Assembly (NCBI RefSeq): GCF_900113605.1
Contig: NZ_FOPY01000003.1
Location: forward strand, 62,001-126,000
Length of the DNA stretch: 64,000 bases
Reading direction: 5' to 3'
DNA from: Modicisalibacter xianhensis
GTDB taxonomy: Bacteria; Pseudomonadota; Gammaproteobacteria; Pseudomonadales; Halomonadaceae
The notes beneath the pieces are model-generated. The model saw only the letters and a list, made by a program, of their open reading frames with translations, was not told the origin of the DNA and made no database searches. The translations under genes and the position numbers were made by a program. Positions 1 through 64,000 of the stretch are shown piece after piece (within the stretch, counting starts at the first letter, position 1; every line of letters starts with the position of its first letter).

Positions 1-1
1 T

Positions 2-1591
2 GTCGCCTTGCGCCTGTTCGTACCCATCGACAAGTTGCGCTGGTTCATCCTGGCTGCCGCCATGCTCTCGTTGGCGATCTCGGTCTATGCCTCCAGCCGC
101 TGGTCGATTCATGCCTACTTCCTGCTGCCTACCCGGGCATGGGAGATGCTGGCCGGGGCATTGGTATTCTTGTTTCCCTTGCGCCGCATGCACACCGACA
201 AGGTCAGTTGGGAATGGGTCGGCATCGGCCTGATCTTGTTCAGCGCGATGTTCTTCAGTTCGCAACTGGACTGGCCAGGGGCACTTGCTGTGTTACCTGT
301 GCTGGGCACGGCCTTGATCATCCTGCAAGCCCGGCAGGATTCGATCGTCACCTCCAATTCTGTGTCGACGTTTCTGGGTAAAACCTCCTATTCGGTCTAC
401 CTGTGGCATTGGCCAGTGGTCGTCTGGATCAATTATTTTGGCCTGGGTGGCGAGGCGGCATGGACGGTACTGGGTATCGCGGCATCGATCCTGCTCGGCT
501 ATCTCTCCTATCGCTTCATAGAGAACATGGCTCGTCAGCGGCGCTCGCGGCCTGCTCGCGCATTTCACTCATCCCGCCCTCTGTTGCATATCGGTGTGCC
601 GACTACGGCAGCGGCTGTGTTTGGCATGGCAATCATTGTCTCCAACGGGGTGTCGCAGCGCATGAGCGAGGATTTCTATGCAGCGATGGGAAGGCTCGAC
701 CTGCCGCGCATGAACAACGGTTGGTGTTTCTACGACGTCAACTCCGATGAAAACCTCGCGGTAGGAAGCGAAGGGCTGCACTGTGTGCGAGGGGAGAGTG
801 GGGCGCCACTCAAGGGGTTATTATTCGGGGATTCCTTCGCCGGGCACTATGGGCCGTTCTGGGACCGGGTAGGCAAGGACATCTCGGCCGAAATCAACTC
901 CGTAACGACAAACTGGTGCTATCCCAGCACGAACGATGTCATCTATGGTGATTCGTCCACCAGAAGCTACGATCAGTGCTTGATCAATAGGCAGTACTTC
1001 CTCGAGAACGTGTCGGACTACGATTTCGTGGTGCTGTCAGGCTCGTGGCGCAATATCTATACTTCGAACCAGATGCAGGGCGTCTACGATGCCATTGCCT
1101 ATGCTGCCCAGCGGACCCGGTTGGTTATCGTCATGCCGACCCCGACCTATTTCGATGTCAACGTGAAGAACATCTATGCACGTAGCATGCTCTTCAACAT
1201 CGACTTCGATATCAGCCATTTTGCCAAGACCGGCGATGCCGAGGCCGTCGAGGCGAACAGGGCCGTCGAGGCCTTCGCCGAGCAATACGACAATGTCGTC
1301 TACATAGACCGGGAAGCGTTATTCAACGTCGATGGCCTGCCTTCGGAGGTCACGGCGGAGAATATTCCCTTCAATTATGACGAGAACGGGCACATCAGTA
1401 TCTATGGATCGAAAATGGCGGCTGAGTCTTTCACGTCTTCCAGCAGTTATCGTGAACTTTCAAGACAGCTGATGGAAGTGCGCAATGCCAAGGCCAGGCT
1501 TAAACCCAAACCTGATCCCAAGCCCAGGGAGCTGGTTACCCAGTGGTTAACGAACTGGGACATGCCCAACTCCGCCGTCATTACCTGGTAG
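2..1591 (+). CDS. Acyltransferase-3 (OafA-type) with C-terminal SGNH domain, 5' truncated
   Basis: An integral membrane O-acyltransferase expected to move acetyl groups onto surface polysaccharide. The frame is open to the window edge (first codon GTC at 2), and family members usually exceed 600 residues, so an N-terminal membrane portion is missing. About 180 residues of hydrophobic segments include the family signature SYSVYLWHWPVVVW (about residue 125). They are followed by a soluble SGNH-hydrolase-like half with GDSFAGHYG (about residue 273) and a C-terminal DENGHIS near residue 458 that would supply the Asp/His pair. The TTG at 8 is a formal start only. It lies 1.7 kb upstream of the EPS operon on the same strand, separated by non-coding DNA, so it is probably transcribed separately. 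O-acetylation of the EPS is an inference from location. Confidence 0.85.
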   Translation, partial: VALRLFVPIDKLRWFILAAAMLSLAISVYASSRWSIHAYFLLPTRAWEMLAGALVFLFPLRRMHTDKVSWEWVGIGLILFSAMFFSSQLDWPGALAVLPVLGTALIILQARQDSIVTSNSVSTFLGKTSYSVYLWHWPVVVWINYFGLGGEAAWTVLGIAASILLGYLSYRFIENMARQRRSRPARAFHSSRPLLHIGVPTTAAAVFGMAIIVSNGVSQRMSEDFYAAMGRLDLPRMNNGWCFYDVNSDENLAVGSEGLHCVRGESGAPLKGLLFGDSFAGHYGPFWDRVGKDISAEINSVTTNWCYPSTNDVIYGDSSTRSYDQCLINRQYFLENVSDYDFVVLSGSWRNIYTSNQMQGVYDAIAYAAQRTRLVIVMPTPTYFDVNVKNIYARSMLFNIDFDISHFAKTGDAEAVEANRAVEAFAEQYDNVVYIDREALFNVDGLPSEVTAENIPFNYDENGHISIYGSKMAAESFTSSSSYRELSRQLMEVRNAKARLKPKPDPKPRELVTQWLTNWDMPNSAVITW

Positions 1592-1692
1592 GGCGTCCAT
1601 TGTATCAAGTGGGCCAAGTGGCAACCAAGGGGCAGGCAGGCCCGGTCGCACAGCGGGGCGTCGGGACGGGACTGCCTGGCATGGGATCGGGG

Positions 1693-1980
1693 TCAATATA
1701 GCGCCTGAAGCCGTTCGGCAGCACATTGCCGATTCAAGACTTCTGCGCGGTGCAGTGCCTTCTGGTAGCTGGCGAAGGTTTCTTGGGTGTTGTGTATCGC
1801 GCCGTCGTCATCCTCGATGATCAACCAGGTATCGACTGTGCGGTTGGGGTCGACGCGGCGATTGGCGGCGGCGACTCGATAGGTTGGAGCCAACGGGTAT
1901 CTCCTTATTCTGGTGTCCTTGATAGGCTGAGCCACGGTCTGGCCCGATCTACGTTCTGTCTGAAAAATGTCTGCGCTCAA
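1693..1980 (-). CDS. Small hypothetical protein, 95 aa
   Basis: An open frame on the minus strand, convergent with the acyltransferase, starting at a TTG (1980) without a clear Shine-Dalgarno sequence. No domain is recognised. The second half has a balanced, protein-like composition (TVDTWLIIEDDDGAIHNTQE followed by a Lys/Arg/Glu-rich helix), and there is no Met inside the frame, so the true start is uncertain. No transmembrane segment or signal peptide is apparent. The neighbours give no clue to function. It could also be a chance frame in a region whose GC content is still high; it is listed because its composition differs from the obvious shadow frames around it. Confidence 0.4.
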   Translation of the reverse strand: MSADIFQTERRSGQTVAQPIKDTRIRRYPLAPTYRVAAANRRVDPNRTVDTWLIIEDDDGAIHNTQETFASYQKALHRAEVLNRQCAAERLQALY

Positions 1981-3137
1981 CCATACAGCGTTAAAAATCG
2001 ACTCAAGATGCTCATTTACCCATGTAAACTCCGCGCTTTCGTCAATTTTTGCCTTGTCTGGCTATCGCTCGCCGATTTTCAGACAGAACTTAATCTTTTT
2101 TTCCTGGAGCCTGCCTCTCGAGGCAGGGCCAGTGTGACTTCATCCTGGCCTGGTGGAGGGCCCCATCCCTGGGACGGCATTTCTGCCGTCTCCTTCAGGC
2201 AGTACTTGCCAGAACTGAAATTCACATTGTTAAGTGTAATTAGCGTAAAGATACATTGTGATGCGCTTTCTGCTCGTTGTTTTGTGAGATATCTCTTACA
2301 TTGCTTCTGATACATTTCCTTTCAATGTAGCCAAGAGGTACTTTCATGACGTGGCTTGGGTCATGGAATTCACGAAATGATAACCGTACTTGGTAAGGAA
2401 GAATCTCATTACCAAGTATAAGCCATCGTTTTAGATAAGCGAGAAAAAAAGAGGGGTGCCCCATCTCGTTAAGAGTAAGTATTTTTACAGGCCAAGTTTA
2501 TATTTTATCTGTATGCATTATTTTTATGAGCTTGCTTTGTATTGGTTTGTGCTTTTCAAGCGGGTGTGCGGAGCCCTGGAACAGCCATGGAATTAACTGC
2601 TTAAGCTTCCCATTACTTTTTTCGAGTATCTGTCAGTTGGGGAACATGCGCGACATGGAAAACATGAAGTGCCATACGGGGCAAGGTTGAGAAAAAACCA
2701 TCTGGAAATAGGTGGTTTCGCCATCTGCCGTTCATGAATCGCTGTGGTGAGGCTGTCGTCAGGGCATTGCTCACACTGATAACCCATTTAATTTCAATGG
2801 GTTGTTGATAATCGCTGAGCAATGGATACGGCTGAGCCAACGAGCGGGAGCGAGCATGGCAATTAACTAAGAGGAATTAGCCTAGTGTCAGTAGCACACC
2901 TTGAAAATCACGTAGAATTAAAAAAGCCCGCGGCACGCATTAGTCCGTCAGTAATGAAGATATTATGGTGATAGTGATTAGTAACCAAAAATAAAAATAA
3001 GTAAATCACGTTCTTACAAACTGCCATTGTTTGTTCTAGCTTATCGGTGTGACCGGTCAGGTTTTCAATTCGTTTACAAAGTAACCGGCTGGTGGTCTGT
3101 CGCTATGTGGCCTTGAGGGAGCGCCAAGTAACCTCCG
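1981..3137. other. Long AT-rich non-coding region upstream of the EPS operon
   Basis: No convincing gene is present in this stretch: the short frames of 64-83 codons lack good start signals and resemble nothing known. It is markedly AT-rich compared with both flanks, except for a GC-rich insert at about 2100-2220 that contains three consecutive hairpins. The stretch ends in the leader that carries the ops element. It probably holds the promoter and upstream regulatory sites for the EPS operon. I could not assign a -35/-10 pair with confidence. Confidence 0.6.
2110..2190. repeat. Cluster of three hairpins (REP-like or structured RNA)
   Basis: Three adjacent inverted repeats: CCTGCCT/AGGCAGG (2110-2127, 4-nt loop), GGCCAG/CTGGCC (2127-2150) and GACGGCA/TGCCGTC with a TTTC loop (2173-2190). 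They form a GC-rich island inside AT-rich non-coding DNA. There is no U-tract on either strand, so a simple terminator is unlikely. A REP-like element or a structured non-coding RNA are possibilities, not conclusions. Confidence 0.45.
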
Positions 3138-3149
3138 GGCGGTAGCGTG
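3138..3149 (+). promoter_or_regulatory. ops element (JUMPstart core), RfaH recruitment site
   Basis: The 12-mer GGCGGTAGCGTG matches the ops core of the JUMPstart sequence exactly. In enterobacteria the element pauses RNA polymerase in the untranslated leader of long polysaccharide operons and loads the NusG paralogue RfaH, which suppresses Rho-dependent and intrinsic termination and aids translation. It lies on the coding strand about 200 bp before the wza start, the expected position. An RfaH homologue is not in the window. Confidence 0.85.
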
Positions 3150-3349
3150 GAAAACAACAAGGGAACGGAACAACGGCAAGAAAACTTGCCTTGATAAGCG
3201 GGAAACATAAAAGACGCCTGTGACTACAGGTGCAGAGTACGGGACTTATCCAGACGGCTTACGGATAAGCCTTGCTGGGCAAGGCAAGCGGTACCGCGAT
3301 TGGCCTGCTTGCATTGCCATCCTTCTTATTGGAATGAGAGCGAATAAAA

Positions 3350-4501
3350 ATGCTGACACGTCTATGGGTACACCGCACACGTTGGGGCCGGCCTGCGGCG
3401 GGGATTCTGCTGGCGATGGGGCTGTCCGCCTGTGCAGCGGCCCCGGGGGGCCACATCGATTACGATGCTGAAAGCGATCCGCTGAGCGACGTCAAGGTCG
3501 ATGTCAAACCGATCACGCTTGAACTGATTCAAGAGATGAATGCCCGAACTCGTGAGTCTGCGGCTATCGCCATGGGGGGCGATACCGATAACCGACCCGG
3601 GAAGCCGCTGCCCGATTATGACTACTACATAGGCCGTGGCGATGTGCTGAACATCATCGTATACGACCATCCCGAATTGACAATCCCTGCCGGTAGCGAA
3701 CGCAGTGCAGCGGAGTCGGGCAACGTCGTGCACTCCGACGGCACTATCTTTTATCCCTATGTCGGCAAGGTGAAGGTGGTAGGACGCACCGTGCACGACG
3801 TGCGCAACGAGATCCAGCGCCGCTTGGCGGACTATATTGCCGAGCCGCAGGTGGACGTCAAGGTGGCCGCCTACAACTCACAGAAGGCATACGTGACAGG
3901 GCAGGTGAACACGCCGGGACAACTCCCGATCACCAACGTGCCTCTGCGTGTACTGGACGCCATCAGTCAGGCGGGTGGCCTGACCGACCTGGCCAACTGG
4001 CGTGATGTCGTTCTCTCGCGGGATGGCACCGATACCTCCCTCTCGGTCTACGACATGCTGGTCTACGGCGACCTGAATCAGAACCTGTTGCTCCGCAATG
4101 GCGATGTCGTGCATGTGCCGGAAGTCGGCAACCAGCAGATCTTCGTCATGGGCCAGGTCAACGAGCAGGCCTCGTTCGCCATGGGCAATACCCGCCTCTC
4201 GTTGACAGCCGCCATCTCGCAGGCGGGTGGCATGGATGAAGACAGCGCCAATGCCTCGGGCATCTTCGTGATACGTCGCAACCCGGCTGCCAGCGATACC
4301 TACGCCACGGTCTACCAGTTGGATGCCAGCAATGCCGCGGCGTTCGTGCTCGGGTCGCAGTTCATGCTCGAGCCCACCGACGTGGTTTACGTCACGGCTG
4401 CACCATTGGCTCGCTGGAACCGTGTCCTGAGACTCCTGCTGCCGTCTCTGACCACGATCTACGAAGCGACGGAAGTCAACGAGAACATTCGCGACCTCTG
4501 A
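3350..4501 (+). CDS. wza: Wza-type outer-membrane polysaccharide export lipoprotein
   Basis: It forms the outer-membrane channel through which group-1-type capsule or EPS leaves the cell, working with Wzc. The 383-residue length is usual for Wza. An N-terminal signal ends in a lipobox, LSAC with Cys at residue 28. A Poly_export domain follows (DYYIGRGDVLNIIVYDHPEL, around residue 90), then two SLBB repeats with the characteristic VTGQV..P and ISQAGG motifs (around residues 185-215 and 265-295). The C-terminal helix (ARWNRVLRLLLPSL) is amphipathic, as in the Wza alpha-barrel. It is the first gene after the ops leader, and wzc follows after about 120 bp, so it heads the EPS operon. The ribosome-binding site is weak. 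Confidence 0.95.
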   Translation: MLTRLWVHRTRWGRPAAGILLAMGLSACAAAPGGHIDYDAESDPLSDVKVDVKPITLELIQEMNARTRESAAIAMGGDTDNRPGKPLPDYDYYIGRGDVLNIIVYDHPELTIPAGSERSAAESGNVVHSDGTIFYPYVGKVKVVGRTVHDVRNEIQRRLADYIAEPQVDVKVAAYNSQKAYVTGQVNTPGQLPITNVPLRVLDAISQAGGLTDLANWRDVVLSRDGTDTSLSVYDMLVYGDLNQNLLLRNGDVVHVPEVGNQQIFVMGQVNEQASFAMGNTRLSLTAAISQAGGMDEDSANASGIFVIRRNPAASDTYATVYQLDASNAAAFVLGSQFMLEPTDVVYVTAAPLARWNRVLRLLLPSLTTIYEATEVNENIRDL

Positions 4502-4620
4502 TCCTGAACCGGATCGATTCATCACGGCGGGCCTGAGGGCCCAAGGGGAAACGCCATGCGGGGGTCAGCTTACCCCGCATGGGTTCTCAATCATTTCGCC
4601 TCGTCTCTCTGGTAACGCTC

Positions 4621-6903
4621 ATGAAACAACTACCGTCTTCCAATCGTTTGACTCAGGAAAACGGCGATATCGATTTCACTCGTACGCTCGGTATCCTGAT
4701 CGATCATAAGTGGGTGATCATCTCCATCACCTCGCTGTTTGCCATCATTGGCGTCATTTATGCGCTGCTCGCCACTCCGATCTACCAGGCCGATGCTCTG
4801 GTGCAGATCGAGGACGACCAGCAGAACGTCAACCCGCTCAACGAAGTCACCAGCCTGCTCGGCAAGGAGCCGCCTTCCGAGTCAGAAATCGAGATCATTC
4901 GTTCACGCATGGTGCTGGGGCGTGCCGTGGACATTCTCAACCTCGACCTGGTAGTGGAGCCCAAGCAGGTGCCGCTGGTCGGGGGCTTTCTCAACCGCCA
5001 TGGTGTCGAGCGGCCGACCTTCGTGACCGACTGGAACCATGCCAAGGTAGCCAGCCTGCCGGTGGTCAGCGGCATGCTGGACTGGCTGGGAGTCGAGTTG
5101 CCCGAATTCTCGTTCGACTGGGGCTATATCTGGGCGGGTGAGTCCATCGACGTCAAGGCCATGCCGGTCTCCGACGAGTACCTGGACAAGGCATTTACCC
5201 TGCAGGTACTCGATAGCCAACGCTACCGGCTGATCCATGACGAGCTGCCGGTAGGGGAAGGGCGGGTCGGTGTCGACGAAGAATTCCTGAATGGCAACGT
5301 TGGCCTGACGGTCGCTGAAATCAATGCACCGCCTGGCGCTACCTTCGAGGTCATGCATTTGCGTCGCTTGCGGGCCATCAACAACCTGCGCGAGAGCCTG
5401 GTCATCACCGAGCGCGGCCAGGAGACCGGCATTCTCAGCTGGATGCTGACCGGGGCCGACTCCGAGCAGGCCATGACGACGCTAAGTACCGTCGCCGATA
5501 TCTATGTCGCCCAGAACATTCAGCGGCAGTCGGAAGAGGCCCGCAAGAGTCTCGACTTCCTGGATAGCCAGGTACCGGCCGTCCATGACGAACTGCGTGC
5601 AGCCGAGGACAAGCTCAATACTTACCGGACCGAGCGCGATAGCGTCGACCTGTCGATGGAAACCAGCTCGATCCTCGAGCGAATGGTCAACCTCGAGTCC
5701 CAGTTGAATGAGCTGCAGTTTGCCGAGGCGGAAATTTCCCGGCGGTTCACGCCCAGTCATCCGACCTACGCTGCCTTGCTGGAGAAGAAGAGCCAGCTGA
5801 ACAAGGAAAAGGCCAACCTGGAAAGCAAGGTCAACAGCCTACCGCAGACCCAGCAGGAAATCCTGCGCATGCAGCGTGACGTGGAAGTGAACCAGGAAAT
5901 CTACGTCGCCCTGCGCAACAAGGTGCAGGAGATGCAGATTGCCGAAGCCAGTACGGTCGGTAACGTGCGTATCCTCGACATGGCCGAGGTCTATCCGGAG
6001 CCGGTCGCGCCCGGCAAGAAGTTCATCGTGCTGGTTGCGACCATGCTGGGTGGCATGGTGTCGGTCGGCGGTGTGCTGCTGCATGCGGCACTCAACCGGG
6101 GTATCGAAACGCCCGATGAACTCGAGCATCTCGACATGCCGGTCTATGCCACCGTGCCGCTGTCCGAAGATCAACAGAAGCTCAATCGCTTTATCCGTCG
6201 CGAGAACGGGCGAAACGACACGATCACGGCGGGACTCCTGGCCAAGCGCAATCCCACGGATGTCTCGGTCGAGGCGCTGCGCGGCCTGAGAACCAGCCTG
6301 CACTTCGCGATGCTGGATAGTGCGGACAATCGCATCCTCGTGACCGGGCCGAGCCCGGGCATCGGCAAGAGCTTCGTGACGGTCAACCTGGCGGCAGTCT
6401 GTGCCCAGGCGGGACAGCGGGTGCTGATCATCGACGGCGACATGCGCAAGGGACATCTGCACAGTGTCTTCGGCACACGCCCCGATGGCGGCCTCAGCGA
6501 TATTCTCAGCGATCGCCAGCCGGTGCAGGACATGATCCGTATCGCCGATGGCATGGATTACCTGCACTACATCGCACGTGGCGCCGCGCCCCCCAACCCG
6601 GCCGAACTGCTCGACACGCCGCGCTTTACGGAGCTGCTGGAGTTCGTCGATCAGCACTATGACCTGGTGATCATCGACTCACCTCCCATCCTGGCCGTCA
6701 CCGACGCCGCCATCATTGGCAAGCATGTGAGCACCACGCTGCTGGTGGCGCGTTTCCAGATCAACTCCGTCAAGGAAATCGATCTGGCACGGCGTCGCCT
6801 GGAAACGGCGGGCGTCAAGGTCAAGGGGGCGATTCTCAATGCCATGGAACGCAAGGCTGCCACCGCTTACGGGTACGGCTATTACAACTATGCGTACAAG
6901 TAA
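4621..6903 (+). CDS. wzc: Wzc-type tyrosine autokinase / polysaccharide co-polymerase
   Basis: An inner-membrane co-polymerase that controls chain length and links Wzy polymerisation to export through Wza, cycling by tyrosine autophosphorylation. Features in order: transmembrane helix 1 (WVIISITSLFAIIGVIYALLA, near residue 30), Wzz domain, periplasmic coiled-coil, GNVR region, transmembrane helix 2 (KKFIVLVATMLGG, near 470), then a cytoplasmic BY-kinase with Walker A GPSPGIGKS (about 575), Walker A' IIDGDMRKG (about 603) and Walker B VIIDSPP (about 683). The C-terminus is a tyrosine cluster, YGYGYYNYAYK. I chose the ATG at 4621 over 4579 because the protein then begins as family members do; its Shine-Dalgarno is poor. 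The cognate phosphatase Wzb is not found in the window. Confidence 0.95.
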   Translation: MKQLPSSNRLTQENGDIDFTRTLGILIDHKWVIISITSLFAIIGVIYALLATPIYQADALVQIEDDQQNVNPLNEVTSLLGKEPPSESEIEIIRSRMVLGRAVDILNLDLVVEPKQVPLVGGFLNRHGVERPTFVTDWNHAKVASLPVVSGMLDWLGVELPEFSFDWGYIWAGESIDVKAMPVSDEYLDKAFTLQVLDSQRYRLIHDELPVGEGRVGVDEEFLNGNVGLTVAEINAPPGATFEVMHLRRLRAINNLRESLVITERGQETGILSWMLTGADSEQAMTTLSTVADIYVAQNIQRQSEEARKSLDFLDSQVPAVHDELRAAEDKLNTYRTERDSVDLSMETSSILERMVNLESQLNELQFAEAEISRRFTPSHPTYAALLEKKSQLNKEKANLESKVNSLPQTQQEILRMQRDVEVNQEIYVALRNKVQEMQIAEASTVGNVRILDMAEVYPEPVAPGKKFIVLVATMLGGMVSVGGVLLHAALNRGIETPDELEHLDMPVYATVPLSEDQQKLNRFIRRENGRNDTITAGLLAKRNPTDVSVEALRGLRTSLHFAMLDSADNRILVTGPSPGIGKSFVTVNLAAVCAQAGQRVLIIDGDMRKGHLHSVFGTRPDGGLSDILSDRQPVQDMIRIADGMDYLHYIARGAAPPNPAELLDTPRFTELLEFVDQHYDLVIIDSPPILAVTDAAIIGKHVSTTLLVARFQINSVKEIDLARRRLETAGVKVKGAILNAMERKAATAYGYGYYNYAYK

Positions 6904-6963
6904 GCACCCGATGGACGAGTGAGCCTGACCGGCAGGGAAGCCGAACCCTTCACAAGGTGTCCG

Positions 6964-7857
6964 ATGAAAACAGTCAGTGTGTACATTCCGACGCGTAATC
7001 GGCCGGAATTCCTGGAGCGGGCGCTGGAGTCCCTCGTCAAGCAGCAGCACAAGGCATTTCAGGTGTTGGTCTGCGATGACGGTTCCAGCGCCGAAAACAA
7101 GCCCAGGGTGCTTTCGGTGATCAACCGCTACCGGCAGCGCTTCTCGGATCTGGTGTTCTTCAACGAGCCCGAGTCCCGTGGCGCCTGCCATGCCCGCAAC
7201 CGGATGATCGGGGCCGCGGAGGGCACCTACATCACCGGGCTGGACGACGACGACGAGTTCATGCCTGAGCGCTTGCGGGTCTTTCTCGACAGCCGGCAAC
7301 TGGACCAGTACGCCTACCTGAGCGCCGGCAAGATCGTCGATGACGGCACGTCGTCGTTCGAGTCGATCGAGACGCATGGCGAGATCACGCTCGATAAGCT
7401 TCTGCACTCGAATATTGCGGGTAACCAGGTGTTTACCCGTACGGAGTACTTGAAGGCCGTAGGCGGGTTCGATGAGCATTTTGTGTCCTGGCAGGACTAT
7501 GACCTGTGGGTGCGACTGACCCGAGAGTTCGGGGCTGGCTACAAGATAGAGAAATGCACGTATCTCTGGCATGTCGGCCATGAGCTAGGGCGAATCAGCA
7601 ATCCTGCCAAGGTCAGTGCCGGCTATCACCAGTTTCTCGACAAGCATGCAGGCCTGTTGTCGCGCCGTCATCGCCAGGCCCTGGCCGTGCAGGACAGGGT
7701 GCAGAGCGAACTGCCGCTATCGCTGGGTTTTGCCTTGGCCAACATGAATCTCAAGACCTGTTATCCATTGACCAAACATCTGGCGCGCAGCCAGTTCCCT
7801 GGCTTTTTCCTCTTGCTCAGAAACGTCATGAGGCCGGTAGGCGGCAGCAAGGCCTGA
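6964..7857 (+). CDS. wcaA: Family 2 glycosyltransferase, WcaA-like
   Basis: A cytoplasmic or membrane-associated GT-A glycosyltransferase that adds a sugar from a nucleotide donor to the lipid-linked repeat unit. It starts with SVYIPTRNRPEFLERALESL, carries CDDGSS and an acidic GLDDDDEF motif near residue 92 for metal/donor binding, and GGFDEHFVSWQDYDLW as the probable catalytic-base region. GACHARNRMI, TYITGLDDDDE and NIAGNQVFT resemble E. coli colanic acid WcaA. The ATG at 6964 is preceded by AAGGTG, so the in-frame GTG at 6919 is less likely. It lies in the run of + strand EPS genes directly after wzc. Donor sugar is unknown. Confidence 0.85.
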   Translation: MKTVSVYIPTRNRPEFLERALESLVKQQHKAFQVLVCDDGSSAENKPRVLSVINRYRQRFSDLVFFNEPESRGACHARNRMIGAAEGTYITGLDDDDEFMPERLRVFLDSRQLDQYAYLSAGKIVDDGTSSFESIETHGEITLDKLLHSNIAGNQVFTRTEYLKAVGGFDEHFVSWQDYDLWVRLTREFGAGYKIEKCTYLWHVGHELGRISNPAKVSAGYHQFLDKHAGLLSRRHRQALAVQDRVQSELPLSLGFALANMNLKTCYPLTKHLARSQFPGFFLLLRNVMRPVGGSKA

Positions 7858-7906
7858 CGGAAGTTAGTAGCACCGGAACGACACGACAACAGTGGTCAGG
7901 GATGAC

Positions 7907-9163
7907 ATGAAAATATTGATGCTGAATTCGTATTACGACAAAGGGGGCGCGGCAAGGGCGGCGTTACGGCTTGCCAAGGCACTGCCGCTCGTTGGTGTGG
8001 AAGTGGATTATCGCAGTGTTTACAACAGGCACATGCGCCCTTGGGAAAAAGCCAGTTACCTGTTCCGGGTAGCCAAGGATCGATTGCCGGGAGCCCTGAA
8101 AGCCAGGTCGAAAATCATGTTTTCGGCAGGAAGGCCGGACAACAGCACGTTGGTCGAGAGCATCAATGCCTCCGACGCGGATATTGTCCATATCCATTGG
8201 CTGCATGGCGGTGGCCTGTCCATCGAGGATATCGCGAGAATCGCCAAGCCGGTCGTCTGGTCGCTGCACGATATGTGGGCGTTTACCGGTGGCTGCCATT
8301 ACGATCAGGAATGCGCGCGTTTCGTCGAGGGATGTGGGCATTGTCCCTTGCTTAAGAGCCGTGGACGAGACGATCTCAGTCGCGACATCGTCAAGCGCAA
8401 GCTGGCGCTGGCCAGCCAGAAACGCGACCTGACGATTATTGGCCTGAGCCGCTGGATGCTGCGCCAGGCCGCTCGCTCCAGGGCCCTGGGCGACGTGCCC
8501 AAGGTGAACCTGCCCAACCCCATCAACACCAATGTTTTTGCCCCGCTCGACAAGCGCCAGGCCAGGGAACGGCTCAACCTGCCACTGGACAAGAAGCTGA
8601 TCCTCTTCGGGGCCATGTCTGCCACGGACGATTCACGCAAGGGCTATACGCAGCTTGTCCAGGCACTGCAGCAGCTCGATATCCGCACCACGGACGTGGA
8701 GGTCAGCGTCTTTGGCAGCGACGAGCCTGACCGTAAACCGGACATTCCCATGCCCATACATTACCTGGGCAATATCGGCGATGACCGGCAGCTGCAGGCG
8801 ATCTACAGCGCGGCGGACGTCATGGTGGTGCCGTCCCTGCAGGAGAACCTGTCCAACGCCATCATGGAATCGCTGGCGTGCGGCACGCCCGTCGTCTGCT
8901 TCGATATCGGTGGCAACGGGGACATGGTCGAGCATCTCAAGACGGGGTTTCTGGCGTCGCCCTGCGACCCGGCAAGCCTGGCGGAGGGGATTCGCTGGGT
9001 CATTCTCAACAAGAAACATAGCGAGTTGTGTGAAAACGCGAGAAACAAGGTAATTGAAGAGTTTGATGAAATAACAGTGGCTAACAGATATCTGGCCTTT
9101 TATCAGGACCGGTTAGTGAATAACAAGAAAAACGTAGAAAGCCCGGTTGCTGCCAAGTCCTGA
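7907..9163 (+). CDS. Family 4 glycosyltransferase, WcaC-like
   Basis: A GT-B glycosyltransferase of 418 residues that probably adds a fucose, galactose or similar residue to the EPS unit. The N-terminal half has a glycine-rich GGAARAALRL loop and the motif VVWSLHDMWAFTGGCHYDQ with a cysteine-rich CGHCPLLKSRG stretch, seen in WcaC-like proteins. The C-terminal half has the GT4 donor-binding pattern with VVPSLQENLSNAIMESLACG (EX7E) near residue 305-325. The ATG at 7907 is chosen over the in-frame GTG at 7892 because AGGG precedes it and it starts with MKILMLN. It is about 50 bp after the WcaA-like gene. The WcaC resemblance is clear, the donor is not proven. Confidence 0.83.
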   Translation: MKILMLNSYYDKGGAARAALRLAKALPLVGVEVDYRSVYNRHMRPWEKASYLFRVAKDRLPGALKARSKIMFSAGRPDNSTLVESINASDADIVHIHWLHGGGLSIEDIARIAKPVVWSLHDMWAFTGGCHYDQECARFVEGCGHCPLLKSRGRDDLSRDIVKRKLALASQKRDLTIIGLSRWMLRQAARSRALGDVPKVNLPNPINTNVFAPLDKRQARERLNLPLDKKLILFGAMSATDDSRKGYTQLVQALQQLDIRTTDVEVSVFGSDEPDRKPDIPMPIHYLGNIGDDRQLQAIYSAADVMVVPSLQENLSNAIMESLACGTPVVCFDIGGNGDMVEHLKTGFLASPCDPASLAEGIRWVILNKKHSELCENARNKVIEEFDEITVANRYLAFYQDRLVNNKKNVESPVAAKS

Positions 9164-9226
9164 AAGCCATCCATCTATTGCGTTTCCGATGCCATCCTAA
9201 GCATAAGGAAGTGAAGGAGATTTATC

Positions 9227-10348
9227 ATGGAAAAGAGAGCGTTGATTACCGGGATTTCCGGACAGGATGGGTCATATCTCGCCGAGTTTCTTCTGGAAAA
9301 AGGTTATGAGGTTCATGGTATCAAGCGCCGTGCTTCATCTTTCAATACTCAGCGAATCGACCATATCTACCAGGACCCGCATATAAAAGATCAGAACTTC
9401 GTACTTCATTACGGGGATCTGACGGATTCTTCCAACCTGACGCGCATCCTTCAGGAAGTTCAGCCTGACGAAGTATATAACCTGGGAGCGCAGTCGCATG
9501 TTGCTGTCAGCTTCGAGTCGCCGGAGTACACGGCGGATGTCGATGGACTCGGCACGCTGCGACTACTCGAGTCCATTCGTATTCTTGGCTTGGAGAAGAA
9601 GACTCGCTTCTATCAGGCCTCGACATCGGAATTGTATGGCTTGGTGCAGGAAATTCCGCAGCGCGAGACGACCCCGTTCTATCCGCGCTCGCCCTATGCG
9701 GTAGCCAAGCTCTACGCCTACTGGATCACCGTCAATTACCGCGAAGCCTACGGCATGTATGCCTGCAACGGCATTCTCTTCAACCATGAGTCGCCGCGGC
9801 GCGGCGAAACCTTCGTGACCCGCAAGATTACCCGCGGCTTGGCGAATATTGCTCAGGGGCTGGAAGCGTGCCTGTACATGGGCAACATGGATTCGCTGAG
9901 GGACTGGGGGCATGCCAAGGATTACGTCCGCATGCAATGGATGATGCTGCAGCAGCCTCATCCCGACGATTTCGTGATTGCTACCGGCGTGCAGTACTCC
10001 GTGCGCGAATTCATTGTCTGGGCGGCCGCGGAACTTGGCATCACGCTGCGCTTCGAGAATGTCGGGATCAAGGAGCGAGCCGTCGTCGAGGCCGTCGTGG
10101 GCGACAAGGCCCCCGGCGTCAGGGTCGGCGATGTCATTGTCCGGGTCGATCCGCGCTATTTTCGACCCGCCGAGGTGGAAACCCTGCTGGGCGATCCGAG
10201 CCAGGCCCGTGAAAAGCTGGGGTGGGTACCGGAAATCACCGTGCAGCAACTCTGCGCGGAAATGGTCAAGGAAGATCTCAAGGTGGCTCAGCGACATGCG
10301 TTTCTCAAGCGACACGGCCATTACATGCCGATCGCTGTGGAGGGCTGA
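9227..10348 (+). CDS. gmd: GDP-mannose 4,6-dehydratase
   Basis: It converts GDP-D-mannose to GDP-4-keto-6-deoxy-D-mannose, the first step to GDP-L-fucose. A short-chain dehydrogenase fold is evident: an NADP-binding [16 protein letters not shown] at the N-terminus, the gmd signature [15 protein letters not shown], and catalytic YAVAK around residue 157. The 373-residue length fits the family. GAAGGAG is present just before the ATG. The stop codon is followed two bases later by the fcl start, so the two enzymes are translationally linked. Confidence 0.97.
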
Positions 10349-10350
10349 GT

Positions 10351-11352
10351 ATGGGCGACTTTCGAAACAAGTGCGTATTCGTGGCGGGGCATCGCGGCAT
10401 GGTGGGCTCATCGCTCGTCCGCCAGTTGAGCGAGAAGGGCTATCGGCACATCGTCACGGCAACACGCGAAGAGCTTGATCTGACCGATCAGGCGGCGGTA
10501 CGGGCCTTCTTCCAGCGGCAGCGTATCGATCACGTCTACCTGGCGGCGGCCAAGGTCGGCGGCATATTGGCCAACAATACCTATCCCGCCGATTTCATTA
10601 CCGACAATCTTCGGATCGAGCTCAACATCATTCAGGCTGCGCATGAGTCGGACGTCGAGCGGCTGCTGTTCCTGGGCTCGTCGTGTATCTACCCCAAGCA
10701 TGCACCCCAGCCGATGCGAGAAGAGGACTTGCTGACAGGGACGCTGGAACCCACCAACGAACCCTACGCCATTGCCAAGATTGCCGGCATCAAGCTCTGC
10801 GAAAGCTACAACCGCCAGCACGACCGGGACTTCCGTAGCGTGATGCCGACCAACCTGTTTGGCCCGGGAGACAATTTTCATCCCGACAACAGCCATGTCA
10901 TTCCCGCGCTGATGCGCCGTTTCCACGAAGCCATCGAGGCGGGCGCCAAAGAAATGGTGGTTTGGGGGAGCGGCACACCGCAGCGCGAATTTTTGCACGT
11001 GGACGACATGGCCGAGGCCAGCATCTTCGTCATGGAAATGAGCCGCGAGGCCTACCGCTCCAGTACTTTGCCGATGTGTTCGCACATCAATGTCGGCACC
11101 GGCAAGGACTGCACGATTCGTGAGCTGGCTGAAACCATGGCTCGCGTCACGGGTTATCGGGGGCGGCTGGTCTTCGATACCACCAAGCCGGACGGGACGC
11201 CTCGCAAATTATTGGATGTGTCGCGTCTCAATGCCTTGGGCTGGTCAGCTTGTATCCCCCTAGAAACGGGGCTCAGGTCCACCTACGCGTGGTATCGAAA
11301 GAACAAGCACAACAGCGAGCGAAGCCATGAAAATAATGTTGCATGCCATTAA
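10351..11352 (+). CDS. fcl: GDP-L-fucose synthase
   Basis: It epimerises and reduces GDP-4-keto-6-deoxymannose to GDP-L-fucose using NADPH. Visible motifs are the glycine-rich [11 protein letters not shown] at residues 11-21, LAAAKVGGI and the [12 protein letters not shown] segment typical of the family, and catalytic [10 protein letters not shown] near residue 140. The ATG at 10351 sits two bases after the gmd stop. The 3' end overlaps the wcaI start by 26 bp. With gmd it shows that L-fucose, or a derivative, is part of the polymer. Confidence 0.97.
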
Positions 11353-12538
11353 CTTCAGTCCCGAGCTCACCGGGATCGGCAAATATAGCGGTGAAATGGC
11401 CCGTTGGTGGGCGGAGCGCGGACATGAGGTGCGGGTGGTGACGGCGCCTCCCTATTACCCTGACTGGAAAGTCTGGCCCGGCTACAGTACGCGCTGGTGG
11501 CACAAGCAGCGGGAGGACCGGGTGACGGTCACCCGTTGCCCCCTTTATGTGCCGTCCAATCCCAGTGCCTTGAAGCGCATCTTGCATCTGGCCAGCTTCT
11601 CGCTGTCATCGATGCCCGTGGTCCTGAGCCAGCTGCGCTGGAAGCCGGACCTGGTCATCCTGCTGGTACCGACCCTGTTCTGCGCCCCGCAGGCCCTGCT
11701 GGTCGCCAGGCTGTGCAAGGCCAGGGCCGTGATTCATATCCATGATTACGAAGTGGACGCCATGTTCGGGTTGGGCATGGCCAGGGGCAAGGGGCTGAAG
11801 CGCCTGGCGTACTGGCTGGAGCGCAGCATCTTCAAGGCTTTCGACAAGGTATCCGCCGTGTCCGTGAGCATGCTGCAACGAGCGGAGCAGAAGGGCGTAC
11901 CCAAGGACAAGTTATGTTTCTTTCCCAACTGGTCCGAGATTTCCCGCTTTCAGGGCGTCAAGCGCTCTCCGGCCTTGCTCGAGTCGCTGGGTGTCGACCC
12001 TGCACGCAAGGTGCTGCTGTATTCCGGCACCATCGGCGCGAAGCAGGGGCTGGAAAATGTCATCGAGGCAGCCCGGCGCCTGCGTACGCGCAGCGAGCTC
12101 GTCTTTCTCATCGTCGGTGACGGCGCCGGCAAGGCCCGGTTAGTCGATCTCGCCAGGCAATACGATCTCGACAATGTCGTCTTTGCACCCTTGCAGGCCT
12201 ATGACGTGCTGCCGGAATTGCTGGCGTCCGCCGAGTGTCATCTCGTGGTGCAGAAGGTAGGCGTTGCCGATGCCGTGCTGCCTTCCAAGCTGACCAACAT
12301 CCTGGCCGTTGGCGGCAATGCCGTGATTACTGCCGATCCGGAAACCAACCTGGGCATGCTGTGCAGCGATTATGCGGGCATTGCCGTCCGCGTCGAGCCC
12401 GAGTCGGTCGATGCGCTGGTCGAAGGTATCGAACGCGCCCTGGCCATGCCCGAGAAGAACACGATCGCCACGGGGTATGCGCAGGAGTTTCTCGACAAGG
12501 ACAAGATACTTACACGCTTTTTGGCAGAGGTCATCTGA
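11327..12538 (+). CDS. wcaI: Colanic-acid-type glycosyltransferase WcaI
   Basis: A GT4-family (GT-B) glycosyltransferase, 403 residues, resembling E. coli WcaI throughout: [18 protein letters not shown] at the N-terminus, [30 protein letters not shown], and the C-terminal [20 protein letters not shown] donor-binding segment. In colanic acid synthesis WcaI is thought to add a fucose; here that is inferred. The start overlaps fcl by 26 bp, and the stop overlaps the gmm start by one base (TGATG). Adjacency to gmd-fcl agrees with a fucosyltransferase role. Confidence 0.93.
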
Positions 12539-12999
12539 TGTGGCTCAGCGAGCAGACTTTCCGGACAGTCATAGCGTCCTCGCCATTGGTTTCCATCGAT
12601 CTCGTGATAAGAAATCGGGAGGGTCGAATCCTTCTGGGGCGGCGGCTGAACCGCCCCGCACAGGAATTCTGGTTTGTTCCGGGAGGGCGCATCCAGAAGA
12701 ACGAGCCACTCGACGAGGCCTTCCTGCGCATAACCAAGTACGAACTCGGTCAATCATTTACACGCCGGCAGGCCAGGCTGATGGGAGTCTACGAGCATTT
12801 TTATCCCGACAGTGTGTTTGGCCCGGAAGGAAAGGCTCCTGACACGCATTATGTCGTGCTGGGCTATACGATGTTCCTGCCCGATGAGTTCAATCTCGTG
12901 CCGCCAGCGTTACAGCATAGCGATTATCGCTGGTGGCGCCGTGACGAGATGCTGGTTTCGCCTGAAGTGCATCAATATGCCCAGGATTATTTAAAATAA
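12538..12999 (+). CDS. gmm: GDP-mannose mannosyl hydrolase (Nudix)
   Basis: It hydrolyses GDP-mannose (and GDP-glucose) to GDP and free sugar, tuning the GDP-sugar supply to fucose synthesis. The 153-residue protein has the modified Nudix box typical of this enzyme (FVPGGRIQKNEPLDEAFLRI, about residues 41-60), the RLNRPAQEFWF stretch that precedes it and a DTHYVVLGY strand. The ATG lies within the wcaI stop (TGATG). A longer frame extends upstream inside wcaI but resembles nothing. In E. coli the order is gmd-fcl-gmm-wcaI; here gmm and wcaI are swapped. Also called wcaH or nudD. Confidence 0.93.
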   Translation: MWLSEQTFRTVIASSPLVSIDLVIRNREGRILLGRRLNRPAQEFWFVPGGRIQKNEPLDEAFLRITKYELGQSFTRRQARLMGVYEHFYPDSVFGPEGKAPDTHYVVLGYTMFLPDEFNLVPPALQHSDYRWWRRDEMLVSPEVHQYAQDYLK

Positions 13000-13104
13000 T
13001 AGCTACACTCTCAAGTTGTCCCTCGGATGTTGTGCCTCTCGAATGGAGAGGTGGGACAACAGCTGCAATGGATGGGGAGTGTAGACAGGCGAGGGGGATG
13101 TCTC

Positions 13105-14337
13105 TTGAATACTTTGTTTATTGCTTTGATTCTGGTGCAATGCGCCGTTCTCATATATCTGGTGTATAAACGTCAGGGGCGGTTTCTTATCGTTTTTCCT
13201 GCCCTGCTGTTCATTTCTGCACTGTATACCTGGATTGGCTGGCGGTTCTTCAGCTTTTCAGTCGACATGCCATTCGACTTCCTCAGGCACGCCAGGGCCG
13301 ATAATGTGGAAAAAGCCATTATCTATTTCATAGTTTGTGCAGGGGCGTTTGCACTGGGCAGTCTTCTGGTAAGAGACAACTCAGCTGCCCGTGCAGGCAC
13401 TGAACTGCCTAACAAGCTGGTCGTGACACTGGGCAATCTGGGGCAGATGCAGTTACTCGCAACGGCGGCGATCTGGTTCGTCGTGTTCATACCTTCCTAC
13501 GGTCTGGACAACTTGTTGCAACGCACCTTGTATCGCCCCGAATTCGCGTTCCAGATTGGCATGGTCATCGCTTCGATCGTCTTGCCTTTTTCCTCGCTGG
13601 CGATCGGTCTGCTCAGGAATCGCTTCGTCCGGATGGCCTTGCTCATTGCCGCCATGTTGATCATCGTGGCGACGAGTTCACGCTCGTCTCTCGTACTGAT
13701 TGCGTTTTACCTGATCGGCACGTTCATGCGTAAAGGCCGGATCGTCAAGACGGAACTCGCGGTGTTTGCTTTTCTCGCCTTGTGGTTGAGCGCATTCGCG
13801 CTGGAGTCACGCCACTTGCCGGTCCAGGGAATCATGCCCAACTTCCTGGCACTGCTGGCCTGGTTCGACATCGACGCGGTGGTCTATACCATCAACTATA
13901 TCCTGTCGTTCTCGGTAGGTGTGCTGACGTATGCCATTGAAATGCCTTATCACCTGGTCAATGTCGTGCCTTATTCGCTGAGCCCGCTGCCCAGTTTCCT
14001 TTACAGCATCCCGGTCACTTTCGACAACCTGATTGGTACGGCGCCCTATAGCGCCATGGCGATTCTCTATAACGAAAGCTACTGGGGCGGGGTGGTCTTC
14101 TTCTTTGTCTGTGGTTTCCTGATTGCCGTCATGGAACGTTATAGCTACCAGAGAAACTTTTTCCTCTGGGTGATTATTTCTTCCTTTATCTTTGTGTTCA
14201 CCATTCTTTGTGTGCAGTATCAACTTCGCTCGGCGGCCCGCCTGGTCTATTACATGATGTTCTTTTCTGCCCTCTATACGTTTGGTATGCCTGTTATCAG
14301 AAAGATGTTTTTTACTGAACGGATTGGGCATGTCTAG
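13105..14337 (+). CDS. wzy: Wzy-like EPS polymerase (multi-spanning membrane protein)
   Basis: A very hydrophobic protein of about 410 residues with ten or more predicted membrane segments, starting with LNTLFIALILVQCAVLIYLVYK. It probably polymerises lipid-linked repeat units at the periplasmic face. Wzy proteins share little sequence, so the call rests on topology, size, the Arg-containing loop segments (RSSLVLIAFYLIG) and position in the cluster, where it is the only such protein. I chose the TTG at 13105: GAGGGGGA lies 6-7 bases before it and the first transmembrane helix begins directly after it. An in-frame ATG at 13072 and an earlier one at 13027 would add a non-conserved polar leader. 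A WcaD-type polymerase or a lipid A-core ligase are alternatives. Confidence 0.75.
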   Translation: MNTLFIALILVQCAVLIYLVYKRQGRFLIVFPALLFISALYTWIGWRFFSFSVDMPFDFLRHARADNVEKAIIYFIVCAGAFALGSLLVRDNSAARAGTELPNKLVVTLGNLGQMQLLATAAIWFVVFIPSYGLDNLLQRTLYRPEFAFQIGMVIASIVLPFSSLAIGLLRNRFVRMALLIAAMLIIVATSSRSSLVLIAFYLIGTFMRKGRIVKTELAVFAFLALWLSAFALESRHLPVQGIMPNFLALLAWFDIDAVVYTINYILSFSVGVLTYAIEMPYHLVNVVPYSLSPLPSFLYSIPVTFDNLIGTAPYSAMAILYNESYWGGVVFFFVCGFLIAVMERYSYQRNFFLWVIISSFIFVFTILCVQYQLRSAARLVYYMMFFSALYTFGMPVIRKMFFTERIGHV

Positions 14338-14360
14338 AAAACCTCTCAAGGCGAACGAGA

Positions 14361-15272
14361 ATGAAAATTGCCTATTGTATTCTGTGCCATAAGGTAACCA
14401 ACCCTCTGAGGTTTACGGTCAACTATCTTTCCCGGTTCGAGGGGAACAGGATTTATATACATGTTGATCGCAAGAGCGACATTGCCCCTTTCGAAGAGGC
14501 CTTTGAGCAAGCAAATGTGACATGGCTCACCGAGCGAATCGATGTCGCATGGGGAAGCGTATCCCAGGTCGATGCCACGCTGGCACTACTCAAGGCAGCG
14601 ACACAGGAGACGTTCGACTACGTTTTCCTCATCTCCGGCGACGATATACCGATCGCCAGTCATGACCAGATACTTGCTTGCCTCGAGCGTCACAAGGGGC
14701 GCGAATTCATTGCTTATCAGGATGAAAGGTTCAACCGTGTCGACCCATGCGAGCGTGTGAAGTACCACTATACAGACATGTTCTTCAAGAAGCGCAAAAC
14801 GCTCATGGAAAGGGTCGGGGCCAAGCTTCATGGAGTTGGATGCAGGCTGGGGTTCTTCAACAACCCGTTCTACAAGACGCTGCCCAGGCTGTACAAGGGA
14901 ACCTCCTGGTTCACCATAAGTCATGGTGCTTCATGTTTCATCCTGAAATATCTGGAAGACTATCCTTATTATCGGCTGGCTTATCAGTATTCCTTCTGTT
15001 GCGACGAAGTCTTTTTTCATACCATACTCAAACAATCGCCATTCAATAGAAATATCATTCGTGACCCAGAATGTTATTCCGATAGTTTGCGTTACATCGA
15101 TTGGAAAACTGGCCCCGATTACCCGAGGACACTGGATGAAAGCGACTTCGCGAACATGAAGTCTAGCGGGATGCTTTTTGCTCGTAAGGTCGACCCGGAT
15201 ATTGATATCGGCTCTCTGGAGTGCTTTATCGATAAAACCAACGAGCATTACAAAGAAAGTCTTTTTGTCTGA
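14361..15272 (+). CDS. GT14 core-2/I-branching-type glycosyltransferase
   Basis: A 303-residue member of the 'Branch' family (beta-1,6-N-acetylglucosaminyl- or xylosyltransferase-like). Signature features are MKIAYCILCHK at the N-terminus, YIHVDRKSD near residue 35, ITWLTERIDVAWGS-like WLTERIDVAWGS near 55 and YVFLISGDDIPI near 90. A CDEVFFHTIL motif near 214 marks the acceptor/catalytic region. It follows wzy by 23 bp. It probably attaches a side branch to the repeat unit; donor and linkage cannot be read from sequence. The C-terminal third has a lower GC content than its neighbours. Confidence 0.85.
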   Translation: MKIAYCILCHKVTNPLRFTVNYLSRFEGNRIYIHVDRKSDIAPFEEAFEQANVTWLTERIDVAWGSVSQVDATLALLKAATQETFDYVFLISGDDIPIASHDQILACLERHKGREFIAYQDERFNRVDPCERVKYHYTDMFFKKRKTLMERVGAKLHGVGCRLGFFNNPFYKTLPRLYKGTSWFTISHGASCFILKYLEDYPYYRLAYQYSFCCDEVFFHTILKQSPFNRNIIRDPECYSDSLRYIDWKTGPDYPRTLDESDFANMKSSGMLFARKVDPDIDIGSLECFIDKTNEHYKESLFV

Positions 15273-15426
15273 ATTCGAAAGTCGGGTGCACTGGCTACCC
15301 AATAACAACGCCAGATGGAAAATATCAATGGATGAGCAGGATCGTTCCTGAAGCGCCTGGCGCTTGAGGCGGCTTGTGATCGATTCCTGTGCCTGCTGGC
15401 TTCTTGTCGATGAAAAGGAATTTACC

Positions 15427-16833
15427 GTGCTGACTCCCGTTATCCTTGCTGGCGGCTCTGGCTCACGCCTGTGGCCGTTGTCACGGAAACTGCGACCCAA
15501 GCAGTTTCTTGCCTTGAATGGCGCTCAGACAATGCTTCAGCAAACACTGGCTCGCCTGAGTGGGCTTGTGTATGGACCGCCCTTGATTATCTGTAATGAG
15601 GAACACCGGTTCCTGGTTGCCGAGCAGCTCCGCCAGGCCGACCAACTCGGGGCGAGCATTCTCCTGGAGCCTGTGGGACGTAATACGGCACCGGCCATTG
15701 CGCTGGCAGCGATGATGGCCTGCGACGAGAACGGTGAAGACCCGCTGTTGCTGGTGTTGTCTGCCGATCACCTGATCGAGGACGTCGCACGTTTCCAGGC
15801 CGCCGTCGAGAATGCAATTCCTTTGGCCGAACAGGGCTATCTGGTGACCTTCGGGGTCGTGCCGACGCGCGCTGAAACCGGCTATGGCTATATCCAGCGA
15901 GGGGAGGGGCTGCTGCAAGGGGAGAAGGTTAAGCGCTTTGCGGAGAAACCGGATGCCGATACGGCAGCCACCTACGTGGCGTCGGGAGAATATTACTGGA
16001 ACAGCGGCATGTTCCTTTTCCGGGCCAGCCGTTATCTGGAAGAGCTTGCCCAGCATGAGCCGGGTATCGTGCAAGCCTGCCAGGCTGCCATCCAGGGCCT
16101 GAACAAGGACTTCGGCTTCCTGCGTGTCGATGCCGACGCATTCGAGATGAGTCCGAATGTCTCCATCGATTACGCCATCATGGAAAAGACCGATCGGGCG
16201 GCCGTGGTGCCTCTTGAGGCCAGTTGGAGCGATATCGGCTCATGGTCATCGTTGTGGGAGGTCAGCGAGCAGGACTCACAAGGCAACTGCCGGCACGGTG
16301 ATGTGCTGACGGTGGAAACCCAGCGCACCCTGATACGCGCCGAAAGTCGGTTGGTCGCCACGGTCGGGGTCGAGGACCTGATGATCGTCGAAACCAAGGA
16401 TGCCGTTCTCGTCGCGCACAGGGACAAGGCGCAACTGGTCAAGCAGGTCGTGGAACGCCTCGAGCGTGAAGGGCGGCCCGAGTACGAGAACCATCGCGAA
16501 GTCTATCGGCCTTGGGGCAAGTACGACTGCATGGGGAAAGGCAGCCGTTATCAGGTCAAGTGCATCACGGTGGCACCCGGAGCGAAGCTGTCCGTGCAGA
16601 TGCATCATCATCGGGCGGAGCACTGGGTCGTCGTTTCCGGGACTGCCGAAGTGACGGCGGGGGACGAGACATTCCTGGTCACGGAAAACGAGTCGACCTA
16701 TATCCCTATCGGCCGTGTCCACGCGTTGAAGAATCCTGGCGTGATTCCTCTGGAGCTGATCGAGGTGCAATCCGGCTCCTACCTGGGCGAGGACGACATC
16801 GTCCGGCTGCAGGACAACTACGGGCGTACCTGA
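15427..16833 (+). CDS. manC: Mannose-1-phosphate guanylyltransferase / mannose-6-phosphate isomerase
   Basis: A bifunctional type II enzyme making GDP-mannose from mannose-1-P and GTP, and interconverting fructose-6-P and mannose-6-P. The N-terminal nucleotidyltransferase begins [16 protein letters not shown] with the KQFLAL motif. [10 protein letters not shown] (near residue 175) and [10 protein letters not shown] follow. The C-terminal cupin isomerase domain has [16 protein letters not shown] (near 395). The GTG at 15427 has AAGGAA six bases upstream and starts the conserved fold at once, so I prefer it to the in-frame start at 15364. It feeds gmd. A phosphomannomutase (ManB/CpsG) is absent from the cluster and must be supplied elsewhere. 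Confidence 0.95.
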
Positions 16834-16891
16834 ACACGCCATTCGACGCATGGCACTAATGACAATCAGGGATGTGACGCAAGGGCAGGCT

Positions 16892-18316
16892 ATGGATACC
16901 TTAACGAAGAAACCTCTTGTGCTCGAGCAGAGCAGCAGGGACATTTCCCGACAATCATCGACCAGCTTCGGTTCCCTGATGAGGATCATGGACTTCTCAT
17001 TGATGATCGGGGGCATGCTGGTCATCGGCAGGTACCAGTCGGAAACCGTTGGCCTGGAGTGGTTGCTGCTTTATGGCTGTATCGGCTGGATTCTCTACCA
17101 TGCCGGGGCCAGTTATCTGAATTTTTACGGTTCGTGGCGTGTCTTCTCATTGCTGCGCGAGCTGACACATGTCGCGCTGATATGGTTCATTGCCTTCAGT
17201 TGCGTCGCTCTCACGGCCTTGCTGCTTTTCGACGACGAAACCCACGTGCGCGATGTGATACTGCCCTGGGGCGTGGTCGTTGCCACCGGCATGCTGAGCT
17301 ATCGCAGTCTGGTTCGCCTGTTTCTCCATCGCCTGCGTGAATTGGGCATCAATAACCATAACGTGGCGATCGTGGGCTGTGGGCCTTCGGCCGAACGCCT
17401 GAAGAAAGGCTTCGAGTCCGCCCCGTGGATGGGATTCCGTGTCGTGGGCCAGTTCGACAAGTCGCAGGTGGCCAACGGGGCCAGTGAAACGCTGGACGTC
17501 CAGGAAATGATACATCTGGCGCACAGTGGCCAGATCGACCGGACCTACGTGACCTGGGAGATGAGCCGCGAAGCGGATATCCGGCAATTGATCGAGGCCT
17601 TGGCTGACACCACGGTATCGCTTTACCTGATACCCGATCTGCTGGTGTCCGACCTGATGTACTCCCGGGTCGAGCCCATCAACGACGTGATAACGGTCAG
17701 TATCTACGATACGCCAGTCTATGGGCCGACAGGTTCATTGAAGCGTATCGAGGATATCGTGCTGAGCTTGGCGATACTGGGGATCGTATCATTGCCCATG
17801 CTCGTGATCGCCTTGGCCGTCAAGCTCACGTCGCCAGGGCCGGTACTTTTCAAGCAGACACGCTATGGACTCGATGGACGCCCTATCAGGGTCTACAAGT
17901 TTCGTACCATGAAGGTCATGGAAGATGGCGATGTCGTTACCCAGGCAACCCGAAGCGACAAGCGCCTGACACCGGTGGGCGGCTTTTTGCGCCGTACATC
18001 CCTCGACGAGCTTCCCCAGTTCATCAATGTCCTGCAGGGGCGGATGTCCATCGTCGGCCCGCGACCCCACGCAGTGGCCCACAACGAACAGTATCGTGGC
18101 CTGATCCATGGCTACATGCTGCGTCACAAGGTCAAGCCGGGCATTACCGGATGGGCACAAATCAATGGCTGGCGCGGTGAAACCGATACCTTGGAGAAGA
18201 TGCAAAAACGCGTCGAACTCGATCACGACTATATACGCCACTGGAGCCTGGCCTTCGATCTCAAGATCATTCTGCTGACGGTTTTTAGGGGGTTTGTCGA
18301 TAAAAACGCGTATTGA
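16892..18316 (+). CDS. wcaJ: Undecaprenyl-phosphate glucose-1-phosphate transferase WcaJ
   Basis: The priming glycosyltransferase: it transfers glucose-1-P from UDP-glucose to undecaprenyl phosphate at the inner membrane. The N-terminal half has four to five membrane segments and a CoA-binding-like Rossmann portion (NVAIVGCGPSAERL, near residue 155). The C-terminal polyprenyl phosphotransferase half carries SPGPVLFKQTRYGLDGRPI, VYKFRTMKV, RRTSLDELPQFINVL and GPRPHAVAHNEQYR and resembles E. coli WcaJ nearly continuously to its end. The ATG at 16892 follows AAGGG by six bases; 16850 and 16859 are alternative in-frame starts. It indicates that glucose is the first sugar of the repeat unit. Confidence 0.95.
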   Translation: MDTLTKKPLVLEQSSRDISRQSSTSFGSLMRIMDFSLMIGGMLVIGRYQSETVGLEWLLLYGCIGWILYHAGASYLNFYGSWRVFSLLRELTHVALIWFIAFSCVALTALLLFDDETHVRDVILPWGVVVATGMLSYRSLVRLFLHRLRELGINNHNVAIVGCGPSAERLKKGFESAPWMGFRVVGQFDKSQVANGASETLDVQEMIHLAHSGQIDRTYVTWEMSREADIRQLIEALADTTVSLYLIPDLLVSDLMYSRVEPINDVITVSIYDTPVYGPTGSLKRIEDIVLSLAILGIVSLPMLVIALAVKLTSPGPVLFKQTRYGLDGRPIRVYKFRTMKVMEDGDVVTQATRSDKRLTPVGGFLRRTSLDELPQFINVLQGRMSIVGPRPHAVAHNEQYRGLIHGYMLRHKVKPGITGWAQINGWRGETDTLEKMQKRVELDHDYIRHWSLAFDLKIILLTVFRGFVDKNAY

Positions 18317-18373
18317 ACATCTGAACTTCTATTTATCGGCAATAACGCTCTAGACACGTTGCGGTGTGATCCA

Positions 18374-19450
18374 ATGAAAATACTAATTACAGGTGGGGCT
18401 GGCTTCATTGGCTCTGCAGTGATCCGGCATATTATTGAAACGACGCAGGATGATGTCGTCAACTTGGACAAGTTGACTTATGCAGGCAATCTGGACTCCT
18501 TGGCAGGTGTGGTCGCCAACCCACGCTATCAATTCGAAAGAGAAGATATCTGTGATGGCGACGCGCTTCGGCGGGTTTTCGCCCGGCATCAGCCGGATGC
18601 CGTCATGCATCTGGCGGCGGAAAGCCATGTGGACCGTTCCATCGAGGGGCCTGCCGCCTTTGTCCAGACCAACATCGTGGGCACCTATCAGTTGCTGGAG
18701 GTGGCAACCCGGTACTGGCAGGAGCTACCGGCCTCCCGCCAGGCACACTTTCGTTTCCACCATGTCTCCACGGATGAGGTGTATGGGGATTTGGGTGGGA
18801 CGGACGCACTGTTTACCGAGCAGACCGCCTATTGTCCCAGTTCGCCCTATTCGGCCACCAAGGCAAGTTCCGACCATCTGGTGCGTGCCTGGCACAGGAC
18901 GTTCGGCCTACCGGTCGTCGTGACGTCCTGCTCCAACAATTACGGCCCTTGCCAGTTTCCGGAAAAATTGATTCCCCTGATGATACTCAATGCCCTCGAG
19001 GGCAAGGCCTTGCCGGTTTATGGCAAGGGCGAGCAAATCAGGGACTGGCTCTATGTCGAAGATCATGCGCGAGCGTTATATACCGTACTGACACGGGGAG
19101 GCAACGGAGACACTTATAATATCGGCGGATTTAACGAGAAAAAGAACATTGAAGTCGTTTATACGCTCTGTGAGTTACTGGAAGAACTTGCGCCGTCGAA
19201 GCCTGGGCATGTCCGCTACTACAGCGACCTGGTGTCCTTCGTCGAGGATCGACCAGGGCATGACCTGCGTTATGCCATCGATGCGGGAAAACTCCAACGC
19301 GAACTCGGCTGGATGCCTCTCGAGACCTTTTACTCGGGCATCCGCAAGACCGTGACGTGGTACTTGCAGAATATTGAGTGGTGCCGGCGTATTCACGACG
19401 GCAGCTATCGGCGTGAAAGACGGGGTCTGGGCAGCAGGGAGGTAGCATGA
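18374..19450 (+). CDS. rmlB: dTDP-glucose 4,6-dehydratase
   Basis: It converts dTDP-glucose to dTDP-4-keto-6-deoxyglucose. N-terminal NAD-binding motif [24 protein letters not shown], the catalytic STDEVYGDL region and [10 protein letters not shown] (YxxxK) are all intact; 358 residues is typical. The ATG at 18374 replaces an upstream in-frame start at 18359 because the fold begins at MKILITGG. The stop overlaps the rmlA start (ATGA). In many strains the gene is followed by rmlD and rmlC for rhamnose; here it is followed by rmlA and an aminotransferase, pointing to an amino sugar instead. Also called rfbB. Confidence 0.96.
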
Positions 19451-20313
19451 AGGGAATCATTCTCGCCGGGGGAAGCGGAACCCGGTTATACCCAATCACG
19501 ATGGGTACGTGTAAGCAGCTTCTACCCATCTACGACAAACCGATGATTTATTACCCGCTCTCCTTGCTCATGCTGGCAGGTATCCGGGACATCCTGATTA
19601 TCGTCAACCCGACCGATGAAGAGCGATTCCGAGATTTGCTCGGCGATGGCAGCCAGTACGGGATCTCGCTCAGCTATGCCATACAGCCCCGGCCAGAAGG
19701 GCTGGCCCAGGCGTTCATCATTGGTGAAGACTTCATCGGCGACGAAACGGTGTGTTTGGTCCTGGGCGACAATATCTTTTACGGACAAGGATTCACCGAA
19801 AAGCTCAGGAGTGCGGCTGCATTGAAGAAAGGAGCGTGCCTCTTCGGCTACCAGGTGAAGGATCCGGAAAGGTTCGGTGTCGTCGAGTTCGACGAGGAAA
19901 ACCGTGTTCTCTCCATTGAGGAGAAGCCGGCCAGGCCCCGTTCGAACTACGCAGTCACCGGGCTTTACTTCTACGACAACGATGTCGTCGACATCGCCAA
20001 GCAGGTCACGCCATCAAGCCGTGGCGAGCTGGAAATCACCAGCGTCAATCAAGCGTATCTGGAGCGGGGCGATCTGAGCGTTGACCTGCTGGGGCGTGGC
20101 TATGCCTGGTTGGATACCGGGACGCACGAGAGCCTGCTCGAAGCGGGCATGTTCGTTCAGACCATTGAGCGCCGCCAAGGGCTGAAGATCTGCTGCCCCG
20201 AGGAGATCGCCTTCAACAATGGCTGGCTGACGACAGAGCAGGTCATTCGGGCTGGGGATTGCCTGGCCAAGAACGGCTACGGCCAATATCTGCTGAAGGT
20301 GGCGACATCATGA
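19447..20313 (+). CDS. rmlA: Glucose-1-phosphate thymidylyltransferase
   Basis: It makes dTDP-glucose from glucose-1-P and dTTP. The 288-residue enzyme has the full signature [20 protein letters not shown] at the N-terminus, [27 protein letters not shown] (near residue 108), [20 protein letters not shown] and [13 protein letters not shown] (near residue 220). It overlaps rmlB at its start (ATGA) and the following aminotransferase at its end (ATGA), so the three form one translationally coupled dTDP-sugar unit. Also called rfbA. Confidence 0.96.
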
Positions 20314-21404
20314 TACCCGTGACGAGACCTTACCTGCCCGATCGTGAGAAGCTCCAGTGTTACATCGACGGTATCTATGCCCGTCAATACCTGACCAATA
20401 ACGGTCCGTTGGTACAGGAGCTGACCCGTCGCCTCGAAAACTACCTGGGCGTCGAGAATCTCCTGCTGGTCAGCAATGGCACCCTGGCGTTGCAGATTGC
20501 CTACCGAGCATTAGGCATCTCGGGTCAGGCGCATGGGGAGCGCGTCGAAGCCATTACCACACCCTTCAGTTTCGCGGCCACGGCCAGCTCGCTCAAGTGG
20601 GAGGGGGTCGAGCCGGTGTTCGGCGATATCGATCCCGACACATGGTGCCTGGATCCAGCTTCCATCGAGCCCGCCCTGACGACCTGTACGCGGGCCATCG
20701 TGCCGGTTCATGTCTTCGGCAACGCTTGTGAAGTCGAAGCCATTGAAGCGATTGCCCGCCGGCACCGGTTAAAGGTGATCTATGACGGTGCCCATGCCTT
20801 CGGCGTGACGTACCGGGATCGAAGCCTACTGGTTCATGGGGATGCCACGACGTTGAGTTTCCATGCCACCAAGCTGTTTCACACCGTGGAGGGCGGGGCC
20901 ATTATCTTCAAGCACAAGGAGGATCTCGAACGGGCAGCCCTGCTCATCAACTTCGGCATTTCGGGGCCCGACAAGATCGATACGCTGGGCATCAATGCCA
21001 AGATGAATGAATTCCAGGCCGCGATGGGGCTTTGCGTACTGGATGAAATCGAGGCCAATCTCAAGGAAAGGGAAGCCATCTGGCGGCTTTATGCCTACGC
21101 CCTGGGCAATCATTATCAAATGCAGCGACTCAATAGCCACTCTCGCTATAACTACGCCTACTTTCCTGTGGCCTGCCGCGATGAAAAGGAGCTGTTACGC
21201 GAAGTCGATCGTCTGGCTCGTGCCGAGATACAGGTACGGCGTTATTTCTACCCCTCCCTGGATCAGGTCCAGGCATTCTCCGACAGGAAAACGCACTCGA
21301 TATCGGACGATCTGGCACGGCGGGTCATGTGCCTGCCCGTGTACCAAGGATTGGATGCCGGCATCGTACTCCAGCAATTATCGAGCATCAGTGAGGTTGC
21401 CTAA
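20310..21404 (+). CDS. DegT/DnrJ/EryC1 sugar aminotransferase, VioA-like
   Basis: A PLP-dependent aminotransferase of 364 residues that probably converts dTDP-4-keto-6-deoxyglucose to a dTDP-4-amino-4,6-dideoxyhexose. The N-terminus ([28 protein letters not shown]), [28 protein letters not shown] and the PLP-lysine motif [16 protein letters not shown] resemble the VioA/FdtB group of dTDP-sugar aminotransferases rather than the longer WecE type. It is fused by ATGA overlap to rmlA and by TAATG to the ABC flippase gene. Whether the product is the 4-amino gluco or galacto isomer, or a 3-amino sugar, cannot be decided from sequence. No acetyltransferase partner follows. Confidence 0.85.
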
Positions 21405-23206
21405 TGTTTTACCACTTGAAAGAACTCTATTCCCTGCTGAGCAAGGAGCAGCGCAGGAAGTTTTTTCGCCTGCAACTTCTCGCCGTTATCATGGCGTTTG
21501 CTGAAATCGCCGGTGTCATCTCGATCGGCCCCTTCATGGCGCTTGTCGGCAACATGGACCAACTGGAAGGGCAAGGAATGCTGGCCGACGTGTATCGTGC
21601 CAGCGGCGTCGCGAGCCCTGAAATCTTCCTGATCTGGGTCGGTGGCGGTGTACTGGCCGTCCTGCTGCTGTCCGGCATGTTCTCGATGTATACCATCTGG
21701 CAGATGTCGATGTACGGGGCTCGCGTCGGGGCGGAGCTGAGCAGTCGCCTGTACAACTACTACATGCATCAGAATTGGCTGTTCCATGCCAGTGGCAACA
21801 GCAGCACCTTGACCAATCGCATCGCCGAAGAATGTCAGCGGGTGATGATGCACATCATCATTCCGTTGATGCACATGAATGCAAAGCTGACCCTGGCCAT
21901 ATTCATGACACTGGCGATTTTCGTCTACAACCCGATCGTGGCGCTAGCGGGCGCCGGTGTGTTCCTGGCCTCATACTTTCTGCTTTTCAAGACGGTCAGG
22001 CGTCGTTTGGTCAACAATGGAAAGATCATTTCCCGTTCGCAGACGATTCGTTTCAAGTTGATGGCAGAAGGATTTGGTGGCATCAAGGACGCCCTGTTGC
22101 TCAGGCGACAGGATGTTTTCACGAAACGCTTCAATGATGCCAGCGACAGATATGCCAATGCCTTGGGGGCCAACCAGGCATTGAGTCTGGCTCCTCGCTA
22201 TGCGATGGAAATCGTGGCATTCGGCTGTGTCATATTCCTCGTGCTTTATCTTCTGGCGAGCAGCGGCGGCAATGTCGTGAGCCTGCTGCCGGTCTTGTCC
22301 ATCTATGCCCTGGCGGGTTTCAAGATTCTGCCGGCCCTGCAACAGGTCTATAACAGCCTCTCGCAGATCCGTGGGCATATGTCCGCGTACGAATCGATTC
22401 GTGAAGAGCTGAAGGCTAGTGCACATAGCCCCGCCGTCAGTGTGGATTACTCCGCCAAGCAGAAAAAATTGACGCCGAGGCAGGACATTGTCCTCCAGGG
22501 TATCGGTTTCACTTATCCGGGCAAGGTGGATAAAGCCCTGGATGAGGTGGATCTGCGAATTCCCGTCAATCGCACTGTGGGGCTGGTAGGAGCGTCGGGC
22601 TCGGGCAAGTCCACGCTGGTGGATATCTTGCTGGGACTCATCGAGCCGGATCAAGGAGGTATTGTCGTCGATGGACAGCTCCTGACCAGAGACGCCTTGG
22701 GTGACTGGCAAAATGCATTGGGCTTCGTGCCGCAAAGCATTTTCCTGGCTGATGCCAGTATCAAGGAGAACATCGCTTTTGGCCTTCCCGAAGAAGCCAT
22801 CGATATGCAGCGTGTACACGACTGCGCCAAACAAGCGCATCTCGATGAGTTCCTCGACAAGCTTCCTGAAGGTCTGGACACCCGTGTTGGTGAGAGAGGG
22901 GTCCAACTGTCCGGTGGGCAGCGTCAGCGAATCGGTATTGCGCGTGCGCTCTACCATGACTCGGACGTGCTGGTACTAGACGAAGCAACCAGTGCACTGG
23001 ATGGCATTACCGAAAGCCATATCATGCAGGCGATCCAGAGTTTTTCTGGTCAGAAAACAATCGTCATGATCGCGCACCGACTGGCAACGGTAAAACAATG
23101 CGACCTGATCTACTTGATGAGGGATGGGAAAGTCGTGGATCAGGGGCGCTATGAAGAACTGGTCGTAAGAAATGAAATATTCAAGCGCATGGCGGAACAC
23201 GCCTAG
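21404..23206 (+). CDS. PglK-type ABC transporter, probable lipid-linked saccharide flippase
   Basis: A 600-residue half-transporter with six N-terminal membrane helices and a C-terminal ATPase. Walker A is GASGSGKST (about residue 397), the signature is LSGGQRQR (about 504) and Walker B is VLVLDEATSALD (about 522). The membrane half (FAEIAGVISIGPFMALVGN, GFGGIKDALLLRRQ, FKILPALQQVYNSLSQIR) resembles PglK-like proteins, which flip undecaprenyl-diphosphate-linked glycans. No Wzx is present, so this protein is the likely flippase of the cluster. Alternatives are an MsbA-like lipid exporter or a peptide exporter. It starts within the previous stop (TAATG) and ends at a strong terminator. Confidence 0.85.
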   Translation: MFYHLKELYSLLSKEQRRKFFRLQLLAVIMAFAEIAGVISIGPFMALVGNMDQLEGQGMLADVYRASGVASPEIFLIWVGGGVLAVLLLSGMFSMYTIWQMSMYGARVGAELSSRLYNYYMHQNWLFHASGNSSTLTNRIAEECQRVMMHIIIPLMHMNAKLTLAIFMTLAIFVYNPIVALAGAGVFLASYFLLFKTVRRRLVNNGKIISRSQTIRFKLMAEGFGGIKDALLLRRQDVFTKRFNDASDRYANALGANQALSLAPRYAMEIVAFGCVIFLVLYLLASSGGNVVSLLPVLSIYALAGFKILPALQQVYNSLSQIRGHMSAYESIREELKASAHSPAVSVDYSAKQKKLTPRQDIVLQGIGFTYPGKVDKALDEVDLRIPVNRTVGLVGASGSGKSTLVDILLGLIEPDQGGIVVDGQLLTRDALGDWQNALGFVPQSIFLADASIKENIAFGLPEEAIDMQRVHDCAKQAHLDEFLDKLPEGLDTRVGERGVQLSGGQRQRIGIARALYHDSDVLVLDEATSALDGITESHIMQAIQSFSGQKTIVMIAHRLATVKQCDLIYLMRDGKVVDQGRYEELVVRNEIFKRMAEHA

Positions 23207-23224
23207 CCTCACATGATAATAACT

Positions 23225-23256
23225 AAAAAAATGGCCGACTAGTCGGCCATTTTTTG
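23225..23256 (+). terminator. Strong intrinsic terminator after the ABC flippase gene
   Basis: A perfect inverted repeat, TGGCCGAC-TA-GTCGGCCA (23232-23249), is flanked by seven A residues and six T residues, the classic bidirectional intrinsic terminator form. It lies 25 bp after the flippase stop and about 60 bp before the first ATP-grasp gene, separating the GC-rich core operon from the AT-richer downstream unit. Confidence 0.9.
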
Positions 23257-23307
23257 AATGAGCGATTGTTTTGATTTTTAGCGACATGGAATTAACGCCA
23301 AGGGAAT

Positions 23308-24507
23308 ATGATGAAGAAGATTCTTTTCTTGGGGGCTTCAAGAATACAGCTCCCCCCAATCCAGTACGCAGTAGAGAATGGCTACTATGTGATAACCTGT
23401 GATTACTTGCCAGATAATCCTGGTCATCAACTGGCGAATGAGTATCACAATATATCTACAAGAGACAAAGACGCTGTGCTTCGCATGGCAAGGAAGGCCG
23501 GAATTGATGGCGTGGTAGCCTATGCTGCTGATTCGGCTGCGCCTACGGTAGCCTATGTTGCCGAAAAGTTAGGGTTGCCGGGAAATCCCTATGAGTCGGT
23601 AACCATCTTGACCCGAAAAGATCTTTTCAGGAACTTTTTAAAGGCTAACGGATTCAATGCTCCCCGCTCAAATTCCTTCGATAGCCTGGAAGAAGCAGAG
23701 GAGTGGTTAAGAATTATTGGCGCTCCTGCGTATGTCAAGCCCGTTGACTCATCGGCAAGTATCGGGAATACACTATTAACCTCCGCGAGTGATCTCCCCG
23801 CCGCGTTTGAACATGCCATGAAACACTCATCGGCACGTCGCGTGGTCGTTGAAGAAGTCATTGAGAAAGCCGGCTATCAAATTGATAGCGACGTTTTCAT
23901 GGAAAAGGGAGAGTTGAAGTATTGGCTGTGGGCCAACGCGCATTTCGATTACAAATGTAGTCCTCCCATTGAGATTGCCAATAGCTATCCTGCGACATTA
24001 AAAAAAGAAGTGGGTGAAAAGGCAAAAAGTGAGCTTGAAAAGATATTTCGGTTATTGAACTGCAGGACAGGGGCGTTTAACGTAGAATTTCTCGTGGATT
24101 CTAACGAAGAGATATGGTTCCTGGAAGTGGCACCTAGAAACGGAGGAAGCAGGATCCCTGAGCTGATAAAGTATGCAACCAATAACGACATGGTAAAGGC
24201 AATCGTCGATACTGCGGTCGGTCTGGATAGCCAACTGGTACATGTGGATTCACCAATAGGCTATTGGTCGAATTATACAATACATTCTCTTGAGGATGGT
24301 GTGTTAAAAGACATTTGGATGTCGAACAGGCTCAAGTCGAAGATAGTAGAAAAACAAATATGGTCGCAGCCTGGCGACTTTGTACGTAAGTCCAGGGGAG
24401 GGATTGATGACTTGGGGGAGATGATACTTAGATTCGATGATGCCAGCGAAATGGTAAGCATGCTTGATGATATGAATAAGGATATCAAGGTTAACGTTGA
24501 TATTTAA
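23308..24507 (+). CDS. ATP-grasp ligase 1 of a tandem paralogous pair
   Basis: A 399-residue ATP-grasp enzyme, expected to join a carboxylate (commonly an amino acid) to an amine through an acyl phosphate. The N-terminal domain starts KILFLGASRIQLPPI and contains GVVAYAADSAAP. The ATP-grasp core has AYVKPVDSSASIGNT (about residue 140), VVVEEVIEKAGYQ (about 180), GAFNVEFLVD (about 255) and the metal-binding WFLEVAPRNGG (about 270). AAGGGA precedes the ATG. Context (a dTDP-amino-sugar pathway just upstream) suggests it acylates a sugar amine on the EPS; substrate is not recognisable. GC content is lower than in the operon upstream. Confidence 0.85.
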   Translation: MMKKILFLGASRIQLPPIQYAVENGYYVITCDYLPDNPGHQLANEYHNISTRDKDAVLRMARKAGIDGVVAYAADSAAPTVAYVAEKLGLPGNPYESVTILTRKDLFRNFLKANGFNAPRSNSFDSLEEAEEWLRIIGAPAYVKPVDSSASIGNTLLTSASDLPAAFEHAMKHSSARRVVVEEVIEKAGYQIDSDVFMEKGELKYWLWANAHFDYKCSPPIEIANSYPATLKKEVGEKAKSELEKIFRLLNCRTGAFNVEFLVDSNEEIWFLEVAPRNGGSRIPELIKYATNNDMVKAIVDTAVGLDSQLVHVDSPIGYWSNYTIHSLEDGVLKDIWMSNRLKSKIVEKQIWSQPGDFVRKSRGGIDDLGEMILRFDDASEMVSMLDDMNKDIKVNVDI

Positions 24508-24572
24508 AGTGTTATCAGAATAAAGATTCTTCCCGGTCGTCAGGCCTGCCTGTTGTATAGCCAAGGAAAGAT

Positions 24573-25811
24573 ATGAAAACCATCCTCTTTTTGGGCGCTT
24601 CGTCTACCCAGGTACCCCCTATCGTTTATGCTGTAGAGCAAGGTTATCATATTCTAACTTGTGATAATCGTCCAAGTAATCCGGGGCATAGGCTTGCGCA
24701 TGAAAGCTATGATATATCAACGACAAACAAGGAAAAGGTTCTTGAGCTGGCTGCAAGCAGAAACATTGACGGCATCGTGGCTTATGCATCGGATCCTGCT
24801 GCGCCTACCGCAGCTTTTGTAGCAGAGCGGTTAGGGCTGCCGGGTAATCCTTACGAATCGGTGCTCACTCTATCCCAGAAAGACAGGTTTCGTGAGTTCT
24901 TGCAGAGAAATGATTTCAATACGCCGAGGTCCCGCTCATTCCAAGACCAGGCAGAAGCGCAAGAATGGCTGGAACAGCTTGATCTCCCTGTGTATGTGAA
25001 ACCCATCGATTCTTCAGGAGGAAAAGGGATAACTGTTCTAGAGGATAAGGATGGTTTCGCAGACGCCTTCGCTCATGCCATGAATTTTTCCCTTGAAAAA
25101 AAAGTTGTCGTTGAAGAAAAGATACGCGGCAAGGTCGGCTATCAGAACGACAGTGATGTATTCATGGTCAACGGAAAGCTCAGATTCTGGATATGGGGCG
25201 ACAGCCATTTCAATCATGCCTGTAGCCCGCCTTTTCAGGCGGCAAGCAGCTATCCCGGTTCTCTCGAAACAAGGTTGGAAAAAAAAGTATGTCAGGAACT
25301 TGAGCGTTTGCTTGGGCTCTTGAACTTCAGGTCTGGCGCTTTCAATGTGGAATTCCTGATCGATGCCAGTGATGAAATATGGTTCTTGGAAGTCGGGGCA
25401 AGAAATGGTGGGGGAGGCACGGTTGACGCTATCAAGTTTGCCTCTGGCGTCGATATGGCAAAATATACCGTCGATGCTGCCTTGGGGGGAGATTGCTCTT
25501 CGCTGAAAAACAGGAAAACATCGGGGTATTGGGCAGAATGTCTTGTTCACTCGCTGGTTTCGGGGGAATTGGAGAGCCTGGATTTCTCTGATGAGCTGGC
25601 GGGTAAAGTTTTCCAAAAGACCATTTGGACTAACCCGGGTGATTTGATCTACAAGGCGACTGGGTCAAATCATGCCTTGGGCATGATGATACTCAAGTTT
25701 GAAAGCCGGGAAGAAATGAATCGTATGCTTGATGATATATCTTCACATATCTTCGTGAAGGTTAGATCCGGTGTGATGATGGGGCAGGAAACTGCTGCTT
25801 TACCTGCTTAG
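24573..25811 (+). CDS. ATP-grasp ligase 2 of a tandem paralogous pair
   Basis: A 412-residue paralogue of the preceding gene along its full length, with the same N-terminal pattern (TILFLGASSTQVPPI, GIVAYASDPAAP) and an intact ATP-grasp core: VYVKPIDSSGGKGITVL (a more canonical glycine-rich loop than in the first copy), VVVEEKIRGKVGYQ, GAFNVEFLID and WFLEVGARNGGGG. A short tail after the core (VMMGQETAALPA) is extra. AAGGAAAG precedes the ATG and the gap from copy 1 is 65 bp. The two copies may act in sequence or on different amino acids. A peptide ligase or biotin-carboxylase-like role is the main alternative. Confidence 0.85.
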   Translation: MKTILFLGASSTQVPPIVYAVEQGYHILTCDNRPSNPGHRLAHESYDISTTNKEKVLELAASRNIDGIVAYASDPAAPTAAFVAERLGLPGNPYESVLTLSQKDRFREFLQRNDFNTPRSRSFQDQAEAQEWLEQLDLPVYVKPIDSSGGKGITVLEDKDGFADAFAHAMNFSLEKKVVVEEKIRGKVGYQNDSDVFMVNGKLRFWIWGDSHFNHACSPPFQAASSYPGSLETRLEKKVCQELERLLGLLNFRSGAFNVEFLIDASDEIWFLEVGARNGGGGTVDAIKFASGVDMAKYTVDAALGGDCSSLKNRKTSGYWAECLVHSLVSGELESLDFSDELAGKVFQKTIWTNPGDLIYKATGSNHALGMMILKFESREEMNRMLDDISSHIFVKVRSGVMMGQETAALPA

Positions 25812-25878
25812 TGGCTTGGTTTGTATTGCTTTTTATTCCAAGGGCTCTATCTGGTAGTGTGAATTTCAGGTGGGTAAA

Positions 25879-26847
25879 ATGAAGAGTGAAAATAATAACT
25901 TTGAGGTGATGGTTAGTGTGTGCTGTACTGCTTTCAATCACGCAAACTATATCGCAGATGCCTTGGAGGGTTTCATCAAGCAGAGCGTGGATTTTCCGAT
26001 TGAGATCCTCGTTCACGATGATGCATCTACCGACGGTACTCAGGAAGTAATCCTTGAGTACGAGAAGCGATACCCACATTTAATTAAAGCGATATGCCAA
26101 AAGAAAAACCAGCATTCGCAAGGACGTTACGCCTTTGCTCATATTCTCTATCCGATGGCTAGAGGAAAGTATATTGCCTTCTGCGATGGCGATGATTATT
26201 GGACAGACCCTTTGAAGTTGAAAAAGCAAGTCGAGTTCCTGGAAAATAATCCTGATTACGTGATCTGCGGGCATGATGCTTACGTAATCAACGAGTCCGG
26301 CATCGTTAGCACTTCAAAACTTCCCGATGTGCATAAGAGAGATGCTGTTTCCCGGCAGCTCCAAAAGAACCGCGACATCCTTACTTTATCTATATGTTTC
26401 AGGAATTTAAGAGTGCCGATTCCCGAAGAGTATAGTAATGTCATGAATGGTGATGCGTTTCTTTTCTCTTGGCTAGGCAATTTTGGCCATTACAAATATA
26501 TGGATGATATCAAGCCGGGGGCCTACCGGGTACATGCAGGGGGAATGTGGTCGTTGCTTGACATGAAGGAGAAAAAAGTCAATTCAATGGTCACTTATTA
26601 CTGGTTGGCACAATATTACAAAAGTATGGGTTCTCATGATATTGCCTTCTATCATCTGACTCAGGCGGTATACATAGCTGTCGATGAGCTGTGCATCTTG
26701 GGAATAAAAAGGGTTTTATTGCTGAATTGCGTTCTTTTTAAGGCAATGGCGCAAAAAAGCGTGCCGCGCTCATTTGCTTTTCTTCGCTCACTGAGAAACC
26801 GTTTGTTCTACAAGAACGATCTCATTAGCAAACACGAATACCATTAA
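25879..26847 (+). CDS. Family 2 glycosyltransferase
   Basis: A 322-residue GT-A enzyme with MVSVCCTAFNHANYIADALEGF, VHDDASTDGTQEVI and the acidic AFCDGDDYWTDPLKL motif near residue 97, which places it with the GT2 family of polysaccharide glycosyltransferases. The C-terminal region has an amphipathic segment (CILGIKRVLLLNCVLFK) that may tether it to the membrane. AGGTGGG precedes the ATG at 25879 by four bases; the GTG at 25870 is an alternative. It follows the second ATP-grasp gene and precedes the first zinc-ribbon gene by 13 bp. Codon use is AT-richer than in the main EPS operon. Donor unknown. Confidence 0.85.
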   Translation: MKSENNNFEVMVSVCCTAFNHANYIADALEGFIKQSVDFPIEILVHDDASTDGTQEVILEYEKRYPHLIKAICQKKNQHSQGRYAFAHILYPMARGKYIAFCDGDDYWTDPLKLKKQVEFLENNPDYVICGHDAYVINESGIVSTSKLPDVHKRDAVSRQLQKNRDILTLSICFRNLRVPIPEEYSNVMNGDAFLFSWLGNFGHYKYMDDIKPGAYRVHAGGMWSLLDMKEKKVNSMVTYYWLAQYYKSMGSHDIAFYHLTQAVYIAVDELCILGIKRVLLLNCVLFKAMAQKSVPRSFAFLRSLRNRLFYKNDLISKHEYH

Positions 26848-26860
26848 GCCGAGGTGGGTA

Positions 26861-27091
26861 ATGTACCGATGCCCTAACTGCAACAATTTTGGAGTCTATC
26901 CTGTCAAGCGAAGATGGTGGCAGCGCTTGCTCAACCTGCCGCACCGCTATTATTGCTATGACTGTGGTCGCGAATGTGCCCGTTCCATGGTTCAACGTAC
27001 CCGCGATGAAAGTGCTGCATCCTCTCAAGAGGAGAGTGCGGCTGATGAGGAGCGGATGGAGACCGTACAAGGGTCGTCTGGCTCCATGTAA
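26861..27091 (+). CDS. Small zinc-ribbon protein 1
   Basis: A 76-residue protein with CPNCNNFGVYPVKRRWWQ at the N-terminus and YYCYDCGREC about 20 residues later, giving two CxxC knuckles that probably bind one zinc. A basic, Trp-rich linker and a conserved LPHRY stretch separate them. The tail is rich in Ser and Glu. The ATG follows GAGGTGGG, and only 13 bp separate it from the upstream glycosyltransferase, so it is probably co-transcribed. It is a clear paralogue of the protein at 27328. No function is known to me. Confidence 0.75.
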   Translation: MYRCPNCNNFGVYPVKRRWWQRLLNLPHRYYCYDCGRECARSMVQRTRDESAASSQEESAADEERMETVQGSSGSM

Positions 27092-27327
27092 CAGCATGAT
27101 AAATCTAATCCTGCTGTATTAGATAATTCGTATAGAAAAAATTCCTTAGGTTGCTACGATAAGCCATCCGAAGCGTACTGGCTTCTGAGCTACTGTCTGC
27201 CGAAGACTAATTTTACTTAGCTTTTGCCGCGTGATAATGTTACTTTTCGTAACGAGTCAGGCAATACGCCACGGACAAGGCGGGTGAGTGCAGTGAGTGC
27301 ATCGGGGCCTATGGTAAGGGAGTCACC

Positions 27328-27522
27328 ATGTTGAAATGCCCAGCTTGTGAAAGTTTCGGCGTATATGCAGTGAAGCGCCACTGGTGGCAGCGGCTAGCCA
27401 ACCTGCCGCATCGCTATGAGTGTCATGATTGTGGTCGGTTTTCTTCAAAGGCCGAACTCATCGAGGAGAGGGGATTCTTGCCACACCCCACGTCGTTATC
27501 GGGAGGCCCGCGGAAGGCCTGA
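27328..27522 (+). CDS. Small zinc-ribbon protein 2
   Basis: A 64-residue paralogue of the preceding mini-protein: CPACESFGVYAVKRHWWQ, then LPHRYECHDCG. Both CxxC pairs, the WWQRL motif and NLPHRY are kept, while the C-terminal tail is unrelated. AAGGGAG precedes the ATG. It is separated from copy 1 by 236 bp that hold no gene, so it may have its own promoter, and a terminator follows at 27661. Conservation of the cysteine pairs between copies argues that it is a real protein. Confidence 0.75.
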   Translation: MLKCPACESFGVYAVKRHWWQRLANLPHRYECHDCGRFSSKAELIEERGFLPHPTSLSGGPRKA

Positions 27523-27660
27523 TTGCCAAGAGACGCCTCTTCTTGTCTTGGAGCTTTGCCTTTGCTGTAAAGATGATATGTATGCGCCATTCGGCGATTT
27601 ATCGCTAGCATTTGCGCGTCAAGAATTTGACCCCTTGGGTCATCAGGTTGTCATTCCTTG

Positions 27661-27683
27661 CCCGGCGCTTGCCGGGTTTTTTT
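27661..27683 (+). terminator. Intrinsic terminator
   Basis: CCCGGC-GCTT-GCCGGG (27661-27676) followed by seven T residues on the + strand. It closes the + strand transcription unit that includes the zinc-ribbon genes and sits just beyond the 3' end of the small minus-strand gene at 27687-27851. Confidence 0.9.
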
Positions 27684-27686
27684 CGT

Positions 27687-27851
27687 TCAGGCCTTGATCT
27701 TCTTGAGCCTGCATTGGCCTAGTGCCACTTGCTTGCGGCGGCTTTTCGCCTCGGTATTGCGGTCCTGCCTCTCGCTGGCCCCACGCACAAAGGCGAATAC
27801 GCAAAGCACGGCGATCAGATAGCAGACGATAGCCAGTATCCAGTAGTTCAT
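27687..27851 (-). CDS. Small membrane protein, 54 aa
   Basis: A short minus-strand gene whose ATG (27849-27851) follows GGAGGGA at ideal spacing. The product has one N-terminal transmembrane helix (YWILAIVCYLIAVLCVFAFV) followed by a strongly basic tail (RGASERQDRNTEAKSRRKQ, then KKIKA). This topology, a short periplasmic N-terminus or signal anchor with a basic cytoplasmic tail, is common among bacterial small membrane proteins. It stands alone between convergent and divergent neighbours. Function unknown. Confidence 0.65.
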   Translation of the reverse strand: MNYWILAIVCYLIAVLCVFAFVRGASERQDRNTEAKSRRKQVALGQCRLKKIKA

Positions 27852-28333
27852 GCTTCCCTCCGTTTTCAGTGTTACCTACCTCCATCGGCTGCCTGGAGAA
27901 AAACTTGAATGTCCCGTGTTTTCCGAGCGGCTGTCTGGCTGGAGGCATTCTATCCTGAGCCCGACCTGTCCCCGCAGTAATTTCGTACTCAGCCTAGATG
28001 CTTAGGAAAGTCATTTCACTTCATAAGGTTACGATAAGCCCCTTTGAGGTTGAAAATGCGTTTAGGTTTGTTTCTAATGTCTTTAGCGTAGTCAGTTGGT
28101 AATAAAAAGTAATTTTGTCTACGCTGAGCGTTACAAAAACACTTGTCCTCTAGGGAAGGGAGAATGAGATGCGTCAGGGAACGACGGGTAGAGAAAATTA
28201 CACACCCTATGGGCCGCTTGATCGAGCGACCGCCCTATCCTCCGTAGCCGTGCCTCAGCAGTGAGCTGAGCGCTATCTGATACCTGTCTATTCAAGCCGA
28301 TCGGTGTCGTTACCGGCCGGCAGCGGAGGAGTC
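27852..28333. other. Non-coding region upstream of the two-partner secretion operon
   Basis: About 480 bp separating the small minus-strand gene from tpsB. The middle (28000-28140) is AT-rich and probably contains the tpsBA promoter. A 31-codon frame starting at an ATG near 28170 with a GGGAAGGGAG-like upstream stretch is visible, but nothing else supports it. I could not assign operators. Confidence 0.5.
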
Positions 28334-29965
28334 ATGCCTTTTGTTCACTTATTGGCGCCTAAGCTTGGCGTCATGGCGTTATTTTGCTGTTCAGTCGGTG
28401 TCGCTTGTCTACTGGGAGACCCGTCGTATGCCTTGGCCGACGACAAGTCTGCCATCAACGGCGATGGACGTGGGGCGCCGAACCAAGAGACGACACTTGC
28501 CGTCAGGTTTTCCGGTGTCGAACTCATTGGCAATTCGCTGTACTCGGACCAGCGTCTCACCAGGCTGATTGCCAGCGATATGGCCAAGCCGCTGACGTTT
28601 ACCGACGTGCAAGCCCTGGCAGCCAGAATAGAGACGTACTATCGCAAAAACGGTTATGACCTGGCGCGGGTTATCGTGCCCGAGCAAGCGTTTCGTGAGG
28701 GCAAGGCATTAGAACTCGTCGTACTGGAAGGGCGGCTAGGCACCATCGAGATCCGAGGCAACACTCGCTATCCGGACCGCTACATCATCGATACGCTGGA
28801 AACCTCTGGCCTCGAGCGTACACGGGCGTTTTCGCTCGGCGACGTCGAGCGTGGCCTGGCCCTGATCAATCGGCGTTCAGGCGTCGAAGTCAGCTCGACG
28901 TTACGCCCCGGTGAGGTACAGGGCGCGACCGACCTGGTCGTCGATGTCGATGAGCAGTCACGTATCACCGGGGCGCTGGAGGCCAACAATTATGGCAGCG
29001 AAAACAGCGGCAAATACCGCCTGGTGCCGGCACTTAGCCTGTTGAACGCGACGGGACATGGAGACCAGCTAGATATCCTGGGCATGAAATCGCTGGGCGA
29101 TGGTGATGCCTATTTCGGCTACCTGGGCTATGAGACGCCTATCAATGCAGAGGGCACCAAGGCCCATGTCTACGGCTTTTCAGGCAACGTCGCCATTGGC
29201 CAGGACTTCAGGGTGCTGGAAATCGAGGGGGATAGTGAAGGCTGGGGCGTCGGGCTTTCGCATGATGTTGTCGTGTCCAGTCAATCCATCGTCAATGTCG
29301 GAGCCTGGCTGGAGGGGCAGGATCTCGAGCAGTCGATGCTCGGCATCACGACATCCAAGGACCGCGTGCGCAAGGTCCGCCTGGGGGTCAGTATCGACAG
29401 CACCGACCTGCAGGGACGCACCTTGTTGTCTCTCGATGTACACCAGGGGTTGGGCGATCGACTGGGCGGGATGGATGACGATGCATTGCTGTCTAGCCGC
29501 AGCTATGCCAGGGCCGACAACGATTTCACCAAGCTGACCTTCGACCTGGCGCGACTGCAACGCCTCAATGAACGCTGGTTAGTGGTGCCTCGTCTCTATG
29601 GACAGTATGCGTTCGACTCGCTGGTGGCTGGCGAACAATGGGCTGTCGGTGGCTTTCATTCCGTGCTGGGGCATCCAGCATCGGCGTTCTCCGGCGACAG
29701 TGGCTATACCGCTTCCGTCGAAGGCCGTTATTCCCTTCTCGGAGAGGATCGCTATCAGTTGATTGTGCGCGCAGACCATGGCCGCGTGTTCGTCAGACAG
29801 CCCTATCTTGGCCAGGCCGATGACCGCGACATCTCCGGGGCCGGGCTGGGCCTGCGTGCGCAGCCGTGGGAAAGCCTCGAGCTACGTGTCGATTACGGCG
29901 TGCCCATCGGCAGCGAAACGGGTGACGACGCCTACTGGTACGGTCAGGCCAGTTACCGCTTCTGA
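28334..29965 (+). CDS. TpsB two-partner secretion transporter (ShlB/FhaC/HecB family)
   Basis: An outer-membrane beta-barrel of the Omp85 superfamily that secretes its partner TpsA. The start at 28334 follows GGAGGA; the in-frame GTG at 28304 is less likely. A signal peptide runs to about residue 36 (SYALADD). A POTRA_2 domain follows (VRFSGVELIGNSLYSDQRL to LVVLEGRLGTIEI, residues 55-140), then the ShlB-type second POTRA (TRYPDRYIIDTLETSGL), and a barrel from about residue 210 (ITGALEANNYGSENSGKYR) ending in a C-terminal Phe (YGQASYRF). The barrel contains VGGFHSVLGHPASAFSGDSGY, a form of the conserved VRG-type L6 motif region. tpsA begins 61 bp downstream. Confidence 0.92.
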   Translation: MPFVHLLAPKLGVMALFCCSVGVACLLGDPSYALADDKSAINGDGRGAPNQETTLAVRFSGVELIGNSLYSDQRLTRLIASDMAKPLTFTDVQALAARIETYYRKNGYDLARVIVPEQAFREGKALELVVLEGRLGTIEIRGNTRYPDRYIIDTLETSGLERTRAFSLGDVERGLALINRRSGVEVSSTLRPGEVQGATDLVVDVDEQSRITGALEANNYGSENSGKYRLVPALSLLNATGHGDQLDILGMKSLGDGDAYFGYLGYETPINAEGTKAHVYGFSGNVAIGQDFRVLEIEGDSEGWGVGLSHDVVVSSQSIVNVGAWLEGQDLEQSMLGITTSKDRVRKVRLGVSIDSTDLQGRTLLSLDVHQGLGDRLGGMDDDALLSSRSYARADNDFTKLTFDLARLQRLNERWLVVPRLYGQYAFDSLVAGEQWAVGGFHSVLGHPASAFSGDSGYTASVEGRYSLLGEDRYQLIVRADHGRVFVRQPYLGQADDRDISGAGLGLRAQPWESLELRVDYGVPIGSETGDDAYWYGQASYRF

Positions 29966-30025
29966 CGGTGGCTCGTGTGGTTTGGCCGGGCCAGGGATAA
30001 CAAGTCTCAGGGAACGAAAAAGGAT

Positions 30026-32284
30026 ATGACCATGGAAAGGATGCCCATAAAACGGCTGTTCTTGGGCCTGTCGATGCTGGGAGTGCAGGCAGTGGCGCTG
30101 GGTGAGCCCAACCTGGACCGTATCGCTGAAGGTAGCGCCACGGTAACGGCCAACCAGACGGTCAATGGTATCAATGTCGATACGCTGATCGAACAATCCT
30201 CTGGCAAGGCAATTCTCGAATGGAGCAATTTCGATATCGATGCCGGGGAACTCGTTCGCTTCATGCAGAATGGCTCCGATTCGGTGGCACTCAATCGCAT
30301 CAGTGGCGACGCGACACAGATTCTTGGGCAACTCCAGGCCAACGGCCGGCTGTTCCTGGTCAATCCCAACGGTATCGTCTTCGGTGACTCGGCCAGGGTC
30401 GACGTGGCCGGCCTGGTGGCAACGACGCTCGATGTGGCCAACCAGGATTTCCTGCAGGGCAATTATCGCTTCGAGGGCCCGGCGCAACCCGGGGCGGAGA
30501 TTCGCAACTCGGGCACGATCGACATCGACGACAATGGCTTCGTCTATCTGGTTGCGCCCGACGTCGACAACCGGGGGGCCATCAGGGCCAATCTCGGCCG
30601 TGTGGGGCTCGCCACGGATGGCAGCTTTACCCTCGACTTGAAAGGCACCGAGCTGGTCAGCTTTCAGGTCACGGAGGAGCAACTCGAGACGTCGGCGACG
30701 CAGGTCAGCAATGCGGGGTCCCTGGTAGGGGATGTCGTGATCCTGCAGGCCAACGAGGCAGACAAGGTCATGTCATCGGTCGTCAACAGCGGCAATATAA
30801 CGGCGGCAACGGCGTTCGACATGGTAGGTGGCCGTGTTGCCCAGGAAGGAACGTTGACAGCGGGGGACGTAGCGCTCCGGGCCAGCGACTCTGTACTGCA
30901 GAGCGGCGATATCAGCGCAACAGGCCGCGTCGATATCGATGCCGATGTCGATATCGTCATGACGCAAACGGCCGAGACCCGAGCTGGCGGCGATATTCGC
31001 TACAATGCCGACGACGACCTGACCGTGAATACACTGACCTCGGAGAATGGCTATATCGGTCTGATAGCCGATAATCAGTTCGTCCAGACTGGCGATATCA
31101 CCACGCGCGGCACCAGTGTCGAGGTCATGGCAGGCACCGAAGCCGCGGGTGGCCCCGGCAGTACCGGCGATATCGTCATGGCTGAGGGTGCTCGCACCCA
31201 GGCGGTCGATGACATCCGCTACCAGGCAGGGCGGGATTTGACGGTCGGTATGCTGGCTTCTCGACCGGATGACGATATCGAGCTGACCGCTGGCCGTAAT
31301 CTGTATCAACGCGCGGACATCGTGGCGGCCGGTAGCGTCACTGTCGAGGCCGGCAACGATATCGTCATGGCACGTGATTCGATGACTCGGGCCGGGAGCG
31401 ATATTCGCTACAATGCCGATGGCAACCTGACCGTGGCATCACTCGACTCCGACACCGGCTACATTGGCCTGCTGGCTGACGCGTCGATCATGCAGACGGG
31501 CAATATCTCGACCGGCGGTAGTAGCGTTCAGGTAGAGGCGGGTACCGTGGCTGCGGGTGGCCCGGGTGTCACCGGCGACGTTGTCATGGCCGAGGGGACG
31601 CGAACCCGAGCCACGGGCGATGTACGCTACACGGCGGGGCGCGACCTGATACTCGAAGCATTGGTGTCGTTGCCCGATGATGATGTCGAGCTTCAGGCCG
31701 GTCGGGATATCCATCAGCATGCCGACCTCTCGGCAGGCGGGCAGATCGCAGTAGCTGCCGGCAATCATCTGATCGTGAACGAGGGGATCGAGGCCCGTGC
31801 CGGTGAGGGAGCCACATTCACTGCCGGAAACACCATGGAACAGCGGGCAGGCAGTCGTATCGTGGCAGCCAAGGATATTTCGATCACGGCAGGCCGCTCG
31901 GTCAGCATGGCGGGTTCGGCACTGACGCGATCCGAGCAAGGAGATATCGCCTACCAGGCGGGGCGGCAGCTGACGGTAGGCCATATCATGACCTCGGACC
32001 GGCTCGATGGCGGCACTGTCAGTCTGAAGGCGCCAGCGATTTCCGGTGCTGCAGGCGGCGAGGGTGTCCAGGCCGGCTTCATCGATATCGAGGCCTCGCA
32101 GACCTCGGCCACGGCACTCGAGCGCGCGATTCGTTCGCCCTACGAGGTGACCCGCATCGTCGTCAACCAGCGTGAGGCTGGCGGCCGCATGACCCGGGAT
32201 GCCCGTTTCATGAACGACCTGCTGCTGGTGCCCAATGGCATGACAGTCGCGCAACGAGTGCCTGTGCCGGATGCGGATCAATGA
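30026..32284 (+). CDS. TpsA filamentous-haemagglutinin-type secreted adhesin
   Basis: A small TpsA of 752 residues. A signal peptide (IKRLFLGLSMLGVQAVALG) is followed by a TPS secretion domain with NGINVDTLIEQSSGKAILEWSNF, SVALNRISGDATQI and the NPNGIVFGDSARV motif (about residues 100-115). The rest is a repetitive beta-helix. Two long units of 136 residues each (408 bp; 30950-31357 and 31358-31765) begin at DIVM and each contains an A half ending GGPGxTG and a B half ending EAGN/AAGN. The C-terminus has no cysteines, so a CdrA-like cysteine hook is absent. It is probably an adhesin or aggregation factor. The ATG at 30026 follows AAGGAT. Confidence 0.88.
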   Translation: MTMERMPIKRLFLGLSMLGVQAVALGEPNLDRIAEGSATVTANQTVNGINVDTLIEQSSGKAILEWSNFDIDAGELVRFMQNGSDSVALNRISGDATQILGQLQANGRLFLVNPNGIVFGDSARVDVAGLVATTLDVANQDFLQGNYRFEGPAQPGAEIRNSGTIDIDDNGFVYLVAPDVDNRGAIRANLGRVGLATDGSFTLDLKGTELVSFQVTEEQLETSATQVSNAGSLVGDVVILQANEADKVMSSVVNSGNITAATAFDMVGGRVAQEGTLTAGDVALRASDSVLQSGDISATGRVDIDADVDIVMTQTAETRAGGDIRYNADDDLTVNTLTSENGYIGLIADNQFVQTGDITTRGTSVEVMAGTEAAGGPGSTGDIVMAEGARTQAVDDIRYQAGRDLTVGMLASRPDDDIELTAGRNLYQRADIVAAGSVTVEAGNDIVMARDSMTRAGSDIRYNADGNLTVASLDSDTGYIGLLADASIMQTGNISTGGSSVQVEAGTVAAGGPGVTGDVVMAEGTRTRATGDVRYTAGRDLILEALVSLPDDDVELQAGRDIHQHADLSAGGQIAVAAGNHLIVNEGIEARAGEGATFTAGNTMEQRAGSRIVAAKDISITAGRSVSMAGSALTRSEQGDIAYQAGRQLTVGHIMTSDRLDGGTVSLKAPAISGAAGGEGVQAGFIDIEASQTSATALERAIRSPYEVTRIVVNQREAGGRMTRDARFMNDLLLVPNGMTVAQRVPVPDADQ

Positions 32285-32317
32285 GATAGCGTCAAGTGGC
32301 GTTAGGCGCTGCGACGC

Positions 32318-32339
32318 GGGCGGAACCGGGGTTCCGCCC
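32318..32339. terminator. Stem-loop between convergent tpsA and RTX genes
   Basis: A perfect GGGCGGAAC-CGGG-GTTCCGCCC hairpin lies between the stop of tpsA and the stop of the minus-strand RTX gene. No T-run follows on either strand, so it is either a T-poor bidirectional terminator or an mRNA-stabilising stem. Confidence 0.5.
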
Positions 32340-32365
32340 CTTGCTGAGTGATTTGACGAGTCGGC

Positions 32366-34225
32366 TCAGGCGAGAAGCGCCTCGGCTTGGGAGGCATCGA
32401 TGCCCAGTAGCTGGGTCTGCACGGCCTCCGTTCCGTCACTGATGATAGTCATGTCCTTGGGAAACGCCTTGTCGTCTCCGTAGGCCTTGTAGGCGAATCG
32501 CCACACCTCGCCGGGGGCAAGTGTATTAGGCGAGTCATCGCTGATCCGATAGCCGGTATCGTCCTGGTTGGCGGCGCCGTTCCATACGGTGTCGAGATCA
32601 TCGGCCAGGTCGAACTGCAACTCGGGGTTGGTGATTTCCACTTCCGAGGTATTCTCGACGAAGATTTCCGCGACATAGCCGTCGTTCCACTCGCTCCTGA
32701 CCCGACCGCTAACGGTGACGTCGCCTTCCGGCTCGCTAGCGGTATCTCCTGCCTGGGCTATTTCACTACTGTTGCCTTCGAGAATGTCTTCGGCAGAAGG
32801 GACCTTCGGCGCCTCGCCTCGGGATGTGCGCCCGGATTCGACATCAAGCATGGTGCCGTCACCGAAGACGACTTGTTCGATATCGTGCAGACTGTCCTTG
32901 CCCACCTGAACGTTGTCGCCGCTGATACGGATATCGCTTTCATCGTAATCCTGTAGATAGAACGCGATATCGTCGCCCTCGCCGCCATCGAGCCGGTTCT
33001 CTCCCCAGCCATCCGCCGGGCCCGCCTGCAGGATATCGTCTCCCTGGCCTCCATATAGGGTGTCATTGCCCTCGCCGCCGTTGAGATAGACGCCGTCATC
33101 AGAACCCTGTATGACGTCGTCGCGACGTGAGCCCACCACGTAATCGAAGGTGACCTGGTTGGCCTCGACATCGGTGGCCGCTCCCCAACTTGTACCGTCT
33201 TCATTGAACCATAGAGAGGTCGAGATATCGTCGGCACCACGTATCGACTGATCAACCTGCACCGTGTTGCCGTGGTCGCGACCGCCATGAAAGTTGATGT
33301 CGCGGTCCGTGGAGCGCACATGGGCATCGTTGTCCACCGAGGATCGCCATGAGGCAAACAGCAGGCTGTGGCGCATGCCGCTGTCGCTCAGGTTGGTGTA
33401 GCTGCCGTCATAGCTCTCACGCAGTTCGTAAGCGTAGCCGCTGCCGCCGGAGCCCTTATTGAACGCGCCATGGGCCTCGATATCGTCAACCCGGCTATCC
33501 AGTGTCTTGGCAAAATGGTAAGCGGTGGAAGGGCCGTTGATGACCTGAATATCCGATAACTGGCTATCCACCGTGCCGTTCACGCAGACGGCCATGAAGT
33601 CCTTGAGATCCGACATGGTATTCTTGAATTTGCCATTGTCTGGCGTGCCCAGTTCGAATTCGATGCTGAAGCCTTGCAGGGCGACATCGCTCAGGGTATC
33701 GAGACGCTCGACCTGGGTCTTGCCGTCGTCGAAGTCGAAATGCACTCCCCGGTCCAGGGTGATCGTCCGGCCATCGATAGACTCCACTCGCGCCATGCTG
33801 GTGCGCAGTGGGGCATTCTCCTTGCGCCAGGCCGTGTCGCCGATCTCGTCGAAGAATGCCGAGTCGTTATCCTGCCAGAGGCGCAGGGTATCTCCGGGCT
33901 TGAGGTCGCCGACCTTGTCCAGGGTGATGCGACGCTCTCCTTCATCGGCATCCCGGGACAATCTTCCCACCGTGGCTCCATCGCTGCCGTCCAGTTGAAT
34001 GGCATAGCCATCGCCGTTGTCCAGCGCCCGGTTGGTGAAGCTCAGGGTGGTCTTGCCGCTACCTGCTCCCTTCAAGGTCACGTCGGAGCGGGTAATGGTC
34101 AATGAATCATCGAACGCGTAGTTACCTTCACCGAACTCGATAATGGCGTCTTTCGGGGCATCGTTGATGAGGGCTTCGAGTTGGTGGGCGCTGGTGCCCT
34201 TATCGATTTTCAGGGTACTGCTCAT
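32366..34225 (-). CDS. Beta-helix RTX protein with CBM2-like C-terminal domain, type I secretion substrate
   Basis: A 619-residue acidic protein with no N-terminal signal. Residues 1-150 begin like a pectate-lyase-type beta-helix (IIEFGEGNYAFDDSLTITRSDVTLKGAGSGKTTLSF). A long middle region resembles right-handed beta-helix proteins but has no enzyme signature that I recognise. RTX nonapeptides follow near residues 390-420 (GGEGNDTLYGGQGDD). Residues about 510-600 (VSGRVRSEWNDGYVAEIFVEN to LAPGEVWRFAYKAYG) have the strand pattern of a CBM2-type carbohydrate-binding module with spaced Trp residues. GGAGA precedes the ATG. The divergent ABC-HlyD-TolC operon 475 bp away is its probable exporter. 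Epimerase, lyase or matrix adhesin are all possible. Confidence 0.8.
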   Translation of the reverse strand: MSSTLKIDKGTSAHQLEALINDAPKDAIIEFGEGNYAFDDSLTITRSDVTLKGAGSGKTTLSFTNRALDNGDGYAIQLDGSDGATVGRLSRDADEGERRITLDKVGDLKPGDTLRLWQDNDSAFFDEIGDTAWRKENAPLRTSMARVESIDGRTITLDRGVHFDFDDGKTQVERLDTLSDVALQGFSIEFELGTPDNGKFKNTMSDLKDFMAVCVNGTVDSQLSDIQVINGPSTAYHFAKTLDSRVDDIEAHGAFNKGSGGSGYAYELRESYDGSYTNLSDSGMRHSLLFASWRSSVDNDAHVRSTDRDINFHGGRDHGNTVQVDQSIRGADDISTSLWFNEDGTSWGAATDVEANQVTFDYVVGSRRDDVIQGSDDGVYLNGGEGNDTLYGGQGDDILQAGPADGWGENRLDGGEGDDIAFYLQDYDESDIRISGDNVQVGKDSLHDIEQVVFGDGTMLDVESGRTSRGEAPKVPSAEDILEGNSSEIAQAGDTASEPEGDVTVSGRVRSEWNDGYVAEIFVENTSEVEITNPELQFDLADDLDTVWNGAANQDDTGYRISDDSPNTLAPGEVWRFAYKAYGDDKAFPKDMTIISDGTEAVQTQLLGIDASQAEALLA

Positions 34226-34700
34226 GCAATGTCTCCAGTAAGCATCTTGATGCTTCTGGCAGATCCGTTGCCGACGAAGCGCTGCCTGCCGCGGTTATCA
34301 GTGTGGCAGGCCCGGTCGATACGCTGCGCACCACAATTCCCTTTCCGGTTGGCTGCCTGGTTATTGCTGGGCAGGCGGGCGGATGCTAGCGGCCAGGCGA
34401 AACGCAGGGCAACCGAGCACTTGCTAGGGTTTTTGGTTGCAAAGTTTTTTTGTGTATCGAGGTGACGCTGATTGGCGACACGGTGTTTAATTCTTAACTT
34501 TATGTTTTAAATGATTTTTTAACGAGAGCGTAAGTTTTTTAAAATTAACGTTTTCTTTAAAAGAGAGAGCTGCGTTACGAAAGTATGTTTTTTGTGATCA
34601 TAAAAGCGCTCTCAACTTTGTTACGCTTCGTGCCGTGCCGATAACCGTTCGTGCCAAACCGCCCCGCTTGACCCATGCCTCGATAGCCGTAGTGACGCCA
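34226..34700. promoter_or_regulatory. AT-rich divergent control region between RTX gene and T1SS operon
   Basis: No gene is seen in the 475 bp between the divergent starts. The part at 34440-34600 is strikingly AT-rich, with repeated T5-T6 and A4-A5 tracts of the kind bound by H-NS/MvaT-like silencers. It must hold promoters for both the secreted protein and its exporter, which suggests joint control. I assign no specific operator. Confidence 0.5.
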
Positions 34701-36488
34701 ATGACACCAAACCGCCATCCCAGTGAATTGCGGCACGCCTTGAAGGCCTGCTGTTCCTCGTTTGCTGCCGTGGGTGGATTCAGCCTGTGCATCAACCTGC
34801 TGATGCTGGTACCTGCCCTCTACATGCTGCAGGTCTACGACCGCGTCATCCCGACAGGCAGCATGGAGACCCTGGCCATGCTGACCGGGGTCACGGTCTT
34901 TTTCTTCATTGTCATGGGCGGGCTGGAACTGGTCCGCTCGCGGATTCTCGTACGGGTCGGCAATCGCCTGGATATGCTGCTGAACCCGTGCTTGTACAGC
35001 GCCATGTTCCGTCGCAGCGTGACCACGCCGGGGCAACAGACGGCACAGCCGCTCAATGATCTGGCGACGCTGCGCCAGTTTTTGGCGGGCAATGGCTTGT
35101 TTGCCTTCTTCGATGCACCCTGGGTACCCATCTATCTGGGCATCCTGTTCCTGTTCGACGTCTGGTTCGGCGTCTTTGCCAGTGTCGCCGCGTTGATTCT
35201 TCTGGCGTTGGCCGTTGCCAACGAGAAGGCGACACAATCGCTGTTGGCCGAGGCGGGCAGCGAGCATATCCAGGCCCAGGACCTGGCGACGAGCAACCTG
35301 CGCAATGCCGAAGTCCTGCATGCCATGGGCATGCTGCCCGAAATCATGGGCCGCTGGGCGGCCCGCCACGAGGCCTTCCTGATCAAGCAATCCCAGGCCA
35401 GCGACCGGGCGGGGACGCTATCCAACCTGTCAAAGATCCTGCGCCTGCTCTTCCAGTCGCTGATTCTCGGCCTGGGGGCCTGGCTGGTGGTCAAGGGCAG
35501 CCTGACCCCGGGCATGATGATCGCCGGCTCGATCGTCATGGGGCGGGCGCTGGCGCCCATCGACCAGATGATTTCCAGTTGGAAGGGCTTCGTCGGCGCG
35601 CGCAACGCCTACCAACGTATCGAGGAATTGTTGGCCCAGCAGCCCGAAGCGTTGCAGTACATGTCATTGCCGGCACCACGCGGCGATATCTCGGTCGAAA
35701 CCGTCGTCGCCGTGCCACCCGGGGGCAACCTGCCGACGCTACGCGGCGTTAATTTTTCGGTGGCCGCAGGCGAGCATGTCGGGATCGTCGGGCCGAGTGC
35801 CGCCGGCAAGTCGACGCTGGCCAGGGTCCTGCTGGGTGTCTGGCCGGTCCAGGCCGGCAAGGTACGTCTCGACGGGGCGGACATTGGTCACTGGAACCGC
35901 GACGAACTGGGGCCGCATGTGGGTTACCTGCCCCAGGATATCGAGCTCTTCGACGGTACTGTCAGCGAGAACATTGCGCGCTTCGGTCACGTCGATGCCG
36001 ACAAGGTCATCGAGGCTGCCCGCAAGGCGGGCGTACATGACATGATCCTGCGTCTGCCGGAGGGCTACGACACGTGGATCAGCGCCCGAAGCGGAGCGCT
36101 TTCCGGCGGGCAGCGCCAGCGCATCGGCCTGGCCCGTGCCTTGTACGGCAACCCTGTCCTGGTGGTGCTCGACGAGCCCAACTCGAACCTGGATGACACC
36201 GGCGAGCGCGCCCTGGCACACACGCTGCAGAAGCTCAAGACAGATGGCGTCACGCTGTTCGTGATCAGTCATCGCACCAGTGTATTGAAAAGCGTGGACA
36301 AGTTGCTGGTACTCAAGGATGGCCAGGTCAGCCTGTTCGGCAGTCGCGACGAGATTCTGTCCAAGCTGGCGCGGCCGGTTCAGGCTCGCCCCGATACGGC
36401 GCGTCGCCAAGTCAGCGGCAAGACTCGCCTGGCCGCTGTCGGGGCAGACGCCGGACAGCCTCATCAAGACCTCGAGGAACAAGCATGA
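34701..36488 (+). CDS. Type I secretion ABC transporter (PrtD/HlyB-type)
   Basis: The inner-membrane ATPase of a type I exporter, 595 residues from the ATG at 34701 (an in-frame GTG at 34635 is possible). Membrane segments include FSLCINLLMLVPALYMLQVYDRV, typical of the PrtD group, and lack an N-terminal C39-like domain. The ATPase half has Walker A GPSAAGKST (about residue 360), YLPQDIELFDGTVSENI, signature LSGGQRQR (about 460) and Walker B LVVLDEPNSNLD. The next gene overlaps it by ATGA. Its likely cargo is the divergent RTX protein. Confidence 0.93.
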   Translation: MTPNRHPSELRHALKACCSSFAAVGGFSLCINLLMLVPALYMLQVYDRVIPTGSMETLAMLTGVTVFFFIVMGGLELVRSRILVRVGNRLDMLLNPCLYSAMFRRSVTTPGQQTAQPLNDLATLRQFLAGNGLFAFFDAPWVPIYLGILFLFDVWFGVFASVAALILLALAVANEKATQSLLAEAGSEHIQAQDLATSNLRNAEVLHAMGMLPEIMGRWAARHEAFLIKQSQASDRAGTLSNLSKILRLLFQSLILGLGAWLVVKGSLTPGMMIAGSIVMGRALAPIDQMISSWKGFVGARNAYQRIEELLAQQPEALQYMSLPAPRGDISVETVVAVPPGGNLPTLRGVNFSVAAGEHVGIVGPSAAGKSTLARVLLGVWPVQAGKVRLDGADIGHWNRDELGPHVGYLPQDIELFDGTVSENIARFGHVDADKVIEAARKAGVHDMILRLPEGYDTWISARSGALSGGQRQRIGLARALYGNPVLVVLDEPNSNLDDTGERALAHTLQKLKTDGVTLFVISHRTSVLKSVDKLLVLKDGQVSLFGSRDEILSKLARPVQARPDTARRQVSGKTRLAAVGADAGQPHQDLEEQA

Positions 36489-37825
36489 ACGCCTTGCGTA
36501 CACGCCAGCCAAGCCTGGAAACGCCAGTCCAGCCTCAGTTGCCCACCGGCGACAGGCGCTACCGGCAACTGGGGCTGGGCATCGTGCTGGCCTGCTTCGT
36601 GGGGTTCGGCGGTTGGGCGACGGCTGCCAACCTGGCCGTGGCCATCGTGGCCCCCGGCACGGTCTCGGTCGCGTCGTTCAAGAAGACGGTACAGCACTAC
36701 GAGGGAGGTATCGTCAGCGATATCCTAGTCAGCGATGGCGACCATGTCGAGGCCGGCGATCCCCTGCTGATTCTGGATAACACCCAGGCCCTGTCGAAAC
36801 TGGAAATCGTGCGTTCCCAGTACCTGATCAATCGCGCCACCGAGGTACGGTTGCTGGCCGAGCAGGCCGACAAGGCGAGCCTGGGCTTTCCCGAGTCGTT
36901 GCGAGACCACGAATCCGAGCGTATCGGCAATATCCTCGCGGTCCAGCGTGAGCTGTTCCAGGCACGCCGACAGACGATGCAGGGCGGGCTCGACACGTTG
37001 GAGCAACAGACCGTGCAACTGCGCGAGCAGATCGAGGGGCTGCAGCAGGTCATGGTCGTCAACCGCAAGCGGGTCGGGTCATTGCAGCAGGAAGCCGAGG
37101 ATTTCCGGTCGTTGTACAAGGAAGGGCTCGGCAACAACCAGCGCGTGCGTGAACTGGAACGCCAGATTCTCCAGTACCAGGGCGAGAATGCCCAGCATCA
37201 GGCCGATATCGCGCGCCTGGAATCGCAGATCAGCGAAAACACGCTCCAGCGGCGGGTTCGTCAGCAGGAGTTCCAACAGGACGTCGGGGAGCAACTGCGC
37301 CAGGTGCAGGCGGACATCGCCGATGCCGAGGAGCGGATGACCGCACTGCGCGACCAGGTCAGACGCACCACGGTCACGGCCCCGGTCGCGGGAACCGTGG
37401 TGGGGCTGGCAGTGCATACCCAAGGGGCCGTGATCGCACCAGGAGATTCGATCATGGAGCTCGTGCCCAGTGACGACAGCTTCACGATCGAGACCCGTAT
37501 CGCCGACCGTGACATCGAGACTGTCTTTCCGGGCCAGCGTGCCGACATTCGCTTCAGTGCGTTCAACCAGCGCCTGGCCAACGTCATCGAGGGCGAGGTC
37601 ATGCAGATCTCGGCCGACAGCTTCGTCGATGAGGCCACAGGCGCCCGGTATTACAAGGCGCGTATCAAGGTCACCGAGCAAGGCAAGCGCAAGATGAACG
37701 AACACATGCAACTACTGGCCGGCATGCCCGCCGAGGTCATGATTCGTACCGGCGAGCGTTCGTTCGTCAGTTACATTGCCCAGCCGATCACCGACATGAT
37801 GGCACGCGCCATTCGGGAGGGGTAA
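36485..37825 (+). CDS. Type I secretion membrane fusion protein (HlyD family)
   Basis: The periplasmic adaptor linking the ABC transporter to the TolC-like channel, 446 residues. One N-terminal transmembrane helix (LGLGIVLACFVGFGGWATA, residues 30-50) is followed by the first lipoyl half (VQHYEGGIVSDILVSDGDHVEAGDPLL), a long coiled-coil hairpin (residues 115-285), the second lipoyl half (VTAPVAGTVVGLAVHTQGAVI) and a beta-barrel containing GQRADIRFSAFNQR. AGMPAEVMIRTGERSF near the C-terminus is characteristic of the PrtE/HlyD group. Start and stop overlap both neighbours (ATGA and TAATG). Confidence 0.93.
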   Translation: MNALRTRQPSLETPVQPQLPTGDRRYRQLGLGIVLACFVGFGGWATAANLAVAIVAPGTVSVASFKKTVQHYEGGIVSDILVSDGDHVEAGDPLLILDNTQALSKLEIVRSQYLINRATEVRLLAEQADKASLGFPESLRDHESERIGNILAVQRELFQARRQTMQGGLDTLEQQTVQLREQIEGLQQVMVVNRKRVGSLQQEAEDFRSLYKEGLGNNQRVRELERQILQYQGENAQHQADIARLESQISENTLQRRVRQQEFQQDVGEQLRQVQADIADAEERMTALRDQVRRTTVTAPVAGTVVGLAVHTQGAVIAPGDSIMELVPSDDSFTIETRIADRDIETVFPGQRADIRFSAFNQRLANVIEGEVMQISADSFVDEATGARYYKARIKVTEQGKRKMNEHMQLLAGMPAEVMIRTGERSFVSYIAQPITDMMARAIREG

Positions 37826-39189
37826 TGGCAATGCGTCATCGACTCGGTGCGCTGGTGTGCCTGTGGGGCCTTGCGGGTACGGCACAGGCGCAGTTGCCGT
37901 CCCTGCCGCAGTTGTTTGCCCAGGCGCTGGCGCACGATGCCGGCCTGACCCGCCAGCGGTATGAATTCGAGGCGACACGCCAGGAAGTCGGCAAGGCCTG
38001 GGCGGGGTTGCGTCCGCAGGTCGAGGCCAGCTACAGCCATGTCTATCAGGATTCCAGCAACATCTATACCGAGAATCCCGAGAACTACGCCCAGAACGAT
38101 CTTTATGATGAGCGTGTCGACGGCGAGATCGGCGAGGACGTCTGGCGGGTGCAACTGAGTCAGCCCTTGTTCAGCCTCGAGCGCTGGCGCCAGGTGGACA
38201 AGGCTAAGGCGCAGGTCTCCGCTGCCGAGCTGAATCTGGCCTTGGCCGAGCGCGATCTGGCGCTGGACGTCTCCCAGGCGTATCTCGATGCCTATCTGGC
38301 CTCGCAGACGCTGGCGCTGCTCGAGTCAAAGCGCGAGGCGTTGGCGTTGCAGCGTCGCCAGGCGCAGCGTGCCTACGATCTGGGGGTCGGCGATCGCATC
38401 AATCTGCTCGAAGCTCAGGCCCGCTTCGACCAGGCCGAAGCCGACCAGTACGAGGTGGAGAATGAACTGGCCAATGCACTCAGCACACTGGAACGTCTGA
38501 CAGGCTCCACCCCCGAGTTTGCTCGAATAGCGGTCAGTAATGTGCAGGCCATCGAGGTCGCGCGCCTGCAGGGCGATCGTGACGCATGGCTTGCGCGCAT
38601 CGCCGACAACCTGCAGGTCCGGCTGGCCGAGCAGCAGCTGCAGGTGGTCCAGGCCGATACCGCGATTCGGCGAGCCGGCCACTACCCGCAGGTCAACCTC
38701 AACCTGGGCTATACCGATCGCAACAGCCCCGATGAACTGCGTGCCAGTGAGGACGCCCAAGCCAGTGTGGAAGTCAGGGTGCCCCTCTATCGGGGCGGCT
38801 ATACCCAGGCCAACGTCCGCCAGGGGGAGCTGTATGCCCAGGCCGGCGAAGCCGAGGTGACCGAAGCAAGTGAACTGGCCCGCCAGGAAGTTCGCCAGCG
38901 CTTGCGCGGCCTGGAAAGCAAGGCACGCCGCCTCGACGCACTCAAGCGCTCGCTGGCCTCGGCCATGCTGTACCTGGAAGCCGCCGACAAGGGAGAGCAG
39001 CTCGGCCTGCGCGACCTGGTCGACGTACTGGATGCCCGTGCCGATCTTTACGACCTGCGCATCGAGTTCGTCGAGGTCATCGGTCAGTGGCTGGCCGACA
39101 AGCTGGCACTGGAAGCGGCCGTCGGGGATCTCGAAACCCGCGATCTGGACGCGGCCATGGCGCTATTGGATAAGCTCAGCGCTGCATGA
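37825..39189 (+). CDS. TolC-family outer-membrane channel
   Basis: The outer-membrane component of the type I exporter, 454 residues. A signal peptide (LGALVCLWGLAGTAQAQ) is followed by two OEP repeats. GVGDRINLLEAQARFDQAEADQYEVENELANAL marks the first and VRVPLYRGGYTQANVRQGE the second, as in TolC proteins. It starts inside the HlyD stop (TAATG) and ends head-on with the convergent siaD gene, with no spacer. The operon-specific channel suggests that this exporter does not rely on a housekeeping TolC. Confidence 0.92.
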   Translation: MAMRHRLGALVCLWGLAGTAQAQLPSLPQLFAQALAHDAGLTRQRYEFEATRQEVGKAWAGLRPQVEASYSHVYQDSSNIYTENPENYAQNDLYDERVDGEIGEDVWRVQLSQPLFSLERWRQVDKAKAQVSAAELNLALAERDLALDVSQAYLDAYLASQTLALLESKREALALQRRQAQRAYDLGVGDRINLLEAQARFDQAEADQYEVENELANALSTLERLTGSTPEFARIAVSNVQAIEVARLQGDRDAWLARIADNLQVRLAEQQLQVVQADTAIRRAGHYPQVNLNLGYTDRNSPDELRASEDAQASVEVRVPLYRGGYTQANVRQGELYAQAGEAEVTEASELARQEVRQRLRGLESKARRLDALKRSLASAMLYLEAADKGEQLGLRDLVDVLDARADLYDLRIEFVEVIGQWLADKLALEAAVGDLETRDLDAAMALLDKLSAA

Positions 39190-39978
39190 TCAGGGCGCCA
39201 GCCGGTAGCGGTCGCGCCCCTCTCGCTTGGCCGTCAGCAAGGCAGCATCAGCGCGATTGATGGTGTCCTGAGGGGGCTCGCCAATACGATGTTCGGCGAC
39301 GCCGACGCTGGCCGTGACCGCCAGGCTGACATCACCGACCTGAAGCGGCAGCGCACGCAGATGCGCGCAGATGCGCTCGACAGTCTGGCGCGCCTGGTCG
39401 AGGGAGGTATCGCTCAGCAACACCAGAAACTCCTCGCCACCCCAGCGCCCGCACAGGTCGCTGGCACGCAACTGGTTTTTCAGGACGCCGGCCAGTTCGA
39501 CCAGCGCCTGATCTCCGGTCTCGTGACCATGTTGGTCATTGATACGCTTGAAGTGGTCGACATCGATCATGGCCACGCAAAATGGCAGGCTCTGGGCCTT
39601 GGAGCGCTGGGCGGCCTGCTGCAGATGGTCGTTCAGGAGACGGCGGTTGGCCAGGCCGGTCAGGGGATCCTGGGAAGAGGCGGTCTTGAGGGCCTGGTTG
39701 CGTTCGCGCATCAATTGCTGATAGCGGTCCGAGATGCGTGACAGCTTGCGTTCACGCTGTACCTGGCGATCGTATTGCGCCTTGATGGCCTGCATGTCCT
39801 CGCGGGTGAACTGCTGGTAGCTGTCGGCAATGCTGAGCAGGCGATCGAGACGCCGGGTCTGTGTCATGTGCAGGCGATAGAGTTTCGAGAGCGCCTGCTG
39901 CAGGGGATGACCCCGGTGCTCCGGCTGGTCGATCATCGCCTTGATGTCGGCCAGCAACCGTGCTTCTTCCTGGGTCAC
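39190..39978 (-). CDS. siaD: Diguanylate cyclase SiaD
   Basis: A soluble GGDEF enzyme making c-di-GMP. From the GTG at 39978 the protein has 262 residues: a helical and coiled-coil N-terminal half (about 1-100) and a GGDEF domain with DPLTGLANRR, DVDHFKRINDQHGHETGD and an active RWGGEEF motif. An RxxD inhibitory site (RASD) lies five residues before GGEEF, so product inhibition is likely. In Pseudomonas, SiaD is activated by unphosphorylated SiaC. The start lies two bases after the siaC stop; a TTG two codons earlier is an alternative. The long upstream reading frame that runs through siaC is spurious. Confidence 0.92.
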   Translation of the reverse strand: MTQEEARLLADIKAMIDQPEHRGHPLQQALSKLYRLHMTQTRRLDRLLSIADSYQQFTREDMQAIKAQYDRQVQRERKLSRISDRYQQLMRERNQALKTASSQDPLTGLANRRLLNDHLQQAAQRSKAQSLPFCVAMIDVDHFKRINDQHGHETGDQALVELAGVLKNQLRASDLCGRWGGEEFLVLLSDTSLDQARQTVERICAHLRALPLQVGDVSLAVTASVGVAEHRIGEPPQDTINRADAALLTAKREGRDRYRLAP

Positions 39979-39980
39979 GA

Positions 39981-40364
39981 TCAAGCCTGTTGCGGTGTGA
40001 TGGTGAACGGGAAACTGCAGTCTTCGCGAAACTCCTCGGCAAGTTCGGCAATGCGTTCGTTGCGTGCATCGTAGTACCAGCGTACCTGCACGTCCTGTCC
40101 GGCTTGGTGCGCTTCCTCGAGCATGTCGAAGATATCCATCATCACCTTGACCGAGCTTGTGTTCAGGTAGACGAGCCCGAGATCGAGGTGCAAGGGACGG
40201 TCTCCCTGGGCCAGGTAGCTTTCCACCCAGTCGATGACCTGGCCGAAGAGCTCGTAGGAATTTTCCGGGTAGGAGTCCCCCTGCATGGCCAGGCGGCCGG
40301 CTTGCCACTCCCCCTGAACGGCCGGGGTGGATTGACTGCCGGGAATGTTGAGGTCGTTGGTCAT
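39981..40364 (-). CDS. siaC: SiaC regulatory phosphoprotein (DUF1987)
   Basis: A 127-residue partner-switch protein that binds and activates SiaD when unphosphorylated. The sequence resembles SiaC throughout (IPGSQSTPAVQGEWQAG, GDSYPENSYELFGQVIDWV). The phosphoacceptor Thr is in LVYLNTSSVK at position 69, one from Thr68 reported for the P. aeruginosa protein. I chose the ATG at 40364 for that reason; the in-frame ATG at 40379 (132 residues) is equally possible because neither has a strong Shine-Dalgarno. It lies between siaB and siaD in the same order as in Pseudomonas. Confidence 0.92.
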   Translation of the reverse strand: MTNDLNIPGSQSTPAVQGEWQAGRLAMQGDSYPENSYELFGQVIDWVESYLAQGDRPLHLDLGLVYLNTSSVKVMMDIFDMLEEAHQAGQDVQVRWYYDARNERIAELAEEFREDCSFPFTITPQQA

Positions 40365-40380
40365 TGTCGATGTGGCCATG

Positions 40381-40914
40381 TCAAACGGTGGCTGTGAGGC
40401 TAAAGAAACCGCGCCCGTCGGGCAACTGCTCGAGTGACGCCTGCAACGGCTGGCTGGACTTTCGCGCCATGTCCAGGATGCCCAGACCGGCACCGCTACT
40501 CGCGGCTGCCTCGCGGGGTTCGCGTAACTGACGCTTGTAGGCCTGCTTGAGTTCCGCCTTGTCGAGTCCCGCCAGGCCCTGGATGGTCTCGACCAGGTGG
40601 TTGCCGTCCTCAAGCTCGACGAGGTTGCCGGCCGATACGAGATACTGGCCATGCGCATTCTTGGCCACCGCCACGGTGGCTGTCGCGTCCTGCTCGCCGT
40701 AGCCCTGCTGGCGTGCATAGTGACGGATGTTCTGTGTCATCTCGATGTAGATGGCGAAGACGTCCATGGCCGACGACGGCGTGGCATCCTGGCTCGACAG
40801 GTAGCTGCGCAGAGCGTTGCCGATTTCCTCGATCAGGCTGCGCGAGATCGGACCATTGAAGCACAGCATGATGCGCTGTTGCTGGTAGCTTTCACGCATG
40901 GCTAACAAGTCCAT
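40381..40914 (-). CDS. siaB: SiaB kinase
   Basis: A 177-residue GHKL-fold protein that phosphorylates SiaC and so lowers SiaD activity. The N-box-like EMTQNIRHYARQ is near residue 59 and a glycine-rich SSGAGLGILDMARKS near residue 140 forms the nucleotide-binding lid. The ATG at 40914 lies inside the 3' end of siaA (13-bp overlap) and is preceded by GGAG; the Met at residue 6 is a possible alternative. Position and sequence match SiaB of the Sia pathway. Confidence 0.9.
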   Translation of the reverse strand: MDLLAMRESYQQQRIMLCFNGPISRSLIEEIGNALRSYLSSQDATPSSAMDVFAIYIEMTQNIRHYARQQGYGEQDATATVAVAKNAHGQYLVSAGNLVELEDGNHLVETIQGLAGLDKAELKQAYKRQLREPREAAASSGAGLGILDMARKSSQPLQASLEQLPDGRGFFSLTATV

Positions 40915-43010
40915 GGCGTCTCCTCTTGTGATGGCTCGCCCCGTGGCGAGACTGGGTTAGCCGGTGCCGGGCGGCGATGCTGGGTATCTTGCTCGCTAAA
41001 CGGCGTGGGGGAGGGCTGCAGGCGGAAGCTGAGTACCGTGATGTCGTCGCGCTGAGGCAGTTCGCCCTGATAGGAAACGAGCTCGGTTTCGAACCGGGCG
41101 ATCTGCTGCTCGGGAGGCAGCTGAGCGTATTCCACCAGCATCGCTTCGAAGCGCTGGTTGCCGAAGCCGAACCCATGTTCGCCACCTGCCTGGTCGAGGA
41201 ACCCGTCGGTGCACAGGGTATAGGTCCAGCCGGCATGCAGCGGCTGGGTGACATTGCAATAGGTGGTGCGGCGCTTCTGCGCAACGGCGCGCTTGGCGCC
41301 GCGCTGGACCTGAAGGTCCTGCCCGTTGCTGGCATAAAGCGACATCTTGGCGCCGGCAAAGGCCAATGTGCCGGCCAGGCGGTCTACCCAGACCAGGCCG
41401 ATATCCATGTTGGTCGCAATGGTCGGCGGCAGCTCGTCCTCACGAAGCAGCTCACGGCTCTGCCGGTCGGTGGCGTTGAGAATCCCGGCCGGGTCATCTT
41501 CGCCGGCCTCGAGAATGGCATGGTCGATGGCGGCGCGGGCCAGCATCGTCATCAAGGCACCGGGCACGCCATGGCCGGCGCAATCGACGACGCCCAGCAG
41601 GTAGCCCCGGGGAGTGGCGCGAAAGACATAGAAGTCGCCACCGACACGGTCGCGGGGACGCCACAGCACGCCGTAGTGATGTTCCAGCGAGTCGGCGATC
41701 TGACGTGATGGCAGGATGGCACGCTGGATGATACTGGCATATTCGAGGGAGTCTTCGATCTGGCGTTGGGCAAGCGCCATTCGGGCGTTGGCTTGCTCGA
41801 GTTCGCGGGTGCGCTGACGTACCTTGTCCTCGAGCTGCTGGGTGTGTTGCTCGACCTGGCTGGCCATGCTCGAGAAGGCGCGTGACAGCTCGCCGATTTC
41901 ATCATGCCGTCGGACGGGAAGTTGCGGACTATAGTCGCCCCCGGCAATGGCCTGGGTCGATTGTTGGAGGCGGCGCAGAGGGCTGATGATCAGGCGGTTG
42001 GTAGCGACGATGAATGCCAGCAGCAGGCACGCCAGGAGCAGGGCCAGGCCGCCTGCCATTCCCCACAGCCAGCCTGGCGCGAGAAACTGGGCCGCCTGGA
42101 TATCCAGCGCGGTGATCATCAGCCAGCCCAGCTCCGGCATGTAGCCGACCGACAGCAACCTGGGGCGGCCATCCAGCGTCGCCAGCAGTGTCTGGATCGT
42201 GCCTGGGGCGCGCTCGGCCTGCTGCATGACGTCAGTCAGGGCTGCGCGCTGGGCTTCGGTATCTAGCAGGGACTGGACACGCTGTTCGCGCTCGGCCGAT
42301 ACGGCGTTGGCGCCCGAACTGAAGGCGATGCGCTGGGCATCGGGGTAAGCCTGCAATGCCCCGTTGCGGTCGACGATCATCGGCATGATGCCTTGGGCAT
42401 CGCTGCGGATGAAGTCATCCAGGAACCCGCTCAGGTCGAGACCGCTGCCGGCCATGCCCAGTACGCGCCCTGCATCGCGGACTATCACGTTGAACCATAC
42501 GTTGGTAACGCCGAGCTTGGTATCCACATTGACGTTGATGTTATAGGGCTTGCCACTTTCGACAGAGTGGAAATACCAGCGGTCGTCGGGGTCGTCGGAA
42601 CTCAGCCGGTAGCTGGGGCGCAGTGCGTTTGCGCTACCGGCATCGTTGAAATAGTAATTGCCACTGGCGTTGGCGACGATGAAGTAGGCATGATCGCTGA
42701 AATCCTGCCGATAACCTTCGGCTTCCTCGAGAAAGTCGGCTTGACGGCGGGTGTCCGTTTCGTTGGCCAGCCAGCGGCGTGTGGACAACGAGTTTGCAAA
42801 GCGCTGCGATAGGGCCAACTCGCGAGATACCGGCGCGAGGATGCGCTGCATGTGCAGTAACGTATAGTTTTCGGCGTAAGCGTTGGCGAAGTGGCGTCGA
42901 ATGTCATCGATGGCCTGCCAGCCGATCAGGGCGGCGGGAACCAGGGCGATGAGACAGGCCAGTAGCAAGGCCAACGCCGACTTGCCACGCAGTCCCCAGC
43001 GAATTGCCAT
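40902..43010 (-). CDS. siaA: SiaA membrane-bound PP2C-type phosphatase
   Basis: A 702-residue sensor phosphatase that dephosphorylates SiaC and so switches on SiaD. Features in order: membrane helix (SALALLLACLIALVPAALIGWQ), a dCache-like periplasmic sensor (DRWYFHSVESGKPYNINVN, residues about 35-290), a second membrane helix (GMAGGLALLLACLLLAFIV), a HAMP linker, a coiled-coil and a PP2C/RsbU domain with RVGGDFYVF and VVDCAGHGVPGALMTM. The ATG at 43010 is preceded by GGGAA; the frame continues upstream without resemblance. The tail after the phosphatase domain is Pro-rich. The ligand of the sensor is unknown. Confidence 0.92.
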   Translation of the reverse strand: MAIRWGLRGKSALALLLACLIALVPAALIGWQAIDDIRRHFANAYAENYTLLHMQRILAPVSRELALSQRFANSLSTRRWLANETDTRRQADFLEEAEGYRQDFSDHAYFIVANASGNYYFNDAGSANALRPSYRLSSDDPDDRWYFHSVESGKPYNINVNVDTKLGVTNVWFNVIVRDAGRVLGMAGSGLDLSGFLDDFIRSDAQGIMPMIVDRNGALQAYPDAQRIAFSSGANAVSAEREQRVQSLLDTEAQRAALTDVMQQAERAPGTIQTLLATLDGRPRLLSVGYMPELGWLMITALDIQAAQFLAPGWLWGMAGGLALLLACLLLAFIVATNRLIISPLRRLQQSTQAIAGGDYSPQLPVRRHDEIGELSRAFSSMASQVEQHTQQLEDKVRQRTRELEQANARMALAQRQIEDSLEYASIIQRAILPSRQIADSLEHHYGVLWRPRDRVGGDFYVFRATPRGYLLGVVDCAGHGVPGALMTMLARAAIDHAILEAGEDDPAGILNATDRQSRELLREDELPPTIATNMDIGLVWVDRLAGTLAFAGAKMSLYASNGQDLQVQRGAKRAVAQKRRTTYCNVTQPLHAGWTYTLCTDGFLDQAGGEHGFGFGNQRFEAMLVEYAQLPPEQQIARFETELVSYQGELPQRDDITVLSFRLQPSPTPFSEQDTQHRRPAPANPVSPRGEPSQEETPWTC

Positions 43011-43202
43011 GGATGTTCCCCTGCGACAAGGGCGGGCGAAGGTTCGTGTTCTGGTTGTTGCCCGCAGGGCGTAACATGCCACAAAGCGCCGTTGGCAGCG
43101 AGATGACTCATTGTCCGATAGGCAAAAACCTGATGTTTTTTGACGAGGGGCAGATGAGCCGAACAAGGCAGGGGGGAGGGACGCGAGGAAGGGCAATGAC
43201 AC

Positions 43203-43222
43203 GGCGGCCACGGTGGGCCGCC
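43203..43222 (-). terminator. Hairpin downstream of rnb
   Basis: A 7-bp GGCGGCC/GGCCGCC stem with a six-base loop lies 12 bp beyond the rnb stop. No T-tract follows on the minus strand, so termination is only probable. Confidence 0.4.
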
Positions 43223-43234
43223 ATGCGAAGGGGG

Positions 43235-45175
43235 TCAGGCAGCCGGGCGGGCCACCAGGGAGCGCGTATCCTCACGCGCTTCGGTCAGCACGACCTGGGT
43301 GACGTCGCCGAGCTTGAAGCGCTCGACACCGTCGACCTGGACACGGCCTTCCTTGTCATCGATGGCCACCTTGTCGCGGTCGCTGTGGATCAGCGGGGCA
43401 GGCACGAAGGCAGTAGCGCCGTTGGCTGTCAGGCGGACACGCATGCCGCCGCGGTTGATCGAGACGATCTCGGCCTCGAAGGCCTGTTGTGCCTCGGCAG
43501 CAGGGGTTAGGTAGCGTACGTACAGCCAGTCCTTGACGTCGCGCTCGGCCATGCGGTTGAGCTTGCGACGCTCCGTCAGTTGTTCGGTCAGCGTGGCGCT
43601 GGCCTCTGCCGGGGCCTGCTCGCCCTTGAGGACACGCTTGATCAGGCGATGGTTGACCATATCGCCATACTTGCGAATCGGTGAGGTCCAGGTGGCATAG
43701 GCCGGCAGCCCCAGGCCGAAATGCGGGCCAGGTTGGGCTGACATGCTGGTGAACCCCTGGAACTTGCGCAGGCGCGCATCCAGCCAGGCATCGTCGCGGC
43801 TTTCCAACGCACGCTTGAGCTCACGATAGCGGGGCAGTTCGAGCAGAGCCTCGCGTTCGACCTCGATCTGCTGGGCCGTGAGGAATTCCAGGGCGGCATC
43901 GGCCTTCTCGGGCTCGAAGGCGTTATGCACGTTGAAAATGCCATGACCGACCTGAGCGGCGAGAAGATCGGCGCAACAGGCATTGGCGGCGATCATCGAC
44001 TCCTCGATCATGCGGTTGGCGATGCGCCGGTCCTCGATGCGCACGTCGAGCACATTGCCCGATTCATCGAGATCGAAGACGTAATCGGGACGATCCTTGA
44101 ACACCAGGGCATGTTCGCTGCGCCAATGGCTGCGTGCCTCGGTCAGCTTGGCCAAGGCCTGGAGCTGCTCCCCGATACCGGGCTCGGGTGCCCAGCCATC
44201 CCGGCCCTCGAGCCAGTCGGACACGTTGTCGTAGACCAGACGGGCATGCGAGCGCACGTTGGCGGCGAAAAAGCGGTAGTCGCCCAGGCTGCCATCGGCA
44301 TTGACGTCAAGCGTACAGGCCAGGGCCGGACGATCCTCGCCTTCCTTCAGCGAACACAGGTCGTCTGCCAGGGCCTCGGGCAGCATGGTGACGTTCTGCC
44401 CGGGCAGGTAGACGGTGAAGGCCCGGGTCTGCGCTTCCAGGTCGGCGGCATGGCCTTCGGCGACATAGGCGGTCGGGTCGGCGATGGCCACGGTCAGGCG
44501 CCAACCGCCGTCTTCGCGCGCCTCGACGTGCAGGGCATCGTCCATGTCGCGCGTCTTCTCGCTGTCGATGGTGAAGAAGGGCGTCGCGGTCAGGTCTTCG
44601 CGTGTCAACCCTTCCTCAAGCATCGGCCAATCGTCACCGGCCTGTGGCGACGCCTGCTCCAGGGCGTGACGCGCCAGGGTGACCCGCCACGGCACCGCCG
44701 GATCGTCGGTCTTGGCAATCAGTTCGTCGATCTGCGTGAAGAAGGCGCGATCGTCGGGCTTGAGCGGATGACGCACCAGGCATGCCACCACCCAATCCCC
44801 ATCGCCGAGACTCTGCTCGTCGAGGCTGTTCTTGACCCGGGCCTTGAGTGAATTCTTGATCGAGGGGTGATCCGGAATCACCGCCAGGCGGCCTTCACGC
44901 TTCTGCACCCGGGCGATGAAGCGATCCAGGCCCGCTTCGAGCAGGGTTTCCGGTTCGACGGACTTCTTGTCGCCTTCCTCCTTGAGGACGGCTTCGACAC
45001 GATCGCCGTGGAGTACCTGCTTCATGGCGGGAGGCGGCACGAAGTAGGATTCGCCGTTATCGGTCTCGAGAAAGCCGAAGCCGCGGTCGGTCGCCTTGAT
45101 CACACCCTCGACACGGGGCGTGTTGTCACGGATCTGTTGCTTGAGCTGGGCAAGCAGCGCATTGTTTTGCAGCAT
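43235..45175 (-). CDS. rnb: Exoribonuclease II
   Basis: A processive 3'-5' exoribonuclease, 646 residues like E. coli RNase II. Cold-shock domains at the N-terminus (VEGVIKATDRGFGFLETDNGESYFVPPP) are followed by the RNB catalytic domain with FTIDSEKTRDMDDALHVE (about residue 200), which carries the metal-binding Asp cluster, and MIEESMIAANACCADLL. A C-terminal S1 domain follows (VSINRGGMRVRLTANGATAFV). The resemblance to E. coli Rnb (LLAQLKQQ, MKQVLHGDR) is closer than to RNase R, which is longer with a Lys-rich tail. It is a single gene between siaA and the divergent HAD phosphatase. Confidence 0.94.
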   Translation of the reverse strand: MLQNNALLAQLKQQIRDNTPRVEGVIKATDRGFGFLETDNGESYFVPPPAMKQVLHGDRVEAVLKEEGDKKSVEPETLLEAGLDRFIARVQKREGRLAVIPDHPSIKNSLKARVKNSLDEQSLGDGDWVVACLVRHPLKPDDRAFFTQIDELIAKTDDPAVPWRVTLARHALEQASPQAGDDWPMLEEGLTREDLTATPFFTIDSEKTRDMDDALHVEAREDGGWRLTVAIADPTAYVAEGHAADLEAQTRAFTVYLPGQNVTMLPEALADDLCSLKEGEDRPALACTLDVNADGSLGDYRFFAANVRSHARLVYDNVSDWLEGRDGWAPEPGIGEQLQALAKLTEARSHWRSEHALVFKDRPDYVFDLDESGNVLDVRIEDRRIANRMIEESMIAANACCADLLAAQVGHGIFNVHNAFEPEKADAALEFLTAQQIEVEREALLELPRYRELKRALESRDDAWLDARLRKFQGFTSMSAQPGPHFGLGLPAYATWTSPIRKYGDMVNHRLIKRVLKGEQAPAEASATLTEQLTERRKLNRMAERDVKDWLYVRYLTPAAEAQQAFEAEIVSINRGGMRVRLTANGATAFVPAPLIHSDRDKVAIDDKEGRVQVDGVERFKLGDVTQVVLTEAREDTRSLVARPAA

Positions 45176-45428
45176 GAAGGAGTCGGTACGATTGGCGGGA
45201 ACGAAGGGCCACTATACGGATTTACGGCGCCATCGCCAATTCCCGTGGCCCATGACGAGACGATGCCGGTTACTCAGGGCGTCTGCGATGGTGTGCCGTC
45301 CATCGAGAAGGACAGGGTCGCGATCGTTCAGAACTGGCGCCCGACCTGACGAGTGTCTTCAAGCCCAGTCTCCCTTCGTCAACAAAGTGCGGTAGCCTGA
45401 GAGGTGACATGCGGCTCAAGGAAGGAAC

Positions 45429-46241
45429 ATGCAACCCCATCTGATCGTGACGGATCTCGACAACACCTTGCTCAACGCAGAGCATACGCTCGACCCGCTG
45501 ACCATCGAGACGTTTCGGCACCTGGCCGGGCAGGGGCATCACATTGCCCTGGCTTCGGGGCGCCATTACCGGGATATCGCCGCGTTCCGCCAGCGGCTGG
45601 GTGTCGATGCCTACATCCTGAGCACCAACGGGGCGCATCTCTATGCACCGGACGACACGCTGATCGCGGAACAATGGGTGCCCCACGATCTGGTCAGGGA
45701 ACTGGTGCGGATGCCTCGCGGCAGCGACATTCGTCTCAATCTCTACACCGGGGATGGCTGGCTGATCGATGCACCGGCACCAGAGCTATTGAGGCTGCAT
45801 GCCCACAGCGGCTTTGGCTACGAGGTCGCCGACCTGGAAGCCCATGACGGTAACGGCGTCGGCAAGGTGCTATGCATCGGCGATCCCGAGGCGTTGGCGG
45901 CGCTGGAAGAAAGCATCCGGGCCAGCCTGGGTACACGCCTGCACATTACCTATTCCATGGCGGATGCCCTCGAAATCATGGCCGAGGGCGTCAACAAGGG
46001 CGTCGCCCTCGAGCGGTTGCTGGCGCGGCTCGACGTACCCGTGTCGCGCTGTTTGGCGTTCGGCGACAATCTCAACGATGCTGAAATGCTACAAGTCGCC
46101 GGTCATGGTTTCATCATGGCCCGGGCGCATCCCGACCTGCCGGCTCGCGCACCCCGGGCCGAACGGATCGGCCATCATCACGACAGTGGTGTCGCCCGGC
46201 GCTTGCGTGCCTTCTTCGATCTGGAGGTGTCGGTCAGCTAA
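45429..46241 (+). CDS. Cof-type HAD-superfamily phosphatase
   Basis: A 270-residue HAD hydrolase of the Cof/IIB class that probably dephosphorylates sugar phosphates or related small metabolites. All four motifs are visible: DLDNTLLN (motif I, residues 9-16), LASGRH (II), the catalytic Lys in NKGVALERLL and GDNLNDAEML (IV). A C2-type cap lies in the middle. AAGGAA precedes the ATG. It is read in the opposite direction from rnb and may be co-transcribed with the AI-2E family gene 37 bp downstream. The substrate is not determinable. Confidence 0.88.
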   Translation: MQPHLIVTDLDNTLLNAEHTLDPLTIETFRHLAGQGHHIALASGRHYRDIAAFRQRLGVDAYILSTNGAHLYAPDDTLIAEQWVPHDLVRELVRMPRGSDIRLNLYTGDGWLIDAPAPELLRLHAHSGFGYEVADLEAHDGNGVGKVLCIGDPEALAALEESIRASLGTRLHITYSMADALEIMAEGVNKGVALERLLARLDVPVSRCLAFGDNLNDAEMLQVAGHGFIMARAHPDLPARAPRAERIGHHHDSGVARRLRAFFDLEVSVS

Positions 46242-46278
46242 CCAGGCAGAGCCATTTCACATGACAAGGAGTGTCATT

Positions 46279-47355
46279 GTGTCATCTTACGAACAACGCG
46301 ATCTCAGTGATTTCCGTCGGCGAGTGTGGATCGTCGCCGGCGTTGCCACGCTCACGCTCTCGGCACTGGCGGCGGTATGGTTCGGGTACCGGATCCTCAT
46401 GTTGATCTTCGCCGGGTTGCTGCTGGCGCTGTTCTTCTCGATTCCGGCGACCTGGCTGCAGCGCCATACTTTTCTTTCGCAGCGCTGGGCGCTGGCCGTC
46501 GTGCTGGTCGTGTTGGCAGGATTGGGCCTTGCCTTCGGTTTCAAGTTCGCGATGAGCCTCAACCAGGAATTCGCTCAGCTGACCAAGGTAGTCCCCGGCT
46601 CCCTGGAAGCGCTCAAGGAACAATTGAGGACCTGGCCCCTCGGCTCTTATATCGTCGATGCCTTTGATCGTGCGCCGTCACTCGAAAGCGCGGTGAGAGA
46701 CTGGTCATCACGCGTCTCGACGCTGTTCTCGACGACCTTCGGTGTCTTGCTCAATGTCGTCGTCGTGGTATTCATCGGTCTGTTCGCGGCGTTCGAGCCG
46801 TCGATCTATCGCAAGGGGCTGATGCGGCTCATCTATCCGTCGCAGCGGCCACGTATCGCCGAGTTATTGATGACGCTCAAGTACCGCATGTCGTGGTGGC
46901 TGATCGGGCGCTTGTCATCGATGACCGTGATCGGCGTGCTTTCCGGAGTGGGGCTATGGCTGCTGGATATCCCGATGGCGTTCACGCTCGGGCTGCTGGC
47001 GGGGCTGTTGTCGTTCATTCCCTACCTGGGGCCAGTCATGTCGGCCGTACCGGCCTTGCTGGTGGCGTTCTCGCAGAGCCCTACCAGCATGTTGCACGTG
47101 GCCATTCTCTATCTGGCAATCCAGTTCCTGGAGAGCTATGCCATCACGCCGCTCATCCAGCGTGAAGCCGTCAGTATTCCGCCGGCGCTGCTGCTGGCCG
47201 TGCAGGTCTGGCTGGGCCTGTTCGCGGGGCTCATCGGCTTGCTGATCGCAGAGCCGTTGATCGTGCTGTGCATGGCCGCGGTGCAGAAACTGTATGTGGA
47301 AGATTGGGTCGAGCGCCAGACGCAACAAACTGCGTCTGGCCCGTCCGACCCGTAA
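46279..47355 (+). CDS. AI-2E/PerM family membrane protein
   Basis: A 358-residue permease-like protein of the AI-2E exporter (PerM/YdiK/TqsA) family with about eight membrane helices. These include VWIVAGVATLTLSALAAVWF near the start, GVLLNVVVVVFIGLFAAF in the middle and LSFIPYLGPVMSAVPALLVA, which carries the family's SFIPYxGP motif. The GTG at 46279 follows AAGGAG by seven bases, so it beats the ATG at 46261, whose Shine-Dalgarno would fall inside the gene. The transported compound is not known; the AI-2 name reflects family history only. Confidence 0.87.
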   Translation: MSSYEQRDLSDFRRRVWIVAGVATLTLSALAAVWFGYRILMLIFAGLLLALFFSIPATWLQRHTFLSQRWALAVVLVVLAGLGLAFGFKFAMSLNQEFAQLTKVVPGSLEALKEQLRTWPLGSYIVDAFDRAPSLESAVRDWSSRVSTLFSTTFGVLLNVVVVVFIGLFAAFEPSIYRKGLMRLIYPSQRPRIAELLMTLKYRMSWWLIGRLSSMTVIGVLSGVGLWLLDIPMAFTLGLLAGLLSFIPYLGPVMSAVPALLVAFSQSPTSMLHVAILYLAIQFLESYAITPLIQREAVSIPPALLLAVQVWLGLFAGLIGLLIAEPLIVLCMAAVQKLYVEDWVERQTQQTASGPSDP

Positions 47356-47376
47356 CCTGGTCAATGCGGCCCTGGC

Positions 47377-47823
47377 TCAGGGTCGATGCACCGTGATGAC
47401 TTCGCAATCGGCCGCATGAGAGACCTTGTGCGACACACTGCCGACCACCAGCCCGGCGATGTCACTCAGGCCACGGCTGCCCATGACGACTGCGTCGACA
47501 CCCAGCAGGTTGGCCTGCTCCAGAATGACGCGGGCCGGGTCGCCCTGCTGGATGCTGACATCGACATCGGTCACGCCATGCTCCGTGGCTTCCTGCCTGG
47601 CACCCTCGGCAATCTTCTTGCCGGCACGCTCGACCTCGTCCTGGGGCGCATCCATCAATACGGAGCCGGCACCCCAGATCAGGCGGGTATCGTGGGACAG
47701 GGTCTCGGGAATATGCAGGATATGCACGCGGGCTCGATCCTGAATGGCCAGCTTGCAGGCGATGGCCAGGGCGTGCCTGGCATTTTCGGAGCCGTCGACG
47801 GGCACCAGCAGCGTCTGATACAT
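47377..47823 (-). CDS. Universal stress protein UspA-type
   Basis: A 148-residue Usp domain protein with LLVPVDGSENARHAL at the N-terminus and the ATP-binding GSRGLSDIAGLVVGSVSHKV near residue 113 (G-x2-G-x9-G-S/T), so it belongs to the nucleotide-binding Usp group. It is read convergently with the AI-2E family gene, only 21 bp apart. It probably contributes to stress tolerance; specific role unknown. Confidence 0.92.
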   Translation of the reverse strand: MYQTLLVPVDGSENARHALAIACKLAIQDRARVHILHIPETLSHDTRLIWGAGSVLMDAPQDEVERAGKKIAEGARQEATEHGVTDVDVSIQQGDPARVILEQANLLGVDAVVMGSRGLSDIAGLVVGSVSHKVSHAADCEVITVHRP

Positions 47824-47916
47824 GGCTGTCTCCGTAGGCGAAAGATAGCGCTGTCACATACACCCTTAGCGTAGCTTGCCTAAGGGTTGCAAAGCCTGTC
47901 CTCGATCAAATGAAGG

Positions 47917-48954
47917 TCATTTTTGGCGTTCGTCGCCAGGTGCTGCTTCCAGGCGGCGCAGGCGTTGCCAGAGTTCGCTGCGCAGGTCGCCGATGCGCGG
48001 TGCTTCCTGTTCATCGAAGGGCAGGGGGCGCATCAGGCGCATGGCGCGAAGCCCCAGCCGGGCTGACAGCAGCCCGACCCCGAGCCCCTGGCCGGCGCGG
48101 GCCGACAGCTTGCCGGCCAGGTTCATCGAGAACAGCTGCATGCTGGCGTCGGACACCAGTTCGCTGGTACCGGCGAAGGCCATGTTGGCCAGGACGCTAC
48201 GAAACAATTTGAGCCGGCTGGCATAGCCGAGCTCCAGGCCGTAGAGCGCGGCGATACGATCGAGCATCGCCAGATTGCGCCAGGCCACCAGAAGCATGTC
48301 GACCAGGGTCAGCGGGCTTACGGCCACCATGATTGCCGTGTCGCCGGCCATGCGCGAGATCAGGCGGCGGGCTTCCCGGTCGCGCGGTGCCAGCAGGTGA
48401 TGGGACAGCAAGGCACGAGTCTCGGCGCCGTCGTGGTGTGCCTCATGCGCTTGCTGGAATGCCTGCCAATGCGGGGCGTCGCGGTCGAGTTTTATCTGCT
48501 CGCGGAGCTTCTCGCCCAGACGCTCGGCCTCGCGCCCCGAGGTCGTCTCGAGGCCCGACAGGCGCTCACGCAGTCCGGCGTGACGGCGCAGGCGGCGCAG
48601 GCGGAAAAGTTCGCGCAGCAGCGCCGAGCCCCCGAGCCCGAGGGCCAGCAGGCCGAGCGCGCTCCATGCGCCACTGAGCAGGTCGCCGCTCAGCGATGAC
48701 ACATACAAGGCTTGGCCGGCTTCCACGGCGCCAAGCGTAAGACTACCCCCCAGGACTGCCAGCAATCCCCAGCGTCGCTTTCGCGGGCGTGCCAGGCTGC
48801 GGTCGAGCGCGGCATCGGTCGTGGCAGGCAGGGAATCGTCCAGGGCATGCGATGTGGTGTCGACGGCATAGTTCTCGGCGGGACGCAGGTCGACGGTGCC
48901 GTCCAGAGAAGAGGAGTCCAGCGTAAAACGCTGGCCCGGTTGCGGATCGCTCAT
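47917..48954 (-). CDS. ycjF: YcjF-family membrane protein (DUF697)
   Basis: A 345-residue inner-membrane protein with two adjacent hydrophobic segments (LLAVLGGSLTLGAVEAGQALYV and ALGLLALGLGGSALLREL, about residues 60-115) and a C-terminal DUF697 region (TAIMVAVSPLTLVDMLLVAWRNLAMLDRIA). Its start overlaps the ycjX stop (ATGA), the pairing found in many proteobacteria, where the two genes follow the phage-shock operon. No psp genes are present here. Function in envelope stress is inferred from that association. Confidence 0.88.
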   Translation of the reverse strand: MSDPQPGQRFTLDSSSLDGTVDLRPAENYAVDTTSHALDDSLPATTDAALDRSLARPRKRRWGLLAVLGGSLTLGAVEAGQALYVSSLSGDLLSGAWSALGLLALGLGGSALLRELFRLRRLRRHAGLRERLSGLETTSGREAERLGEKLREQIKLDRDAPHWQAFQQAHEAHHDGAETRALLSHHLLAPRDREARRLISRMAGDTAIMVAVSPLTLVDMLLVAWRNLAMLDRIAALYGLELGYASRLKLFRSVLANMAFAGTSELVSDASMQLFSMNLAGKLSARAGQGLGVGLLSARLGLRAMRLMRPLPFDEQEAPRIGDLRSELWQRLRRLEAAPGDERQK

Positions 48955-50357
48955 TGCAGCTTGTCTCCGATCAGCCAGTCGAGGGCGGCATCCATGCGTA
49001 TGTGCGGTAACCCTCCGCCGCGAGTCTCTCGGGAAAGCGGACGGAAGGCGGTGAAGGCAAAGCCCTGGCGGGCCCAGAAATCGGGGCGCGGCAGGCGCGT
49101 AGGCACTTCGCCGGGAAATACCAGCGTCTCCTCGCCGTCCAGGGTCACGCCGCGCAGGGCGGGGGTGCGCTTGCCCTGATGTTCCACCTCGTGGGCCTGG
49201 GTGGCGCGGATCGAGGCCAGCGACAGCGCCTTGACGGGAACGTCGGCAAAACGCAAGTCCTTGATCGGCTCCGCCAGCAATGCCTCGAGCAGGGTGACAA
49301 GGTGCGTGTGCTGTTCCGGCGTGACATGGTCGGCCTTGGTCGCGGCGATGGCCAGGCGATCGATACGCGGCGAGAACAGCCGGGAAAGCAGGCTGCGCTT
49401 GCCGTAGTCGAAGCTGCGCATCAGGGTCGCCAGTGCACGCGACAGGTCCTCGAAGCGTTCCGGCCCGGCATTGAGCGCACCGAGCACATCGACCAACACG
49501 ATCTGGCGGTCGAAGCGGCGAAAATGCTCACGGTAGAACGGCTTGACCACATGCTGCTGATAGTAGGCGAAGCGCTTGGCCAGGGTGCGGTAGATACTCT
49601 CGTCGGGCAGGCTTTCGAGGTGTTGCCGGTCGGCGTCCTCGAGCCCCGGCAAGGGGAAGAACTGTAATACCGGCGCCCCATCCAGATCCCCAGGGAGCAG
49701 GAAGCGGCCTGGTTGCAGGTCGGAAAAGCCGGCATTGCGTGCAGCCTGCAACGAGTCGGCATAACGCCCGGCAATCTCGGCCAGTTCGGCTTCATCGGCG
49801 GGCGCAGCCGGATCCAGCCGCTCGACGGTGGCCAGCCAGTCGGCGGCCAGTTCGCGGCGTTGCGGTGACAGGGTCGCCTGCTGGCGCTGGCTCCAGCTGA
49901 AGAAGTCATGTTCCAGCAACGGCAGGTCGAGCAGCCACTCCCCCGGGTAATCGAACAGGTCCAGCGTCAGCGTGGCCGTGTCGCTACCCAGGCTGCCGAA
50001 CAACCCATTGTTTTCAGGACGGTAGCGTATGTGCAGGCGCAACTCGCTGATGCCCCGTGTGGGCTCCGGCCAGTGAGGCGGTTGCTGGTCGAGTGAGGCG
50101 ATGGCCTGATCATAGGGAAAGCGCGGTACGCCCAGGTCCTGCTGGGCGACACGCTGGGCACCCAGCAATCGCCCTTCCCGGGCTGCCGGCAACAGGTCGA
50201 GGCGGGCCTCGACGCCGGCGTGGCGCAACTGGTGTACCAGCGAGGTCAGGAAGGCCGTCTTGCCGGCCCGCGACAGTCCGGTGACAGCCAGGCGAAGCTG
50301 CCGGTCACGGCTGCGCTCGATGAGGTTGTTGAATTCGCGTGCCAGGCTCTGGCGCAT
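48951..50357 (-). CDS. ycjX: YcjX-family P-loop NTPase (DUF463)
   Basis: A 468-residue predicted GTPase/ATPase with an N-terminal Walker A, VTGLSRAGKTAFLTSL (residues 26-41), LTLDLFDYPGEWLLDL as the G3-like region and IAATKADHVTPEQH as a G4-like TKAD motif near residue 340. Length and order match YcjX. It is translationally coupled to ycjF. The partner YcjF is membrane-bound, so YcjX probably acts at the inner membrane. No clear cellular role can be read from the sequence. Confidence 0.9.
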   Translation of the reverse strand: MRQSLAREFNNLIERSRDRQLRLAVTGLSRAGKTAFLTSLVHQLRHAGVEARLDLLPAAREGRLLGAQRVAQQDLGVPRFPYDQAIASLDQQPPHWPEPTRGISELRLHIRYRPENNGLFGSLGSDTATLTLDLFDYPGEWLLDLPLLEHDFFSWSQRQQATLSPQRRELAADWLATVERLDPAAPADEAELAEIAGRYADSLQAARNAGFSDLQPGRFLLPGDLDGAPVLQFFPLPGLEDADRQHLESLPDESIYRTLAKRFAYYQQHVVKPFYREHFRRFDRQIVLVDVLGALNAGPERFEDLSRALATLMRSFDYGKRSLLSRLFSPRIDRLAIAATKADHVTPEQHTHLVTLLEALLAEPIKDLRFADVPVKALSLASIRATQAHEVEHQGKRTPALRGVTLDGEETLVFPGEVPTRLPRPDFWARQGFAFTAFRPLSRETRGGGLPHIRMDAALDWLIGDKLQ

Positions 50358-50461
50358 GGAGTGTCCGCTTCCAATCGGGTTCAGTCACTTAATCTGAGGA
50401 TGATTGGCCTCGGTGACAAGTCGGCCAAGGCAGATGCATGAAAATCGGCGCTTGAAACGAC

Positions 50462-50494
50462 GGCGCCCTGCCGCAGGTCATGCAGCAGGGCGCC
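50462..50494 (-). terminator. Hairpin downstream of the symporter gene
   Basis: A 10-bp perfect stem (GGCGCCCTGC / GCAGGGCGCC) with a 13-base loop lies 35 bp past the stop of the symporter gene. The minus-strand sequence that follows has only a short run of T, so this is a likely but not canonical terminator. Confidence 0.55.
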
Positions 50495-50528
50495 GGGATG
50501 TGGCGAGAGTAGAGCGAGAGCTCGGAGG

Positions 50529-52124
50529 TTATCCGGCAAAGGCCAGGTAGATGGCAATGACCAGAACGATCAGCACGATGCCTGCCGGAATGGCGCCTTT
50601 CCATGGCGTCAGGTCGACCTGGCCGCTGTCTTCATGCACCCAGTCGGTGGCGCGTGGACGCACCTTGCCCAGGATCAGCATGAGCGCGACCAGCAGTACG
50701 AACACCAGCGCCACGAAGTGGAAATTCTGGATCACGTCGAGCACGGCGGTGAACGGTGGCACGAAGTAGACCAGGCCGATGACGAGACAGCCGCCAACCA
50801 ACGAGATCTTGGCGCCGATCGCCGGGACCCGCTTGGTCAGCAGGCCGACCAGGACCACGGCCAGGATGGGGATGAAGTACATCGCGTTCATCTTCTGCAG
50901 ATAGCCGAACAGGCTTTCCTGGCCTGCCAACAGCGGCGCGATGGTCATCGAGGCGAAGGCCAGCACCCAGCCGAAGATCTTGCCGGCACGCACCACCTGT
51001 TCCTCGGTGGCGTGCTTGTTGAACACCTCCTTGTACAGGCCAAGGCTGAACAGGGTGGTAGTACTGTTCAGCGCCGAGTTGAACGACGACAGGATCGCGC
51101 CCACCATCACCGCGGCGAAGAAGCCGGTGAGGTACGGCGGCAGCACGTTGAAGACCAAGTGACCGTAAGCCTCGTCGGCGCGCACGTCCTGATCGGCGTA
51201 AAGGTAAAAGGCAATGATGCCGGGCAGCACCAGGTAGAGCGGCCCGAGTAGCTTGAACAGGCCGGTCAACAGCACGCCTTTCTGGCCCTCGGCCAGGGTC
51301 TTGGCGGCGAAGGTACGCTGGATGATCTGCTGGTTGGTGGTCCAGTAGAACAGGTTGATCAGGAACACGCCGGTGAACAGCGTGGCGAAGGGAACCTGCT
51401 GGTCTTCCCCGCCAATCGAGTTGAGCTTGTCGGGCACGTTCTGCTTGAGGGTATCCCAGCCGGCCATCACGCCATTGTCGCCACCCACCGCCTGCAAGCC
51501 GAAGTAGACGATCACGAAGCCGCCGATCAGCAGGCCGACCCCATTGAGCGTATCGGAAACGGCGACGGTACGCAGGCCGCCGAACAAGGCGTATACCGAG
51601 CCGATCAGGCCCACGACCCAGACCGTGGACCACAGCAGTACGGTATCCGACTGGATGCCGGTCAAGCCTTGCAGGTCGAGCATGCCGGCCAGCCCCACCG
51701 CACCGGAATAGAGAATGATCGGCAGCAGAATCACGGCATAGGCGATCAGGAAGATAATGTTACAGATCAGCTGCGTAGTCTCGTCGAAACGAATTCGCAG
51801 CAACTGGGGCACGGTGGCGATGCCGCTACGCAGAAAGCGCGGCAGGAAGAACAACGCCAAGGCCACCAAGGCAATGACGGCAACGACTTCCCACGCCATG
51901 ACGCTCAAGCCATCGGTAAACGCGGCGCCATTGAGGCCGACCATCTGTTCCGTGGACAGGTTGGTCATCAACAGCGAACCGGCGATGAGCGGGAAGGTCA
52001 GGCTACGGCCCGCAAGAAAGTAGCCACGGGTACTGTTGTGATCGTCACGGCGCGTGACGAGCCAGGTGATCAAGGCGACCAACCCGGTGAAGAAGAGAAA
52101 CGAGAGTAGGGTGAGGGCATGCAT
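50529..52124 (-). CDS. YidK-like sodium:solute symporter (SSS family)
   Basis: A 531-residue transporter with about 14 membrane helices, probably importing a sugar or related solute with Na+. It starts [19 protein letters not shown] and carries [33 protein letters not shown], typical of SLC5/SSS proteins such as E. coli YidK, then [12 protein letters not shown] and [24 protein letters not shown]. The ATG at 52124 is used; the frame is open upstream, but that extension is arginine- and cysteine-rich and unlike the family. It is divergent from the formate dehydrogenase operon. Substrate unknown. Confidence 0.88.
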
Positions 52125-52541
52125 AAGAAGGCATCCTTGTGTGGCTTGTATGGCCTGATTCCGATCGGTCCACTGCGACACGCCACAAGGCAGCAACGCC
52201 AACAGGGTTGTCCGGACAACTCCGGACAACCCATGCTGACACTGATTGTCTGCCATGCGGCACCGCACAAGCAGGCTGCGCTGCGATTGTCGGTGGCGCA
52301 CAGTATATAAGTGTGAATCGATTCTTCCATCATCCATTTGTCGGACATACGTGGTTGCATGTCTGTTTGCAGGCTTGCCTGCCAGGCAATAACGTTTCGT
52401 TACGGAAAATAAGCGTATGTATTAGTTAAAGTTTGCCTAGCTGCGTTGTGTATCACTACGCTTAGAACACAGGACCATGTCGGGATCGGGTTGCCTGGGC
52501 GGCGGTTTCCTGACGGCATGGATCGAGGTGAGGAGAGAAAA
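52125..52541. promoter_or_regulatory. Divergent control region, symporter / formate dehydrogenase
   Basis: About 420 bp between divergent starts. No gene is seen. A 10-bp palindrome GAATCGATTC lies at about 52314-52323 and an AT-rich patch at 52385-52430. No FNR box (TTGAT-N4-ATCAA) was found on reading. The promoter of the formate dehydrogenase operon must be here. Confidence 0.4.
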
Positions 52542-55500
52542 ATGACACTACGCGTAACGCGAAGGCAGTTCTTCAAGCTGGGAGCTGCCGGGATGGCCAC
52601 TTCCAGCATGGCCATGATGGGATTCGCGCCGGAGCCTGCAGTCGCTTCGGTGCGCCATTTCAAGCTGACTGGCGCCAAGATTACCCGCAACAACTGCACC
52701 TACTGCTCGGTGGGCTGCGGTCTGCTGCTGTATAGCCGCGGTGACGAGAGCATCAATAACGTCGACGACATCTACCATGTCGAGGGCGACCCGGATCACC
52801 CGGTCAGCCGTGGCTCCCTGTGTCCCAAGGGGGCAGGCATTCTCGATTTCATCAAGAGCCGCTCACGCTTGTCGCACCCCATGGTGCGCGAGCCTGGCAG
52901 CAGTGAATGGAAGAGGATCAGTTGGGACGAAGCGCTGGACCGTATCGCGCGGCACATGAAGAACGATCGCGACGAAAACTTCGTCACTCAGGATGAAAAC
53001 GGCAATACCGTCAATCATTGGCTGACGGCCGGCTTCCTTGCAGCCTCGGCGTCCTCCAACGAAACCGGCTACCTGACCCACAAGGTGGTACGTAGCCTCG
53101 GCATGCTGGCCTTCGACAACCAAGCGCGCGTCTGACACGGACCGACGGTGGCAGGTCTTGCCCCAACATTCGGTCGCGGTGCCATGACCAATCACTGGGT
53201 CGACATCCGCAATGCCAACTTGATCCTGTCCATGGGTGGCAACTCGGCAGAGGCACACCCCGTGGGCTTCCGTTGGGTCATGGAGGCCAAGTATCGCAAT
53301 AACGCCAAGCTGGTGACCGTTGATCCGCGCTTCACGCGGACCGGGGCCGTTGCCGATTTCACGGCGGAAATCCGCACCGGCACGGATATCATATTCCTGG
53401 GGGGATTGATCAGTCATCTGATCGAGACCGACCAGATCCAGCATGAATATGTGCGCAACTATACCGATGCCGCGCTGATCGTACGCGAGGATTTCGGTTT
53501 TCACGATGGGTTGTTTACCGGTTTCGAACCGGTGACCGGAACGTACGACAAGGACACCTGGCACTACGAGATCAATGACGAGGGCTTTGCCCGGCGCGAC
53601 GACACATTGCAGCACCCACGTTGCGTCTATCAGCTGATGCGCAAGCATTACAGCCGCTACACGCTGGACATGGTAGAGACCGTTTGCGGGATGCCTCGGC
53701 ATAAGATCCAGCGCATCTGGGACATGGTGGCCGAGACGGCCGTGCCCGGCCAGACCATGACCATCCTTTATGCCCTGGGCTGGACCCAGCACTCCATCGG
53801 CTCGCAGATCATCCGTGCAGCAGCCATGGTGCAGTTGTTGCTCGGCAACATGGGCATGGTTGGCGGCGGGGTCAATGCGCTGCGCGGTCACTCCAACATC
53901 CAGGGGCTGACCGACCTGGGGCTGCTTTCCAACCTGCTGCCCGGCTACATGAGCCTGGCCCAGGCCGAGGAGCAGGACTATCGGGAGTATATCGAAAAGC
54001 GCACCCGCGAGCCGCTGCTGCCCGATGAGGTGTCCTATTGGCGGCACTATGAGCGTTTCCATGTCAGCCTGATGAAGGCCTGGTTCGGCGATGCGGCCAC
54101 CGAGGCTAACAACTGGTGTTACGACTGGCTGCCCAAGCTCAGCGAGCCACTCTACGACGTGCTGCATACGTTCCATCGCATGCATAACGGTGAGATCAAT
54201 GGCTACTTCTGCCAAGGCTTCAACCCGCTGGCCTCGTTCCCGCACAAGGCCAAGATCACGGAGTCGCTCTCCAAGTTGAAGTATCTGGTGGTCATGGACC
54301 CGCTGGCGACGGAAACCTCCGAGTTCTGGAAGAATTACGGTGAGTACAACCCGGTGAATCCCGAGGAGATCCAGACCGAGGTGTTCAGCCTGCCGACGAC
54401 CTGCTTCGCTGAAGAGGACGGTGCCATTGTCAATAGTGCCCGCTGGCTGCAGTGGCACTGGGCGGCGGCACCGCCGCCGGGCGAGGCGCGCCCCGACGTG
54501 GAAATCATGGCCGGGCTGTTCCACCGCCTGCAATACATGTACCGCGAGGAGGGGGGAGCCTTCCCCGATCCGATCCTCAACCTGACTTGGTACTATCGCC
54601 AGCCGGCGTTCCCGGGGCCGTCGGAACTGGCGCGAGAATACAACGGCTGGGCGCTGCGGGACGTCTACGACGAGAACCGCAACCTGGTGTGTCGTGCCGG
54701 GGAGCAGTTGCCTGACTTCGGGGCCCTGCGCGATGACGGCAGCACGTCCTGCGGTTGCTGGATTTTCTCGGGCTCGTGGACCGAAGAAGGCAATCAGATG
54801 GCACGGCGTGACAATTCCGATCCTTACGGGATAGGCATGACGCTGGGCTGGGCATGGGCGTGGCCGGTCAATCGGCGGATTCTCTACAACCGGGCCTCGG
54901 CGCGCCCCGACGGGACGCCATGGACACGTGAGAAGGCGTTGATCTGGTGGAATGGCACTCGCTGGGTGGGTGCCGACATTCCGGATTTCCCCAAGCAGTC
55001 ACCGCCGTCAGCCGGGTTGGGACCGTTCATCATGAACCAGACCGGTCGCGGCCAACTGTTTGCCCGGGATCGCATGGCCGAAGGGCCGTTCCCCGAGCAC
55101 TACGAGCCGTTCGAGTCGCCGATTGGCATGAACCCGCTAAACCCCGACAACCCGCTGGCCAAGAACAATCCGGCCGCCCGGGTGTTCGAGGAGGATCGCG
55201 AGAACTTCGCCACCTTCGAGGAGTTTCCGCATGCGGCGACGACCTATCGCCTGACCGAGCACTTCCACTTCTGGACCACGCATGCCTTGCTCAACGCAAT
55301 CATGCAGCCCGAGAAGTTCGTGGAGATCGGTACGGGGCTGGCCGAGGAACTGGGTATCGAGCGCGGCGACCGGGTACGGGTTGTCTCCAAGCGTGGGCAT
55401 GTCGATGCGGTGGCGGTGGTCACCAAGCGTATCCGGACCCTGCAGGTGGCCGGCAAGACAGTCCATCAGGTAGGGATTCCGTTGCACTGGGGCTTCAAGG

Positions 55501-55610
55501 GCGTCGCCAAGAAGGCGCACCTCACCAACGAGTTGACGCCTTTCGTCGGTGATGCCAACACCCAGACGCCAGAATTCAAGTCGTTCCTGGTGCGGGTCGA
55601 GAAGCTCTAA
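52542..55610 (+). CDS. fdnG: Formate dehydrogenase alpha subunit, selenocysteine-containing (read through UGA at 53133)
   Basis: The catalytic molybdopterin subunit that oxidises formate to CO2 in the periplasm. The complete protein has 1022 residues if the in-frame TGA at 53133-53135 is read as selenocysteine (residue 198); the flanking residues NQARV-U-HGPTVAGLAPTFGRGAMTNHW match FdnG/FdoG. A twin-arginine signal (RRQFFKLGAAGMA) begins at residue 7. The 4Fe-4S ligands (CTYCSVGCGLLL) are near residue 55, and the C-terminal MopB domain has LTEHFHFWT. GAGGAGAG precedes the ATG. Ordinary ORF calling would split this gene into two pieces. The gene symbol could equally be fdoG. Confidence 0.95.
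53140..53175 (+). promoter_or_regulatory. SECIS element for selenocysteine insertion
   Basis: Directly after the UGA codon the mRNA can fold into a hairpin. The lower stem pairs GACCGA (53140-53145) with TCGGTC (53170-53175). The upper stem GGCA/TGCC encloses the apical loop GGTCT (53154-53158), the same loop as in the E. coli fdhF/fdnG SECIS bound by SelB. Distance from the UGA also agrees. Confidence 0.85.
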
Positions 55611-55619
55611 GGAGGCGCT

Positions 55620-56576
55620 ATGCGAGGCGATCAGATCAATCTGCAAAATATCGTGGCGCGCTCGGCATCGAATGCGCCATCCCCCCAGATACGCGACGGC
55701 GGTGTCGAGGAGGTCACCAAGCTGATCGACGTGTCACGCTGCATAGGCTGCAAGGCCTGCCAGGTGGCGTGCTCGGAGTGGAACGACCTGCGTGACGAGG
55801 TCGGCGAATGTGTCGGTGTCTACGACAATCCGCTCGACCTCACGCCCAATACCTGGGAGGTGATGCGCTTCAACGAGTACGAGGACGAGCAGGGCAATCT
55901 GGAATGGTTGATCCGCAAGGACAATTGCATGCACTGCGAGGAGCCGGGCTGCCTGGAGGCATGCCCGGCCCCGGGCGCGATCGTCAAGTATGCCAATGGC
56001 ATCGTCGACTTCAACTCCGAGCACTGCATCGGCTGCGGCTACTGCGTGGCGGGGTGCCCCTTCGACATTCCGCGCATCTCGGAGAAGGACGAGAAAGCCT
56101 ACAAGTGCACGCTGTGCTCGGACCGGGTCTTCCACGGCCTGGAGCCGGCCTGCGTGAAGTCCTGCCCGACGGGGTCGATCATGTTCGGCACGCGGGAGGA
56201 CATGCACGAACTTGCTGCGGCGCGTACCGACTTCCTCAAGGGGCGCGGTTATGAGAAGGCCGGTATCTATGATCCCGCCGGCGTGGGCGGTACGCACGTC
56301 ATCTATGTGCTGCAGCATGCCGACAAGCCCGAGATCTATGGCAACCTGCCGGAAGATCCGCGCATCAGCCCGATGGTCGATGCCTGGAAGGGCGTGACCA
56401 AGCCGCTGATGTCGGCCGCTGTCGGCCTCGCCGCGCTGACCGGCTTCTTCCATTACGCCATCAAGGGGCCCAAGGAAGAGCCGGAAGATGACCCGGATGA
56501 GCGGACAGCCACCGCTGCGGTAAGGACGGATGAGGAATCGGCCTCGCCGGATAGCCAAGAGGGGGATCGCCCGTGA
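55620..56576 (+). CDS. fdnH: Formate dehydrogenase beta subunit (4Fe-4S)
   Basis: The electron-transfer subunit, 318 residues. Four ferredoxin-type cysteine clusters are visible: [11 protein letters not shown] (about residue 40), [30 protein letters not shown] and [22 protein letters not shown] single C-terminal membrane helix ([21 protein letters not shown], about 260-280) anchors it, with an acidic tail. AAGGAGG lies upstream of the ATG at good spacing, nine bases after the alpha subunit stop. It passes electrons from the Sec-Mo centre to the cytochrome b subunit. Confidence 0.96.
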
Positions 56577-57262
56577 GCCACTCAAACACGAAAAAGGGCA
56601 TTCTGCGCTACACTTGGTGGGCACGCACCAACCACTGGGTCGTGGCGATCAGCTTCGTCCTGCTGGTGCTCAGTGGGCTGGCCCTGTTCCATCCTTTCTT
56701 CTGGTCGTTCACGGGTCTGTTTGGCGGCCCGATCCCGACACGTTTCATCCATCCCTGGATAGGCGTGGTCATGTCGCTGTTTTTCCTGCTGCTGGCCGTG
56801 CAGTTCTTCAAGGAAAGCTTTATCAAGCGCCATGATATTCAGTGGCTCAAGCAGATTCGTGACGTGCTCAGCAATCGTGACGAAAAGCTGCCTCCGGTTG
56901 GCAAGAACAATGCCGGACAGAAACTCGTCTACTGGATCATGGTGGCCTGCGTACCGGTCCTGCTGGTGACGGGCATCATCATCTGGCGGCCCTATTTCGC
57001 CGATGCCATGCCCCTATGGCTGTTGCGCTTTGCCGTGATGGTGCATGCCTATACTGCGTTCCTGGCCATCATTACCCTGATCATCCATATCTATTCGGGT
57101 ATCTGGGTCAAGGGCTCCATTCGGGCCATGGTACAGGGACGTGTCAGCAAGGCCTGGGCCAAGCACCACCACAACCTGTGGTACGAGGAAGTGATGAAAG
57201 AGCGTAACCCGCCGTCGGCGGACAAGGATGACGACTCCAGCCGTCAACAGCAATCGCCATAG
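56573..57262 (+). CDS. fdnI: Formate dehydrogenase gamma subunit (cytochrome b556)
   Basis: The membrane diheme cytochrome b subunit, 229 residues, with four predicted membrane helices. [19 protein letters not shown] is the first, [22 protein letters not shown] the second, and [18 protein letters not shown] carries a conserved C-terminal heme His. It reduces quinone using formate electrons. The GTG start overlaps the beta stop (GTGA), so translation is coupled. The C-terminus is unusually polar ([14 protein letters not shown]). Confidence 0.94.
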
Positions 57263-57271
57263 GATGATGAT

Positions 57272-58198
57272 GTGAACCACGCATTTGGAAGTGCGCCGGA
57301 GGGGGTGATGTCCCCTCCGGCGGTTGTGCTCCCTGGGAGCGATGTCTTTGCCGCTCGTGCGCAACGCCTGCGCGACCTGTCCGGACGTGTCGAGGCAATG
57401 GGGGAGTTTCTTGCCTTCATGGCACAGGTCGCCCAGGCTCAGCAGGTTGCACTGGAGCAAGGGGTGCCGGATTGGCAGCCCGAGCCCGAGGCGTTCACGC
57501 TGGCGCTGGAGCATGGCATGGCGCCCCTGAGCGTCGATGCGCTTCGCCGCGATGTCGATATCCCGGGCGAAGTGATGGCGTTTGTGGATGCCCTGGACCT
57601 GCATGTCGGTGGGGCCCAGCGTCCCTTGCTCGAACAACTGCGTCGCATGCCTGCTGAAGAGCGGGACGCACTCGTTGCCGCGTTGCTCGATGGCCAGCCC
57701 GGCCCGCAAGCCAGTCGTGGCGTTATGCCGTTGCTGGCCGCAGCGTTGCAGGTAGCCTGGGTACGCCTGGTGCAACGTTTGCCCGACGCCCCGCAGCGCC
57801 CACCGGACGAAGCCCGGTCGATATGCCCAAGTTGCGGCTCGGCACCAGTGGCGAGCGTCATCCAGGACGATCCGGAATGCCGCGGCGCCCGCTATCTGCA
57901 GTGTGGTCTGTGTGCCACCCAGTGGTATCTCGAACGGGCACGTTGCAGTGTCTGCGAACATACCGGCAAACTGAAATATCTCAGCCTGGAGGACGACGAC
58001 GGCAATCCTTGGTTACCCGTCCAGGCCGAAACCTGCGGGAACTGCAATAGCTACCTGAAGATCATGCCACGAGAGCTGGATGGCAAGTTGGAGACACTGG
58101 CCGACGATCTGGCCAGCCTGGCGCTGGACCTGTCGCTGAACGAGGAGGGAACGTTCCGGCGTAGCGGCTACAACCCCCTGTTTATCATCGGGGAATGA
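57272..58198 (+). CDS. fdhE: Formate dehydrogenase accessory protein FdhE
   Basis: A soluble maturation factor for respiratory formate dehydrogenases, 308 residues, which helps activate the enzyme before Tat export. It has a helical N-terminal domain and a C-terminal rubredoxin-like region with CPSCGSAP (about residue 188), CGLCATQWYLERARCSVC (about 213-230) and CGNCNSYLKI (about 255). These CxxC pairs are the FdhE hallmark. It starts at GTG with AGGATGA upstream, nine bases after fdnI. It is the fourth gene of the formate dehydrogenase operon. Confidence 0.95.
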   Translation: MNHAFGSAPEGVMSPPAVVLPGSDVFAARAQRLRDLSGRVEAMGEFLAFMAQVAQAQQVALEQGVPDWQPEPEAFTLALEHGMAPLSVDALRRDVDIPGEVMAFVDALDLHVGGAQRPLLEQLRRMPAEERDALVAALLDGQPGPQASRGVMPLLAAALQVAWVRLVQRLPDAPQRPPDEARSICPSCGSAPVASVIQDDPECRGARYLQCGLCATQWYLERARCSVCEHTGKLKYLSLEDDDGNPWLPVQAETCGNCNSYLKIMPRELDGKLETLADDLASLALDLSLNEEGTFRRSGYNPLFIIGE

Positions 58199-58304
58199 GC
58201 ACAGGCGTGGACGGCAGGCGGCCGGACATGCTATGCCATGAGGCTTGATCGAGCTGCACGCGATAGCTCATGATGAAGCTCATTGGCATGGACATGAATC
58301 GACA

Positions 58305-59753
58305 ATGGACGTTAGACGCCACCTGCCTGCCGTCGATGTATTGATGGCCACTTCCCTGTTGCAGGAATTGCTGCAACACCACGGCCATTCGCTGGTAAAG
58401 CGTGCCGTGCGTGATACCTTGGATGATGAACGTCGACGGCTGCAGGAGCAGCCGTCCGATACTGGTGTAGTACTGCCTGCCCTCGATGACCTGGCGCAAC
58501 GTTGCGCAACGCGACTCGACAACCTGACCCAACCCAACAGCCGAGCCGTCTTCAACCTGACCGGCACGGTCATCCATACCAACCTGGGGCGTTCGCCATT
58601 GTCCGAGCCGGCCATTGAGGCCATGGCCGAGGCGGCACGTCACCCCGTGGCACTGGAATACGACCTGGAAAGTGGTGGACGCGGCGATCGCGACACGCTG
58701 GTCGAGTCGCTGCTCTGCGAGTTGACCGGTGCTGAAGCGGCTACCGTGGTCAACAATAACGCCGGTGCCGTGGTGCTGGCCCTGGGGGCCTTGGGAGCTG
58801 GCCGAGAAGCGATCATTTCTCGGGGCGAGTTGATCGAGATCGGTGGGGCCTTTCGCATGCCCGACATCATGCAGGCGGCGGGCTGTCGCCTGCATGAGGT
58901 GGGGGCGACCAACCGGACCCACGCGCGCGATTTCGAAGCGGCGCTGAACGAAGAAACCGGGCTGATCGTCAAGGCGCATACTTCAAACTATGCCATTACC
59001 GGGTTCACCAAGAACGTGCCCGAAACCGAACTGGCCGAGATTGCCCATCGCCATGGGGTGCCTTTGATGGTCGACCTGGGCAGCGGGGCGCTGACCGACC
59101 TGGCGGCCCTGGGACTGCCTTACGAAGCCCTGCCACGCGATACCATTGCCGCCGGGGCCGATATCGTCACCTTCAGCGGCGACAAGCTGCTCGGGGGACC
59201 TCAGGCCGGCATCATCGTCGGCAAGCGTGAGATGGTCGAGCGCATCAAGCGCCACCCGCTCAAGCGTGCTTTGCGTCTCGACAAGCTGATGCTGGCGGCG
59301 CTCGAGGCGACACTGCGCATCTATCGTGACAGCGACGCACCCGCCCGCGACATTCCCACCCTGGCCCTGCTGACCCGGCTGGAAGCTGACATTGCCGAAA
59401 CCGCCGAGCGGTTGCTCCCGGCCGTCCAATCCTTGCTTGATGATATTGAAGTCACCACGCAGGACTGCATGAGCCAGTTGGGGAGTGGCTCCCTGCCGGT
59501 CGATCGCCTACCCAGCCGTGCGCTGGTATGGCGGCCCATGGCCAAGGATCGTCAAGGGCGGGAACGGGCGCTGCGCCGTCTTGAAGCGGCTTTCCGCAGC
59601 CTGCCCCGGCCGGTGATCGGGCGCCTGCGCGACGGTGCGCTGCACCTCGACCTGCGTTGTCTGATGGGGGACGTGCAGGAGCAACGCTTTCTGGACCAGA
59701 TCGACACCTTGAAGACAAATTACCTGCAGCGTCAGGCCGGGGAGAGGGCATGA
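58305..59753 (+). CDS. selA: L-seryl-tRNA(Sec) selenium transferase
   Basis: A PLP-dependent enzyme that converts Ser-tRNA(Sec) to Sec-tRNA(Sec). From the ATG at 58305 it has 482 residues. Characteristic stretches are FNLTGTVIHTNLGRSPLS (about residue 85), GGRGDRDTLVESLLCELTGAE, VNNNAGAVVLAL, RGELIEIGGAFRMPDIM and the PLP-lysine motif FSGDKLLGGPQAGI (about 306). The in-frame TTG at 58245 would add 20 residues without family support. The last base of the gene lies inside the selB start (ATGA). No SelD (selenophosphate synthetase) is in the window. Confidence 0.96.
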   Translation: MDVRRHLPAVDVLMATSLLQELLQHHGHSLVKRAVRDTLDDERRRLQEQPSDTGVVLPALDDLAQRCATRLDNLTQPNSRAVFNLTGTVIHTNLGRSPLSEPAIEAMAEAARHPVALEYDLESGGRGDRDTLVESLLCELTGAEAATVVNNNAGAVVLALGALGAGREAIISRGELIEIGGAFRMPDIMQAAGCRLHEVGATNRTHARDFEAALNEETGLIVKAHTSNYAITGFTKNVPETELAEIAHRHGVPLMVDLGSGALTDLAALGLPYEALPRDTIAAGADIVTFSGDKLLGGPQAGIIVGKREMVERIKRHPLKRALRLDKLMLAALEATLRIYRDSDAPARDIPTLALLTRLEADIAETAERLLPAVQSLLDDIEVTTQDCMSQLGSGSLPVDRLPSRALVWRPMAKDRQGRERALRRLEAAFRSLPRPVIGRLRDGALHLDLRCLMGDVQEQRFLDQIDTLKTNYLQRQAGERA

Positions 59754-61678
59754 TCGTCGGCACGGCTGGCCATGTCGATCATGGCAAGACGGCACTGATC
59801 CAGCGGTTGACGGGCATCGATACGGATCGCCTCAAGGAAGAGAAGGCGCGTGGGCTGACCATCGAGGCGGGGTTCGCCTATCCCGAGGTCGAACCGGGTA
59901 TGGAGCTCGGTTTCGTCGACGTGCCCGGTCATGAGAAGTTCATCCATAACATGATGGCCGGCAGTGCGGGCATCGACAGCGTGTTGCTGGTCGTGGCGGC
60001 TGACGATGGCGTGATGCCGCAGACGGTCGAACATGTGCAGATCCTGTCCCTGCTTGGACTATCGCGGGGGCGGGTGGCGCTGACCAAATGCGATCTGGTC
60101 GACGCGGCTCGCCTGGCTCGGGTCGAGTCCGAGATCCGGCAGTTACTGAGTGCGACACCGCTGGCCGAAGCATCGATCTATCGCGTCTCGAGCCATACGG
60201 GCGAAGGTGTCGGTGCGCTGCGTGATGCCTTGTGGACCGAAGCCGCCCAGCGTCATGAATTGCCGGCCTGGGGGGCATTTCGCCTAGCGGTGGACCGCGT
60301 CTTCACCAAGACCGGCGCGGGGCTGGTCGTGACCGGGACGGCAGTGAGCGGGACCGTACATGAAGGTGACATGTTGCGCCTGGAACCGTCGGGTATCCGT
60401 GCGCGGGTGCGTAGCCTGCGTCGCCAGCACCGCGAGAGCGAACAGGCTCGTCAAGGCGACCGTGTGGCGCTCAACCTGGTGGGCAGCGGGGTGGAGCGCG
60501 ACGCAATTGTGCGTGGCGGCTGGGTGGTCGACGAGTCGCTGGAGACGCCGCCGTTGCAGCGGGTCGATGTCGACATCACCCTGCTGGACAATGTGACGGC
60601 CCTCAAGCATTGGACGCCGGTACACGTCCATCTGGGCGTGGCTCGGCTGACAGGCCGTGTGTCCCTGCTCGAAGGCCAGCGCCTCGAGCCCGGCGGGCGC
60701 ATGCTCGGCCAGCTGGCGCTCGACCGCCCCGTACATGCCTGCCTGGGCGATCGTTTCGTGATCCGTGATCATGGTGGACAGATGACGTTGGGCGGCGGCA
60801 CGGTGCTGGATGGCGATCCGCCGCGACGCGGCCAGCGTGCGCCCAAGCGCCTGACCTGGTTGACGGCCCTGGCCGAGTGCGCCGCCGGGGGAAGCCCCTA
60901 TGACATCGTCCGGCCACTCGAGACCGGCCTGTCGCTATGGCCCGAGGGGCTGGACCTGGACAAGCTGGTTCGCAACTTTAATAGCGATCAGCAAGATCTG
61001 GCGGCACGGGTCGAGGCCATGGGTGGACAGGTCATTTCAGCGCAAGGCCATGTCTGGGCGTTTTCCCGCCAAGGGCTGGAGGCAGTGAAGGCGAGAACGC
61101 TCGAGACCTTGCAGCACAACCACGTAAACGAACCCTCCATGCTGGGCACGGAGCGGGAGCGTCTGCGTCGCCAGGTCATGCCCGGTCTGCCGGGAGCGTT
61201 CTTTCGCCCCTTGCTGAATGCCATGATCGAGGTCGGCCATATCGAGCGACACGGTCCATTCCTGGCTCTGCCCGGCCACCAAGTGGCGCTGGATGAGGCC
61301 GATGAGCGGCTCTGGCAGCAAGTGCAGCCCTTGCTGGCCGATACACCCTTCGAGCCACCCCGTGTCCGCGATATGGCCGCCAAGCAAGAGCTGGATGAGC
61401 AGGCCATCAGGCAGGCGCTCATGGCCTGTGCACGCCTTGGGCGGGTATATCAGGTACGCAAGGACCATTTCTACGAGGCGATGGCAGTCGAACGGCTGGC
61501 GGGGATCATCAAGAGGCTCGACGCCGAGCATGGCGCCGCGCGGGCAGCGGATTTTCGCGACCATATCGGCACGGGGCGCAAACTCGCCATACAAATCCTT
61601 GAATTCTTTGATAGACTCGGTTTCACTCGGCGTGTACGTGACGACCACATAGTGCTTCGGCACGACATGTTCGAGTAG
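59750..61678 (+). CDS. selB: Selenocysteine-specific elongation factor SelB
   Basis: The translation factor that delivers Sec-tRNA(Sec) to UGA codons followed by a SECIS hairpin, 642 residues. GTPase motifs are GHVDHGKT (residues 7-14), DVPGHE (G3) and TKCD (G4), with the SelB-specific KARGLTIEAGFAY. Domains II/III follow (FTKTGAGLVVTGTAVSGTV), then four C-terminal winged-helix units that bind SECIS RNA (EPSMLGTERERLRRQVMPG, FYEAMAVERLAGIIKRLD). Start overlaps the selA stop. The tRNA-Sec gene begins 17 bp after its stop codon. Confidence 0.96.
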   Translation: MIVGTAGHVDHGKTALIQRLTGIDTDRLKEEKARGLTIEAGFAYPEVEPGMELGFVDVPGHEKFIHNMMAGSAGIDSVLLVVAADDGVMPQTVEHVQILSLLGLSRGRVALTKCDLVDAARLARVESEIRQLLSATPLAEASIYRVSSHTGEGVGALRDALWTEAAQRHELPAWGAFRLAVDRVFTKTGAGLVVTGTAVSGTVHEGDMLRLEPSGIRARVRSLRRQHRESEQARQGDRVALNLVGSGVERDAIVRGGWVVDESLETPPLQRVDVDITLLDNVTALKHWTPVHVHLGVARLTGRVSLLEGQRLEPGGRMLGQLALDRPVHACLGDRFVIRDHGGQMTLGGGTVLDGDPPRRGQRAPKRLTWLTALAECAAGGSPYDIVRPLETGLSLWPEGLDLDKLVRNFNSDQQDLAARVEAMGGQVISAQGHVWAFSRQGLEAVKARTLETLQHNHVNEPSMLGTERERLRRQVMPGLPGAFFRPLLNAMIEVGHIERHGPFLALPGHQVALDEADERLWQQVQPLLADTPFEPPRVRDMAAKQELDEQAIRQALMACARLGRVYQVRKDHFYEAMAVERLAGIIKRLDAEHGAARAADFRDHIGTGRKLAIQILEFFDRLGFTRRVRDDHIVLRHDMFE

Positions 61679-61695
61679 TGCTCCAAACGATCCAG

Positions 61696-61791
61696 GGAAG
61701 AGGATCGACCCCCGGTGGGGCGGCCAGGCTTCAAACCTGGTAGGGGCTGCCAGCGGTCCCTGGTGGGTTCGACTCCCACGCTCTTCCGCCA
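61696..61791 (+). tRNA. selC: tRNA-Sec (anticodon TCA)
   Basis: A 96-nt tRNA with an encoded CCA. The anticodon TCA (61731-61733) lies in the loop CTTCAAA between the stem halves CCAGG and CCTGG. The long variable arm (GGGGCTGCCAGCGGTCCC), the enlarged D arm and T-loop TTCGACT match bacterial tRNA-Sec and resemble E. coli selC. The acceptor stem GGAAGAG/CTCTTCC pairs over 7 bp. The eighth pair, Watson-Crick in E. coli, reads as a G-G mismatch here. It may be co-transcribed with selB or have its own promoter within the selB 3' end. Confidence 0.95.
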
Positions 61792-61817
61792 CCTCGCTTG
61801 CGATTGTAGATAAAGCA

Positions 61818-61838
61818 ATGCCGCCCATGTGGCGGCAT
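61818..61838 (+). terminator. Hairpin after tRNA-Sec
   Basis: ATGCCGCC-CATGT-GGCGGCAT (61818-61838), an 8-bp stem, 26 bp past the tRNA. The T-run is poor, so it may be a terminator or a bidirectional stem shared with the convergent minus-strand mini-gene. Confidence 0.5.
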
Positions 61839-61867
61839 CGCAATGAGTGGCTTTTCGGTTGGCGTGA

Positions 61868-62017
61868 TCAGTGCCGACGGCCCTGAGAATCGTTGTGCGC
61901 ACGCTCGCCGCGTTCATTGAGGCTGTTCCAAGCCTGCTCACCCTTGCGCTTGGCCTTCTGGCGATTCTCCGACTTCCTGAGCCACCAAGCGGCACCCGCT
62001 GCGAATAACCCTTTCAT
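61868..62017 (-). CDS. Small cationic hypothetical protein, 49 aa
   Basis: A short minus-strand gene. Its ATG (62015-62017) follows AAGGAGG at good spacing, the strongest Shine-Dalgarno in this part of the window. The product starts MKGLFAAGAAWWLRKSENR, a possible short hydrophobic anchor, and continues as a highly charged Lys/Arg/Glu helix ending GRRH. No family is recognised. It stands alone, convergent with tRNA-Sec. Confidence 0.6.
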   Translation of the reverse strand: MKGLFAAGAAWWLRKSENRQKAKRKGEQAWNSLNERGERAHNDSQGRRH

Positions 62018-62124
62018 GCAAAACCTCCTTGCTGCATCAGGTGTGTTTTTACGGTATGGACGCTTGGCGGCGTGAGGTCAAGCGAGGCGAAGCATGATGC
62101 CATGGTCATATTGTCGTTTGCCGT

Positions 62125-62421
62125 CTATTTAGCAATGGATGCCTGGGCCGCCCTGTGCCATTGGCGCTCGGTCGCCTTGAGCCAGTCTCCGCATTGCGTG
62201 CCGGCACCGGCCCAATCCTGATTCATGCGGCTGACGAAGAGGGCATCTCCCTTGTGGATGTGCGTCAGCAGTTGGTCCCGGAGATCTCCCGATTCGCCTT
62301 CCGTCTGGACCAGCCAGAGCGAGTCCATGACATGGATGTGCGGGTAGGATTCCAGGCACTCGTAGAAGGCGTTGTATTCTTGAGGAAAGGTCAGATCGTA
62401 GGCGACAGCATGAATAGCCAT
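62125..62421 (-). CDS. Small SinR-family / Cas2-like protein
   Basis: A 98-residue protein starting MAIHAVAYDLTFPQEYNAFYE, with MDSLWLVQTEGESGDLRDQL and KGDALFVSRMNQDWAG. This pattern (ferredoxin-like beta-alpha-beta with an early Asp, a 'D-S-x-W-L' strand and a 'D-x-L-x-x-x-R' strand) is that of small stand-alone proteins annotated as SinR-like that share the Cas2 fold. GGGAATTCTC precedes the ATG at 62421; the frame extends to 62490 without support. There is no CRISPR array or other cas gene. Function unknown. Confidence 0.65.
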   Translation of the reverse strand: MAIHAVAYDLTFPQEYNAFYECLESYPHIHVMDSLWLVQTEGESGDLRDQLLTHIHKGDALFVSRMNQDWAGAGTQCGDWLKATERQWHRAAQASIAK

Positions 62422-62906
62422 GAGAATTCCCGATGCGTGTTTGTTGTGTAAGCGAGACGCGTCTTCACTGTCAGCGTAGCGGCAGGGCATGTCGCTCGGC
62501 GAGGGGAATCTAACCTGCGTTAATGATGAAAATGGCCATCATTTTGACGCTTGTGACAAGGCAAGGCCTGGCGCGCCGCGCATGAGAAAACTCAGCCAAG
62601 GGAGGCGGTAAGCGTAAGGAGAGAGGGTAACAACGAATTAGGCCCGGCCATTGCTGGCCGGGCCGTGCAGTACTGACGTGCTGCAAAACGGTAAGCTTGT
62701 TGGGATCCTTGGCTCTAGTGGCATCCTGCCCTTGTCACCTGCTTTCCCGAGTACCGGTCGTCCTGACCGCGCACCTCCTTGAACTGGCGACCGTCCTTGG
62801 CCGCTGCTCACCGTGGTTATCACCCTAGCCGATTACGTTTCGCTTCGTCAAGCCAGCTTCCCGATACAATTCAATCGATTACCATGAATCGATCAGTGTT
62901 GTGCCA
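62422..62906. other. Non-coding region with a GC-rich hairpin
   Basis: About 485 bp between the small SinR-like gene and phoD. A perfect 10-bp stem (GGCCCGGCCA / TGGCCGGGCC) with a TTGC loop lies at 62641-62664; on the minus strand it is followed by a T-rich TAATTCGTT, so it may be the terminator of a minus-strand transcript. A minus-strand frame of about 30 codons at 62715-62805 reads like protein but lacks an acceptable start, so no gene is called. Confidence 0.5.
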
Positions 62907-63998
62907 TCAAGCAGGTGTCAGGCGTTTCTCGAATAGCGCCGTGCCTGCGGTGTCCTTCAGCGTGACAGTCAGTTCGCGCGATTCGGCATCCAGATCGACC
63001 TGGCCGAAGAACTGGTAGCCCGCTGATGGGGGCAGGTTGGTCTGGCCGGATGGCGGCGCCTTGGTGAATACCGCCTCGGGGCCAAACGTGGCATCCAACT
63101 CGCCGGGGCCGAAGGTGCCTGCATTGAGCGGGCCACTGACGAACTCCCAGAACGGCGTGAAGTTCTGGAAACTGGCGCGCTCCGGAGAGTAATGGTGCGC
63201 TGCCGTATAGTGCACGTCGGCGGTCAGCCATACGACGTTCTGCACGTTGGCCTTGTACAGTTCTTCCAGCAAGCGAGCAATTTCCTGTTCGCGCCCTAAA
63301 GGCTGCCCCGGTTCGGCGTTGGCCACCGCCTCGTAACGCTCGCCATCCTTGACTACTAGCCCGAGCGGCATGTCCGAGGCCACGATCTTCCATGTCGCGC
63401 GGGATTGGCGTAGCCCGTCGAGAAGCCATTGCAGTTGGGCGTCACCAAGGAAGGCCGCACCGCTGCCTGGGTTCGCCTGCCGGTTGGCGGAGTTGGCGCC
63501 CCTGTAGCTGCGCATGTCGAGACGAAAGATCTCGAGATCGGGACCATAGGTAAAGCGGCGATATAGGCGCTCCGGAGCGTCGGGTGTCTGGCGCACCGGC
63601 ATGTAATCCATGAAGGCACGGCGGGCGCGTGCGTTGAGCAGGGATACGTTCTTTTCGGTATAGCGCGGATCGTCAAGAAGTTCGCCGGGATACCAGTTGT
63701 TGACCGTCTCGTGATCGTCCCACTGGGCAAGCATGGGCACCTCGGCATTGAATCGGCGCAAATTGTCGTCGAGCAGGTTATAGGCGTACTGCCCTCGGTA
63801 CTCCGCCAATGACTCGGCAACCTTGGCCTTGGCCGGTGTGACGATGTTCCTCCAGGTCGAGCCGTCCTCGAGTGTCATGCGCTCCTCGAGCGGGCCATCG
63901 GCATAGATGGTATCGCCGGAGTGGATGAAGAAATCGGGACGTACCTGGCGCATGGTCTCGTAGATTCGCATGCCGCCAAGGTCGGGATTGATGCCCCA
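62907..63998 (-). CDS. phoD: PhoD-like alkaline phosphatase/phosphodiesterase, N-terminus beyond window
   Basis: The C-terminal part (at least 363 residues) of a metallophosphatase of the PhoD family, which releases phosphate from phosphomono- and diesters outside the cytoplasm. The frame runs through the ATG at 63971 to the window edge as WGINPDLGGMRIYETM, so the gene is truncated by the window, not in nature. Motifs: FFIHSGDTIYADGP, MLAQWDDHETVNNWYP (metal ligands) and VVWLTADVHYTAAHHYSP. The C-terminal beta-strand domain (YQFFGQVDLDAESRELTVTL) is intact. A Tat signal would be expected upstream. Confidence 0.92.
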   Translation of the reverse strand, partial: WGINPDLGGMRIYETMRQVRPDFFIHSGDTIYADGPLEERMTLEDGSTWRNIVTPAKAKVAESLAEYRGQYAYNLLDDNLRRFNAEVPMLAQWDDHETVNNWYPGELLDDPRYTEKNVSLLNARARRAFMDYMPVRQTPDAPERLYRRFTYGPDLEIFRLDMRSYRGANSANRQANPGSGAAFLGDAQLQWLLDGLRQSRATWKIVASDMPLGLVVKDGERYEAVANAEPGQPLGREQEIARLLEELYKANVQNVVWLTADVHYTAAHHYSPERASFQNFTPFWEFVSGPLNAGTFGPGELDATFGPEAVFTKAPPSGQTNLPPSAGYQFFGQVDLDAESRELTVTLKDTAGTALFEKRLTPA

Positions 63999-64000
63999 GC

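Follow-up and report, generated by a model that had tools for sequence, protein, structure and literature searches.

Aminoacylated amino sugars are already known from several polysaccharides; what is new here is a candidate enzyme family for the step. The Qui4N(GlyAc) module of Escherichia coli O121, which we take to be shared with Shigella dysenteriae 7, has the gene order rmlB-rmlA-AT-WbqC-GNAT-wzx-GT2, where AT is a sugar aminotransferase. In the solved O-antigen polymer of O121, Qui4N bears an N-acetylglycyl group (PMC3210612, its reference 147); the same source records hydroxy-acyl Qui4N and, citing work on Hafnia alvei 1205, a two-part 3-hydroxybutyryl-alanyl chain on Qui4N (PMC3210612). 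A second paper places CA_C2189, an ‘ATP-grasp amino acyl ligase’, in a predicted surface-polysaccharide cluster of Clostridium acetobutylicum, and suggests peptide or glutamine transfer to an amino sugar for one of its neighbours (PMC4000134). Our literature search found no characterised ATP-grasp enzyme that forms an amide on Qui4N, and no member of the ATP-grasp family described below with a demonstrated substrate. Amidoligases are reportedly the subject of a study by Iyer and others in 2009, and dTDP-Qui4N that of one by Wang and others in 2007.

An EPS operon with paired ATP-grasp genes

The EPS operon of the salt-loving bacterium Modicisalibacter xianhensis holds rmlB, rmlA, an AT and two ATP-grasp genes, AG1 and AG2, all on the + strand. 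It lies in the window, by which we mean the whole 64-kb stretch of DNA analysed (C30:62001-126000), and coordinates below are those of the window. Open frames for rmlA, AT, AG1 and AG2 were confirmed where the first-pass annotation had drawn them. That annotation began its interval at 19447; rmlB, for dTDP-glucose 4,6-dehydratase (18374..19450; TIGR01181, 494.5 bits against a cut-off of 365.1), precedes this point and overlaps by 4 nt the glucose-1-phosphate thymidylyltransferase gene rmlA (19447..20313; TIGR01207, 506.6 bits against 360.65), which in turn overlaps AT by 4 nt (20310..21404; PF01041, 1.2e-82). With RmlA and RmlB both above curated cut-offs, the RmlA/RmlB part of the dTDP-Qui4N pathway is present. 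The AT belongs to the DegT/DnrJ/EryC1/StrS aminotransferases and is a probable dTDP-Qui4N synthase of VioA/DesI type: its best NCBIfam model is DesI (dTDP-4-dehydro-6-deoxyglucose aminotransferase; 252.8 bits, below the cut-off of 650), followed by PseC (175.5 bits), a LegC-type model (170.1) and WecE-type models (163.2 and 127.6), none at cut-off. Its best PDB match is 2po3 (2.5e-48), and it is 41.7% identical to the O121 AT. Going by the DesI match, the best but below its cut-off, the product sugar would be Qui4N rather than Fuc4N, and the dTDP-4-amino-sugar pathway proposed in the first pass is supported. The genome has no RmlD above the cut-off of 224.05 bits (the top score is 62.4), which makes rhamnose an improbable product of rmlAB.

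Upstream in the operon lie gmd, fcl, a WcaI-like GT4, a nudix gene, a Wzy-like gene (a weak match, 24.4 bits against a cut-off of 40), a GT14, manC and wcaJ (9227..18316, + strand). At 8-1588 the window encodes an acyltransferase of the AT3-SGNH type, whose members usually carry out O-acylation. Before the window stand a glucose-1-phosphate cytidylyltransferase gene and a gene judged RmlC-like on inspection, for which NCBIfam gave no match at 1e-60. Between AT and AG1 is a gene omitted from the first-pass annotation, for a 600-aa PglK/MsbA-like ABC transporter with fused membrane and ATPase parts (21404..23206, + strand; PF00664, PF00005). Its best NCBIfam model is PglK, at 310 bits below the cut-off of 1000, and a counterpart 86% identical occupies the equivalent place in the operon of Halomonas sp. 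McH1-25 (L020). It is a candidate flippase; no Wzx-cluster HMM matched anywhere in the 64-kb window, the operon having the ABC transporter instead, and the sole genome match to PF01943 (C30:48946) lies about 12-13 kb before the window. Just 3′ of AG2, a GT2 glycosyltransferase gene (25870..26847, + strand; PF00535, 2.1e-21) encodes a protein that falls in the same cluster as the GT2s of other AG loci, is 67% identical to the McH1-25 GT2 and 38% identical over 131 aa to that of O121, and is a candidate for transferring the modified sugar.

The absence of an N-acetyltransferase from the cluster, noted in the first pass, held for the families tested throughout the 64 kb (GNAT, hexapeptide, formyl transferase, NeuD-like and WbqC). 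PF13302, PF00583, PF00132 and PF00551 have 7, 18, 21 and 4 matches in the genome, respectively, and none in the window, which is thus without the VioB-type hexapeptide acetyltransferase (PF00132) of a VioAB-type Qui4NAc pathway. A six-frame search of the window with HMMs for GNAT, NeuD-like and WbqC proteins, which accompany AGs elsewhere, likewise gave no match at 1e-5.

AG1 (23308..24507, + strand), with ATP-grasp-type Pfam matches, and AG2 (24573..25811, + strand) are, as first described, full-length ATP-grasp paralogues that share 52% identity across 397 residues (E 5e-152). Their structure models (pLDDT 94.7 and 94.0) match ATP-grasp enzymes, Foldseek ranking 4dim first for both and then the L-amino-acid ligases 3vot and BacD. 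Both proteins keep K143, E273 and R277, positions that presumably fill the ATP-grasp roles of ATP-binding lysine, acidic metal ligands and arginine, and both keep the motif around E273, R277, G279 and G280, which aligns with BL00235. The LAL_C2 domain was not reached at its curated score (21.7 and 23.7 bits against a gathering score of 29.4). The ATP loop of AG1 reads SSASIG, with substitutions G149A and K151I; in a motif comparison of 40 chosen rows, G149 is present in 39 of the 39 others and K151 in 37, and BL00235 has S and Q at the matching positions. Departures at conserved columns number 13 in AG1 and 13 in AG2.

Relatives, neighbourhoods and ancestry

In the closest relative of the operon, that of McH1-25, the genes wzy through GT2 follow one another in identical order and their proteins are 64-87% identical, but there is one ATP-grasp gene where the window has two. 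That gene is the orthologue of AG2; it is the only AG match in the McH1-25 genome, and AG1 is missing. Halomonad AGs differ from those of GNAT loci in their motifs (DSDVF for AGDGF, NVEF for NFDF), and the halomonad stretches (L020, L021, L025, L109-L112) contain no GNAT, NeuD-like, WbqC or amino-acid aminotransferase gene, so their acid may differ. In two halomonads (L025/L112 and L111) there is no AT in the 19-21 kb around the AG.

More widely, the family has at least 435 relatives, and we tabulated the context of 78 of the best 80; L024 and L043, both with an AT before the AG, were dropped owing to loss of the AG frame in the greedy gene call. In this neighbourhood survey, an AT lay within three genes of the AG in 56 of 78 loci. 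It was directly beside the AG in 33 (shuffled mean 9.7) and within two genes in 50 (shuffled mean 18.6), values reached in 0 of 1000 shuffles, which overstate significance because the 80 loci are the best of 435, mutually related and in several cases on short contigs. Adjacent GT2 and adjacent RmlA showed no excess over shuffles in the 78 loci. A GNAT gene lies within two genes of the AG in 28/78 loci and an amino-acid-type aminotransferase immediately adjoins it in 16/78, placements that fit an amino acid as substrate. WbqC clusters with AG in part of the 78, and 31 have none of GNAT, NeuD-like or WbqC within five genes. Wzx within two genes was also enriched (20 against 10.1 shuffled; 0/1000 shuffles), so closeness alone cannot single out acylation genes. 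Seven plasmid records (Brachyspira, 6; Bacteroides, 1) carry homologues 36-37% identical and two viral-contig loci carry homologues 34% and 28% identical; a DNA search of E. coli in distant mode with the Acinetobacter AG gene found none. An unnamed 320-aa family had no PDB sequence match at 0.01.

The arrangement was first thought to be without characterised parallel. A tandem of two close AG paralogues is indeed rare, but an AT with one AG is widespread, as in McH1-25. The order in Acinetobacter ANC 4648, rmlB-rmlA-AT-AG-GNAT-wzx-GT2, matches that of O121 with AG in place of WbqC, which puts the AG in the likely aminoacyl-adding slot: O121 and the AG loci have homologous AT, GNAT, wzx and GT2 genes, the position that AG holds in L023 is taken in O121 by WbqC, and the O121 locus has no ATP-grasp AG. 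Given the motif and neighbour differences above, this argument extends to halomonad AGs only through the family.

A recent origin of the AG1-AG2 pair by tandem duplication was rejected (AU p 0.000236 against sisterhood); the two are old paralogues. AG1 has a long branch and is compatible with being sister to the L021b/L025/G100 group (AU p 0.196). The trees used 60 of 95 AG rows and then 31 chosen rows; neither tree includes L008, L009, L011 or L013, which duplicate L020, L021 and L025.

Possible roles of the two ligases

From the genes, their order, folds and co-occurrence, and the absence of the tested acyltransferases, we infer substrates, an order for the two ligase steps and an acceptor. 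RmlA, RmlB and AT would yield dTDP-4-amino-4,6-dideoxyglucose (Qui4N). AG2 would use ATP to activate a carboxylate, most likely an amino acid's, as an acyl phosphate and couple the acyl group to the nucleotide sugar at its 4-amine. AG1, on the best reading, would add a second or alternative residue; a two-residue chain is possible, an amino acid or hydroxy acid being added onto the first residue at the step where some other loci would cap the aminoacyl group by GNAT. The downstream GT2 would then build the acylated Qui4N into the EPS repeat. We give this whole scheme, with AG2 acylating dTDP-Qui4N, AG1 extending and GT2 transferring, an even chance. It is supported by AT-AG co-occurrence, the placement of GNAT and amino-acid aminotransferase genes, the O121 slot, the fold and motif matches and the lack of RmlD, and its second-residue step by AG1 and AG2 not being recent sisters, the intact AG1 frame and the Hafnia two-part chain; survey, slot and L-amino-acid-ligase folds also agree with amino-acid attachment, which the first pass called simplest. 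Against it count an AT below all curated cut-offs and only 41.7% identical to that of O121, the halomonad motif and neighbour differences, the 31 loci without companion genes, the AG1 loop losses, McH1-25 without AG1 and two halomonads without a nearby AT.

AG1 and AG2 might instead place different acids on one sugar amine, giving a mixed single acyl residue, or form a heteromer with one catalytic subunit. Their identity and shared fold, their differing motifs and the single AG of McH1-25 would suit this, but keeping two genes for a single bond would be unusual, and we consider it unlikely. It is also unlikely that the acid joined to Qui4N is something other than an amino acid, such as hydroxybutyrate, malate or pyroglutamate. 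Hydroxy-acyl Qui4N is among the structures recorded above, the halomonad motif residues are divergent, and GNAT, amino-acid aminotransferase and WbqC, present at many AG loci, gave no hit in the window or the other halomonad stretches; but among solved ligases whose function is known, those nearest to the AGs take amino acids. We give little credence to AG1 serving a different acceptor, perhaps by forming an amide on a uronic acid or on a further amino sugar in the repeat: AG1 is indeed an old paralogue and ATP-grasp substrates vary widely, but the scanned operon proteins included no recognisable uronic acid dehydrogenase or additional sugar aminotransferase. An inactive or regulatory AG1 is improbable, since against its long branch and its G149A and K151I substitutions at near-invariant loop sites stand a frame intact at 48% divergence, the kept K143, E273 and R277 positions, departures equal in number to AG2's and the S and Q of the BL00235 loop, and a plainly dead AG1 is not upheld.

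Comparison with known systems

The closest solved relative of the AGs by sequence and Foldseek rank, 4dim (about 21% identity), is to our understanding an Anaerococcus prevotii ‘phosphoribosylglycinamide synthetase’ from structural genomics, and we know of no function demonstrated for it. BL00235 (3vot), BacD/YwfE (3vmm) and RizA (4wd3), L-amino-acid ligases that make free dipeptides, match the AG2 fold over its whole length (TMq 0.75-0.82) at only 15-20% identity, and BL00235 shares the E/R/GG motif with the AGs. The CA_C2189 cluster, comparable to the window in its described ATP-grasp ligase and predicted surface-polysaccharide role, differs in having a neuraminate-synthase-like gene (PMC4000134).

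Like the O121 Qui4N(GlyAc) module, the window has rmlB, rmlA and a sugar AT, then a putative acyl-adding step and GT2; where O121 has WbqC, GNAT and Wzx, the window has two ATP-grasps and an ABC transporter, without WbqC or GNAT. The survey supplies a widespread candidate family and a testable acceptor, dTDP-Qui4N, and the slot match predicts a role for WbqC too: WbqC and AG would be unrelated solutions to one step. Should AG1 and AG2 work in series, they would amount to a compact assembly line of two enzymes that builds a peptide on a nucleotide sugar. We rate as less likely than not the reading that the two ligases build a two-residue peptide- or depsipeptide-like chain there without tRNA, CoA or carrier protein, taking the place of the unrelated WbqC and GNAT route of O121.

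Sugar pathway and ligases within the EPS operon

The plus-strand EPS operon of this 4.36-Mb genome (45 contigs) begins with wza, wzc, two glycosyltransferases, gmd, fcl, a WcaI-like GT4 and a nudix protein, continues with a Wzy-like protein (a weak match), a GT14, manC and wcaJ, and ends with rmlB, rmlA, a DegT-type sugar aminotransferase (20310-21404), an ABC transporter, the ATP-grasp ligase paralogues AG1 (23308-24507) and AG2 (24573-25811), and a GT2 (25870-26847). Because gmd and fcl pass their cut-offs, fucose is likely, on gene content, to be part of the polymer. RmlA and RmlB also exceed curated cut-offs; the aminotransferase scores below cut-off, with DesI, which makes dTDP-Qui4N (Qui4N, 4-amino-4,6-dideoxyglucose), as top match and 2po3 as closest solved relative. 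No RmlD exceeded the cut-off anywhere in the host genome. The first-pass annotation had seen no N-acetyltransferase beside the sugar genes, and indeed PF13302, PF00583, PF00132 and PF00551 have zero matches inside the window.

The rmlB/rmlA, rmlA/aminotransferase and aminotransferase/ABC junctions overlap by 4, 4 and 1 nt, respectively, and gaps of 101, 65 and 58 nt precede AG1, AG2 and GT2. GC content is 0.55-0.57 from rmlB to the ABC gene and drops to 0.45 (AG1), 0.48 (AG2) and 0.43 (GT2), which suggests that these three genes are of separate origin from those preceding them. The single-AG operon of Halomonas sp. McH1-25 (L020) is also GC-poor in AG (0.47) and GT2 (0.41), and carries the same ABC gene. 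In the window this gene (21404-23206) encodes a PglK/MsbA-like transporter inside a Wza/Wzc-type EPS operon. It may act as the flippase; no Wzx was found in the operon, and the sole PF01943 match of the genome lies ~12-13 kb upstream of the window.

Downstream of the operon, two large genes (28304-32284) resemble by eye a two-partner secretion pair, an outer-membrane transporter plus a filamentous exoprotein. On the minus strand, 32366-34225 encodes a protein of 619 aa that, inspected by eye, shows features of a parallel beta-helix and of calcium-binding repeats. It may be an EPS lyase or epimerase, and McH1-25 has a similar-sized, similar-looking counterpart (L020:13227-15083). Upstream of the window, L109:14587-18393 (C30:56587-60393 on the same contig) holds a glucose-1-phosphate cytidylyltransferase above cut-off and epimerase-like, oxidoreductase-like and RmlC-like genes named by eye, perhaps for another sugar of the polymer.

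The ligase family and the AG1/AG2 tandem

AG1 and AG2 are 52% identical and are the only strong family members in the host genome, where five other matches reach E 1e-5 or weaker. At 1e-50, relatives occur in 6/275 family genomes and 7/369 class genomes (host counted in both), and only the host and one other genome (G098) have two. The AlphaFold2 models (pLDDT 94.7 for AG1 and 94.0 for AG2) both place 4dim first in Foldseek, followed by the L-amino-acid ligases 3vot (BL00235) and BacD, with predicted-model TMq of 0.81-0.84 (AG1) and 0.79-0.82 (AG2). Since PurT and biotin carboxylases come next in the ranking, fold alone is no proof of an amino acid substrate.

A halomonad clade unites AG1, AG2, both AGs of halomonad locus L021 and those of L020, L025 and G100, with support of 100/97 in a 60-row tree and 100/99 in a 31-row tree. 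AG2 pairs with the McH1-25 AG, and sisterhood of AG1 and AG2 was rejected (p 0.000236), so that, judging from these sequences, the tandem did not arise by a recent duplication. Each paralogue departs from the consensus at 13 conserved columns; in its ATP loop, AG1 deviates at positions G149 and K151, where BL00235 has S and Q. Halomonad AGs differ from GNAT-linked members in DSDVF and NVEF, and may thus use another acid.

Gene neighbourhoods across the family

A scan of species genomes yielded at least 435 AG relatives among 595 stretches, the best 80 of which were kept for neighbourhood study and 78 tabulated; kept loci are related to each other, so counts are not independent. A neighbourhood survey of the paired ligase genes had been proposed as a check on amino-acid attachment to the sugar amine; the present one repeatedly placed a sugar aminotransferase near AG (within 1, 2, 3 and 5 genes in 33, 50, 56 and 63 of 78 loci). 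For comparison, the genes inside each locus were shuffled 1000 times. Within two genes, the aminotransferase count compares with a shuffled mean of 18.6; GNAT was found in 28 loci (mean 8.5), WbqC in 10 (3.5) and an unnamed 320-aa protein in 24 (7.9), and an amino-acid-type aminotransferase was directly adjacent in 16 (2.8). No shuffle attained any of these counts. Wzx within two genes was also clearly enriched (20 vs 10.1; 0/1000 shuffles) and GT2 slightly so (30 vs 22.5; 24/1000), with no excess of adjacent GT2 (7 vs 12.6) or adjacent RmlA (0 vs 3.4).

Recurring orders were AT-AG-GNAT-wzx, AT being the sugar aminotransferase (L023, L029, L032, L034), AT-AG-unnamed-GNAT (L022, L026, L027, L031, L048, L058, L096) and amino-acid aminotransferase-AG-GNAT (nine loci with a first GNAT type, one with a second). 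The one scanned member of the first type is RimI-like and that of the second resembles PseH, a sugar N-acetyltransferase, both below cut-off, so capping of an amino acid need not be the role of every GNAT next to AG. Three loci (L021, L086, L090) have a further AG as direct neighbour, and 15 have one within five genes, often distant in sequence. The unnamed family (~320-335 aa; for example L022:11154-12152, L027:11154-12146, L031:11136-12146 and L033:11188-12150) adjoins AG in 22/78 loci and has motifs reminiscent by eye of DegT-type PLP enzymes; comparing one member with Pfam and NCBIfam gave nothing at 0.001, and a profile built from four rows matched no PDB sequence at 0.01.

GNAT, NeuD-like and WbqC genes are all missing within five genes of AG in 31/78 loci. 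The halomonad stretches contain none of these, nor unnamed or amino-acid aminotransferase genes, so the argument from such neighbours bears on the window only via the family. In two halomonad genomes (L025/L112 and L111) no sugar aminotransferase occurs in the stretches read around AG, and in the L021 genome an rmlB-rmlA-aminotransferase set, its aminotransferase 60% identical to the window's, lies ~15-17 kb from the AG pair.

Comparison with E. coli O121 and published systems

In E. coli RM8082 the O121 cluster runs rfbB, rfbA, aminotransferase, WbqC, GNAT, wzx, GT2, and a six-frame search of its 22 kb found no AG. Its aminotransferase shares 58-62% identity with the six closest matches from AG loci, but 41.7% with that of the window; its GNAT matches the first AG-linked GNAT model at 128 bits, and its wzx is up to ~59% identical to those of AG loci. 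PMC3210612 lists N-acetylglycyl on Qui4N, citing the O121 structure, and 3-hydroxybutyryl-alanyl on Qui4N, cited to Hafnia alvei 1205. Comparing O121 gene order and polymer with the AG loci, we infer from position that the ATP-grasp ligase occupies the WbqC slot, ahead of the predicted acetyltransferase for the amino acid. In O121 itself, WbqC (L121:14076-14792) stands in AG's place. WbqC and AG occur together in L052, L061, L068, L097 and others, where two successive acyl-adding steps might take place.

Our literature search turned up no ATP-grasp ligase with characterised activity on Qui4N. A clostridial polysaccharide cluster is described with an 'ATP-grasp amino acyl ligase', whose neighbour was suggested to decorate an amino sugar with a peptide or glutamine (PMC4000134); the joining of an amino acid to an amino sugar of the cell surface is discussed for another system (PMC2922099); and an article on Acinetobacter K loci, whose main text does not use the word 'ATP-grasp', lists vioAB modules together with a single alanine transferase (PMC9676051). 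From what these sources describe, the aminoacyl-amino-sugar idea is already known in outline; the AG family, its link to Qui4N and the tandem did not appear in the published work found.
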